Virus record (IMG/VR): IMGVR_UViG_3300013099_001090
Location: 1 to 37,766 of that record
Length of the DNA stretch: 37,766 nucleotides
Strand: one strand, 5' to 3'
Source of the DNA: a virus
Positions 1-37,766 of this stretch are shown piece by piece. The translations under genes and the position numbers were made by a program. The notes under the pieces were generated by a model. It saw nothing but the letters and a program-made list of their open reading frames with translations. It was not told the origin of the DNA and did no database searches. Numbering within the stretch: the first letter of the stretch is position 1; the number at the start of each line of letters is the position of its first letter.

Positions 1-3000
1 ATCATCGACACCTTCCAGCTCTTCGCTCTAGGTACCCCCACCGACCCTGCACAGATCGAGCTGACCCACCTCCGGCTGGGTTCGGACTTGATCATCTCGA
101 ACTTCCCTCCGATTGCTAATGCGGGGTCGGACCGGGTGATCTCTGTGGGGCAGGCGGCTCGACTGAATGGGCGGGCCAGCTTCGATGTTGATGGTGCCCC
201 AATCACCTATGCGTGGCGGGCCATAGACGCACCCTTCAACAGCCAGTTCGCTCACGACAATGCCTCGGGGTCTACGACTGACGACGGGGACGCTGATGGG
301 CTCACCGACACCCTGTCCTTCAACACGGGGTCCTTGCCTTCGTGGGTTGCCCAAGAGGACGTGCTTCTCCTTGGGGGGTCTCGCTATGCTGTCGACACGG
401 TCGATAACCCCGGAGGGTTCCTCACTGTTACGACCGACTCCATCCCTGATTCCCTAGCGGGAGCCCCCTTCAGGATCATCCGCCAAAGCATTCTGGTGGG
501 GAAGGAGACAGAGACCCCTCATGTCGTTCCAGATCTTCAAGGGATCTACCGCTTCGAGCTGATCGTCAACGACGGGGAGGCAGACTCTGAGGCCTCAGAG
601 GTTCTGGTATCCGTAGCAGGAGGGCGAGCCCCCTTTGGGGTTGAGCCGGAGGTCGAGTTTCTGTGGGATGGGCTTGGAGACGACTGGCGCTACATCGAGA
701 ACCGGACGGTGTTCCAGGAGTTCTGGCGGGGGACAGCGCAGCTCCTCGGCGGAAAGATGATGGAGGCGTGGCAGTACCACTACAACTTCAACATCGGAGA
801 TGCCCAGCGAGTCTTCCAGAAGAAGTGGCTAGCCTACCGCACCCTGATCGCTGAGTCGGACCCAGAGGATGTCCTCATCTCTCCTCGGTACGGGGCCCTC
901 CTGGCTTCGCACGACTTCACTGGAGCCGACCCCGCAGTCACGGGTAAGACTTTGGTCTTCGAGTACGCCGACGACAGCAGCCCCACAGCCACGGTCGAGG
1001 TGTCTGTCACCTTCACAGCCGATGATCTCAGCACCATCATCAGCGAGATCAACACAGCCCTGATGGGGACGGGCGTCTCTGCCTACTCCTACGAGGTGCA
1101 GAAGCGTGTGTTCAAGGGGGATGGTGGGTCTACGGCTATTGATGCGGATGGGCGCACAGCGGTCTTCCAGTACACTCCCGGAACCCTGCCTTCGTGGGCA
1201 GCCCCCGGAGATTCTCTCGTCCTGAACAGGATTCGCTATGAGATCCTCACCGTCAGTCTGGACTCCTTCTCGGCGGTCGGGGACGGCACCACGGCTGATG
1301 ATGGTGATGCGGATGGGTTCACCGATACCCTGACCTTCACCCCAGCATCCCTGCCCGGCTGGGTAGCTGTAGGGGACACCCTGGATATTGCAGGAGGGCG
1401 GTATGTCATCGCCTTCATCAACAACCCTGGAGGATTGCTTACGGTTGAGGGGGATGTCCTGCCGGACAACCTGACAGGTGAGGACTTCCAGATCGGAGGG
1501 GTACTGGTCATCACCGAGGATGGTGCGACGGCCAGTGAGACCCTCCCCAGCGACCTCCCTGTGGGCACCCTCTTCACGATCTATGGCACAGGGGCCTTAG
1601 GCATCCGCTCAGCAGCCCGAGCCTTCCGCCTCCTGGATACCTCGACAGCGGTAATCGACCTGGGTCTGACCGTCTCGAAGTACAACTACCTGGAGGGCTT
1701 CGGGGGTGCACGAGCCACTGACCGCACTTACCGAGCAGAGCCTGGGGTCGACTTCGTCTTCCTGGGAGTGCAGCGTGGAGATCTGCTGGTCATCAACAAC
1801 GGGCAGACCTTCACCGTCGACCGGGTCCTTGATGACCCGGAGGACGCCACACCCAACCAGCGCCTCCTCCTGACAGAGAGTCTTCCGTTCGACGCCACCC
1901 TCGAATGGGAGGTCCCCTCTATCGTCCTTTCGGATGAGGTCGACTACGAGTCTGAGGGTTCGTACCCCGGGGACATGGTCAAGGCGGAGGTGTACGACGT
2001 CGACACCAATGAGGTGACAGACCTGCGAGGGACCGTAGTAGCGCAGCGAGGGATGCAGCTCGCGGCCCGGCTTGATGGCTTCTTCAGCTCCTTCCTCGAC
2101 GCCGAACGCTATGAGCTGCGGCTCCTGGGGGTGAAGCGGAGGAAGAGCCTGCGGATCGATGCGGAGGTGCGAAGCATCCCCCAGCTCCAGGACAAGGTGG
2201 CCCAGTCAGCTGGCCCCACTCTCTGGAAGGAGAACATCGACTACTACCTGGAGCCGTTCTACCGAGAGACCGATGGCTCGGCGATCCCCATGCTCCAGTT
2301 CCGGGACTCTGTGTTCATCGACCCAGACCTCGAACCCCCCGACATCTTCTGGGCGGAGCTGACCCTGTTCAGCAATGAGCTGAACATCCAGGCTCTCTTC
2401 GGCCGCTTGGCAGGCTTCCTACGTGAGGATGCAGCCCTGTTCGGGGAAGACTTCTCCTACACCTCTTCCGTGGCTGGGCTGCTCTATGCCTACCAGCAGG
2501 GGCCTCGCCCCCGCATCATGAAGACCGGGGCGCAGATCCTATTCGGACAACCCTTCGCCGAGGTGAGGGGCTACATCACTGAGATCCGAGACGATTTCAG
2601 CCCCACCACAGGGCGCATGCTGGTGCAGGATGACGACGGGTTCGAGCCCACCCGTAGTGAGGTGACCCGCGCCTACGTCTACACACAGGATCCCCTGGAC
2701 ACAGCCAACACTTCCGGTCTGGAGATCAACCCAGCCACCCTGGTCCCCTACGCGGTGGGAGATACCATCGAGCAGTTCGCACCCATCGGGACGGGTGTCG
2801 AGATGGTCGACTATATCAACGACCCCGAATGGTACGTGCCCTTTGTTCGCTCCGGCATCCTGACCGAGATCGAAAAGTTCATGACCTTCGTGACCGAGTT
2901 CAACCTCGACCTGGTCTCCATCGTAGGGTTGTCCTTGGCTCAGCAGTTCATCTTCAACGTGAAGCCGACGTACACAGCTCCGATTCTCCTGGGGGTCAAG

Positions 3001-4422
3001 AACCTTCAGGAGGATGTCGACATCGTGGATGTCCTCGACATGGGCCTCACGATGCACCTGTTCGACAGCTTCTGTGCCAGTGGCAGGGCGTTCCTCTACG
3101 ACGACTACCGTGGAGATGGGTCGGTCTGGTCGACCTACGGGGACGGCGCCACCTTCTACGATGGGATCGTGGACTGCGTGTCGGACTATATCGAGCTGTG
3201 CTTGATGATGACCTGGATGGATTACGCCGCTGTCGTAGAGGGGTTGGCTGACATCTCAACGGGCACGGCGACCTACCCTGGAGACTTCAACACCTACACC
3301 CTAGATCTGAACATCGATGGCACGCCCTTCAGCATCACGTTCACTGGGGCGTCTGTCTCTCCGGCTACGATGCTGGGAGAGATCAATGCGGTGTTGGGTG
3401 GGGCTGCCACAGCTAGCTTCGGAGGAGCCAAGGCTTCAGGCACCATCGTGGCCAACGAAGGGATAAACACCATCGATGGGTGGAACTTCGTTCTTGATGA
3501 TGGGGTGAACCCCGCAGTCACCTTCGAGTTCGATGATGATGCCTCTGTGGTGGAGTCTGCAACGCTCCGTGCGCTGACCTTCGTGGGTACAGAGACAGCC
3601 GATCAGATCCGAGACATCATCGTCACGGCGATTACGGACGCCCCTACCCTGGACATCTCGGTATCCTGGATCGGTACGGCGCTGGTCGGCCTGACCAATG
3701 ACCTTGCAGGCACCTTCGGGAATATCACCATCACCACCACAGCTTCCATGGCCGTGGTTGGGATGCTCGGGGGTACGGATACCCTGGTGGTGACCTCAGC
3801 TTCCGTAGGTGTTGCTTCCTACGTTGAGGTGGAGCAGACGACGACGGCCTCCCTCTTCACGACCTTCGGCTTCACCTTGGGAGCAGCGTACAACGCTCAG
3901 ATCATAGGGACCCAGGACCTGTCCGCAGCTATCTACCCAGGGGACTTCTCCGGGCTCACTCTGGAGGTCATCATCGACGGGGGTGGCGGGACCTCTGTGG
4001 TCTTTACCGGGGGCGTGGCGAGTGCTGCGGATGTTCGGGATGAGATCAACACGGCCGTGGGTTACGACGTAGCTGCGATCGATAGCCTGAACCGCTTGGT
4101 ACTCTTCAGCCCCACCACAGGGGTGGCCTCAGAGGTTGAGGTGGGGGCAGCTACTACGGCCTCCCTGTTGACTGTCTTCGGTCTGACAGCTAGCACCCCG
4201 GTCTTCGGGGACGTCTACACGACCCGGAACTACGGGAACGTGATCACGAATAACGCCAACTTCTTCTACGATACGCTGGTCGAGGAAGGTACTATCGCCG
4301 GGGCACCTCCCGTATTCACCCCGTCTGGGGTAACCTTCTGGCCGACCCTAGATATGCCCCTGCTTGCGGGGGACTACCAAGTCTGCGTAGAAATCGATTC
4401 AGGGAACGACGTCCTACCATGA
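1..4422 (+). CDS. Giant tail/baseplate protein with PKD domain and internal beta repeats (5' partial)
   Basis: The reading frame is open from the first base of the window, so the gene starts upstream; a TTG at 88 could be a start but has no special support. At least 1474 codons are visible. A PKD-like domain lies near the visible N-terminus (PPIANAGSD, then SFDVDG and YAWRA). Three diverged copies of a beta module follow, at roughly 270-480, 1120-1290 and 1290-1495, marked by DGDADGxTDTL, LPxWVA and NNPGGxLTV. The central part is non-repetitive and baseplate-like. The C-terminal third (about 3260-4200) repeats another module marked by YPGDF, a TFTG-like turn, EINxxxG and VEVxxxTTASL. PKD and such beta repeats are common in extracellular adhesion and phage tail proteins. 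The stop overlaps the next start (ATGA). Role as a tail, baseplate or adhesin component is inferred. Confidence 0.72.
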   Translation: MIDTFQLFALGTPTDPAQIELTHLRLGSDLIISNFPPIANAGSDRVISVGQAARLNGRASFDVDGAPITYAWRAIDAPFNSQFAHDNASGSTTDDGDADGLTDTLSFNTGSLPSWVAQEDVLLLGGSRYAVDTVDNPGGFLTVTTDSIPDSLAGAPFRIIRQSILVGKETETPHVVPDLQGIYRFELIVNDGEADSEASEVLVSVAGGRAPFGVEPEVEFLWDGLGDDWRYIENRTVFQEFWRGTAQLLGGKMMEAWQYHYNFNIGDAQRVFQKKWLAYRTLIAESDPEDVLISPRYGALLASHDFTGADPAVTGKTLVFEYADDSSPTATVEVSVTFTADDLSTIISEINTALMGTGVSAYSYEVQKRVFKGDGGSTAIDADGRTAVFQYTPGTLPSWAAPGDSLVLNRIRYEILTVSLDSFSAVGDGTTADDGDADGFTDTLTFTPASLPGWVAVGDTLDIAGGRYVIAFINNPGGLLTVEGDVLPDNLTGEDFQIGGVLVITEDGATASETLPSDLPVGTLFTIYGTGALGIRSAARAFRLLDTSTAVIDLGLTVSKYNYLEGFGGARATDRTYRAEPGVDFVFLGVQRGDLLVINNGQTFTVDRVLDDPEDATPNQRLLLTESLPFDATLEWEVPSIVLSDEVDYESEGSYPGDMVKAEVYDVDTNEVTDLRGTVVAQRGMQLAARLDGFFSSFLDAERYELRLLGVKRRKSLRIDAEVRSIPQLQDKVAQSAGPTLWKENIDYYLEPFYRETDGSAIPMLQFRDSVFIDPDLEPPDIFWAELTLFSNELNIQALFGRLAGFLREDAALFGEDFSYTSSVAGLLYAYQQGPRPRIMKTGAQILFGQPFAEVRGYITEIRDDFSPTTGRMLVQDDDGFEPTRSEVTRAYVYTQDPLDTANTSGLEINPATLVPYAVGDTIEQFAPIGTGVEMVDYINDPEWYVPFVRSGILTEIEKFMTFVTEFNLDLVSIVGLSLAQQFIFNVKPTYTAPILLGVKNLQEDVDIVDVLDMGLTMHLFDSFCASGRAFLYDDYRGDGSVWSTYGDGATFYDGIVDCVSDYIELCLMMTWMDYAAVVEGLADISTGTATYPGDFNTYTLDLNIDGTPFSITFTGASVSPATMLGEINAVLGGAATASFGGAKASGTIVANEGINTIDGWNFVLDDGVNPAVTFEFDDDASVVESATLRALTFVGTETADQIRDIIVTAITDAPTLDISVSWIGTALVGLTNDLAGTFGNITITTTASMAVVGMLGGTDTLVVTSASVGVASYVEVEQTTTASLFTTFGFTLGAAYNAQIIGTQDLSAAIYPGDFSGLTLEVIIDGGGGTSVVFTGGVASAADVRDEINTAVGYDVAAIDSLNRLVLFSPTTGVASEVEVGAATTASLLTVFGLTASTPVFGDVYTTRNYGNVITNNANFFYDTLVEEGTIAGAPPVFTPSGVTFWPTLDMPLLAGDYQVCVEIDSGNDVLP

Positions 4423-5057
4423 TGCGCCTACAAGAAGATGTCCCGATCCGCCTGAACCTGGCCATCGATCTGATCTACCCAGACGGATCGGTTGCGGAGT
4501 ATCACCGGAACCACAACATCATCACGAACACAGGCCGCCAGTTCATGGCGGAACTGATCACGGCGTCCTCGTTCGCTGGCCCCTCGTTCGTGCGCCACAA
4601 CAACGACGTGGTCAGGTACATCGGGTTTGGGATCGGTGGGTCCCGCCAGACTGCCTCGTCCCCATCCGTCCCCCCTCTGAGTACATCCTATCCTGGAGCC
4701 ACTCCAGGCCTACAGACCGACACCGATGTCACCGTGGCCATCATGGAGCGCCCGGTCCAGGTAGTCGGCGATCCCCTGTGGATGCGCGAGGTATCGACTC
4801 CAGGGACCTTCCCCACCACAGAGTCGACGCGCTTCATCACGACCTTCAGTCAGACCGACATCAACTTCGGTTCTTTTTCGAGCGTCCCTCTTTCGGAGAT
4901 CGGGCTCTACAAGAGTGGGGCAGATTCCAGTCTGCCCAACGGGACGCTCGGCGCATACCCTGGTGTCGCAGGTGAGCTGATTGCCTACGATACGTTCAAC
5001 CCCATTGAGAAGACGGGGCTGTTCTCTATCCAGGTTCGATGGGAGTGGAGATTCTAG
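4419..5057 (+). CDS. Putative tail/baseplate-associated structural protein
   Basis: A 212-residue protein whose ATG overlaps the stop of the giant tail gene by four bases, which suggests translational coupling. The N-terminus has an amphipathic beta pattern followed by HNIITNTGRQFMAEL, a kind of stretch found in small tail and baseplate proteins that sit between large tail genes. The rest is rich in Ser, Thr, Gly and Pro with alternating hydrophobics, and ends in the aromatic VRWEWRF. No catalytic motif, signal peptide or membrane segment is seen. The next gene begins directly after the stop codon. The structural role rests on position and composition; the exact part is not recognised. Confidence 0.6.
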   Translation: MMRLQEDVPIRLNLAIDLIYPDGSVAEYHRNHNIITNTGRQFMAELITASSFAGPSFVRHNNDVVRYIGFGIGGSRQTASSPSVPPLSTSYPGATPGLQTDTDVTVAIMERPVQVVGDPLWMREVSTPGTFPTTESTRFITTFSQTDINFGSFSSVPLSEIGLYKSGADSSLPNGTLGAYPGVAGELIAYDTFNPIEKTGLFSIQVRWEWRF

Positions 5058-7235
5058 ATGGCCATCAAGACCGCAGCAGAGATCTTTGGTGATGGGACCG
5101 CAGGGAACCCACAGGTTCCGATCGACCTCAATGCCCCCCCAGGGTACAACGCCCTCAGTCGCGGCGTGGCTTTCGGGGAGCAGGTCACCTCGGCCATCAA
5201 GAACCGAACTCCGTACGCTCTGGCTGAGAATGACGAGGACCTCAACACTCGCTTGGCGGACTTCGAGGTCAGGGGTCTCGATGGTGCTTACGACCTGGGC
5301 ACCCTTGGTCCTGCCGGGGGTGGGCGGATCATCAACAAGGATGAGGGGGCTGTTGAGACTGTCTCCTTGTTGACCGTGGGCTACGGTGACGATGTCGCCA
5401 ATGCTCATTTCCGTGCGAACATGTCTGGGGACACCCTCGACGGGGGCACAGGCTTTGACGCCCGCGTAGGTGTTGGGCGCAAGAGTCCTGGGTACGTCGA
5501 CCGTATTGCCGTGGGTCTCACTGATCCCACAGGCACACTCATCGATGCCGCCGGCCAGGCATGCACCCTGGCCAGTGGGGGTACCAACCGTATCCGTTTG
5601 GATAGCGGAGGGCAGTGGAAGCTCAGCTCGGTCACTCAACTGACCCTCCTTCGAGAGATCGTTGAGGTCAGTGGAGGTCTTGCGGCTGAGAATGGTCTCT
5701 ACGTTCTCGCTTCATTCATTACGGATACCACAGCATCCTTCGTCAAGCTGGACGGTACCGCCGCTTCGTTTACCGCTGGGACCGCTACGGTCACCCTTTA
5801 CCGACGGAAGTTCGCTAGCAGCCAGTACGCAGGTGATGGCAACAAGGGTGGGCTGTTCCACGGGGTCCCTGGAGGGTATGCGGCACTCACCCTTATGTCG
5901 GGTATGTCGGACAGCGTTGATTCCGGAGGAGCGACTAATACTCTTCGGATTCCCTACAAGACAGGTGCGGGCGCCCTGCTCGACAATATGCTCGTAGATC
6001 TCTACGGGCGTATCGTCCACAACCTGTCTTCGCAATACCTCGCCGCTGAAACAGAGAACCGTTGGGGCGCCTATGGACACCTCATCGACAAGGTCGCGTC
6101 CAGCCATGCCTACGAAGCAGGGTTCATCTTCCAGGCTCCCAATGCTGTAGCGAACACCTACGGTGTGCAGTCGATGCTGGGTACGGACACTGCCGCCGTG
6201 CCCGAGGCCTGCGCCTTCGCATTCACGGCGTCGGTTACCAACTTGGATTTCACCGGAGCTTCCGGTGGGTCGGACTTCCAGACTGAGGTTCCGATCGGGA
6301 CTCTGGTCCAGATCCTTTCCCCCGCAGCACAGGCTGGGTACTACGTCCTCACAGCCAAGGTGGGGGCGGATACCACAGTAGCTACCCTGGCTACCCTGGG
6401 AGGAGCTTCTCCCGGCTTCCCCACGACGAGCACGGGTACCGCACGCTTCCTCACGGGGGTAAGCCTCGGTAGGCGTTCCTTCAGCAATCTGGATGCCCCC
6501 GCAGGTAACTTCTCCACGATCTCCGATGCGAAGGTGGCGATGCACCTTCAGGCTGAGGAGGGGTCAGGTGGTCTGCTCATCACCATGACGGAGAACGGTG
6601 ATGAAGGGATCCGCATCCACAAGGCTGGCGGCGGTGCTGTCTCCGCAGATAATACTCAGGATCGATTGATCTTCGCGACTAACGTTGCAGGAGAGGTGTA
6701 CTCCTCCGGTAGCCACTACACTGAGGGGGAGTACCTCTACCAAGACACGACGGGCAAGCTGCGCCTGACCACCATCCCCCCACAACTGGGGCAGTCGAAC
6801 AGCCTGGCAGGTACCGCCTACTGGTTGTTGAACAATGCCTTCGGAGCAAACTCCTGGAAGAACCGAACGGATAGTTCGGACATTTCCTTCCCCATCATGC
6901 TCCCCAACGGTGCTGTTCTTCAGGATGTGCACGCTATCGTGAAACAGGGAGCCGTACCAACCAGTCCCATGTCGATGCGAGTATACAAGCGACAAAACAT
7001 GGTGTTTGCTGGGGCCCCCGCAGAGGGGTCTTCACTTCAAATCGGAGGCACGGATACGGGTACCGTGGCTATCACCACCCAAGCACTCAACGTAGGCCCC
7101 ACGCTAGCAGAGACCATCGACAACTCCGACAATACCTATATGGTTACCATCACTGCAAGTGACGGGGGGGCCCCATACGATGAGATCTTCGGCATCCGCC
7201 TTTCCTGGGAAGACCCAGGCCCCCGTAACCACTAG
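5058..7235 (+). CDS. Putative tail fibre / receptor-binding protein
   Basis: A 725-residue protein that starts at an ATG immediately after the upstream stop. The N-terminal ~75 residues are mixed and probably attach to the virion; after that the protein is rich in Gly, Thr, Ser and Ala with repeated short beta strands (for example TTASFVKLDGTAASFTAGT and a later TVATLATLGG segment), as in fibrous tail proteins. The C-terminal ~130 residues (ANSWKNRTDSSDISFPIMLP onward) look like a compact beta domain, as in fibre tips or small carbohydrate-binding heads. No enzyme motif is visible. It is the last gene of the visible tail cluster and lies directly before the lysis-like genes, a usual place for fibre genes. 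A tail spike or other virion surface protein remains possible. Confidence 0.58.
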   Translation: MAIKTAAEIFGDGTAGNPQVPIDLNAPPGYNALSRGVAFGEQVTSAIKNRTPYALAENDEDLNTRLADFEVRGLDGAYDLGTLGPAGGGRIINKDEGAVETVSLLTVGYGDDVANAHFRANMSGDTLDGGTGFDARVGVGRKSPGYVDRIAVGLTDPTGTLIDAAGQACTLASGGTNRIRLDSGGQWKLSSVTQLTLLREIVEVSGGLAAENGLYVLASFITDTTASFVKLDGTAASFTAGTATVTLYRRKFASSQYAGDGNKGGLFHGVPGGYAALTLMSGMSDSVDSGGATNTLRIPYKTGAGALLDNMLVDLYGRIVHNLSSQYLAAETENRWGAYGHLIDKVASSHAYEAGFIFQAPNAVANTYGVQSMLGTDTAAVPEACAFAFTASVTNLDFTGASGGSDFQTEVPIGTLVQILSPAAQAGYYVLTAKVGADTTVATLATLGGASPGFPTTSTGTARFLTGVSLGRRSFSNLDAPAGNFSTISDAKVAMHLQAEEGSGGLLITMTENGDEGIRIHKAGGGAVSADNTQDRLIFATNVAGEVYSSGSHYTEGEYLYQDTTGKLRLTTIPPQLGQSNSLAGTAYWLLNNAFGANSWKNRTDSSDISFPIMLPNGAVLQDVHAIVKQGAVPTSPMSMRVYKRQNMVFAGAPAEGSSLQIGGTDTGTVAITTQALNVGPTLAETIDNSDNTYMVTITASDGGAPYDEIFGIRLSWEDPGPRNH

Positions 7236-7256
7236 GTGTGCCTCGGCCCATGTCTA

Positions 7257-7265
7257 TGGGATAAT
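7257..7265 (+). promoter_or_regulatory. Possible extended -10 promoter before the lysis-like cassette
   Basis: The sequence TGGGATAAT matches an extended -10 element (TGn followed by a TATAAT-like hexamer) and lies 21 bases before the likely start at 7287. No good -35 hexamer is visible upstream. The stretch CTATGGGATAATG also resembles, with one base missing, the minus-strand box seen at four other places. Promoter activity is a guess. Confidence 0.3.
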
Positions 7266-7286
7266 GCCCCTTCAGGAGGAATGAAC

Positions 7287-7640
7287 ATGGGACCTTTCGA
7301 AATGCTCTATGGGTGGCAGGCGGTTCTCTGCGCCATCGTGGCTGTGGGCGTTACTGCCCTCGTGAAGACGGTGCTCGATCTGACGATGGGCAAGGATGAG
7401 CGCAAGGCCAACAGGTGGGTCACTCGTCTCGTCCTTCCGCTGACCCCCATTCTCACCGGGGCCATCTACGCGATGCTCGTCCCCTTCCTACCCGAGGTCA
7501 TCACGACCTGGTTTGCGGACAACGATGTGGCAGCGTGGCAGCAACTTCTCGGCAAGGCTGCCTGGGGTGGTGCCTGTGGCCAGTTCGCCAACTACCTCTA
7601 CGACCGCCTCAAGAAAACGATGGGAGCCTTGCGCCCGTGA
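7287..7640 (+). CDS. Small two-helix membrane protein, candidate holin
   Basis: The reading frame could start at a GTG at 7236, but AGGAGG at 7274-7279 sits seven bases before the ATG at 7287, which gives a 117-residue protein starting MGPFEMLYGW. Two hydrophobic segments are visible, at about residues 9-30 and 47-70, separated by a charged loop (MGKDERKANR). A weaker third segment follows near residue 90, and the tail is basic. Size, topology and position after the fibre gene fit a holin, which forms inner-membrane lesions for lysis. No endolysin is visible in the window, so the holin role is inferred. The stop overlaps the GTG start of the next gene. Confidence 0.5.
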   Translation: MGPFEMLYGWQAVLCAIVAVGVTALVKTVLDLTMGKDERKANRWVTRLVLPLTPILTGAIYAMLVPFLPEVITTWFADNDVAAWQQLLGKAAWGGACGQFANYLYDRLKKTMGALRP

Positions 7641-7972
7641 CGAAGGTCTGGGCCTGGCTGAAGAAGTGGGGGGCGGTGATCCTTGGGGGCCTCGCTGTTC
7701 TTCTTGGTGCTGGGTGGTTGTGGAAGACCTACAAGGGCAAGCTCGGCAAGGTGAAGGACAAGCTCGCCGTCGCCGAGGCCACCAAGAAGATCGCCGCATT
7801 GCGGGCCACCCGCGAGGTCCTCAAAGAGAGGGTGGGGGAGAAGGATGAGGCCATGGCCAACATCGAACGGCTGTTGGTTGTAAATCAGCGAAGGTTGGTT
7901 GCAGCCCATGCTGGTGGGGAGGGATTGAGTGATGAGGAGATGCTCTCGGAACTGGCTCTTCGGGGCTACTAG
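7637..7972 (+). CDS. Membrane-anchored coiled-coil protein, spanin-like
   Basis: GTG at 7637 overlaps the upstream stop (GTGA) and gives 111 residues; upstream in-frame starts lie inside the previous gene. One transmembrane helix is visible at residues 12-30 (GAVILGGLAVLLGAGWLW). A long charged helical region follows (Lys/Glu/Ala-rich, about residues 33-85) that should form a coiled coil, then a short acidic tail. A single N-terminal membrane helix with a helical external domain is the layout of an inner-membrane spanin subunit (Rz type), which links membranes during Gram-negative lysis. No lipoprotein partner gene is evident, so another membrane-tethered role is possible. Confidence 0.45.
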   Translation: MTKVWAWLKKWGAVILGGLAVLLGAGWLWKTYKGKLGKVKDKLAVAEATKKIAALRATREVLKERVGEKDEAMANIERLLVVNQRRLVAAHAGGEGLSDEEMLSELALRGY

Positions 7973-7975
7973 CTA

Positions 7976-8449
7976 GTGGACCTCCTAGTCCTTGCGGCAT
8001 TTAGGAAGCACGCTGCCAAGAGACTGAGGCCTTCCCACATCCTGATCACGGGGATCCCAGGGTCAGGTAAGACCACAGAAGGGAAGCGTCTTTCCAAGGA
8101 GATGGGGCTCCCGCTCGTGTCTCTGGATGGGATTGCAGCCAAGAACAAGCGATGGGCAGGCACTGCTGATGCCCGACGGTTCATCAAGAAGCTGGATGCC
8201 CCACACATCGTCGAGGGGACACAACTTCTTGGCTTCCACAAGAAGGACCTGCAAGGCCACGATCTCCGAGTCATGGAACAGCCCAGGAAAGAAATCGTGG
8301 ATCGCCTGGTGCGCCGGGGATGGAACGATGGCGGGGGTGTCCTGCATGTGGGAGAGGCTGCTCGTCCTCGTCTGGAGCAGGCTCACGATGAGTTTGTGGG
8401 GTACGCCAATCGCTTCAAAGCGCGGATCAAGAAGACAGCCAAGGGATGA
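7976..8449 (+). CDS. P-loop kinase / AAA-like NTPase
   Basis: A 157-residue protein with a clear Walker A motif (GIPGSGKT) at residues 26-33, near its N-terminus, as in small P-loop kinases. A possible Walker B-like strand is HIVEGTQLLGF, and an Arg-rich segment (EQPRKEIVDRLVRRGW) may act as a lid that binds phosphate. The size fits the adenylate/shikimate/polynucleotide-kinase-like family, but the substrate cannot be told. The start is a GTG three bases after the previous stop, without a clear ribosome-binding site, so coupled translation is likely. Its place among membrane/lysis-like genes is unusual for a nucleotide or nucleic acid kinase. The stop overlaps the next start. Confidence 0.6.
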   Translation: MDLLVLAAFRKHAAKRLRPSHILITGIPGSGKTTEGKRLSKEMGLPLVSLDGIAAKNKRWAGTADARRFIKKLDAPHIVEGTQLLGFHKKDLQGHDLRVMEQPRKEIVDRLVRRGWNDGGGVLHVGEAARPRLEQAHDEFVGYANRFKARIKKTAKG

Positions 8450-8943
8450 CCATGAGGATTTTTTCGATCGCCCTCGTCCTGGTGGGTTTGAGCAGCCCAG
8501 TTCAGGCTCAAGAGGAGGTGCTGCCGGACCTGCCGGACATCCAGCTCCCCTGCGCCCCGGATGTCACCGAACATAGACGGGCAGCCCTCACCCACGAGGG
8601 GCAGCCCGGCCTGTGGTGGCACCGGGAGGTCGCTCGCTGCATGACCGGGCACCTGATGGCCCTGCCCCTGTACGCAGAGCGGGTTCAGCTCCTGGATACG
8701 AAGCTGACCATCGCCACCGAGCGGAGGGCCCTGGTGGACCGTCAGGTAGCCTTGGCTGAGCAGGAGGCGGAACTGGCCACGGGAGCCCTGGAGGCAGCCG
8801 TACGGGGCCGCAGGGAGGCAGAGGAGGCCCTCAACGCCTGGTACCGCTCCCCCATTCTGTGGGTGGTAGTGGGCGCAGCGGTGGTCATCATCCTCGAAGT
8901 GGTGGCCGTGTGGGCTTTCGGAAAGCTGGATAACCCTATTTGA
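8446..8943 (+). CDS. Exported coiled-coil protein with C-terminal membrane anchor
   Basis: A 165-residue protein starting at ATG 8446 (a second in-frame ATG at 8452 is possible). The N-terminus is a signal peptide (RIFSIALVLVGLSS, probable cleavage after VQA). A short Pro-rich segment with two Cys follows, then a long Ala/Glu/Arg helical region at about 80-130 that should form a coiled coil, and a strong C-terminal transmembrane helix (WVVVGAAVVIILEVVAVWAF). The middle would face the periplasm. It may cooperate with the spanin-like protein two genes upstream, or act as a lysis regulator or envelope-fusion protein. No family was recognised. It is the last plus-strand gene before the noncoding region. 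Confidence 0.5.
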   Translation: MTMRIFSIALVLVGLSSPVQAQEEVLPDLPDIQLPCAPDVTEHRRAALTHEGQPGLWWHREVARCMTGHLMALPLYAERVQLLDTKLTIATERRALVDRQVALAEQEAELATGALEAAVRGRREAEEALNAWYRSPILWVVVGAAVVIILEVVAVWAFGKLDNPI

Positions 8944-9180
8944 CATGAGCCCAGGTCAATCCATAGGGGCAAAGGAAGAGCCAGCCACCCCACTCACGTG
9001 GGGCAGCCGGGTCTCCCAGAGGTGCCTGCTCGCCTACCCCCTCGAAAGGGTGAACCCGTGGCTGGTACCATGCCGGGTTCGTTCTCTGCGCGAGTCAACA
9101 GTCGACTTGTTACGGTCGTGCTCAGTGTGCTTTTGCTCGTTCAACCTTTTTTTGTTGATGCTTTGGGGGGACTGCCTTTT
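8944..9180 (+). other. Noncoding region with a series of hairpins
   Basis: No convincing gene is seen. Three close inverted repeats stand out: CCCCAC-TCAC-GTGGGG (8988-9003), CCCT-CGAA-AGGG (9039-9050) and a GAACCCG/CGGGTTC stem (9052-9080). A TCAAC/GTTGA repeat flanks a T-tract at 9139-9156. None is followed by a T-run typical of a terminator. Open frames through this stretch on either strand look like read-through of the hairpins or of the tRNA-like gene. It may be a structured 3' untranslated region or a small RNA. Confidence 0.4.
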
Positions 9181-9252
9181 GATGCGAAGCCGGACTCGAA
9201 CCAGCGACCTACGGAACCAAAACCGACGCTCTACCAACTGAGCTATACGCGG
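9181..9252 (-). tRNA. tRNA-like gene, divergent; anticodon probably UUG (Gln)
   Basis: The minus strand shows a canonical D-arm (TAGCTCAGTTGGTAGAGC) and T-arm (GCTGG-TTCGAGT-CCGGC) at tRNA spacing, and a loop TTTTGGT whose best reading is anticodon TTG at 9218-9220. The acceptor (CCGCGTA against TTCGCAT) pairs at only about four of seven positions, and the anticodon stem (GTCGG against TCCGT) is mostly wobble with one C-C mismatch. The D-to-T spacing is one base short of the standard count. CCA is not encoded. It is therefore a degenerate tRNA, a tRNA mimic, or a real tRNA with a sequence error. The box at 9267-9281 lies just upstream on the same strand. Confidence 0.5.
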
Positions 9253-9266
9253 CAACCCCTCCTCTA

Positions 9267-9281
9267 CACTCTGCTGATAAA
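9267..9281 (-). promoter_or_regulatory. Promoter-like box upstream of the tRNA-like gene
   Basis: Minus-strand TTTATCAGCAGAGTG matches the consensus CCTATCAGCATAGTG at 12 of 15 positions. It lies 14 bases upstream of the tRNA-like gene, so it could drive its transcription. It partly overlaps the left arm of the plus-strand terminator. Confidence 0.4.
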
Positions 9282-9299
9282 CCCTTTGGTGGGTTTTTT
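9279..9299 (+). terminator. Intrinsic terminator of the plus-strand tail/lysis block
   Basis: AAACCC and GGGTTT form a perfect six-base stem with loop TTTGGT, and the descending arm continues into TTTTTT (9294-9299). This fits a rho-independent terminator for plus-strand transcription. It lies just before the 3' end of the convergent metallopeptidase gene. Confidence 0.65.
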
Positions 9300-9306
9300 C
9301 AACACG

Positions 9307-10095
9307 TCAGGGCGCGATACCTTCGGGGGGCGGGCCCTTCATGGCGTTGTGGACCTGCCGGAAGATGGGGTCCTCCAGGACCTTGCCGCTCCGGATGTCA
9401 TCGGCTGCCTGGTTCAGCCTTTTTATCATGCTCTTCTTGAAGGGCCACATCGCGTAGTAGTTCATCGACGTAAAGTGGGTTGCCATCCACTCGATCGTAG
9501 AGGGCATGATGGAGCCGTGCTTCCAGTAGTTCATAGCCATCGACATGGTGTACCCCCGCACCTCCCACTTCATACGCCAGTAGGCTGGGATGGGTGCAGC
9601 GAAGACCAGGAAGGCCAGGAGGATGAGGGTCCAGGGGCCGAGGAGGAAGAAGCCCAGGAGAGTCGTCGTCAAGGTAGCCAAGCCGATGGTGACCCAGGCT
9701 GAGATCATCCCAGGCATGAGTGCCCCCAACAGGAGACCGGGGAGCAGGTGGGGGAGGGCAGGGACGGCGAGGATCTGCGGGAAGAGGTAGGCCAGGTCGT
9801 ATTTGATGAGGCCATGCTTCTTCTTGTCATAGGCGTGGACGAACTCATGCGCCATCGTCTTCGCTCTCGGGAGTTGGTTGAGCAGCACCGACGCCTCGCT
9901 CGTGAAGTAGATCGTCGACCCAATGGTGGTCGTGAACCGCGTCATGAACGTGGGGTTGAAGAGGCGAGCAATGACTCGGTCGATCAACCACATGAACTTC
10001 GACTCGTCCTTGAACTTGACGAAGACGTTGAGGAAGATGGCCAGCCGCAGCAGGGCCTTGAGGGTGGGATCAGTTGCTTGTGTTGCTAGGTTCAT
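9307..10095 (-). CDS. HExxH membrane metallopeptidase (M48/HtpX-like layout)
   Basis: A 262-residue protein when started at the ATG at 10095; an upstream in-frame start at 10143 would include the promoter. The zinc motif HEFVH lies at residues 83-87. It is followed by two to three hydrophobic helices (about 101-127, 130-150 and 155-172), then KWEVRGY with Glu178 as a plausible third zinc ligand. Transmembrane helices between HExxH and a distal Glu are the layout of M48/HtpX-type membrane proteases, though overall similarity is not otherwise obvious. It may process envelope or phage membrane proteins. No Shine-Dalgarno sequence precedes the ATG, and an extended -10 lies seven bases upstream, which suggests a leaderless mRNA. 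Confidence 0.65.
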   Translation of the reverse strand: MNLATQATDPTLKALLRLAIFLNVFVKFKDESKFMWLIDRVIARLFNPTFMTRFTTTIGSTIYFTSEASVLLNQLPRAKTMAHEFVHAYDKKKHGLIKYDLAYLFPQILAVPALPHLLPGLLLGALMPGMISAWVTIGLATLTTTLLGFFLLGPWTLILLAFLVFAAPIPAYWRMKWEVRGYTMSMAMNYWKHGSIMPSTIEWMATHFTSMNYYAMWPFKKSMIKRLNQAADDIRSGKVLEDPIFRQVHNAMKGPPPEGIAP

Positions 10096-10102
10096 GGCGG
10101 GG

Positions 10103-10111
10103 AGTATAGCA
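10103..10111 (-). promoter_or_regulatory. Extended -10 promoter for the metallopeptidase gene
   Basis: The minus strand reads TGCTATACT, an extended -10 element (TGn plus TATACT). The hexamer ends seven bases before the ATG at 10095, so transcription would start at or next to the start codon. No matching -35 is seen. A GC-rich hairpin (GGTGC-GCAA-GCACC) lies a little upstream and may end the previous transcript. Confidence 0.45.
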
Positions 10112-10155
10112 AAAAGGCTTTGGGCAGGTGCTTGCGCACCCACCCTGCCTTCTGT

Positions 10156-10380
10156 CTAGTAGCCGCCCATCCGCCGAGTGGCGAGCAGCTCCCCCTCCTG
10201 GTCATAGGCCCGCCATTCGGACCAGTCGCTACCGGCATCATTGAAGCTGGAACACACAAGCTCCAGCTTCTCGATGCCTGCGACTTCGGTCTTGGTAGTC
10301 ATGTCGGGTTCAGCGAACCCCGCCCGAGCCGCCTTGGCTCTGGCTGACTCTCCCGTGTAGGTGATATCAGTGTAGGGCAT
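10156..10380 (-). CDS. Small hypothetical protein
   Basis: 74 residues from the ATG at 10380, which overlaps the upstream gene's stop in an ATGA. The frame is open further upstream but that part is low-complexity (His/Arg/Pro) and lies inside the previous gene. The protein is hydrophilic, with an N-terminal YTGESARAKAARAGF helix and an aromatic C-terminal part (SDWSEWRAYDQEGELL). One Cys is present; no motif, signal or membrane segment is seen. The family is not recognised. Confidence 0.55.
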   Translation of the reverse strand: MPYTDITYTGESARAKAARAGFAEPDMTTKTEVAGIEKLELVCSSFNDAGSDWSEWRAYDQEGELLATRRMGGY

Positions 10381-10547
10381 CACTGGCCTCCGTTGCGGGT
10401 GGTGATGGTGGTGTCGAGGGTGGCGGGATAGGGCACGAGCACCCGGGCACAGTCCTCCACGAGCTGTACCTCCCAACCCTTAGGTCCCACCGCCATTACG
10501 CAGAGGGAGACCATCTTTACGGTCGTCGTCACTGTTACAGTCTTCAC
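10380..10547 (-). CDS. Small hypothetical protein, GTG start
   Basis: 55 residues from a GTG at 10547, chosen because GAAAGG lies six bases upstream; longer starts at 10586 (ATG) and 10622 run into the promoter box and terminator. The sequence is Thr/Val-rich with beta-prone segments (VTVTTTVKMVSL) and two Cys. It is first in the short unit behind the box at 10584-10598 and is coupled to the next gene by ATGA. Function is unknown. Confidence 0.5.
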   Translation of the reverse strand: MKTVTVTTTVKMVSLCVMAVGPKGWEVQLVEDCARVLVPYPATLDTTITTRNGGQ

Positions 10548-10583
10548 AAGTAACCTTTCTGAAATCAGAGTAGATCTCTGCTT

Positions 10584-10598
10584 CATTATGCTAATAGG
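10584..10598 (-). promoter_or_regulatory. Promoter-like box upstream of the 10547 gene
   Basis: Minus-strand CCTATTAGCATAATG matches the CCTATCAGCATAGTG consensus at 13 of 15 positions. It follows directly after the terminator of the upstream 16-kb unit and precedes the small genes and metallopeptidase. The embedded CATAAT resembles a -10 hexamer, but no TTGACA-like -35 is visible. Confidence 0.5.
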
Positions 10599-10620
10599 TC
10601 GATCCGATCTGATTTTAGGC

Positions 10621-10652
10621 AAAAGAAAAGCCGACCCCCGTGAAGGGCCGGC
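10621..10652 (-). terminator. Strong intrinsic terminator at the end of the replication operon
   Basis: On the minus strand GCCGGCCC and GGGTCGGC form an eight-pair stem (one G-U) with a seven-base loop, followed at once by TTTTCTTTT. It begins five bases after the stop of the 49-residue gene, so it ends the long minus-strand unit. Confidence 0.85.
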
Positions 10653-10657
10653 TCAAC

Positions 10658-10807
10658 TCACTCGTCGTCCTCAATGGACAGCGCGTTCTCGAAAAGGCGG
10701 GTGAGGCCTTGGTTGACGTCGTCGATCCCCTCGATGTTTAGGTTCAGCTCATGAAGGAGCGTACGAATCTCATTCACATCGAGTGTTCGGAGTTCCTTAG
10801 CGGTCAT
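10658..10807 (-). CDS. Small acidic hypothetical protein (49 aa)
   Basis: An ATG at 10807 opens a 49-residue frame that ends just before the terminator. The product is helical and acidic (TLDVNEIRTLLHELNLNIEG, ending SIEDDE). There is no good ribosome-binding site at normal spacing; AGGAG lies 17 bases upstream. A gene here is supported by codon pattern, the fit between flanking gene and terminator, and same-strand order. The function is not known. It could be a small regulator or the product of a dispensable leftover gene. Confidence 0.5.
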   Translation of the reverse strand: MTAKELRTLDVNEIRTLLHELNLNIEGIDDVNQGLTRLFENALSIEDDE

Positions 10808-10881
10808 CCGAACGAGGTCGCCTGCTCCTAGTCGAGGTAGGTGGTCGACTGAGAGCAGGCTTGGGGTCGAAGGCTCACCCG

Positions 10882-11487
10882 CTACTCTTCCCCCTCCTCC
10901 TCTTCGTCACCTCCCAGGATGGACAGCTCGCCGAGCAGCTCCTCCTGCATGGCGGGGTCCTCGAAGTTCCCGCGGATCGTCTCGTCTCCGAGGGCGATGC
11001 AGGTGAACCCGAAGTGGGTCTCCGTCACGAGAGCCTCGACGGTTTCGAGCTTCGTCTCCAGCTCCTCCAGCTTCTCCGTGAGTTCTCCGACGGCCGTGTT
11101 GGATGCGCCGATGGCTTCGAGGAGCGCGTCGAACTGCTCCGTGCTCATGCCTCCGCCACCGCTGCTTGCGGGAGCCGTCTTCGCTGCCGCCGTGCTTCCG
11201 CCCTGGGGCTTCGCAGCACCCTTCTTCTTCCTCCCGAGACCTCCCCGAGCGGCACCCTTCTTCTTCTTGGGCTCCTCACCCTCACCACCCCCATCGGGCT
11301 GGTGCTTGATGATCGTCTCGATGCGCTTCTCCTTCGGCCAGGTGACGTAGTCCCGAGCTGAGAACTTGAGCTTCTTGAGGACAGCTCCGATGAGCTGCAT
11401 CTCGTTCGGGTCTCCGGAGTTCGCAGCTTCGAGCCACCCCTCTTTGGTGCGGGGCTCGATGTCGCTCGGCCAAGTTCGTTCTGCCAT
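10882..11487 (-). CDS. Hypothetical protein with Lys-rich linker and coiled coil
   Basis: 201 residues from ATG 11487, chosen because AGGAG lies eight bases upstream; ATG 11493 would be too close to it. The N-terminal ~65 residues are a compact mixed domain (TWPSDIEPRTKEGWLEAAN). A low-complexity linker rich in Lys, Gly and Ala (KKKKGAARGG, then RKKKGAAKPQGG) follows, then a predicted coiled coil (TEKLEELETKLETVEALV) and an acidic tail ending EEEEGEE. Basic linker plus acidic tail suggests nucleic-acid or protein contacts. The family is not recognised. It is near the end of the replication operon and overlaps the upstream gene's stop region. Confidence 0.6.
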   Translation of the reverse strand: MAERTWPSDIEPRTKEGWLEAANSGDPNEMQLIGAVLKKLKFSARDYVTWPKEKRIETIIKHQPDGGGEGEEPKKKKGAARGGLGRKKKGAAKPQGGSTAAAKTAPASSGGGGMSTEQFDALLEAIGASNTAVGELTEKLEELETKLETVEALVTETHFGFTCIALGDETIRGNFEDPAMQEELLGELSILGGDEEEEGEE

Positions 11488-11489
11488 TG

Positions 11490-11816
11490 TCATATCTCCT
11501 TCTTCGCGGTTTCGATTAGCTTCTGGTTCAGCAGTGAGCACTCAGCCACCTGGATATCCAGGCAGCCATAACAGGCTCTTGGTTGTCGTGTCTTCATGGG
11601 ACAGGAGATCAGGCTCTCAACCTGGCTCCAGTAGCGGTCCACCATTTGGAAGATGTCATCCCGGGCATCATCCACTTCTCGGGGAGGGAGATCGTACACT
11701 TCTTCATCATCGAGGAGTGCAATCAATACCTTCCGAGGAATCCCACGATGAACGCGGGGGTTGACCATGGTGGCGAGGAGGACCAGCTCGCTGTCGTTGA
11801 GTTCATTCCAACTCAT
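11490..11816 (-). CDS. Hypothetical protein with possible Cys cluster
   Basis: 108 residues; the ATG overlaps the upstream stop (ATGA). The N-terminal half is acidic and helical (SWNELNDSELVLLATM; DDARDDIFQMVDRYW). The C-terminal part has four Cys (SCPMKT, RACYGCLD, AECS) that could bind zinc or an Fe-S cluster. The next upstream protein also has a CKKC motif. No family was recognised, and a structural Cys cluster is only a possibility. Confidence 0.55.
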   Translation of the reverse strand: MSWNELNDSELVLLATMVNPRVHRGIPRKVLIALLDDEEVYDLPPREVDDARDDIFQMVDRYWSQVESLISCPMKTRQPRACYGCLDIQVAECSLLNQKLIETAKKEI

Positions 11817-12046
11817 GTCTGGGCCTCGAACGTAGCTTCAAACTTACTGTGAGGGCACTTCTTGCACTTGCCTCGGAAGAAGAGGCGCAAGCAGAGTACC
11901 CGGCTGACGATCGCCCTCTTTCCACGCTCGACGCGGAAGAGTTTACCCTCGGGGCGAAAGACCCTGCCGTGGGCGTAGCACACAGCGAACCCTGGGTGGT
12001 GGGCTTTCTCTTTGGCTAAGCCTATCAATATTGTTTCCCTAGCCAT
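11813..12046 (-). CDS. Small basic hypothetical protein with CxxC
   Basis: 77 residues from ATG 12046 (MARETILIG); an in-frame ATG at 12052 is equally possible, and the 12076 start seems too far inside the upstream gene. The protein is basic (RVERGKRAIVSRVLCLRLFFRGKCKKCPHS) with an additional Cys near residue 24 (FAVCYAHG). The Cys pattern C...C...CxxC could hold a metal. It overlaps the resolvase gene's end and its own stop overlaps the next start. Function is unknown. Confidence 0.5.
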   Translation of the reverse strand: MARETILIGLAKEKAHHPGFAVCYAHGRVFRPEGKLFRVERGKRAIVSRVLCLRLFFRGKCKKCPHSKFEATFEAQT

Positions 12047-12551
12047 CTCCATCCACCAGTGTAATGAAGGACTCACGATCGGCTGCGTAGGTAGCCAGGG
12101 TCACCTCGACCCGTGGGTGCTCAGGGTCATGCCGCTTGCTGATCGTAACGTCCAGGTTGTTGCAGTCATCGATACCCGACCCTCGGGCGACACCGTCTTC
12201 GATGAGCTTGATGTAGTTGGAAGCGTCCTTCTTCTTGTACCTCGTCTTGATCTTGTTCGTTTTGGTCCAGGTCTTGTTGAGTAGGTTGGTGAAGTAAAGA
12301 GTGACGTGCAGCTCTGCCCTTCCACCATGCTGATAGACGCATTCGTGTGCGGTCTTCCAGTCCATGGAGGACTTCATGACAGCACTCTTCACCGCATCCC
12401 GGAAGGCTTTCCCGGCCGCCTTGAGGTGCATCGTCCCTCGGTACACGGTGAACGCGTCATTGATGGAGATGGGCTCTTGGTCCACCACCGCCGTCGTCAC
12501 GAACACCGGAATGCTGAGGTTAGCCTCGTCGACCACTGAAAGGTTTCCCAC
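12039..12551 (-). CDS. RusA-like Holliday junction resolvase
   Basis: A ~170-residue protein counted from a GTG at 12551; a GTG at 12536 is an alternative start. The RusA signature is visible: KKDASNYIKLIEDG (Asp109, Asn112, Lys114, Asp119) followed by GIDDCNN (Asp128, Asp129), which matches the conserved Asp/Lys catalytic set of RusA, a metal-dependent endonuclease that resolves four-way DNA junctions. The length is somewhat above the usual ~120 residues because of an N-terminal extension. It lies beside a Cas4/RecB-like nuclease and a RecA-like gene, consistent with recombination or clearing of branched DNA before packaging. The start overlaps the upstream gene by 32 bases. Confidence 0.75.
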   Translation of the reverse strand: MGNLSVVDEANLSIPVFVTTAVVDQEPISINDAFTVYRGTMHLKAAGKAFRDAVKSAVMKSSMDWKTAHECVYQHGGRAELHVTLYFTNLLNKTWTKTNKIKTRYKKKDASNYIKLIEDGVARGSGIDDCNNLDVTISKRHDPEHPRVEVTLATYAADRESFITLVDGDG

Positions 12552-13125
12552 CTCTTCGAGGCTTGCTGGAGCCCTTAGATTTCCCCACGTTGTCCTCCCG
12601 CTGCTGCTGCTGGAACTCCAGCTCTCGCAGGGTGACGTTGCGGGACAGGGCCGCAGCCATGTCTCGATATGCCTTGTACAGGGACTCGACGATCTCCTTC
12701 ATCATGAAGAGTTTCAGGTGCTCGATGTAGTACTCGGTGTAGACCGGGTGGATCTCCAGCTGAGCACTGATGTGTGTCTCCTTCACCCCTTCGGCTCGAA
12801 GCTCGTTCTTGATTGTCGCGGCGACTCTCTTCAGGTTTCCTCGGGCAGCCCTCTCCAAGGAGATCACTTCAGCCAGGCGGCTGCTGAGGTACACGGAGTA
12901 CGCCACGTACTGGGTATGCAGGGCCCCCAGTTCTCGGTTGTCGATGGTAACGACATCCACGTTGGCGATGGGTTCAGGCTCGACCTTTGGTGCGGGCATC
13001 TCCTTTACTCCCAAGTCCTTGAGCATCTTATGCTTCACTTCGTCGAGCATGTCGTAGGCGGACTGGGCCCCGGCTTGGAGGGCTCCATCATCTACGACAC
13101 CTGCTTTACTGAGGTCCAGGCTCAT
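12520..13125 (-). CDS. Helical hypothetical protein with basic tail
   Basis: 201 residues from ATG 13125, which overlaps the upstream stop (ATGA). Most of the chain is helical, with heptad-like stretches (SRLAEVISLERAARGNLKRV and EIVESLYKAYRDMAAALSRN), and the last ~25 residues are strongly basic (KSKGSSKPRRGG). The layout suggests a DNA-binding accessory factor. Its position between a Cas4-like exonuclease and a RusA-like resolvase suggests a recombination role, such as a mediator or annealing partner, but no known family was recognised. Confidence 0.55.
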   Translation of the reverse strand: MSLDLSKAGVVDDGALQAGAQSAYDMLDEVKHKMLKDLGVKEMPAPKVEPEPIANVDVVTIDNRELGALHTQYVAYSVYLSSRLAEVISLERAARGNLKRVAATIKNELRAEGVKETHISAQLEIHPVYTEYYIEHLKLFMMKEIVESLYKAYRDMAAALSRNVTLRELEFQQQQREDNVGKSKGSSKPRRGGKPFSGRRG

Positions 13126-13979
13126 TGCTTACCTCCTCCGAAGGTGCGCTTCTTGATCTTCTTCAAGAGAGTGTTGGCGGGTATGGGTTTGTTGCGGCGC
13201 TTCTTCCGGGGCTTGGTCACGTCGGGATCACACACATGCCTGTATTCGCAGTAAGTGCAGAAGTACCAGCTCTCCTCACGGTCGGGAAGGGTGCCCTCAT
13301 CGAGATGCTCATTGAGCATCTCCAGACGGGTGAGAGCCTTGTTCAGGATCTCCCAGTCGAACGCCTTAGCGAAGACCCGGTGCTTGCCTGTGTTCTTGTT
13401 GAAGTACCAGTACCAGATGATCGGGCAGTCGAAACGGAAGGCGTAGATGTGGGCCTGTAGCTCGTGCCCCTCAACGGGACGCTTCGCCTTCTCCCAATAC
13501 TCATCCTTCATGGACTTGATCTCGATGACCCCACGCTGCTTCCACTCGTTGGGCTTCTCGATTTCAATGAGGCCATCGGTGGTACCACCGATCCTCAGGT
13601 CCAGGAACAGACGGTCCTTCGCCTTGTCGCAGGAGACCTCTCGGGCGAAGCTCCAGATCAAGCCCTGGTCTTTGGCTACTCGGTCCACCTCGTCCAGCAC
13701 TGTCTGAACCCGGTCGTGGACTCCGTGGCCATAGGCGAAGCGTTCTGATTCAGCTACACCCAGGTTGATCTTGAAGGGCTCACTTCGAGCACAGTAGACG
13801 TTCATCCGAGCGCACATGCTGAGAGCGCTGGGGTGGAAGTACCCCTGCCTCTCTGCACACTCCCTCTCCCTATTGGGATTGGACATGACCGTCTTCGCGT
13901 AGATCAGGTGCAGGTCAAAGACCTCATCCCGAGGATCTCCGATATTGGCAGCGTCAGCGATTGTGACGACTGTCTTCAT
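13122..13979 (-). CDS. Cas4/RecB-like PD-(D/E)XK exonuclease with Fe-S Cys cluster
   Basis: 285 residues from ATG 13979. Motifs in order: FHPSALSMCARM (Cys56), GHGVHD (His85/His88), TTDG with Asp135, VIEIKSMK with Glu153 and Lys155 as the E-x-K core, LQAHIYA with Gln175, and a C-terminal CTYCEYRHVC (Cys241, Cys244, Cys250). One N-terminal and three C-terminal Cys are the hallmark of Cas4/AddB-type [4Fe-4S] nucleases. Such phage enzymes resect DNA ends for recombination. No cas1, cas2 or CRISPR array is nearby, so a role in spacer acquisition is not implied. The basic C-terminus (KPRKKRRNK) may bind DNA. Confidence 0.82.
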   Translation of the reverse strand: MKTVVTIADAANIGDPRDEVFDLHLIYAKTVMSNPNRERECAERQGYFHPSALSMCARMNVYCARSEPFKINLGVAESERFAYGHGVHDRVQTVLDEVDRVAKDQGLIWSFAREVSCDKAKDRLFLDLRIGGTTDGLIEIEKPNEWKQRGVIEIKSMKDEYWEKAKRPVEGHELQAHIYAFRFDCPIIWYWYFNKNTGKHRVFAKAFDWEILNKALTRLEMLNEHLDEGTLPDREESWYFCTYCEYRHVCDPDVTKPRKKRRNKPIPANTLLKKIKKRTFGGGKQ

Positions 13980-14341
13980 TCTTCCTCCTCGTCGGCTGCC
14001 TCTGCGGACCGGATGAGTCCCAGATGGTCTTGGTAACGCATCACTGCGATCTCATGGGTCCGGCCACGGCGGTCGGTCAACTTGATGTGGTAGATCGGCA
14101 TCTCCCCGACTTTCATGGCTTCCCCAACTAAGAAGAGCCACTCGTCGATGTGGAAACGGTAGGTGAGCCCATCGGTCTCCTTGTTCTCGATGCGGTACTT
14201 CCCGTGGACCCGGCCATCTCCCTTGGTGTGTCCGGCCCCGGACCGGGGGGTACGGTTACCCCCGTGGTCCTTGGCAACACGATCCTCAGTCGCTTGAGTC
14301 CGCTTCCGAATCTCTAGGGCTGAACGTCGTCGCTTCTTCAT
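13976..14341 (-). CDS. Putative PD-(D/E)XK nuclease, Hjc/VRR-like
   Basis: 121 residues; the start overlaps the RecA-like gene's stop and the stop overlaps the next start. The N-terminus is strongly basic. The core has KGDGRVHGKYRIENKE, in which Asp42, Glu52 and Lys54 fit the D...E-x-K nuclease pattern, followed by a hydrophobic helix (WLFLVGEAM) and a strand (IYHIKLTD). The small size and neighbours suggest a junction-resolving or recombination nuclease. The acidic C-terminus (AADEEEE) is unusual. The call is based on the motif alone; a non-catalytic DNA-binding protein is possible. Confidence 0.5.
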   Translation of the reverse strand: MKKRRRSALEIRKRTQATEDRVAKDHGGNRTPRSGAGHTKGDGRVHGKYRIENKETDGLTYRFHIDEWLFLVGEAMKVGEMPIYHIKLTDRRGRTHEIAVMRYQDHLGLIRSAEAADEEEE

Positions 14342-15762
14342 CAGTAGAGGCAGACGATCTCGGCTTCACAGAAGCACGCATCCCGGATGGCCTCCATCAT
14401 TTCAGGGCGGTCCTCCAACTCGACGCGGAAGTTCCGGGCACCCTGCCCAGAGATTACCTCCTCGCCATGTTCATAGGAGTACCAGGACCCGGACTTCTCG
14501 ATCACCCCGTAGAGAGCCCCGGTGTTGATCAGGTCGGTGACGGGGTCAGCCCCACCATCGAACCAGAAGTCGAAGCTACCCTTGAGGCCATCGTGGGTTC
14601 CGAGCTTCCCCTTGATGATCTCCCAGTCGACTTCTCTTCCGAGATTGATCGGCGGCTTGTACTCCTTGTCGAGGTAGTCGCTCCCTTTGTGGAGCATCAG
14701 CTCGATGGCCTTGCCGTGCTTCAGGGCTCGGGAGCCAGAGGCGGATACGTACTTCCACTTCTCAGGCACCTTCATCCCAGGCTTCATGCGACCCATGTTC
14801 CGATTGGCTCGCACCTGGTCAACCGCGATGACGGCTGTCTGGTTGCGTCGACCCAGGGCGTCCGAGCGATTCAGAACCATGAAGAGGGTGGGCATGAACC
14901 TCGCCAGGAGCTGGGCCTCGTTCGACTGGGCGGCATGCTTCCGCAGACCTTCCTTCTCGACCGCGGCTTCCTTCGCTGCCGTTTGCATGACACCCAGGCT
15001 GTTGATGGCGACGATCTGGAACTCGTTTGCGCTCACCGCATCGAGCACCACATCGAACCCATCGTCGGCGATGACCCCGTCGACTAGGAGCACTGTCCCT
15101 ACCTGGGTCTGGTAGTACGCTCGCTCCTCGTCAGTCAGGGGAGGGATCCCCTTCTGGACTCGTGATAGGTCCTCCTTCTCCAACTCGCTCTCAGTCATGG
15201 CGACCTGGAAGCCGCACATGTCTCGGGCGAAACGCTTGTCGAACTTGAACTCTGTCGAATAGATCAGACAGGCGAAGTCGTCACCCTGGATGCGTTGCTG
15301 CTGAGCCATGGTGAGGTCTAGGAGATAGTCCTTGCCCGCACCATCCGGTCCAGTGAGCACCGACATCGCGCTGGCAGGGAAGCCCCCTCCAAGAGCGATG
15401 TCGAGAGACAGCAGACCTGTGGGTCGGCGCAGCAGGTAGTCGGTCGAGGTCTTGCTGGCCTTGCGAATCACATCACCCTTGAGGGCGCTGTTGGTCGAGG
15501 CGATGAGCTGATCGATTCGCTGTGCCTTGGTCAGGGGTACGGCGGCCTTCTTCTTAGTCGCCTTCTTCTTAGTCGCCTTCTTCTTGGCCTTCTTCTTGGG
15601 GACCTTCTCCGGCACACCCTCGTTCAACTCCTTGAACTCCTGCCGCACCATAGCGACAGGTAGGTTCAGCTCCTTAGCAGCGTCAGCCTCAGGGGTCTCC
15701 TTCTCCCAGAGATCAGAGGCCTGCTGGTGTAGCTCGGCCGTCCATTTCTTGAGCTTCGCCAT
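14341..15762 (-). CDS. RecA/UvsX-like recombinase with Lys-rich N-terminal region
   Basis: 473 residues. The first ~50 residues resemble a helix-turn-helix-like segment (SDLWEKETPEADAAKELN), followed by tandem KKKAT repeats at about 56-73, like an H1-type DNA-binding tail. The RecA-like core begins near residue 100. The P-loop is GPDGAGKD (138-145), with Asp instead of the usual Thr/Ser after Lys. A STEF segment (Glu171) matches the catalytic Glu strand, IVAINSLGV (250-258) matches Walker B but with Asn for Asp, and VIAVDQVRAN (311-320) matches the RecA core strand near loop 2. It lies with polymerase A and recombination nucleases. It probably promotes strand exchange, though ATP use may differ from classical RecA. 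Confidence 0.72.
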   Translation of the reverse strand: MAKLKKWTAELHQQASDLWEKETPEADAAKELNLPVAMVRQEFKELNEGVPEKVPKKKAKKKATKKKATKKKAAVPLTKAQRIDQLIASTNSALKGDVIRKASKTSTDYLLRRPTGLLSLDIALGGGFPASAMSVLTGPDGAGKDYLLDLTMAQQQRIQGDDFACLIYSTEFKFDKRFARDMCGFQVAMTESELEKEDLSRVQKGIPPLTDEERAYYQTQVGTVLLVDGVIADDGFDVVLDAVSANEFQIVAINSLGVMQTAAKEAAVEKEGLRKHAAQSNEAQLLARFMPTLFMVLNRSDALGRRNQTAVIAVDQVRANRNMGRMKPGMKVPEKWKYVSASGSRALKHGKAIELMLHKGSDYLDKEYKPPINLGREVDWEIIKGKLGTHDGLKGSFDFWFDGGADPVTDLINTGALYGVIEKSGSWYSYEHGEEVISGQGARNFRVELEDRPEMMEAIRDACFCEAEIVCLY

Positions 15763-15920
15763 CAGTCCTCCTTCTGCCTCTTCTCCTGCGGCTCATACCC
15801 GCAGGCCGGGCAACGAGGGGGGTTCGCATCTGTGTCGAGCTTCCCCCCGCATTCTGAGCACTCGCCCGCAGACCCGTGCTTGATCTTCTCTTCAGGTATT
15901 TCGACTCCGTACTTATCCAT
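15762..15920 (-). CDS. Small zinc-ribbon protein (52 aa)
   Basis: A short gene between polymerase A and the RecA-like gene. AGGAGG lies four bases before ATG 15920 and overlaps the polymerase stop codon; its own stop overlaps the next start (TGATG). The product has two Cys pairs, CSEC (21-24) and CPAC (37-40), in a zinc-ribbon arrangement with a charged C-terminus (EKRQKED). Zinc ribbons usually contact nucleic acid or partner proteins. The tight spacing implies co-translation with replication proteins. Its specific partner is unknown. Confidence 0.75.
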   Translation of the reverse strand: MDKYGVEIPEEKIKHGSAGECSECGGKLDTDANPPRCPACGYEPQEKRQKED

Positions 15921-15928
15921 GATTCCTC

Positions 15929-17917
15929 CTAGTGACAGTCGCTCCAGCGATAGCCTATGTCCCCATCGGGTGGGATCGGGACGGGGTATGTGAGGTCAAT
16001 AGGACCCCAGTGCAACGGGTCAGCCATGTGGTCGTGCATCAGGTCGCTCGTGTCAGCCGCAAGGGCCTTCGGAGCTTCCATGACCAGCTCATCGTGGACC
16101 GTCAGCGTGAGGTAGCTGCCCATCTCCTCAAGCAGGGGGTCCGCATCGATGCGAAGCATGGCCAACTTGACCAGCTCTGCTGCGGAACCCTGAACCGAGG
16201 TGTTGTATGCCTGCCGTTCCTCTTCGGCGACCAACCAGTTCGAGAACTCGTTGTTGATCTTGTACATGCGGCGCTTCCGCCCAAGCATCGTGTACGTGTA
16301 CTCGAACACATGAGCGAACTCATGCATGAACGCGATGTTCTCTTCGATGTCGGGGTAGGTGTTGAAGAACTGGTCCTTCAACTTGTAGGCGGCGTTGAGA
16401 GAGATCCCGAGTTGGGATGCCATCTTACGGGCACCCTCACCGAACAGGGCGCCCAGGCCGACTGCCTTGGACTCCTGCCGTTTGATCAGCAGGTGGCGCT
16501 CTTCCTGGGTGAGGTCCTCCTTGTGCTTCCCCTTCGCTGCCGCGATGGCATCGTAGTCGAGCCCAAACATGTTGGCGGTGTTGGCGTTGTGGATGTCCCA
16601 GCCCTTGCGGATCGCCTCCATCATCCGCGTGTCACCAGCGTTCACTGCTGCCACTCGGAACTCGATCTGAGGGTAATCCTTATCGACCAGCCAGTTACCT
16701 GGGCTTGGGATGAAGGCTCCTCGGATCTTGTAGGGATCGGAGTCAGGTCGAGGCATGTTCTGGAGGTTGGGGTTACCGGAGGAGAAGCGCCCGGTCCGCG
16801 CTACGAACTGCTTGAAGTCCGTGTGCAGTTTCCCATCGGGGCCCAGGAGCCTGGTGATCCCCTTGACGTATGTCTTGTGGAGCTTGGCAAGCTTGCGGTG
16901 CTCCTGAAGCTTCACTAGGTACCGGGCAGCAGTGCGGCCGGGTTCCATGCGGTCGAGGAGGATCTCGATCGACTTCTCATCGGTCGAGGCCTTCGCACCC
17001 TTCGCGCTCTTCGTGTAGCGTCCGGCCTTCAGTCCGAAGCGGTCATCATCGTAGAGGACCCTCCTGACTTGGTCGTGGCTGTTGGGGTTGTGGCTATATC
17101 CAGCTAGGTCACTCAGCTCCTTCTCCAAGGCGCGGATACCATCACGCATGGGTTCGTCGATCGCCTTCAGGTAATCGGCGTCGATGTTTGCCCCGCGGCG
17201 CTCCATCTTGAAGAGCACTCGGGTGAGCGGAGCCTCGATGACCTTGAAGTAATCCAGCAAGGTGCCGAAGCCTGGTGCGACCTCAGTGCCCAGCTCTTCG
17301 GAAGCCAGGGCAGCGTTGTGCTGCTCCCACAGCATGTAGGTGAAGAAGGCATCGCAGGATGCGTATTCAACCACCATGTGGGGGTCTTCTTTGTAGACGT
17401 GCAGGAGCTTCTCCCCTGTGTTCATCGCCTTGAACTTCCGAGCCATGTCCTTGTCCATCCCCAGGACTTGGCTGACGATGACGGGGTCGAGGAAGAGCTG
17501 CTTGAAGTCACCCCACTTGGCCTCGTACTGAAGCCAGGACTGTTCCTTGAGGCCGTGTCGACGGGTGTCGTCGAGCAGGCAGTCTTGGATGAAGATGTCT
17601 TCACACTGGCCGGTAAGGTTGATCCCCATGTTCTTGAGGAGGTGCATGTCGTACTTGGCGTTGGCCAACGCCCAGGTGACATCCGACCGTGCGAACAGAG
17701 GGTCGAAGAAGGGGAGCATCTTCGCTGGAAAGCACCAGCGAGAATCCTCAGTAGCCATGGACCAAAAGAGCACCTCATCCCTCTGGCGATCGAGGCCAGT
17801 GGTTTCGGTGTCAATGGCGACTGTGCCCCCACGCTTCATCAGCATGTCGATGATGGGGACACAGTCGGCCGGGGTTTCGGCCATGACTGAGGGCGGTAGT
17901 AACCTCAGCCTAGGCAT
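15929..17917 (-). CDS. polA: DNA polymerase A family (exonuclease plus polymerase)
   Basis: 662 residues, lacking the 5' nuclease domain of bacterial Pol I. The proofreading domain has IDTETTG (Asp36, Glu38), NAKYD (Asp90) and YASCD (Tyr185, Asp189), so all exonuclease motifs are present. Polymerase motif A is DYPQIEFR (Asp414, Glu419), motif B is RQESKAVGLGALFG (Arg480, Lys484), and motif C is HDE (608-610). The residue equivalent to E. coli Phe762 is Leu488 and that of Tyr766 is Phe492. It is the likely replicative polymerase, next to SSB-like, primase and helicase genes. The start has no clear ribosome-binding site; ATG 17884 is a possible alternative. Confidence 0.93.
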   Translation of the reverse strand: MPRLRLLPPSVMAETPADCVPIIDMLMKRGGTVAIDTETTGLDRQRDEVLFWSMATEDSRWCFPAKMLPFFDPLFARSDVTWALANAKYDMHLLKNMGINLTGQCEDIFIQDCLLDDTRRHGLKEQSWLQYEAKWGDFKQLFLDPVIVSQVLGMDKDMARKFKAMNTGEKLLHVYKEDPHMVVEYASCDAFFTYMLWEQHNAALASEELGTEVAPGFGTLLDYFKVIEAPLTRVLFKMERRGANIDADYLKAIDEPMRDGIRALEKELSDLAGYSHNPNSHDQVRRVLYDDDRFGLKAGRYTKSAKGAKASTDEKSIEILLDRMEPGRTAARYLVKLQEHRKLAKLHKTYVKGITRLLGPDGKLHTDFKQFVARTGRFSSGNPNLQNMPRPDSDPYKIRGAFIPSPGNWLVDKDYPQIEFRVAAVNAGDTRMMEAIRKGWDIHNANTANMFGLDYDAIAAAKGKHKEDLTQEERHLLIKRQESKAVGLGALFGEGARKMASQLGISLNAAYKLKDQFFNTYPDIEENIAFMHEFAHVFEYTYTMLGRKRRMYKINNEFSNWLVAEEERQAYNTSVQGSAAELVKLAMLRIDADPLLEEMGSYLTLTVHDELVMEAPKALAADTSDLMHDHMADPLHWGPIDLTYPVPIPPDGDIGYRWSDCH

Positions 17918-17920
17918 AGG

Positions 17921-19075
17921 TCAGTACGGTATTTCTTCTTCGGTCTTTTCCTTGTCCGGACCGTTGCTCTCAGTGAAAGCTCCGGCAGAGGGGTCCACGC
18001 CTTGAGCGAGGTCACCAAGGATAGACTTCTGAAGGTTGACGGGTGTGGGTGCGCAGATCGCTTCCACATCCAAGGGGGCGTCGTAGAGGGACAGAAGGGT
18101 GTCGCTGTAGTTCGGGATGCGGGTCCCGACCCAATCCAGATCCCACTTCTTGTCGTCCATGGGGATGGCCTTCAGACGAAGGTCGAATCCCATGAGCCCA
18201 CCCTCGGCGGGCTCCTCGCATCCCGGACATTCCAGGACCGGGACAACGTCCTCACTGTGGCAGGAGCGGCACTTGATCTCTTCGGACCGAAGCTGGAAGA
18301 GGTCTTCTCCTTCGATGGCTACACCGAAGTCCTCCTCGATGGAACCGCAGTCCGCACAGGCGAGCTTGCTAGCGTACATCGGGGTGGCGCAGTTGCCGCA
18401 GTAGTCGGCGAGCTTTTCGTTGATGGTCTGGAGTTGCTCCAGGTGTGTGCCGGCGAACTGCCAGTACATGTTGTGGCCTTCCTTCTCGGGCATCCGCACG
18501 CCAGATGGGAACTTGGCGACGGGGGCGGCCACGTGCTTCTTGATGACCTCACCCTTGGCGTTCTTGCGGGGCTTGCCATCCTTGTCGAGGAGAGGCACTT
18601 CGAGGTAGGTGTCGACGCCGATAAGCGCCATGGCATTCCGAACAGAGCGGTTGATCGGAGGGTTCTTCGCCAGCTTGCCATCGATGCCATGCAGCCGCAT
18701 CTCCTCTTCCTTCTCCCGGAACTTATCCCAGTAGCCGGATGCGATTGCGCAGGGGAAGCAGGGCTTCTTGCGGTAGGGACCAGCCGAGCAGTTGATCGAC
18801 TGGCGCTTCTTCGGGTAGTAGTGTGTGGCGTACTCCAGCCACGGGCAGTCTTCGACCTCGACCACCCTCTGTTGCTCGCGGTCCCAACTCTTGTAGGAGT
18901 AGGACTGCTGTTGGAAGCGAAGCCAGATCGGCGTCTCTCCCAGCTTCAAGTACTCGAACCGACCCGCAACCGTTTGGCGACCGCCGCCTCCTCGGTTACG
19001 TTGAGCGCGTTCCTTAGCCTTTCGACTGAAATCGGCGCTGCCGGCTCGGGTATTCCTCGGTTTCGTGAATGACAT
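17921..19075 (-). CDS. Putative ssDNA-binding protein with zinc motifs and acidic C-terminal tip
   Basis: 384 residues. The N-terminus is basic (KAKERAQRNRGGGG). The middle carries many Cys: C-x(19)-C and CFPC near residues 78-110, and CGNC, CADC, CRSC and CPGC further on, which suggests several zinc-binding sites. The extreme C-terminus reads EKTEEEIPY, strongly like the acidic DDDIPF tip with which bacterial and T7-like SSBs recruit replication partners. Position between primase and polymerase A supports a single-strand DNA-binding role like that of T4 gp32. No OB fold can be confirmed by eye. The start overlaps the primase gene by 62 bases, with AAGGA upstream. Confidence 0.55.
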   Translation of the reverse strand: MSFTKPRNTRAGSADFSRKAKERAQRNRGGGGRQTVAGRFEYLKLGETPIWLRFQQQSYSYKSWDREQQRVVEVEDCPWLEYATHYYPKKRQSINCSAGPYRKKPCFPCAIASGYWDKFREKEEEMRLHGIDGKLAKNPPINRSVRNAMALIGVDTYLEVPLLDKDGKPRKNAKGEVIKKHVAAPVAKFPSGVRMPEKEGHNMYWQFAGTHLEQLQTINEKLADYCGNCATPMYASKLACADCGSIEEDFGVAIEGEDLFQLRSEEIKCRSCHSEDVVPVLECPGCEEPAEGGLMGFDLRLKAIPMDDKKWDLDWVGTRIPNYSDTLLSLYDAPLDVEAICAPTPVNLQKSILGDLAQGVDPSAGAFTESNGPDKEKTEEEIPY

Positions 19076-20063
19076 CTCTATTTTCCTTTATCCATTCTGC
19101 GTAGCTGTGGCTGTGACTCAATGCTTCTCGGACTTCAGTAGGGTCTAGATCGTCCGGTTGTTCTCTGAGGTCTGGGTATTTTGCTACGTAGGTCTCGTTG
19201 GCTTTCAATCGTCTACACGCCTTCCACGTTCCAACTATCCCTGCCTCGTTGTTGTCGAGGAAGAGGAAGAGGGGACACTGAAGAACGCTAAGCAAGTTCG
19301 CATGTAGTTCAGTAAGGTAAGATCCGATCAGGGCTACGACGTTGTGGAATCCTGCTTGCCACAACCACATCGCTGCCTTGAAGCCCTCCGTGATGATCAC
19401 GGGTTCCGATACCTTGTAGAGCACCGGGTAGAGCATGTGGGCGTGCCAGAGTACGCCCTCTTTGTTGAGTTCGTAGTTCTCTGGAACCCCTGCTGCCTTC
19501 ACCAGCTCCTTGCGGTAGAGCTTGTACCGGGGCTCAGCATCCACCACCGTCCTTCCGGAGATCCCTATCAACTCCCCGAAGAGATTTCGGATGGGGTAGG
19601 TGATCCTCAGATTCTGATAGTCAAAGCCCACCTCGAAGTGCCGAAGGGTTTCCTTGAGGAACCCCGCGTCAATCAGCTCCGAGGGGGTCAGGCGGTAGTC
19701 GTCGAGGAACTCCTCGTCGAGGATGAACTTCCCCCGGTAAGGGTTCGGCCCCTCGTACATCCGGTAGAGCCCGTTGCGCCGAGCAAACCCGTCAGAGGTG
19801 CTGGCAAAGTTCCCCCCATCGACCAAGCGCTTCGCCATGTCGATAGGCATCCCCATGCCCTTGAGGAGCTTGGACAGGTGCCCGCCCTCCTTGCACCCGT
19901 GGCAGAACCAGACGGGCTGGTCCAAGGACACGTTGAGGGAGGGGGTGCGTTCCTGCCCGCCCCCATGGAAGGGGCACTGGATCATGATGTTGTTCGGGCC
20001 TGGACGCCCACGTAGCACTCGCTCTGAGTCCGCAGACTCAAGCATGCTGATCACATCAGTCAC
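19014..20063 (-). CDS. DnaG-type DNA primase
   Basis: 349 residues from a GTG that overlaps the helicase stop (GTGA). The CHC2-type zinc finger has Cys30, His33, Cys54 and Cys57. The TOPRIM core follows, with ITEGFKA (Glu226) and FLDNNEAG (Asp270), where the usual DxD is DNN. The C-terminal helicase-binding part is short compared with bacterial DnaG (about 580 residues). It makes RNA primers for the phage fork and works with the DnaB-like helicase encoded directly upstream. The last 62 bases overlap the SSB-like gene. Confidence 0.88.
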   Translation of the reverse strand: MTDVISMLESADSERVLRGRPGPNNIMIQCPFHGGGQERTPSLNVSLDQPVWFCHGCKEGGHLSKLLKGMGMPIDMAKRLVDGGNFASTSDGFARRNGLYRMYEGPNPYRGKFILDEEFLDDYRLTPSELIDAGFLKETLRHFEVGFDYQNLRITYPIRNLFGELIGISGRTVVDAEPRYKLYRKELVKAAGVPENYELNKEGVLWHAHMLYPVLYKVSEPVIITEGFKAAMWLWQAGFHNVVALIGSYLTELHANLLSVLQCPLFLFLDNNEAGIVGTWKACRRLKANETYVAKYPDLREQPDDLDPTEVREALSHSHSYAEWIKENRDVIHETEEYPSRQRRFQSKG

Positions 20064-21568
20064 GCGTACCCACCTCCTTCAGCCTCAGCTTTCTTCTTTT
20101 TGATCCGCTGAACAGCGGCCTTGGCTTTGGTCTTGGTCTTCTTGGCTCTGTTCTTCAAGGCCTCCTTCTGGGAACCGTCTGCACCGCTCCCGTCCTCGTC
20201 ATCCTCAGCATCGGATTCCTGCTTGAGCATTTCGAGGAGCTTGTTGATGTTGGTGATCTTGGCTATCTCTGAGAAGTCAGAGCACGGCACGTTGTTGATG
20301 AGCACCCCATCGATGTTGACCTCTCGTGCTCCCAAGAGAGCGATGGCCGAGATGTCAGGGGTGTCCTCTTTGCGTTCCGTGATCACACGTAGGACCAGGT
20401 CAGCGTCCTGCCCGAACGCATCCGAGTAGGCTAGGTTGTCCAGGTCGCCCACCTTCTTCGAGCCGTCGCGGTTGATCTGGTGTGTCCCCATCAGAACGAT
20501 CTCTTCATCAGAGGCCGTGTCCTTGAGCTGCCGGCTGATGCTGGTCAAGACCTTGCTGTCAGAGTCTGACTTCGAGGCTCCCTCAGCGGTTTGACGGTAG
20601 AAGGAATCGCACAGCACGATGTGTGGTCGGTACTGCTTGATCTTCGACTGGATGAATGAGACAGGCCGGTTGGTCGACTTCACTATCTTGAAGAGGGAGC
20701 CTGCGAAGGGTCGACTGTCCTCACCCTCCCTTGGGTCGAGCCCAAGCTCTTCGGAGTCCTCGTACTCGGCTGGGATGAACTCCGCCGTGTCGAGCTTCCC
20801 ATAAGCCTGGACGGTTTCCAGAAGGGACATCTCCTCGATAGGGTCTAGCTCCCCCTGCTTGAACTCCGAGTAGCGAAGTCTGGCAGCGATGGCCGCCGCA
20901 CGCAGGAGGATCATGTATGGATGCATCTCGGGGGTGAAGATCACCACCCTAGAGCCGAACTCTACAAAAGCATGGACAGCGATGGCCAAGGCCACGAATG
21001 TCTTTCGGGTCTTGGGCCGCCCGGCGACGATGATGAAGTCACCCTTCTGCATCCCCTGGGTAGCTTCAGTCATGGAATCCCACGGCCAGGGAATCCCCTG
21101 GGGCAGGATCATCTTGTTTGCGTAGTGCTCTAGGATCACATCGAGGTGTGTGTCAAAGCCATAGTCTTCTTGCTCGGACACCTCCGACATGATCTCGTCC
21201 AGCCGGTCTCGTGCTAGGGACAGTTCACCCAAGGGGTCTACCGCCTCAGCCAACTGCGCCAACTCCATGGCGTACTCTCGGAGATCAGCCCGGGTCGCTT
21301 CGACACGTACCTCGTGCATGAGGGACCCGAAGTCCGTAGTGCGTGGAGCCTCCGGTAGCTCCATGTTGTCGAACCGTTGGAGCACCACATTCCTCGTAGG
21401 AACGTGGCCTGCCCCTCCGGTGACTTGTCCGTACGTCGTGAGGAAGTAATGGATCGCTTTCCCCTCAACAGTCAGGCAATGCTCAGCGCGGAAGAGCCCC
21501 TTGTGTATGAGGGACATGTCTCCGACGTGGAGCATTGCGGCGATAAGCTCCAGTTCTACAGCAGCCAA
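20060..21568 (-). CDS. DnaB-like replicative helicase
   Basis: 502 residues from a TTG at 21568, supported by GGAGG five bases upstream. The N-terminal helical domain is followed by a RecA-type core: Walker A-like AGRPKTRKTF at 182-191 (Arg188 where Gly is usual), FTPEM with the catalytic Glu, a Walker B strand IVLCD, and GTHQINRDG matching the DnaB Q-x-N-R segment. The C-terminus is low-complexity and basic (KNRAKKTKTKAKAAVQRIKK). It should form a hexameric 5'-3' helicase. The stop overlaps the primase start, so helicase and primase are co-translated. Confidence 0.85.
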   Translation of the reverse strand: MAAVELELIAAMLHVGDMSLIHKGLFRAEHCLTVEGKAIHYFLTTYGQVTGGAGHVPTRNVVLQRFDNMELPEAPRTTDFGSLMHEVRVEATRADLREYAMELAQLAEAVDPLGELSLARDRLDEIMSEVSEQEDYGFDTHLDVILEHYANKMILPQGIPWPWDSMTEATQGMQKGDFIIVAGRPKTRKTFVALAIAVHAFVEFGSRVVIFTPEMHPYMILLRAAAIAARLRYSEFKQGELDPIEEMSLLETVQAYGKLDTAEFIPAEYEDSEELGLDPREGEDSRPFAGSLFKIVKSTNRPVSFIQSKIKQYRPHIVLCDSFYRQTAEGASKSDSDSKVLTSISRQLKDTASDEEIVLMGTHQINRDGSKKVGDLDNLAYSDAFGQDADLVLRVITERKEDTPDISAIALLGAREVNIDGVLINNVPCSDFSEIAKITNINKLLEMLKQESDAEDDEDGSGADGSQKEALKNRAKKTKTKAKAAVQRIKKKKAEAEGGGYA

Positions 21569-21684
21569 CTATGCCTCCAGTGGGTGGGTTGAATACGTAA
21601 CGCGGACGACTACTGCAAGCCCCAAATGGGGCTCGCTATGGATGGGGGTTGCGTACCTTCTCGCACCCATCCTGTAGGGGGTAG
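21569..21684 (-). other. Intergenic region with two hairpins
   Basis: No gene is seen. AGCCCC-AAAT-GGGGCT forms a compact hairpin near 21618-21633. GGATGGG pairs with CCCATCC around 21636-21671, extended by GCG/CGC. No T-run follows on the minus strand, so these are not classical terminators. They may regulate or attenuate the helicase-primase genes downstream. GGAGG for the helicase TTG start lies at the end of the region. Confidence 0.4.
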
Positions 21685-22740
21685 TCACAGGATGAGCTTG
21701 AGCAGGATGGCCCCGGCGATTGCGTTGTGTGTGAACGCCGAGTCCTGGTCGAAGTCATCCCCTGCCGTAGCCACGATGGTCTCGAAGATGGTTCCGGCAG
21801 AGTGGGACGTGTAGCCCACAGCCTTGTACCGATTGCCGCACGTATAGGCGAAGGCCCTGCTACCCTTCACCTGACTGATGAGCTTGCTCATCGCTTCCAG
21901 GGCTTCATCCTCATCCGTAAAGAGTCTCAGGCCTAGCCTTGAGATCTTCTCGTTCAGCTCCTGCCAGAGCGGTGCGGCCAACTCCATCGCCTCACCGAGC
22001 TTCTCTTTCAGGTCGACCTTCCCTCGATGGATACGTCGGAGCAGGTACCGCTGCTCCATCACAGCCACACGCCCCCCGTTCTCGGGGAGGAGGATGAAGG
22101 GGATGACCCACAGTGACGTGTACCCCACCTCGCTGTTCTTGAAGATCAGGCCTGGGTAGCACTTGCGGTGCCCAGGGAATCCGATCGGCTGGTCGATGAC
22201 AGTGTAGGCGTAGAACGCCCTGTCGGTCTGCCCTGAGAACTTCTTGAAGACGCAGGTCTCCTCGGGCATCATCCCCGTCAAGGTCTCCATGATCTCCGTG
22301 TTAGGGATGTCACTGTAGACGTTGCTGACGATCCCCCGGATGGGCCGACACGGGAACTGCTCCTCGTCTCCACCCTTCATGGTGCGGAACATCATGTGGT
22401 CGATGACATCCCTGCGGCGGTTCAACTCATCAGCCTGCACCTGGAGAGGCACGGACTCGAACCACTTCTCCTTGGTCCCCATCGCTTGGAGAAGCTGATG
22501 CCTGCTCCAATCTGTGGTGAGGTAGGAGCACTCAGTGTCATCGAGAATCTGTAGCCCAACGGTACCGGGCTCGGTCGTGTCCCCCGTCAACTCGTGGAGG
22601 TTTATGACCTTGAACCGGATGTCGTCGGGGTTACGCGGGACGAAGTCGGGAAGGTAGCGCGCTGCTTGAGCGTCAACGGCCTTCTTCAAATCCGTCAGAG
22701 TGAGGAGTTCCTCCCTCTGCAATAGCTTCTGCAATACCAT
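21685..22740 (-). CDS. DUF932-like phage/plasmid protein
   Basis: 351 residues from ATG 22740, fixed by AGGAGG six bases upstream. The sequence has the feel of DUF932 proteins: an arginine-rich central segment (PCRPIRGIVSNVYSDIPNTE) and a C-terminal helical part with GYTSHSAGTIFE. The family is widespread on phages and plasmids and its biochemical role is not settled. The gene sits between UDG-like and helicase genes in the replication operon. It starts inside the upstream gene, with an unusually long 68-base overlap. Assignment is by pattern and is moderately certain. Confidence 0.5.
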   Translation of the reverse strand: MVLQKLLQREELLTLTDLKKAVDAQAARYLPDFVPRNPDDIRFKVINLHELTGDTTEPGTVGLQILDDTECSYLTTDWSRHQLLQAMGTKEKWFESVPLQVQADELNRRRDVIDHMMFRTMKGGDEEQFPCRPIRGIVSNVYSDIPNTEIMETLTGMMPEETCVFKKFSGQTDRAFYAYTVIDQPIGFPGHRKCYPGLIFKNSEVGYTSLWVIPFILLPENGGRVAVMEQRYLLRRIHRGKVDLKEKLGEAMELAAPLWQELNEKISRLGLRLFTDEDEALEAMSKLISQVKGSRAFAYTCGNRYKAVGYTSHSAGTIFETIVATAGDDFDQDSAFTHNAIAGAILLKLIL

Positions 22741-22996
22741 GGCGGACCTCCTGTTGGTCGTCGGGTACTTCGGGGTTGTCGAAATGGAGCTGGGCGATGT
22801 AGTTGCGAACCACTCGGAGGAACTCCGTGGTGGCCTCGCGGATCGCCTCAGTCTCAGTGATAGCAACGCTGTGCCTGCCTACTGCATGGACGAATCCATC
22901 GTCGTCGCAGAAGTGGACCTCTGTCTTGATCACGGACCCATCGATAGCGATGGATGAGACTCCGAGATCAGTGCCCTTGAACCCCTGGTTAGCCAT
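22673..22996 (-). CDS. Hypothetical protein, 107 aa
   Basis: The ATG at 22996 (MANQGFKG) overlaps the upstream gene's end; in-frame ATGs at 23002 and 23008 are alternatives. The N-terminal half is beta-prone (SSIAIDGSVIKTEVHF), followed by a long helix (TETEAIREATTEFLRVVRNY) and an acidic C-terminus. The last 68 bases overlap the DUF932-like gene. No known family, signal or membrane segment is seen. The length and beta-then-helix order resemble the next upstream small protein, so the two may share a fold. Confidence 0.5.
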   Translation of the reverse strand: MANQGFKGTDLGVSSIAIDGSVIKTEVHFCDDDGFVHAVGRHSVAITETEAIREATTEFLRVVRNYIAQLHFDNPEVPDDQQEVRHGIAEAIAEGGTPHSDGFEEGR

Positions 22997-23324
22997 GGTC
23001 ATCACCATGCAGTGCTTCCAGGTGCCGAACCAAACCCTTGTAGGTAGGCTCGACGAAACTGTCCGCGAGGCCCAAGGCCCTGTCGTAGAGAGCTTCGGCG
23101 GCCTGGTCCATGGCTGGACCGGCCACCTTACAGGGGGCTTCGATCGACACCTCAACACGTACTGAACTGAACTCCGGTGCGCCCAGGGTCATGATGACCC
23201 CGACACGAACGCGAGCGTCTCCTGATGCCACGACATCCTCCATACCTTTGTGGTCTACCCATTGCTTGCACAGGTGCTCTATCGGGATAGAGTTCTGCGC
23301 AGCAGAAACATCGATGGTGATCAC
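22989..23324 (-). CDS. Hypothetical protein, 111 aa
   Basis: The ATG at 23324 overlaps the upstream stop. The product has several beta strands (ITIDVSAAQ, ARVRVGVIMTLG, SSVRVEVSIEAP) and a C-terminal helix (DQAAEALYDRALGLAD). Strands followed by a helix recall the neighbouring 107-residue protein. It is probably a small accessory factor of the replication operon. No function can be given. Confidence 0.5.
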   Translation of the reverse strand: MITIDVSAAQNSIPIEHLCKQWVDHKGMEDVVASGDARVRVGVIMTLGAPEFSSVRVEVSIEAPCKVAGPAMDQAAEALYDRALGLADSFVEPTYKGLVRHLEALHGDDHG

Positions 23325-23743
23325 CGGGAGTAGATGCCTACCGCCTTGGGACCGATCAGACGAGCGTTGCCATCGCCTTCAACCTTCGCCTGAACTGCTT
23401 CAGGAATACTCAGGTCGGCTACGCCCTTGTCGTAGGCTTTGGAGTCGACGGTGATCTTGACCTTGAGGAAGGGCTCAGCCACATCCTCGCCCATCTCTTT
23501 GACCAGGACCTCCGCGTTGAGGGTCCGAGGGATGGAGAGCTTCCAGGGTCCGAACTTCGAGCCGAGCTTGTCGGCGTTGTCGGACACCGCTGCTTTGAAG
23601 TTCGCCAGGGTCTCATTGCGGTGGATGCAGAGCTGTTCGTACTCCTCGAACACATCTCGGTTCCGCTTGATGAGATCATCCAGTGCGGCATCCGAGGCTT
23701 CGTACTTAGCTTTGGCAGCGGTGACTGCCATCGGGGTCTTCAT
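23321..23743 (-). CDS. Hypothetical coiled-coil protein
   Basis: 140 residues. The N-terminal ~60 residues form a helical, coiled-coil-like region (KYEASDAALDDLIKRNRDVF). The C-terminal half is a small beta-rich domain (FGPWKLSIPRTLNAEVLV, then FLKVKITVD). The layout loosely resembles small DNA-end-binding or scaffold proteins, but no family is recognised. Start and stop both overlap neighbouring genes by four bases, showing co-translation with the UDG-like gene. Confidence 0.5.
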   Translation of the reverse strand: MKTPMAVTAAKAKYEASDAALDDLIKRNRDVFEEYEQLCIHRNETLANFKAAVSDNADKLGSKFGPWKLSIPRTLNAEVLVKEMGEDVAEPFLKVKITVDSKAYDKGVADLSIPEAVQAKVEGDGNARLIGPKAVGIYSR

Positions 23744-24459
23744 ATCTCTTCTCGTTTCTTGGTCCAGGCCACGTAAGTCTGCGCACGGCGGAGGGCTTCC
23801 ATGACAACTGCGATTGGACCATGTGCTGCTGTTGAAGGGTTCTTGATGAGGTAGACCATGTTCAGGGCTGCGATGACTGGGTACCGAAGGGTTTGGTGGA
23901 CCCCCGGGATACTGATCTCAAAGAGATCTCCCTGTGCCTCGGACATCTTTCGAGGGAGCTTCCCCCCATTGTCTCGGGACTTCAGGAACTTCAGGGGCAC
24001 GTCGCCGAGGGTGATGATGATACGGGGATCGACCTCGTAGATCTGCGCAAGGAGTCTTGTGTTGCAGCCGCTCCGCGACCACACCTTCTCCTCCTTGTTG
24101 TAGACACCCTCGTAGTGCTCCTTGGTTGGGGGGACAGTCTCTACCCGTTCATCTTCGTCATCGGTCTGGGGGATGATGAGGATAGGTCGGCACGCTACTA
24201 CCTGGGTGCGGTAGCAATCCTCGGGATTGATGTTGACTCCCTTGAGGAGTTCAACCAGGAGGTCTCCCTCGTCCCCCGTGAAGGGGGTGCCATGGTCTTC
24301 GTCGTCTTCGGTGGGGTGCGAGCCGATGATCATGATGTCCGCAGGCACAGGACCGTCACCGAAGACGATGCGGTCCCGCACACGTGTCTCATGTAGGGTG
24401 CAGCGCTTGCAGCCCTGCCACTCATCTCGCAGCACCTGGAGGCGCTGCTCTCCGCTCAC
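23740..24459 (-). CDS. Family 4 uracil-DNA glycosylase-like protein, catalytic motif altered
   Basis: 239 residues from a GTG overlapping the upstream stop (GTGA). Four Cys (17, 20, 90, 132) are placed as in the [4Fe-4S] family 4 UDGs, and YRTQVVACRP matches their YxTNVVKCRP segment. Motif A is changed: GSHPTEDDEDHGTPFTG instead of a GEAPG-type start. The C-terminal motif that is normally HP(A/S) before a YLLRNP-type stretch reads NM here (ALNMVYLIKNP; Asn200, Met201). The fold is likely kept, but uracil excision may be lost or the base specificity changed. It may act in DNA repair, or bind modified or uracil-containing phage DNA. Confidence 0.75.
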   Translation of the reverse strand: MSGEQRLQVLRDEWQGCKRCTLHETRVRDRIVFGDGPVPADIMIIGSHPTEDDEDHGTPFTGDEGDLLVELLKGVNINPEDCYRTQVVACRPILIIPQTDDEDERVETVPPTKEHYEGVYNKEEKVWSRSGCNTRLLAQIYEVDPRIIITLGDVPLKFLKSRDNGGKLPRKMSEAQGDLFEISIPGVHQTLRYPVIAALNMVYLIKNPSTAAHGPIAVVMEALRRAQTYVAWTKKREEI

Positions 24460-24899
24460 GAGTTGAGGTCTCGTACCTGTGCCGGGGTAGCCACGGCGAG
24501 CCGAGACTGGTCGAACAGCGCGACGTAGCCCCCGACTATGAGTGCCCGCAGAGGGCTATCCTCAGGCTCTTCAGCCAACCAGGAGATCCCCGTGTAGTTG
24601 TGGGCATCGTGCCACCGAAGAGGAGCTACCCCATCGAAGGGGATGATGAGCCTGGGACCCGTGATGCGGGCGCCCTTACCATCCGGCGCGGGCTGGAAGC
24701 TGAGCTGCGAAGCGTATGTGCAGACGTGCTCCATGTGGATCACCCGACCCTCCTCCAGCTCCGTCCGGGGTTGCTTGCAGATACCCAGGAGTCGGTGGGG
24801 GTTGGACATGACGAGTACGAGGTAGGGGACCCAGTCCTTCCTGTTGGTCTGGGTGATTTCGATGGGGTTCTTTTCACGGTCGTGGAAGTGGTTCTGCAT
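24456..24899 (-). CDS. Hypothetical protein, 147 aa
   Basis: ATG 24899 has AGGAAA just upstream; the frame is open further but that part overlaps the helicase and is low-quality Ser/Pro/Arg sequence. The protein has strands such as WVPYLVLVM and LRALIVGGYVALF, three Cys, and many His and Trp. No family, signal or membrane segment was recognised. Its stop overlaps the UDG-like start, so the two are co-translated and may act together. Confidence 0.5.
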   Translation of the reverse strand: MQNHFHDREKNPIEITQTNRKDWVPYLVLVMSNPHRLLGICKQPRTELEEGRVIHMEHVCTYASQLSFQPAPDGKGARITGPRLIIPFDGVAPLRWHDAHNYTGISWLAEEPEDSPLRALIVGGYVALFDQSRLAVATPAQVRDLNS

Positions 24900-24906
24900 G
24901 GGTTTC

Positions 24907-26304
24907 CTATTTCTGTACGATCTTGAATGGGATTTGCCCGCCCTTGTGTGCAGGCCATCGGTTGAAGGTGGCTCGGATTTTCTGGCACATCTTGAACAGG
25001 GGCTTGATGTACATGTCTTCGTAGATGATGAACAGGGGGTCCCTCTTCCCTCGGAAGTTTCTGAGGGCACGGCCCATGATCTGCTGGAGCACGTTGGGCT
25101 TCTTGGTGGGTTCACAGATATACACGGTGTCGAGCGAGGGCTTGTCCAAGGCTTGCTTCCCGATCTGCATGATGGCGATCACCGGGTTGCACTCATGGAT
25201 GCGCCGCATCCGTTCCTTACCCTTGACCCCTGCGTAGACGACCCCAGGATTGGTGAAGTGCTCGGCCAACTTCTCACACATGGCTCGGCTGTGTGTGAGT
25301 ACGAGGCACTGCCTGCCCATCGCGATGCCTGCCTTGATGTCGTTGGCTATGGTCTCGGTGCGTTCGGGCTTGCTCTCGGCCAAGTAGTTGTAGGTCTTGC
25401 CGAAGTGAAACTCTCTTGAGATGTCGTGGGTCTCCCGGAACACATCGGGTTGGGTGGTGTCCAGCCGGGTATCCAGCCGACGAAAGATCGCTGTCGGTTT
25501 CAGGTCCGGGGTCAGGTAGGTGTAGGTGATCTCACCCACGGTGGCCCTAAGCAAAGAATCGAACCCATCATCTCGCTCCGGCGTAGCCGACAGCCCCCAC
25601 CGTCGCCCATGGAAGGGGGGGAGTGCCTTGTTGAAGTATGGCGCCGCCATCACGTGCGCTTCGTCTGGGATGATGACCCCGAAGTGCCGGACCATCTCCG
25701 GAGGGATCCGGCGGTCGATGGCTCGCTGTGCTAGGGATTGTACCAAAGCAATAGTGATGGGCTTCTCCCAGACGAAGGGGGAACCATCGCCCCCGATACG
25801 CCCGATGTCTTCTTCCTTGAGCCCAAGGAACCGACGGATCTCCTTGACCCATTGGTTGGCCAGGGTCTTCTCGTTCACGATGATCAGGATGGGCTGCTTC
25901 ACCTGCGCTGCTGCATGGAGAGCGACGACGGTCTTCCCTGCCCCACACCGGAGGCAAAGAATCCCGTCGTAAGTTCCGAGCAGAGCCTTGCAACTATCCC
26001 GCTGATAGGTCGCAGATGGTTCCTTTGCATCCATGATTGCGCTGCTGCGCAGGTCGATTCGAGGGAAGTCCAGGAACCGAGTGTCCCGTACGGGGTACGG
26101 GAGATTCGTGAGGGTGAGGACCTCGTAGTAGTTCCGAGGCACCCGGAAGTGATAAGGCTCCTCCTCCCAGCCCCTGATGATCTCTCGATCTCTCCCCTCG
26201 TAGATGAGAGACATCTGGATCTGCCTCTCGCTTACGTGCTGCTTGGGGAGCCAGAGCCAGTTGTCGAAGTACCCATAGTCCGGGCGCCTGCGGATTAGTT
26301 TCAC
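24907..26304 (-). CDS. SF2 helicase, XPB/RadD/UvsW-like
   Basis: 465 residues from a GTG overlapping the upstream stop. Motifs: a Q-like ATYQRDS (98-104), motif I CGAGKT (120-125), motif II DEAH (214-217), motif III SATPER (239-244) and motif VI QQIMGRALR (407-415). The layout with a ~95-residue N-terminal region matches phage UvsW and bacterial RadD/XPB-type DNA translocases, which remodel branched DNA, unwind R-loops or help restart replication. Early position in the operon suggests action near the start of replication or repair. Confidence 0.88.
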   Translation of the reverse strand: MKLIRRRPDYGYFDNWLWLPKQHVSERQIQMSLIYEGRDREIIRGWEEEPYHFRVPRNYYEVLTLTNLPYPVRDTRFLDFPRIDLRSSAIMDAKEPSATYQRDSCKALLGTYDGILCLRCGAGKTVVALHAAAQVKQPILIIVNEKTLANQWVKEIRRFLGLKEEDIGRIGGDGSPFVWEKPITIALVQSLAQRAIDRRIPPEMVRHFGVIIPDEAHVMAAPYFNKALPPFHGRRWGLSATPERDDGFDSLLRATVGEITYTYLTPDLKPTAIFRRLDTRLDTTQPDVFRETHDISREFHFGKTYNYLAESKPERTETIANDIKAGIAMGRQCLVLTHSRAMCEKLAEHFTNPGVVYAGVKGKERMRRIHECNPVIAIMQIGKQALDKPSLDTVYICEPTKKPNVLQQIMGRALRNFRGKRDPLFIIYEDMYIKPLFKMCQKIRATFNRWPAHKGGQIPFKIVQK

Positions 26305-26849
26305 TCGGGGTGGTCCTCGTCACGGGGTGGTGGTCGGAAGGGGAAGAAGTCTACGTTCTCCGCCATCTCTTTGCCCTGGTGGAACACGGCGTGGAACATG
26401 GCTTGGAAAACGTTCTTGAAGATCCTGGAGACCAGGCTCTCCCCTCGGTCAGGAAGGAACGTTGGGCTCGGTCGGTACGCTCCCCCCTCTAGTCGGGCCG
26501 TCTTGAGATGAGCGTGGTCGTCATCGGGGTATACCACCGTCGCCGAGGGTGAGGGGGCCTTCCTGATTGCTTCCTGCCTGGATGTGTCCTGCCTGGTCGG
26601 GAGAGTGGTTCGCCCAAACCCTGATCTGGTAGAGGCCAGAACATGAGAATCGTCCCCCCTTTCTCTTCTGTGGGTGGTCAGGCGGCACCTCATTCGAGAT
26701 GGGCACGCCTGCCACCGGTAACCCTCGTAGCTCCCACCATTACATAGGTTCGAGAACTCCGAGGACCCTGGGTCCTCATACTCGGACCAGGTATCACAGT
26801 TCTTGAGATCACCATGTGGGCTCTTGGCAGAGCCTACAACTGCGGTCAT
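26301..26849 (-). CDS. Hypothetical protein, first gene of the replication operon
   Basis: 182 residues from ATG 26849, which has AGGAGG five bases upstream. Four Cys lie in the N-terminal third (NCDTWSEYED, NLCNGG, ACPSRMRCR), a spacing that could hold a zinc or Fe-S site. The middle is polar and unstructured, and the C-terminus has helical SRIFKNVFQAMFHAVFHQ and a Pro-rich end. The start is 20 bases from the promoter-like box, so it is the first protein of the 16-kb unit. The family is not recognised. An early regulatory or host-directed role is only a guess. Confidence 0.55.
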   Translation of the reverse strand: MTAVVGSAKSPHGDLKNCDTWSEYEDPGSSEFSNLCNGGSYEGYRWQACPSRMRCRLTTHRRERGDDSHVLASTRSGFGRTTLPTRQDTSRQEAIRKAPSPSATVVYPDDDHAHLKTARLEGGAYRPSPTFLPDRGESLVSRIFKNVFQAMFHAVFHQGKEMAENVDFFPFRPPPRDEDHPE

Positions 26850-26868
26850 GCTTGCCTCCTTTTCTATA

Positions 26869-26883
26869 CACTATGCTGATAGG
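26869..26883 (-). promoter_or_regulatory. Promoter-like box of the 16-kb minus-strand replication operon
   Basis: Minus-strand CCTATCAGCATAGTG is identical to the consensus drawn from four sites. It lies 20 bases before the ATG of the first operon gene, with only TATAGAAAAGGAGGCAAGC between them. No TTGACA-like -35 is visible on this strand. It is divergent to the plus-strand promoter at 26889. Confidence 0.55.
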
Positions 26884-26888
26884 CCGGA

Positions 26889-26918
26889 TTGACCGTTCGT
26901 CTCTGCCAGAAGTATCCT
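26889..26918 (+). promoter_or_regulatory. Sigma70-like promoter giving a leaderless head-gene mRNA
   Basis: TTGACC (26889-26894), an 18-base spacer and TATCCT (26913-26918) form a -35/-10 pair. The -10 ends six bases before the ATG at 26925, so transcription should begin at or next to the start codon. The promoter before the RpoB-like gene has the same geometry. Confidence 0.5.
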
Positions 26919-26924
26919 TGGCGA

Positions 26925-28334
26925 ATGCAGAACGCTGGCGTAATCCTCGACGTCTATGACGACTCCAAGGGGCTCGTCCTCCGAGAGAAGCTCGCGGGAC
27001 AAAACCTCCCACCCCAACTAGCTCAAGCGCAGCTCCTGTCTCGGGAGAAGCTCGCGTCTCTTCCGGATCGGCTCTTCGCTCTGGTTGCCTATGATGGTGC
27101 CCAGGTCATGCGCAAGTACGCCGTGCATGATGGGGGGCACTGCGCCACGTCCATCGTCTACTTCCTGGAGTGCGGGCACCTCCTTCCGGAGGAGGCTCAG
27201 AAGGTGGCGGCTGTCAACCTGGTGAATGCCTGCGCGTGGTACGACATCGATCCCCCCGAGCCTCTCGTCAAGGTAGCCTTGATTGGGAAGGCCCTGAACG
27301 CAGGGATGCTGGGACTCCAGGCCAAGGGCTCAGCCGACCAGGCTATGGGGGGTTTCGGCAAGGTGAAGTCGGACATGAACCAGTACCGCCAGATTCAGGC
27401 GACTGCTCAGGTCCCCGCCGAGGGGAGCCACATCGACAAGCAGGCTGACCTCACCGGCACCGAGATGATGCCGATGTCGGGGGTCACCACCAAGCCCCTG
27501 AGGTCTCAGAAGAACACAGCTGCCAAACCTCAGTCGGGCTTCGTGGGTCCGAAGGTGTCGAGCCAGGAGTGGTTCGGACCCATCGATATCACAGGGCTCA
27601 GCGCCCCCGTGGAAACCTACGAGGCGGCCAGCGAGCACCACTGTCTCCCAGGGCGCTATCCGATCGACAGCTACGGACAGGTGAAGCAGGCCGAGGCCTA
27701 TTTCGAGGAGCACTACCACACGCTCGACCTCCCGGACCGCAGGACATACGCCTTCAACTTGGTTGGTCGCGCCAATGATTTGGGGGTCAAGGTAGCTGGT
27801 ACGGTCCTCGATTATGCGGGCCACCGTTTGGGGAGGCACCTCCCGTCCGAGCTGCTGAAGCGGGCTTCGACCTACCGGGAGCACGATGCCGGCCGAATCT
27901 ACGAGGAGCTTCAGACCAAGGTAGCCTCCATGGCTCCCGATGACGTGGTCCGGGCCCTGCACTTGGCTGACTCTGCCTCCGGGGCGGCGCACGCCTACGG
28001 GAAACCTGTGGTAGGGTTCCGTGATCCATTCGCCGCAGTCTTTGGGGTGAAGGTGGCCAAGGAGCAGATCACGGGGGAAGACGATGCGTCGGACCACGCG
28101 GATCATGAGGCGGCAGCGGAGTTCGTCTGGAACCGGGGTTCGGACTATGTGACTGGGGATCAACTCCGGTTCATGGCCAACCGCAACGAAGAGTTGGATG
28201 GCGTTCTAGGAGAAGGCTTTTCAAAAGAGTACAGCAAGGATCCCGTGGGAACGTTCAAAGCCCTACCAGATCCCCAGAAACATGTGCTAGCAAGACTAGC
28301 TTCCGACAACAGTGGCGGAAGCTCCCGGCAGTAG
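26925..28334 (+). CDS. Putative virion/head-module protein
   Basis: 469 residues from ATG 26925; a TTG at 26889 is in frame but lies in the -35 element. No Shine-Dalgarno is visible before the ATG. The N-terminal domain (~residues 1-130) is compact, with RKYAVHDGGHCATSIVYF and helical segments (LPEEAQKVAAVNLVNACAWY). A polar linker follows (~150-210), then a second domain with GRYPIDSYGQVKQAEAYFEE and DLPDRRTYAFNLV. The C-terminus is charged and flexible. It begins the plus-strand module that ends with the portal, so a capsid, scaffold or internal head role is likely. No family is certain. Confidence 0.5.
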   Translation: MQNAGVILDVYDDSKGLVLREKLAGQNLPPQLAQAQLLSREKLASLPDRLFALVAYDGAQVMRKYAVHDGGHCATSIVYFLECGHLLPEEAQKVAAVNLVNACAWYDIDPPEPLVKVALIGKALNAGMLGLQAKGSADQAMGGFGKVKSDMNQYRQIQATAQVPAEGSHIDKQADLTGTEMMPMSGVTTKPLRSQKNTAAKPQSGFVGPKVSSQEWFGPIDITGLSAPVETYEAASEHHCLPGRYPIDSYGQVKQAEAYFEEHYHTLDLPDRRTYAFNLVGRANDLGVKVAGTVLDYAGHRLGRHLPSELLKRASTYREHDAGRIYEELQTKVASMAPDDVVRALHLADSASGAAHAYGKPVVGFRDPFAAVFGVKVAKEQITGEDDASDHADHEAAAEFVWNRGSDYVTGDQLRFMANRNEELDGVLGEGFSKEYSKDPVGTFKALPDPQKHVLARLASDNSGGSSRQ

Positions 28335-28356
28335 CCGGAGAGGAGACGAGACGATC

Positions 28357-29067
28357 ATGGGAGATTCCAATCTGTTCGGGGCCAAGGGTCCTCGACTTCA
28401 GCACCTCGTACGGGGTGCTGGCGGCCTGGCTGGAGAGATCAATGATCTTCGAGCTGACATCGATGAGGCGTTCGGGGACATGGAGTCCAGCGGGGGCTAC
28501 CTGGTCACGGAGGAGTTCGTCGACCCGCCCTTGGCAGACGTCGATGCCATCAAGACGGCTGAGGCATCGGCCGCGGCAGAGCAGGTCTTCGTCGCCGTCG
28601 ACCTCGATGGTGCTGTCGGAAACGCTGAGATGGTTCCCCCTCGGAACCTCTCCATCACGACCACGGCCTCTGGGGACATCGATGCCGTGGATGTGGTCAT
28701 TACCGGCCGGGTTCGTGATCGCACTGGTGCGCTCATCGCCCAGACGGAGACCATCACTCTCACCGCAGATGCTGGTGCGACGGACCTGGGCGCTCTGGCC
28801 TTCTCCATCGTGGACACCATCACCATCCCCGCCCAGACGGGTACGGGAGGCACGGTGGCCTTCGGCTTCGGCGCGATCATCGGCATGGCCAACCCCATGA
28901 AGACGCTCGCCGGACTCCTCGCCCCCACGCAGGAGATCGCAGTGGGTGTCGTTGTGACCACGGGCACCTTCGTGGACGCAGCGACGGCCACCCCCAACGG
29001 AACGTACGAGCCGGCGGCGGCGCCGGACGCTGCCAACGACTACGCGATCACCTACCTCGTCGACTGA
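28357..29067 (+). CDS. Putative beta-rich head/decoration protein
   Basis: 236 residues from ATG 28357, with GGAGAGGAG about eleven bases upstream. After a helical N-terminus (~1-50) the protein has repeating Thr/Ala/Val/Gly beta strands (NLSITTTASGDIDAVDVVIT, then TLTADAGATD and ITIPAQTGTGGTVAFGFG). A high Thr/Ala/Gly content with few charged residues is typical of abundant phage structural proteins such as head decoration or tail tube proteins. Its position three genes before the portal supports a head role. The exact role is not shown. Confidence 0.5.
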   Translation: MGDSNLFGAKGPRLQHLVRGAGGLAGEINDLRADIDEAFGDMESSGGYLVTEEFVDPPLADVDAIKTAEASAAAEQVFVAVDLDGAVGNAEMVPPRNLSITTTASGDIDAVDVVITGRVRDRTGALIAQTETITLTADAGATDLGALAFSIVDTITIPAQTGTGGTVAFGFGAIIGMANPMKTLAGLLAPTQEIAVGVVVTTGTFVDAATATPNGTYEPAAAPDAANDYAITYLVD

Positions 29068-29072
29068 GGCTA

Positions 29073-30035
29073 GTGGACGACCTGCTGGAGCAGGGGATGC
29101 GGGTGTGGCCTCTACCGGGGCCCTCCGCAGTCCCCTTTGAGAAGGAAGCTTCGAGGGGGCCTCAGGAGTCCCCCGAAGCATCCATTCAAAACATCCTCCA
29201 GGAGATTCAATCTCAGATGCCGAGCTGGGTGCTACCCGCAGGCATTGATAAGGTTGCAGCTCAGCGGTTTGGCACCGACGACGAGCTGCCTCCGGTGACC
29301 AAGAAGAACATCTGGCGTCACCCCAACGCGCACCCGCTCGTCCTCGTCCTCCTCTTGCTCGACAAGTATGGCAAGGAGTACATGGACTGGGACTCCGAGG
29401 TTGTGCGCGAGACCCTCCGGAAGGATGGGATCCTGATCTCCAATAGCGTCTGGACTAAGATCCAAGCTGTTCGAGTTCTCCTCAGCGTGCCTTCACCCTG
29501 GAGGCAGTGGGAGGTGTTCCATTGGATCACCCAAGGCATCAATGGGGAGCCACCGAACTTCGTCTACATGGAGGAGCCTCAGCTCGGCCACATGGCTGTC
29601 GCCGTCGACATCATGAACATCATTGACAAGGGTCGGGACTTCGGGGAAGACATCGACAAGCTCACGGCGGTCGTCTTCAAGGAGGCTGGGGTCGCTTATG
29701 CGCCCGCCCCCCTGGACTTCGCTCAACGAGAGCTGGACGATCCCAAGATCATCTGCGCAGACTGCAAGGCTGAGGATCGAGACGACGACGATGTGAAGTG
29801 TGTGGCCTGTGGATCGATCAACCTCAAGCGTCTCCCAGGAGACCATGACGATCTGAGGGACGCCATCAAGCGAGAGTTCGCCAAGAGAAAGGACCTTCCC
29901 TTGGAACAGGCTGAGAGAGGTCTTGAAGAAGATGCGGTTGGCGTGTCTACTCTACGTCTCCTGGCCCACTGGGACTTTCGCAATCAAGTCAGGGCTCAGC
30001 TCATACGTCAGCTCCGTTCAATCGCATCTTCGTAG
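29073..30035 (+). CDS. Hypothetical head-module protein with zinc ribbon
   Basis: 320 residues from a GTG at 29073, five bases after the previous stop, with GAGG just upstream. The N-terminal ~210 residues are helical, with Trp-rich parts (SVPSPWRQWEVFHWITQG). A zinc ribbon follows: CADC and CVAC separated by a run of Asp (EDRDDDDVK). The C-terminus is charged and helical (REFAKRKDLPLEQAERGLEE). The portal two genes on also carries a Cys-pair insertion. A packaging or head-assembly role is possible from context; the family is unknown. Confidence 0.5.
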   Translation: MDDLLEQGMRVWPLPGPSAVPFEKEASRGPQESPEASIQNILQEIQSQMPSWVLPAGIDKVAAQRFGTDDELPPVTKKNIWRHPNAHPLVLVLLLLDKYGKEYMDWDSEVVRETLRKDGILISNSVWTKIQAVRVLLSVPSPWRQWEVFHWITQGINGEPPNFVYMEEPQLGHMAVAVDIMNIIDKGRDFGEDIDKLTAVVFKEAGVAYAPAPLDFAQRELDDPKIICADCKAEDRDDDDVKCVACGSINLKRLPGDHDDLRDAIKREFAKRKDLPLEQAERGLEEDAVGVSTLRLLAHWDFRNQVRAQLIRQLRSIASS

Positions 30036-30055
30036 AGTTCGCAGTAAGGTGAGGC

Positions 30056-31033
30056 ATGGCCGACCGGTTTCAGATATATCCGATGAGCGAAGCGGTCCAC
30101 CAAGGGATTGAGAAGCGAGCCCTCAACATGGGTACCGCCGTGAGCACCGCGCGTAGCGGTGCCGGTACCTTGGCGCGCAGGCTCCTGAAGTCCCCCTCTT
30201 CTGCGGCGGCGGTAGGTGCTGCGGGCGGTGCGGCGATAGGTGGTGGGCGAGAGGCTCTCCGTAAGAAGGAGCCCGGGGAGGGTGGCCACCTCCTTCGGAG
30301 TACCCTTCGCGGTGCTGGCGCTGGTGCTGCCCTCGGCGGCGGTCTAGCGGCTGGCGCAGGGGCTGTCCGGGATACGAGGCTCCTTCAGGCCGCCAAGGGG
30401 GACAAGTCCACCGTGGCTGCTGGCATCAAGGGTACGGTGGGTCGAGCTGCGAAGGGCGTCCAGCAGTTCGGTAAGCGGCAGATCCACGGGGTGACTGGGA
30501 AGTTCAAGGACTCCCTCACCGATGGTCTCAAGGGGAAGGTCCACCTGGAGAAGCTCCGCATTCGAGACGAGCTGAAGCATGTTGCGGACCCTGCTCAACG
30601 CAAAGAGTTGTTGAAGCAGTACAAGGGGACACGCCGCGGCCTAGCTACCGAACTCAAGTCTCAGAACAAGGCCGTCGCGGCGGGGATCACCAGCGTTCCC
30701 GGAGTGCTCAAGGGGATGGCGACGAGCCCCCTACAAACCTCCAAAGCTATGTGGGATCGAGGGACAGGCGGAGGATCGAAAGCCGGCCTGGCCTTCGGTC
30801 TTGGTGTACCCCTAGCCATGGCCGCCCCAGATCTGGCCAAGGGAGATGAGAGTGGTACGGGGGGCGCTTCGATGAAGCAGAAGCTCGTACGTCACGGAGG
30901 CATGGTGACGACTGGGATGCTCACTGGTGGTCTACCGATCATTCCAGGGATGATTGCTCAAGAGGCGGCCAGCAAGGGCATCGCCCGAGCCTCGCACGAC
31001 CCCGGGTCCCCTCACGCTAAGAAGGCTGAATGA
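30056..31033 (+). CDS. Gly/Ala-rich basic protein with hydrophobic helices, possible internal virion protein
   Basis: 325 residues from ATG 30056 with AAGGTGAGG upstream. The protein alternates very small-residue hydrophobic helices (SAAAVGAAGGAAIGG; GAGAGAALGGGLAAGAGAV) with strongly basic, amphipathic stretches (GKRQIHGVTGKFKDSL; KGTRRGLATELKSQNK). Near the C-terminus another Gly/Ala helix precedes GGMVTTGMLTGGLPIIPGM. Such composition fits membrane-penetrating ejection proteins or pore-like internal virion proteins. The stop overlaps the portal start (ATGA), so the two are co-translated. The role is inferred from composition and position only. Confidence 0.5.
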   Translation: MADRFQIYPMSEAVHQGIEKRALNMGTAVSTARSGAGTLARRLLKSPSSAAAVGAAGGAAIGGGREALRKKEPGEGGHLLRSTLRGAGAGAALGGGLAAGAGAVRDTRLLQAAKGDKSTVAAGIKGTVGRAAKGVQQFGKRQIHGVTGKFKDSLTDGLKGKVHLEKLRIRDELKHVADPAQRKELLKQYKGTRRGLATELKSQNKAVAAGITSVPGVLKGMATSPLQTSKAMWDRGTGGGSKAGLAFGLGVPLAMAAPDLAKGDESGTGGASMKQKLVRHGGMVTTGMLTGGLPIIPGMIAQEAASKGIARASHDPGSPHAKKAE

Positions 31034-32922
31034 CATTTTTCGGTTCAGGTGGCTCACGCTCCGCCCAGTTTAGCCAGTCAGCCAGTAAGCAGGACATCCT
31101 GGGGCGAAAGTACGCCCCGTTTGCCAACCCCTTCTTCGATCAGGCGAGTACCTACACACCGCCTTCGGTCAAGTCGCTCTTCAGCTTCTGCCGCTTCTAC
31201 CACCTGACTCATGGTGTCATCAACGCGATCGGAACCAAGGCGGCCGAGTACCCGGTCACCGACCTGATCATCCAGCACAAGTCGAACAGCGTAGCCAACA
31301 AGTGGAAGGAGCTGATGCTGGGAGACCTGAACTATCGGGTCCACCAGTTCGAGGTGAACCTCGACTATTTTGTCTATGGCAACGCCTTCGTCAGCCCCAG
31401 CTTCCCCTTCCGCAAGAAGATCATCTGCAAGTCGTGCAACGCTGAGAACGACGCCATCAACACCCGGAACAGCTGGCGGTACACCAACCACCGCTTCTGG
31501 CTGACGTGTCCGAAGTGTGGGCAGAGTGACTTCGCCAAGAGCAGGGACGACTACTACGCCAAGCCCTCAGAGATTGGGCTCATCCGGTGGAACCCTGAGA
31601 ACGTCACCATCTTCTACAACGAGTCGACGGGTCGGCTCGACTATGCACTCGACCTCTCCACGCAGTTCCGCAGTGAGATTGCCATGGGTCGGAAGGACCT
31701 GGTGTCCACCACTCCGGAGATCTTCCTTTCGGCGGCCAAGTCCAAGAGGATGTTGGTCTTCGACAAGCGGGAAGTCTTCCACATGCGGAGGCCTGCACTA
31801 TCGAGCATGAACCGGGGGTGGGGCCCACCTTTGATCATGCCGGTGCTGAAGGACGCCTTCTACATGCAGATCATGAAGAAGGCGCAAGAGCAGGTGCTCC
31901 TTACCCACCTGCTACCCCAGGTCTTCCTCTACCCCCAGCCTGCTACGTCGGGGGCCGACCCCTTCACCACGGTCAACCTCAAGGACTGGCGCTCGCACAT
32001 CCAGCGTGAGTTGACACGACAGCGCCTCGACCCGAGTTACTATGGCATCCTTCCCTTCCCCATGGGTCACCAGATCATTGGGGAGAACGGCCGCTCTCTC
32101 CTGATGATGCAGGAGATTCGGATGATGGGTGAGCTGATCGCCATCGGGATGGGCTTCCCGGCCGACCTCGTCTTCGGGCAGGGGACCTACGCAGGGTCCA
32201 GTGTCTCGATGCGTATGCTGGAGAACTTCTTCCTGTCCAACGTGCAGAGTCAGTACCGGCTCCTCCACTGGTACATGAAGAGGATCGGCGCCTTCCTGAA
32301 CTGGCCGGTGGCCCAGGGACGCTTCAAGCCCTTCAAGATGGCTGATGATCTCCAGCGCCAGGCCTTTGCCTTCCAGCTCAACCAGGCTCAGAAGATCTCG
32401 GATACATCCCTCCTCTCCTTGGCAGACTTCAAGGTCGAGGACGAGTCGGAGCTTCAGGTGTCGGAGTCCTCACTCCGGATGGAGGCACTCAAGAAGCAGT
32501 CGCTCCTCCTGGCTGAAGTCCAGGGTGAGGCAGGGGTGACTTCTGCTCGATTCCAGGCCAAGGCCCAAGAGGTCATGATGGAAGCCGAGCGGCAGGCTCA
32601 GCAGGCTGCTCAGGATGCTGCCAACGCTGCCGGAGAGGGCGAAGGCGGGCCGGAAGGTGACTCCTTCACCCAGTCCCAGGGGTCTGAACTCTCGGGGCCC
32701 ACAGGTCTCCCCATGAACCAGGTGGCCCAAGGACTTGCGAGTCAGCTTCAAGGCATGCCTCCGGAGATCCAGCAGCAGCAACTGGCCCAGCTCAAGAAGA
32801 CCCAGCCCGAGATGGCCGAGCTAGTACAGCAAAATATTATTTCACCAGCCTCGCAACCGGCAGGAGTCGACACTCGACCCCTACCGGAAAAGCTTCCGCC
32901 GCGAAGAGACTCCTTGAGTTAG
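31030..32922 (+). CDS. Portal protein with an inserted zinc ribbon
   Basis: 630 residues. The order fits a portal: an N-terminal flexible arm, a wing with SVKSLFSFCRFYHLTHGVIN, a long core with repeated short strands (SEIGLIRWNPENVTIFYN; KREVFHMRRPAL), then helices with MRMLENFFLSNVQSQYRLL of the stem/clip type, and a Gln/Glu/Ala-rich helical C-terminus like the portal barrel. Four Cys (133, 136, 160, 163; CKSC and CPKC) form a zinc ribbon within the N-terminal domain, which is unusual. It forms the dodecameric ring through which DNA enters and leaves the head. The 3' end overlaps the convergent gene by four bases. Confidence 0.72.
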   Translation: MTFFGSGGSRSAQFSQSASKQDILGRKYAPFANPFFDQASTYTPPSVKSLFSFCRFYHLTHGVINAIGTKAAEYPVTDLIIQHKSNSVANKWKELMLGDLNYRVHQFEVNLDYFVYGNAFVSPSFPFRKKIICKSCNAENDAINTRNSWRYTNHRFWLTCPKCGQSDFAKSRDDYYAKPSEIGLIRWNPENVTIFYNESTGRLDYALDLSTQFRSEIAMGRKDLVSTTPEIFLSAAKSKRMLVFDKREVFHMRRPALSSMNRGWGPPLIMPVLKDAFYMQIMKKAQEQVLLTHLLPQVFLYPQPATSGADPFTTVNLKDWRSHIQRELTRQRLDPSYYGILPFPMGHQIIGENGRSLLMMQEIRMMGELIAIGMGFPADLVFGQGTYAGSSVSMRMLENFFLSNVQSQYRLLHWYMKRIGAFLNWPVAQGRFKPFKMADDLQRQAFAFQLNQAQKISDTSLLSLADFKVEDESELQVSESSLRMEALKKQSLLLAEVQGEAGVTSARFQAKAQEVMMEAERQAQQAAQDAANAAGEGEGGPEGDSFTQSQGSELSGPTGLPMNQVAQGLASQLQGMPPEIQQQQLAQLKKTQPEMAELVQQNIISPASQPAGVDTRPLPEKLPPRRDSLS

Positions 32923-34250
32923 ATGTGTTTGGGGATCTTCTTCAAGAAGGTCTGCATCAGCTCCCAAGCTGGGAACGTTTCTCCGACCTTCTTCAGGTGA
33001 GGCTCCTCTCTGGTGAGGAGCAGGAAGGCTAGCTGGTCTCGGGTAACCCCCGCGGCCAGCACCTCGTCCCGAAAGGCTCGGGCTGCCATGTACTGCTTGA
33101 TGACTGGGCGAATGAAGAACTCCCAGTCCCCGTCGTTCTGAGGTGGTGCGGTCCCGTCCTCGATACCCCTCCGCTTTGGGTGGTTGGTGAGCATCTCTCT
33201 GTGGACCTCCCGGTAGTCCGGTTTGCTGAGGGCCGACACAGTCTTCGGGATGACCTTGCTACGATGATGGTCGGCCAAAGGCTTGACGATCTCCCAGGGT
33301 AGCTCCCAAAGGAACTGAGCTAGTCCTGGTCCAGAGAGTCGGGTTAGATCTTCAAGCTCCAAGGGTCGTGCAACCCAAGGCGCCAGAGCCTCCAAGATGT
33401 TCGGCGTCATCAACCTCCCCAGCCCTTGGCGGAAGAGGTCATCATCACAAGCCCTCACTACTCCCAGAGCTTTGCGCGACCCTCTGGCCTGCGAGACGTA
33501 CGAGATAAAGAACCGCTCGGAGCATAGGCGTAATGCGAGAGCCAGCGCTGCATAAGGGATCCGAGCCTTGCTTTCGTTCCGCACATAGGACTCAGCCAGC
33601 CTCTGAGCTGAGTGACTCCATCGATCCCTGTGAAGCACGTTCATGCCCTGAAGGAACTTGAGGTTGTTGCGGTGCCCATTACAGGATACCCGCAGCACCT
33701 CAGCCGTGGTGCTTGCGTCCAACCAACTCAGCTGGCGGAACCCATAGCGCCACTCCCCCGAGTCGAGGTGGTAGGGCTCGGCGTCAAACATCTCGGGCGA
33801 CGTCGGGTTCATCCAGTCCAGCTGGGAGCTATAGAACTCAGCCTCACCGAGAATGGTGTGGCTCTTCCATCGGTGCCCCCGAAGCTGTTCCAGTAGGGTT
33901 TCCCCTTCCTTCCGATCTCCCCAGAGCATGTGGCCACAGGCTAGGTTCAGCGGTGAGTCCGTACCCGAACCTCCCAGCCGACTCATCAGGAGGGGTTCCA
34001 TCACAGAGATGTCCCGACCCAATGCCAGCATGTCTCCGATGGAGATCTCCGGATGGGGCGCATCCTCTCCGCTCTTGCCCCCCGCATGGTGGAGCCTAGC
34101 CATAGCCTCCTGGCCATAGACGAAGAGCATGGTGTGCCACATCTCGTAGAAGCTTTCTCGAAGGGCACTGGAGACGTAGGCGTGAGGGGCGGAGGTCCTT
34201 ACCCGTTCGAGGATGATCTGGTCGGTCAGCTCTTCGGAAAGATCTACCAT
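32919..34250 (-). CDS. Third component of the MoxR/vWA module, unknown fold
   Basis: 443 residues from ATG 34250, which overlaps the end of the metallopeptidase-vWA gene; an upstream start at 34280 has no ribosome-binding site. The protein is mostly helical, with many Trp and His residues and a basic middle. No Walker, protease or nuclease motif is seen. It always follows, on the same strand, the MoxR and vWA genes, so it is a candidate VMAP-like partner or substrate-recognition protein of that pair. The 3' end overlaps the portal gene by four bases. Function remains unknown. Confidence 0.55.
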   Translation of the reverse strand: MVDLSEELTDQIILERVRTSAPHAYVSSALRESFYEMWHTMLFVYGQEAMARLHHAGGKSGEDAPHPEISIGDMLALGRDISVMEPLLMSRLGGSGTDSPLNLACGHMLWGDRKEGETLLEQLRGHRWKSHTILGEAEFYSSQLDWMNPTSPEMFDAEPYHLDSGEWRYGFRQLSWLDASTTAEVLRVSCNGHRNNLKFLQGMNVLHRDRWSHSAQRLAESYVRNESKARIPYAALALALRLCSERFFISYVSQARGSRKALGVVRACDDDLFRQGLGRLMTPNILEALAPWVARPLELEDLTRLSGPGLAQFLWELPWEIVKPLADHHRSKVIPKTVSALSKPDYREVHREMLTNHPKRRGIEDGTAPPQNDGDWEFFIRPVIKQYMAARAFRDEVLAAGVTRDQLAFLLLTREEPHLKKVGETFPAWELMQTFLKKIPKHI

Positions 34251-35518
34251 GCGATGTCCATGATGAAGTTGGTACCCCACTCTTGTTTACGGCCGCCCAG
34301 AGGGACACACCAGATGGTCTTCCGGTGCAGCGGCTTGACCACTGGCGGAAGCTCGATGAAGCCATCGGTTAGGATGGCGAGGGCAGTGGGCTTGATCTTA
34401 TCGACCATCTCGAAGACCTCTATCACTGAGGTATAGGAGTGCCCACCTTGCTTATACTTGAACTTACGTTGGATCTCCTGCGGTCGGCGGGTAGTGAAGT
34501 GCTCCCGGACGACTGCGTCGAATCCCACGATGTGTATGCGGTCTGCTCGTCGAGCGGCCGGCATGATGGCTGCCTTGAACTCGTCGTGTAGCTCTTCCCC
34601 GACCGACGCAGAGTTGTCGATTGCCAGGAATAGCACCTTCTCCTGCACCCCCTTGTAGCTGGGGAGGATGAGGAGAGGGTAGAGCCTCTTTCGAGGAGGG
34701 CTGAAGGTCGCTATGTCGTCGCCGACATCACAGAGAAGCTTCCCTGTGAGCAGGCGGCTCCACGGTATACGTCCTTCCTTTATCTTGGAGAGTCGCTCGG
34801 TGATTGCCCCGGGGAGGGGGCGGGCCGTCGGGTTCATCTCCATGACTGCTTGGGCCTGACAGATCTCTTCAGTGATGCCGTCCTGCCAGTCGTGCTTCTC
34901 TTCCTCCGACTCGAAGGGGGATGGGAGTAGGTCGCTCCCTGAGAACTCCCCCTCCATGTTGTTGTCGTAGGGGTCCTCGCTGGTCATGGTGCTCGGGCCA
35001 CCTTGAGCCGCCGTCAGTGTGGGTACCCCCTGAGGTTGCGGCATAGGCTGGTTGGCCTTCTTCCGCTTCATCAGTTCTTCGTAGACCTTCTCAGCTGTCT
35101 CGAACAACTCCCAACCCTTCGGGTTGATCCCATCTGCTGGGGTCTTCCACGTGTCCCGATCTGTACTGAGGATCTCCTCGGTGAGACGGTTGGTGATGAT
35201 GTCGATCGCTATGTTCCACACCTTGAAGTCTCGGTGCTTCGCTCGGTCGACATGGTTGAAGTAGATGTGGAGGTACTCATGGCAGACGCGGAAGACCACC
35301 CCACGGAGGCCCTCCTTCTCGTTCACTGCCTTGATGTAGTCGGGGTTGATCCAGATGTTGGCCCCATCCGTAGCCAACGTCTGGACCTGTAGGTCCTGCT
35401 GCACCTTGATGTATTGCCCCAAGATGAGGAGCCCACCCATGGGCCACCGAAGAACGAAGTCTTGGCAACCCTTATAGATGATCTTGTGTGCTGCCTCGTC
35501 AGGCCCCGCTAGTAGCAT
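34244..35518 (-). CDS. DUF2201-type metallopeptidase with vWA domain
   Basis: 424 residues from ATG 35518. The N-terminal domain has CHEYLHIYFNH, in which HEYLH (80-84) is a zinc HExxH motif, followed by NIAIDIITNR with Asp106 as a possible further ligand. A flexible Pro/Gln/Glu linker (about 155-210) leads to a C-terminal von Willebrand A-type domain with the MIDAS motif DNSAS (301-305) and LTDG (Asp385). This combination is typical of DUF2201-like proteins, which pair with MoxR ATPases. The MoxR gene is directly upstream with a 20-base overlap, so the two should act as a remodelling or protease pair. Confidence 0.82.
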   Translation of the reverse strand: MLLAGPDEAAHKIIYKGCQDFVLRWPMGGLLILGQYIKVQQDLQVQTLATDGANIWINPDYIKAVNEKEGLRGVVFRVCHEYLHIYFNHVDRAKHRDFKVWNIAIDIITNRLTEEILSTDRDTWKTPADGINPKGWELFETAEKVYEELMKRKKANQPMPQPQGVPTLTAAQGGPSTMTSEDPYDNNMEGEFSGSDLLPSPFESEEEKHDWQDGITEEICQAQAVMEMNPTARPLPGAITERLSKIKEGRIPWSRLLTGKLLCDVGDDIATFSPPRKRLYPLLILPSYKGVQEKVLFLAIDNSASVGEELHDEFKAAIMPAARRADRIHIVGFDAVVREHFTTRRPQEIQRKFKYKQGGHSYTSVIEVFEMVDKIKPTALAILTDGFIELPPVVKPLHRKTIWCVPLGGRKQEWGTNFIMDIAW

Positions 35519-36719
35519 TGTCGTCCTCGTCGACTAGGTCCTTCATGAGTACGTCGACTGCCTCGGGGTAGTGCCTGGCCAACGCTGCCTGCTTCTTCGA
35601 GGGGATCTGAACAAGGAGGGCGATACGGAACTCCCCCTTCAGAGATTCAGCGAAGGGCTTGAGCCCATCCCACCCCTTCTCGATCTTTGCCTTGGTGATG
35701 TGACGTGCCACCGCGAAGATGCATGCGTACTGGAACATGGTCGCATCCTCACCCGAGGGCATGGTGGCGACACCTGTCTTCAGGATCTCATCGATGTTCA
35801 CCTTCCGGAGGATCTCCCACCAGGCATTCCACTGCCTCATGACACCCACCCCGCACTTGCGTTCGATGATGCCGTCACGCCGCCTGTTCCACTCCCTCAA
35901 CTCATCCTTCTTGGAAGGGTTGGGGTCTGGGAGATGGAAGAAGTGCTGACTCACCTCCCACCAACCACGAGGGGAGGGTGCCCTGTAGGCTCCCTCCTCG
36001 ATGGGTGAGAAGAGCAGGTCTCTGTTGCCGGGAACCTCAAGGAACATGAGGACGTCCTTGTGGATCTGAGTGGGATTCTCTACCGCGTACTTCCTGAAGT
36101 CCTCGAACTTCGCTTCCATCGTGATGACGGTTACACGACCCAGGATCGACTGCGATAGATCACCTGCCAGGATGTCATCACCCACACGGTTGCCCGCGCA
36201 CATGATCAGCGAGAGGGGGTGGAGCTTGTAGTCCCGGTAGTTCCGAGTACCGAAGAGACCGATCAATCCCTTTTGCACCGAGTCCGGTGCCTTGTCGAAA
36301 TCATCGAAGAGCTGAAGGACGGGGGAGACGATTGCCTCCCACGCCACTTTGTTCACTGCCCAGATGATACGCTCGACCCTCTCCTCGGATGCATTCTGCG
36401 AGAGACCCTGCCTCTTCATGGCCTCTTCCCAATCCTTCAGGGCAGTGCCGCTGAGTTCGGTGGCCAGGTCTGGACGACCAAGGGTGAGGAGTCCCGCAGG
36501 AACGGGAGTCCCCGTCACGTCTGTGGGGTCTGCGTTGTCCCCGATGTTCACCGGGCGGTAGGTGACAACACCATCTAGGATGGCAGCCTCAACCCCGAGG
36601 TCTGACTTGCCGATACCCGGTGGCCCAAAGACCGCAGGGATGTTCAGCTTCTGTGCTTTGCGTTGGATCGCGAACTCTTCCATCACGATCTGCAACGTCT
36701 CTTGGAATCCGTACGCCAC
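35499..36719 (-). CDS. MoxR-type AAA+ ATPase
   Basis: 406 residues from a GTG at 36719, which overlaps the upstream stop (TAGTG). Walker A is GPPGIGKS (32-39), Walker B is LQLFDDFDKAP (with Asp139/Asp140, not the usual DE), and sensor 1 is around LIMCAGNR (Asn177). The layout fits MoxR AAA+ chaperones, which work with vWA proteins to insert metals, remodel or activate partner proteins. The metallo-vWA gene follows at once. MoxR-vWA pairs act in host stress and conflict systems; here they are phage-encoded. Confidence 0.85.
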   Translation of the reverse strand: MAYGFQETLQIVMEEFAIQRKAQKLNIPAVFGPPGIGKSDLGVEAAILDGVVTYRPVNIGDNADPTDVTGTPVPAGLLTLGRPDLATELSGTALKDWEEAMKRQGLSQNASEERVERIIWAVNKVAWEAIVSPVLQLFDDFDKAPDSVQKGLIGLFGTRNYRDYKLHPLSLIMCAGNRVGDDILAGDLSQSILGRVTVITMEAKFEDFRKYAVENPTQIHKDVLMFLEVPGNRDLLFSPIEEGAYRAPSPRGWWEVSQHFFHLPDPNPSKKDELREWNRRRDGIIERKCGVGVMRQWNAWWEILRKVNIDEILKTGVATMPSGEDATMFQYACIFAVARHITKAKIEKGWDGLKPFAESLKGEFRIALLVQIPSKKQAALARHYPEAVDVLMKDLVDEDDNATSGA

Positions 36720-37036
36720 TAACCCGTACCTTCGATCATGTCTTCTCCATCCCACTCGATCTCTTCACAGTGGGTCGCCTGCTCGTAGCAGTCCTTGTGG
36801 TTATGTATGGTGGGTCGTCCCTCCTCATCGGGAAGGATCGCTAACCTCCCTCCGGGAAGCTCCACCACGGTCAACTCGCTACTCGGATCGAGTATGAACA
36901 CCGCAGCATCTAGGTCTTGAAGCCACACCCACTGCCCCCTCAGCCCTACATAGGCATCCTGGAGATCACTCGGGTCTGTCACCATCACATCTATCGGGTC
37001 GCCACATATCTGGCAGACCACACTATCTGTCACCAC
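36719..37036 (-). CDS. Small Cys/His protein leading the MoxR operon
   Basis: 105 residues from a GTG at 37036, five bases after GGAG; a TTG at 37057 is possible but lacks a ribosome-binding site. A Cys pair CQIC near the N-terminus and HNHKDCYEQATHC near the C-terminus could bind zinc. The middle is beta-rich and acidic (AVFILDPSSELTVVELPGG). It overlaps both neighbours. It may be a small adaptor or substrate of the MoxR/vWA pair; no family is recognised. Confidence 0.55.
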   Translation of the reverse strand: MVTDSVVCQICGDPIDVMVTDPSDLQDAYVGLRGQWVWLQDLDAAVFILDPSSELTVVELPGGRLAILPDEEGRPTIHNHKDCYEQATHCEEIEWDGEDMIEGTG

Positions 37037-37133
37037 TCCGTCTCCGTTGAAGCTCAAAGGTCAGGGCCGCTGAGACCTCCAGGGTCCCTGCGATAAAGCC
37101 CGCCAGAAAGGCGTAGCCAAACACTGAGAGCAT
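37023..37133 (-). CDS. Tiny single-helix membrane protein (36 aa)
   Basis: The ATG at 37133 overlaps the stop of the acidic peptide gene (TGATG). The product starts with one hydrophobic helix (LSVFGYAFLAGFIAGTL) and ends in a positive cluster (LQRRRSGDR), so it should insert in the membrane with a cytoplasmic C-terminus. It ends inside the following Cys/His gene. It may be a membrane anchor or a toxin-like peptide; no function can be given. Size makes the gene call uncertain. Confidence 0.4.
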   Translation of the reverse strand: MLSVFGYAFLAGFIAGTLEVSAALTFELQRRRSGDR

Positions 37134-37246
37134 CAGTCTTGGCCTTCTTCCTCATCGCTATCCATGACGTCGTCGGTGATGTCATCGACACCGCTCTCGT
37201 AGTCGGTGATGGAATCGTCTTGGTCATCCGTGTCGGGATCATGCAT
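37133..37246 (-). CDS. Tiny acidic peptide (37 aa)
   Basis: ATG 37246 follows GGAGGAGAGAG in the leader of the box at 37262-37276. The 37 residues are almost all acidic or polar (DPDTDDQDDSITDYES, then SDEEEEGQD). Highly acidic small phage proteins often act as DNA mimics that inhibit DNA-binding host enzymes. It is the first gene of the MoxR/vWA operon. The reading is supported by ribosome-binding site, promoter box and stop/start overlap with the next gene; the role is a guess. Confidence 0.45.
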   Translation of the reverse strand: MHDPDTDDQDDSITDYESGVDDITDDVMDSDEEEGQD

Positions 37247-37261
37247 GTTTTCTCTCTCCTC

Positions 37262-37276
37262 CAGTTTACTGATAGG
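37262..37276 (-). promoter_or_regulatory. Promoter-like box of the MoxR/vWA operon
   Basis: Minus-strand CCTATCAGTAAACTG matches the CCTATCAGCATAGTG consensus at 12 of 15 positions. It lies directly upstream of the leader of the acidic peptide gene and is divergent to the RpoB-like gene. Confidence 0.48.
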
Positions 37277-37292
37277 CTCTTACCGACCTGCA

Positions 37293-37322
37293 TTGACCCG
37301 CTTCCGAAGCACCACGTAAACT
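37293..37322 (+). promoter_or_regulatory. Sigma70-like promoter giving a leaderless RpoB-like mRNA
   Basis: TTGACC (37293-37298), an 18-base spacer and TAAACT (37317-37322) are followed by six bases and the GTG at 37329. The geometry is identical to that of the promoter at 26889-26918. No Shine-Dalgarno precedes the GTG. Confidence 0.5.
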
Positions 37323-37328
37323 CCAGCT

Positions 37329-37766
37329 GTGCTGAACACGAACCCACAGGAACAGTTTGAAGAGCTGAAAGGCCAGCTCCTCAGCCAAGTACGGGATACG
37401 TTTCCGATCCAGGACTCGAAGGGTCGGTTCGAGGTCCGGGTAAAGAACCTCAAGGTCAAAGACAACCAGGGTGTCGATGACATCCGAGGGCAGCTTCAGT
37501 CACGCCTCAAGGGGAAGACCTGGGCAGCCCCCGTCTTCGCCACTGTCGAGATCGTCGACTCCAAGGGGAAGGTCCTCGTCTCCAAACCCAACACCCGCAT
37601 CGCTGAGATACCCAGGCTGACGCGGCACTACTCCTACATCGTGGATGGTAAGGAGAAGATGGTCGCCAACCAGTGGCGGCTGAAGTCTGGGGCGTACGTC
37701 AAGGAGACCCAGAAGGAGGGGGAGTACGAGGCGCAGTTCCAGCTCGCCAAGGGCAAGAGCTTCGAC
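37329..37766 (+). CDS. RNA polymerase beta (RpoB)-like subunit, N-terminal part (3' partial)
   Basis: From GTG 37329, the first start after an in-frame stop at 37317, 146 codons run to the window edge. The order of segments matches the N-terminal region of bacterial beta: RDTFPIQDSKGRFEVRV (E. coli: FPIQSYSGNSELQY), SRLKGKTWAAPVFATVEIVD (RGVTYSAPLRVKLRLVIY), then RIAEIPRLTRHYSYIVDGKE ([20 protein letters not shown]), VANQWRLKSGAYVK (VSQLHRSPGVFF) and a probable strand near the edge. It is clearly RpoB-like but very divergent and shortened, as in phage multisubunit polymerases of the phiKZ/AR9 type. The E. coli segments are recalled from memory. It may transcribe phage genes from the special boxes seen here. 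Confidence 0.75.
   Translation, partial: MLNTNPQEQFEELKGQLLSQVRDTFPIQDSKGRFEVRVKNLKVKDNQGVDDIRGQLQSRLKGKTWAAPVFATVEIVDSKGKVLVSKPNTRIAEIPRLTRHYSYIVDGKEKMVANQWRLKSGAYVKETQKEGEYEAQFQLAKGKSFD

Follow-up and report, generated by a model that had tools for sequence, protein, structure and literature searches.

A predicted phage-specific bipartite promoter in a group of large phages that encode their own RNA polymerase and a sigma-70 relative

A 15-base box recurs on the minus strand of a 37,766-nt (37.8 kb) phage fragment, IMG/VR record IMGVR_UViG_3300013099_001090, positions 1–37,766 (hereafter the window), and raises the question of what kind of signal it is and by which transcription machinery it might be read. 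The initial annotation described four copies, each on the minus strand and upstream of a transcription unit, and ascribed them to either a phage-specific promoter or an operator. All four were found to be present as described. The box sites and the features associated with them are listed here, with ranks taken from a scoring matrix trained on three related genomes only (G001, G003 and G004), the window being left out:

26869–26883, minus strand: box (−10-like element and discriminator), exact copy, matrix rank 2, predicted +1 at its final G (26869)
37262–37276, minus strand: box of the MoxR/vWA operon, three mismatches, matrix rank 3, predicted +1 at 37262
37293–37296, minus strand: TCAA where a −35-like element is expected for the 37276 box, from its sequence and the positional enrichment of AA 18 bases upstream in relatives
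10584–10598, minus strand: box of the small-gene unit (GTG start at 10547), two mismatches, matrix rank 1, predicted +1 at 10584
10613–10619, minus strand: CCTAAAA where a −35-like element is expected for the 10598 box, from its sequence and positional enrichment in relatives
10628–10654, minus strand: intrinsic terminator immediately before the 10598 box, a 12-pair stem followed by TTCTTTTGCC
9267–9281, minus strand: weak box before tRNA-Gln, three mismatches, matrix rank 7, predicted +1 at 9267
9180–9253, minus strand: tRNA-Gln (TTG) downstream of the weak box (ARAGORN; Rfam, 39 bits)
12323–12337, minus strand: box-like sequence inside a gene, a fifth match that was absent from the initial annotation

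With up to three mismatches allowed, the 15-mer was matched five times in the window against a mean of 0.64 in shuffled versions of it, five matches being reached in 0 of 100 shuffles. A matrix scan of all window positions placed 10598, 26883 and 37276 at ranks 1, 2 and 3. The site at 9281, which lies 13 bases upstream of the tRNA-Gln gene, has a score expected by chance approximately two to three times per window; it is weak on sequence alone and is supported by its position and by an A-run (9294–9299) at the place of the upstream element described below. The fifth match was rejected as a promoter box, as it lies inside a gene and was judged to be a coding coincidence (codons for Y-x-x-G-G); the equivalent position of G001 (58224) gives a match for the same reason, since Y-x-x-G-G is encoded there too.

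The box at 26883 has the replication operon downstream of it, with the first ATG at 26840, and boxes were found at the orthologous place in three relatives (G001 43151, G003 17900 and G005 39834); a good upstream element is absent at this site. The box at 37276 is divergent from an RNA polymerase gene, and a box or box-like element was present in this intergenic region in 11 of 11 other genomes compared, being degenerate in G011. Its TCAA element consists of the same bases as the TTGA of the divergent host-like promoter. The order seen at 10598, a terminator and then a box, was also found in G001. It should also be noted that a short hairpin lies at the start of several predicted transcripts, after the box and before a second Shine-Dalgarno sequence (G001 79342, 108138 and 135384; window 10565–10581), these hairpins possibly being mRNA 5′ stabilisers. 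A separate sequence, TTTTTGCTATACT, lies at 10100–10120 on the minus strand, shortly before the ATG of the gene at 9307–10095, and might serve as an extended −10 promoter within this minus-strand unit.

To examine the box beyond the window, relatives were identified through the DNA polymerase I of the window, giving a near set (G001–G006) at 52–61% identity to this protein and a far set of ten contigs (G007–G016) at 32–36%. No relatives were found by scans with the helicase, the first operon gene or the metallopeptidase, or by a nucleotide search of cultured phages. Gene calls were made with an in-house script, not a published caller. In the 168.9-kb genome G001 the window 15-mer gave 20 matches compared with one for the reversed control; since the pattern had been derived from the window, this test is independent. 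The consensus of the G001 sites is CCTATRAGCARGGTGAAGGAG; nearly all of them are intergenic, many lie directly behind a terminator and approximately half lie 25–27 bases ahead of a start codon. The core CCTATVAG was intergenic at 23 of 27 sites in G001, 26 of 27 in G003 and 18 of 22 in G004, where permuted words gave means of 2.1, 1.6 and 1.2 intergenic hits, respectively.

The box was also recovered by a de novo search for 8-mers enriched upstream of genes, in which no motif was supplied. The top word was CCTATAAG in G001 and CCTATCAG in G003, and among the leading words were CTATGAGC and CCTATCAG in G004, GGGATAAC in G007, GGGATAAG in G011, GGCATAAC/A in G008 and GGCATAAC in G009. The words of these seven relatives align in one register, with letters that vary by phage clade (CCTATMAG, GGGATAAS and GGCATAAM). 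The pooled orientation was 138:6, the box being directed towards a gene of the same strand at 138 of 144 intergenic sites. A location mainly inside genes or a lack of orientation bias, either of which had been named in advance as speaking against a promoter, was looked for and not seen. One gene with a box, 43 bases upstream, is the tmRNA gene of G004. This phage-borne tmRNA is located at L072:9119–9527 (G004 147719–148127) and has the tag ANDNSYAPAALAA. Among other RNAs, a match to CyVA-1 RNA was obtained with Rfam at L062:7807–7883 (G003 126607–126683), with 47.7 bits against a cut-off of 41.4. Being intergenic, gene-oriented and genome-wide, the box is best read as a phage-specific promoter throughout a group of large phages with their own RNA polymerase and their own sigma factor. 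Its genome-wide distribution, its orientation, its bipartite architecture of fixed spacing, its conservation at orthologous places and its de novo recovery in relatives bear out the promoter reading of the initial annotation.

Alignment of the sites revealed a second element. The dinucleotide AA peaks 18 bases upstream of the first box base, at 34 of 80 near-set and 46 of 66 far-set sites, while at other offsets outside the immediate shoulder of the peak it was mostly found at fewer than 12 sites. This upstream A-rich element has the consensus GCWAA and occupies the −35 position. TG was found 12 to 13 bases after the first box base (28 and 19 of 80 near-set sites; 39 of 66 far-set sites). If the TATAAG-like hexamer is taken as the −10, approximately 17 bases separate it from the A-rich element and TG falls at −1/+1, which is a promoter geometry. 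With an upstream element and with TG at the expected start, this is a bipartite promoter and not an operator or leader element; the box is its −10 region (CCTATMAG, up to the conserved TG at the expected start), with the A-rich element at the −35 position. A recurrent TTTGCTAA of G001 was considered as a separate box and rejected, as aligned logos of several genomes show it to be this −35-position element. The boxes had been described as being without a sigma-70 −35; TTGACA is indeed absent, but a conserved A-rich element stands in its place across the family and can be recognised at three of the four sites in the window.

When host sigma-70 criteria were applied (TTGACA-like −35, spacer of 16–18, TATAAT-like −10), no window box site was listed by the promoter scan, and the promoters that fit this pattern are those of a second class on the plus strand:

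26889–26918, plus strand: TTGACC-N18-TATCCT, followed after 7 bases by the start codon; conserved in G001 and G003
26925–28334, plus strand: gene of unknown function behind this leaderless promoter, no match in PHROG or Pfam
37293–37322, plus strand: TTGACC-N18-TAAACT ahead of the RNA polymerase gene, followed after 7 bases by its GTG; conserved in relatives

The initial annotation had set these plus-strand promoters apart as another class, and both classes do exist and are conserved as classes. The promoter of the polymerase gene was found to be kept as TTGACC-N18-TAGACT-N6-GTG in G001, G003, G004 and G006, the same arrangement also occurs at a 472-aa gene in G001 and G003, and several genes in the structural blocks of G001 are preceded by GGTAGACT-N6-ATG. 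The start codon follows the −10 by 6–7 bases at window 26889–26925 and 37293–37329 and at G001 77708–78658, 83783–84478 and 106210–108057. This second class is host-like, and the mRNAs of the polymerase and of several structural-block genes are apparently leaderless. In the window, second-class promoters overlap the box region back to back (e.g., 26869–26894), and such an overlap could allow the two classes to exclude each other.

An RpoB-like polymerase had been named in the initial annotation and proved to be real, its gene being divergent from the 37276 box:

37329–37766, plus strand: fused beta/beta-prime RNA polymerase, first 146 codons, cut by the end of the window, its alignment with the beginning of the 2059-aa protein of G001 being clear by eye

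A frame with RpoB domains of approximately 2060 to 2890 codons was detected in five of six near and ten of ten far contigs (15 of 16), the only contig without one being G005, a 44.6-kb fragment. The 2059-aa G001 polymerase contains Rpb2 domains 3 and 6 followed by Rpb1 domains 2 and 5 in a single chain, with the catalytic site NGDIDGD, and matched bacterial beta-prime (E 1e-83) and beta (E 1e-68). It aligns to beta-prime residues 180–378, a stretch that includes the coiled coil by which beta-prime binds sigma in bacteria. In the 12 genomes for which the gene start was available, the polymerase gene and the operon next to it are divergent; a box or box-like element faces the operon (in G011 a degenerate one), whereas the element facing the polymerase gene is of another kind. 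Wherever both genes were found, TerL is on the same strand as the polymerase and downstream of it. In G003 the polymerase (1089–7292) and TerL (155416–156987) are both on the minus strand, and this placement agrees with the synteny of the other genomes only if the contig is circular or permuted. A polymerase tree split the CCTATVAG phages from the GGSATAAS phages with full support. Box and polymerase thus diverge along the same clades, although, with two main clades and one split, this reflects shared descent and is weak evidence of co-evolution.

A sigma factor was sought in the same genomes. Searches of the near set with Pfam Sigma70_r2 and Sigma70_r4 gave no hit. A 269-aa protein of G001 matched PHROG 351 (RNA polymerase sigma factor) at 9e-5; orthologs of it are present in seven of seven long relatives, five of which match PHROG 351. 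Positions 79–251 of the family profile matched RpoD/SigA chains (E 1e-10) over regions 2 to 4, with regions 2, 3 and 4 matching sigma in order, as in the sigma-70 family. An AlphaFold model of moderate quality (pLDDT 74.5, pTM 0.41) had sigma chains among its top Foldseek matches (E 1e-6, global TM approximately 0.3), and the modelled protein would appear to have a sigma fold, with agreement at the level of domains. The sigma gene itself has a box 23–27 bases upstream in G003, G004, G009 and G011, and in G001 and Arash (see below) a box is located one gene further upstream, this gene being small in G001. By comparison, a box at a distance of up to 60 bases was seen for only 3–12% of genes. A box directly upstream is absent from the sigma genes of G007, G008 and D69. 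The window fragment does not include the sigma gene. Among 50,697 phage records this sigma was found only in four, all with the polymerase, namely D69, D148, D181 and Arash.

In the same 50,697 records, near full-length matches to the polymerase were obtained in Vibrio phages D69, D148 and D181. The next match was Salmonella phage Arash (OQ632216), with 72% coverage in the first gene, the polymerase being split into two genes. Among the leading upstream words found de novo were GGTATAAG in Arash and GTTATAAG in D69. In Arash, GGTATAAG was intergenic at 31 of 31 sites. Box sites were on the minus strand in 33 of 36 cases in Arash and 22 of 24 in D69, where this is the non-structural strand. A second class in D69, TAAAATAT, was found on the strand with the annotated terminase and tail genes in 13 of 15 cases (Fisher 1e-6 for the class split), and in Arash CTAAAATA-like sites were found ahead of both the portal/polymerase unit and the second gene for the polymerase. 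The two classes of Arash abut back to back at 137629/137630 and 139405/139406 (L160), an arrangement in which they may likewise exclude each other. Arash and D69 also carry a second, separate sigma (Arash gp196, 120656–121693; D69 133187–133963), which is a candidate reader of the TAAAATA class; none of the gp196 type was found by tblastn in the metagenomic contigs studied.

The virion proteome of Arash has been determined, with 116 proteins detected, and gp206 (beta) was the most-detected protein (PMC10585845). Arash virions also hold gp216 (beta-prime) and the sigma gp10, the latter with 24 unique peptides and full coverage, and the authors offered early transcription or carry-over as explanations (PMC10585845). 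Neither gp196 nor promoters are named in that paper (PMC10585845). As the Arash polymerase is approximately 30% identical to that of G001, virion carriage in the window phage rests on homology.

The motif, its architecture, its orientation, its conservation and its co-occurrence with the polymerase and the sigma were all computed here. As the box is found group-wide in phages with their own polymerase and sigma, it is probably the start signal of an injected transcription machine. We consider it likely that the boxes are early promoters of a virion-delivered, sigma-dependent phage polymerase, with recognition, the exact +1 and timing as predicted parts of this reading. By analogy with Arash, the polymerase and sigma would travel in the virion and enter the cell with the DNA, and the box would be read by the fused single-chain beta/beta-prime enzyme programmed by the phage sigma-70-family protein. 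With both proteins entering together with the DNA, the box promoters would switch on early genes, namely the small genes, replication, MoxR/vWA and the tRNA, as well as the sigma gene in several genomes. The second class, for which host polymerase is the probable reader, would drive the polymerase gene and, as seen in relatives, structural genes, and the products would again be packaged into virions. For the window phage, binding, start site, timing and packaging are what we infer. We lean, with less assurance, towards a wider proposal in which this clade packages and injects a complete sigma-dependent holoenzyme, the box being its cognate bipartite promoter and in several genomes driving the sigma gene, while polymerase and structural genes would be placed on a separate back-to-back class and the promoter letters would have diverged clade by clade with the machinery.

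Other readers of the box can be envisaged. The phage sigma might act on the host core polymerase, as T4 gp55 does with the E. coli enzyme, leaving the phage polymerase to serve other promoters. The phage protein is a recognisable sigma-70 relative, as this would require, and jumbo phages without their own polymerase commonly put a sigma on the host core (PMC7824862). Such an arrangement is nevertheless thought unlikely, given that the sigma family is confined to polymerase-carrying records in the phage collection, that the phage polymerase aligns to beta-prime through the sigma-binding stretch and that polymerase and sigma are both found in Arash virions (PMC10585845). Alternatively, the phage polymerase might read the box without sigma, through domains of its own or an unrelated specificity subunit similar to AR9 gp226, with the sigma serving the second class, which needs a reader too. 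The specificity subunit of phiKZ and AR9 has no sequence similarity to sigma (PMC7598289), which provides a precedent; however, −35-like and −10-like elements with a spacing of approximately 17 bases are sigma-like, the sigma gene itself lies behind a box in several genomes, and the separate second sigma of Arash and D69 could serve the second class, making this quite improbable. Ordinary host sigma-70 promoters with a degenerate −35 would explain the resemblance of TATAAG to TATAAT and the spacing of the A-rich element near 17. It is hard to reconcile with this that the letters change with the phage clade, that conservation exceeds the −10 hexamer, that TTGACA is absent, that these intergenic regions already contain a separate conserved TTGACC-N18-TAGACT class, and that the cultured Salmonella phage Arash has GGTATAAG and not the E. 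coli consensus; this reading is considered very improbable.

Two explanations in which the box is no promoter at all were given hardly any weight. A 5′ leader or ribosome-binding element, similar to the start-associated sequences of some mycobacteriophages, is suggested by the half of the G001 boxes that are 25–27 bases before the start codon and run into the Shine-Dalgarno sequence. However, the distance to the start is variable, reaching 50 bases and more with hairpins between, the box is often behind a terminator and has the conserved A-rich element still further from the gene; boxes also precede the tmRNA and, at the weak window site, probably the tRNA, which argues against a translation element, and this candidate was rejected. 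The operator proposed in the initial annotation finds some support in the imperfect dyad CTAT-N4-ATAG of the window copy, but this partial dyad is lost in relatives (CCTATAAGCAAGGTG, GGCATAACAA) and a palindromic operator would not need the 138:6 orientation, so that a repressor operator is barely credible and this part of the earlier proposal was abandoned.

The preferred reading, early promoters read by an injected phage polymerase with its sigma, can be set against what is known of other phages. To our knowledge, no factor recognisable as sigma by sequence accompanies the virion polymerases studied so far (phiKZ/AR9, N4, crAss-like and P23-45). A recognisable sigma-70 relative together with a bipartite promoter across a clade is new, no earlier report of these promoters having been found in the literature searched, coverage of which was incomplete. 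A bacterial-like phage enzyme that has a sigma-70 relative of its own, together with a bipartite promoter that can be read, would constitute a minimal transcription system of natural origin in which sigma/core co-evolution could be examined. For environmental phages known mostly from metagenomes, the promoter map gives the likely early/late gene split, and the cultured phages Arash and D69 make the proposal testable at once.

The late promoters of T4 (TATAAATA, gp55) also involve a phage sigma and a −10-like element. They are read by the host core, are coupled to replication, serve late genes and have no −35 element. The box was rejected as a T4-type late promoter, the gene set being wrong, most box sites of D69 and Arash being on the non-structural strand and an upstream element being present. 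Phage P23-45 resembles the present group in having phage single-chain polymerases with their own promoter motifs and in leaving late genes to the host polymerase, as is probable here, but its enzymes belong to the other, divergent two-barrel clade and no sigma has been reported for them. The mReC phages are likewise metagenomic tailed phages with cellular-like beta and beta-prime (PMC7481178); the paper describing them (Weinheimer and Aylward, 2020) mentions neither sigma factors nor promoters (PMC7481178), and the mReC-type Gp23 capsid (PF07068) gave no hit in 14 records in a search without a positive control.

Early promoters for a virion polymerase are of a known kind in phiKZ and AR9, where a motif of approximately 10 bases near −10, differing between phages, lies upstream of early operons (PMC7598289). 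These phages also encode a beta/beta-prime polymerase (PMC7598289), as was found here. In contrast to them, the polymerase described here is one chain of approximately 2060–2890 aa (two in Arash) and recognisable with Pfam, a sigma-70-family protein is encoded and the promoter has a −35-like element. According to a review, polymerase-encoding jumbo phages lack sigma homologs, phiKZ gp68 being only structurally sigma-like (PMC13282480). As a sigma-70 relative is encoded here, whereas phages of the phiKZ/AR9 type have no sigma homolog, the group was not assigned to that type. Arash, D69, D148 and D181 are likewise close to the window group and have a homologous polymerase and an orthologous sigma, and in Arash and D69 a homologous box (GGTATAAG/GTTATAAG). 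Unlike the window group, Arash and the Vibrio phages have a split polymerase and a second class that is TAAAATA-like instead of TTGACC-N18-TAGACT.

Follow-up and report, generated by a model that had tools for sequence, protein, structure and literature searches.

Two intergenic regions of the window (the whole stretch of viral DNA analysed, 37,766 nucleotides of the IMG/VR record IMGVR_UViG_3300013099_001090) carry nearly the same promoter-like arrangement directly before a start codon, which raises the question of whether transcription of the two genes begins at the start codon itself, and of which polymerase would read such sites.

Two Predicted Leaderless Promoters

An earlier note had described the two regions as matched leaderless promoters, and the shared layout, TTGACC-18-TAnnCT-6-start, was found to be right to the base, with the two sites lying 10,404 bases apart. 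The first site (26889–26927, plus strand) heads the portal operon and consists of TTGACC (−35 element, 26889–26894), an 18-base spacer and TATCCT (−10 element, 26913–26918), followed by the six bases TGGCGA and an ATG at 26925. The second (37293–37331, plus strand) precedes the RNA polymerase gene and consists of TTGACC (37293–37298), again 18 bases, TAAACT (37317–37322; TAGACT in most relatives), the six bases CCAGCT and a GTG at 37329. Inspection of the sequence bore out that a usable Shine-Dalgarno sequence is missing before both starts. Both sites have a sigma70-type layout, TTGACC-18-TANNNT, agreeing with the consensus at 9 of 12 positions. Sigma70 promoters start transcription about seven bases past the −10 element, which corresponds here to the first base of the start codon. 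In both genes, TANNNT was found to end six or seven bases ahead of the start codon, with no Shine-Dalgarno sequence; this agrees with the published leaderless signature, in which TANNNT lies some 12 bp ahead of the start or leaves a gap of 6–7 bp (PMC3160421, PMC12340547). The two sites are, with high probability, sigma70-type promoters giving mRNAs that begin on the start codon or one base away from it, and both genes are very probably leaderless.

A scan of positions 26301–37766 with the sigma70 −35/−10 consensus returned exactly these two sites, with 2.5 expected from shuffled sequences; a generic promoter match is by itself no proof and is not significant, and it is position and conservation that carry the case. 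On both strands of the window, no TTGAC-16 to 19-TANNNT pair was present beyond these two. With the spacer varied from 10 to 26 bases, a length of 18 gave two to three matches per record, and no other length gave more than one.

Conservation in the Phage Clade and Contrast outside It

Relatives were found through a scan of viral contigs with the DNA polymerase of the polA gene, which returned polymerases 52–61% identical, the largest contigs encoding them being 160–172 kb, and more distant ones at 32–36% identity; the portal-operon gene alone as the query gave no relatives among viral contigs. The window, a virus record of 37.8 kb, may be a fragment. In the close relatives, the pattern TTGACN-17 to 20-TANNNT-5 to 8-RTG falls precisely on the starts of the orthologues of both genes in every record that has them. 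Only two further matches lie elsewhere in these records, and the reversed pattern, used as a control, gave none there. Strict matches numbered exactly two per record, at these two genes, in the window and in the relatives G001, G003, G004 and G012. Protein scans with both genes yielded 16 RNA polymerase loci and 15 portal-operon loci in the clade, some of them near-copies, and all (16/16 and 15/15) have TTGACC, an 18-base spacer, TANNNT and 5–7 bases to the start. These loci, window included, represent 13 distinct promoter sequences for the RNA polymerase gene and 12 for the portal operon. TTGACC is kept in 100% of them, as are the initial TA and the final T of the −10 element, with a mean spacer identity of 39% and 43%, respectively. 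The distance from the −10 element to the start in the portal operon is six bases in 8 and seven bases in 4 of the 12 distinct sequences. The RNA polymerase promoter of the clade combines TARACT with GTG, and the portal-operon promoter TANNNT with ATG. Alternative in-frame starts were ruled out by the frame limits of close relatives, in which the frame of the RNA polymerase gene opens only nine bases 5' of the GTG, so that no earlier start of this gene is possible. A third site, TTGACC-18-TACCAT-6-ATG, was seen in G001 near a one-gene rightward unit (L051:18486–18524; G001 138486).

A tree of 48 proteins of the portal-operon gene, midpoint-rooted, with leader labels assigned by a simple rule and no direction of change implied, placed the TTGACC leaderless form in one clade with 100/100 support. 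The other 36 rows comprise 29 with a Shine-Dalgarno leader, 6 with only a −10 element at six or seven bases and 1 with neither; the six orthologues with a −10 element alone indicate that a leaderless start does not depend on TTGACC. In some of the outgroup members, a TTGAC/TANNNT pair is present, with a leader of about 25–30 bases containing a Shine-Dalgarno sequence after it. The same gene, predicted to start without a leader in this clade and to have a Shine-Dalgarno leader in most relatives, would provide a natural comparison of initiation-mode switching.

A Genome-Wide Predicted Leaderless Class

The earlier note had proposed that the same spacing be counted at other gene starts. In the window and three relatives, 44 genes have TANNNT exactly six bases ahead of an in-frame start, whereas other distances average 7 genes (Poisson 6e-21); these genome-wide counts are approximate, with gene calls from an in-house script. 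The reversed control AGNNTA gave 0 at the six-base distance. A Shine-Dalgarno sequence was present at 18% of the TANNNT-six-base starts versus 58% of the remaining starts, and reciprocal best hits indicated that the leaderless arrangement is kept at several other genes. The prediction of leaderless mRNAs for the two genes is well supported by the conserved spacing in about 25 distinct promoters, and it is also backed by the genome-wide six-base peak, by the Shine-Dalgarno depletion at those starts and by the finding that most orthologues from outside the clade have Shine-Dalgarno leaders. The class makes up about 6% of called genes, mostly with a −10 element only, the two sites being its members with a consensus −35 element. 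Its genes are larger, with at least 300 residues in 21 of 44, versus 4 of 37 genes of the CTATMAG class described below (p 6e-4).

The metallopeptidase gene (9307–10095), which encodes an HEFVH-containing protein, had been called similar to the two sites. Its extended −10 element, TGCTATACT (TGC-TATACT, 10103–10111, minus strand), does lie seven bases before the ATG at 10095, but a −35 match is missing, and the gene gave no reciprocal hit or orthologue in the compared genomes. The site is only consistent with the general leaderless class.

A Second Promoter Class, CTATMAG

Each of the two sites lies beside a divergent leftward operon with a promoter-like motif of another kind, not noticed before. 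Next to the portal operon, CTATCAG (26876–26882, minus strand) is followed by the Shine-Dalgarno sequence GGAGG (26855–26859, minus strand) of a leftward gene with its ATG at 26849, and next to the RNA polymerase gene, CTATCAG (37269–37275, minus strand) is followed by GGAGGAG (37256–37262, minus strand), with an in-frame ATG at 37242. CTGATAG, or a close variant, was found 5' of every TTGACC of the clade (16/16 and 15/15), and on the other strand it reads CTATMAG, so that CTATMAG and TTGACC promoters stand back-to-back, 4 to 31 bases apart. In the full relatives used for counting (G001, G003 and G004; L045–L071), 19 of 26, 17 of 25 and 24 of 34 CTATMAG copies are intergenic, with p values per genome from 1e-21 to 3e-18. 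The motif usually lies 19–27 bases before a start codon and has no conserved −35 element; of 61 cases, 54 have a Shine-Dalgarno-like sequence after the motif. Besides the divergent leftward operon, it serves about 20 further genes, most of them small; the GyrB gene belongs to this class, and no gene was found with both a leaderless −10 element and CTATMAG. These features make CTATMAG a candidate phage-specific promoter class. In G001, its copies often lie downstream of a hairpin-T stretch, as judged by eye. At the orthologues G004 30142 and G003 72578, located at L055 about 10110–10142 and L066 about 12578–12620, the leaderless −10 element TAGGCT overlaps the complement of CTATCAG (CTGATAGGCT), and the opposite promoters share bases.

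Genes Served by the Two Sites

Each site would head a rightward operon of virion type: the portal gene closes the first operon, and a fused beta-beta' polymerase opens the second, followed, in relatives, by spike-like and terminase-like genes. The first gene of the portal operon (26925–28334, plus strand) encodes 469 aa from the predicted leaderless ATG, and the last (31030–32922, plus strand) encodes the portal protein, with a tblastn match to the portal of Salmonella phage Arash (E 7e-56). The name "first head gene" in the earlier note holds for the operon, as its last gene is the portal gene, but the protein of the first gene resembles no known fold: a model from 48 sequences reached a pLDDT of 82 (a model from six was poor) and gave no PDB fold match, only uncharacterised viral proteins being matched.

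The RNA polymerase gene (37329–37766, plus strand), with its predicted leaderless GTG, runs off the window, which holds the first 146 residues only. It had been called RpoB-like, correctly, the gene of the relatives being a fused beta-beta' RNA polymerase, a single chain of 2059–2076 aa with beta domains followed by beta' domains (Rpb2_6 and Rpb1_2/5) and a DxDGD-type catalytic motif, NGDIDGDTVAL. The best NCBIfam models were PRK09603 and rpoC, all below curated cut-offs. The alignment to bacterial beta' runs through the sigma-binding coiled-coil region, which appears retained, and the fused polymerases at L058:9735–15965 and L046:7191–13370 match cellular beta' with E about 1e-87. In G004, a Gp5/baseplate-like (spike-like) gene lies 3' of the polymerase, with a GpA-type terminase ATPase further on.

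Proposed Mechanism and Alternative Explanations

In the proposed mechanism, the closeness of the −10 element to the gene would put the transcription start on the start codon or one base away from it, and the ribosome would engage the leaderless mRNA at its 5' AUG or GUG. The host sigma70 holoenzyme is the most likely reader of the TTGACC/leaderless class, whereas the phage polymerase, which by analogy is possibly carried in the virion, may read CTATMAG, as the comparison with phage P23-45 and the operon context suggest; the leaderless virion mRNAs would probably be late. Polymerase footprints make back-to-back sites of this kind too close for two polymerases at once, which suggests that the TTGACC and CTATMAG sites are mutually exclusive. 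It is put forward tentatively, as a possibility, that the pairs form a switch coupling promoter class to translation mode, with the phage polymerase at CTATMAG giving Shine-Dalgarno mRNAs and the TTGACC site giving leaderless ones. If so, the leaderless virion mRNAs would include the polymerase's own, and transcription and translation would be redirected together at a late stage.

The reader of the leaderless promoters might instead be the phage beta-beta' polymerase, acting with a specificity factor of host or phage origin, with the polymerase gene autoregulated. The canonical sigma70 layout of the sites and the kept coiled-coil region of beta' agree with this explanation, which we nevertheless consider unlikely, given that searches of three close genomes for sigma70 regions 2 and 4 gave nothing and that CTATMAG, because it is without the sigma70 layout, suits a phage-specific polymerase better. 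Far less probable is that the conserved block is an operator or another protein-binding site, with the true promoters elsewhere and the transcripts leadered. The consensus scan alone, being no better than chance, is compatible with an operator, but the −35 element, the 18-base spacing, the −10 element and the start distance are all kept despite variable spacers, the −10 element alone peaks at six bases genome-wide, and, since the upstream genes are divergent, a rightward promoter would have to lie in the 75–86 intergenic bases or inside the divergent gene. Chance likeness of the two intergenic regions, for which the 2.5 matches expected from the generic scan in 11 kb might speak, is refuted by the equal sites in every close relative, and equal frequency at random positions, named in the earlier note as a ground for rejection, was not seen, the strict pattern occurring in 0 of 400 Markov shuffles of the window and the relaxed pattern 2 times against a shuffle mean of 0.18.

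Comparison with Known Systems

The arrangement, for which sigma70-type promoters at the start codon remain the preferred explanation, is real, but it belongs to a type described before in certain bacteria and phages. In the "TA-led" leaderless genes of Actinobacteria and Deinococcus-Thermus, a gap of six or seven bases separates TANNNT from the start codon (PMC3160421, PMC12340547). The present genes share with them the six- or seven-base gap and the missing Shine-Dalgarno sequence, but differ in belonging to a phage and in having an invariant TTGACC −35 element at two operon heads only. Middle and late mRNAs of the Thermus phage phiYS40 are described in a review as mostly without a leader (PMC3594737), a precedent for leaderless phage mRNAs that were measured there and are predicted here. 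Thermus phage P23-45 has phage polymerases with their own promoter motifs, and its late genes use the host polymerase (PMC10770324). The present phages would likewise pair a polymerase of their own with a separate motif class, but the phage-borne P23-45 polymerases are two-barrel enzymes, whereas here one fused beta-beta' chain is clearly similar to cellular subunits. The jumbo phages phiKZ and AR9 encode relatives of beta and beta' as several separate subunits, and AR9 transcripts have leaders of 26–491 nt, unlike the predicted leaderless mRNAs here (PMC7598289, PMC5312081). The closest cultured polymerase relatives found, at about 28–29% identity, were those of Vibrio phages D69, D181 and D148 and Salmonella phage Arash. 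In these phages, as here, a homologous RNA polymerase adjoins a homologous portal gene, but it is split into two or more ORFs directly 3' of the portal, with no divergent operon in between.

A phage with its own cellular-type RNA polymerase appears to place its polymerase gene and portal operon under predicted leaderless sigma70-type promoters, while a second promoter class with Shine-Dalgarno leaders would serve other genes, a case made at the level of sequence and supported phylogenetically. What deserves following up is the combination with a fused polymerase and another promoter class, and the two motif classes can be used to predict transcription units in these uncultivated phages.

Additional Features

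A scan of a genome collection returned only distant homologues, in contigs assigned to a Candidatus Eisenbacteria MAG and to another MAG, which is too weak a basis for naming a host; contig L180, binned as Candidatus Eisenbacteria, holds a distant homologue of the portal-operon gene and is a weak host lead. The leftward block between the two promoters includes a putative metallopeptidase with a VWA-like domain (DUF2201, 34244–35518). The protein encoded at 23740–24459 matches a stretch of a DNA polymerase family profile (phrog_17) and lies 5.8 kb from the polA gene (15929–17917), which has its own exonuclease domain match. A tRNA-Gln with a TTG anticodon (9180–9253, minus strand) overlaps the rightward ORF at 8998–9702.
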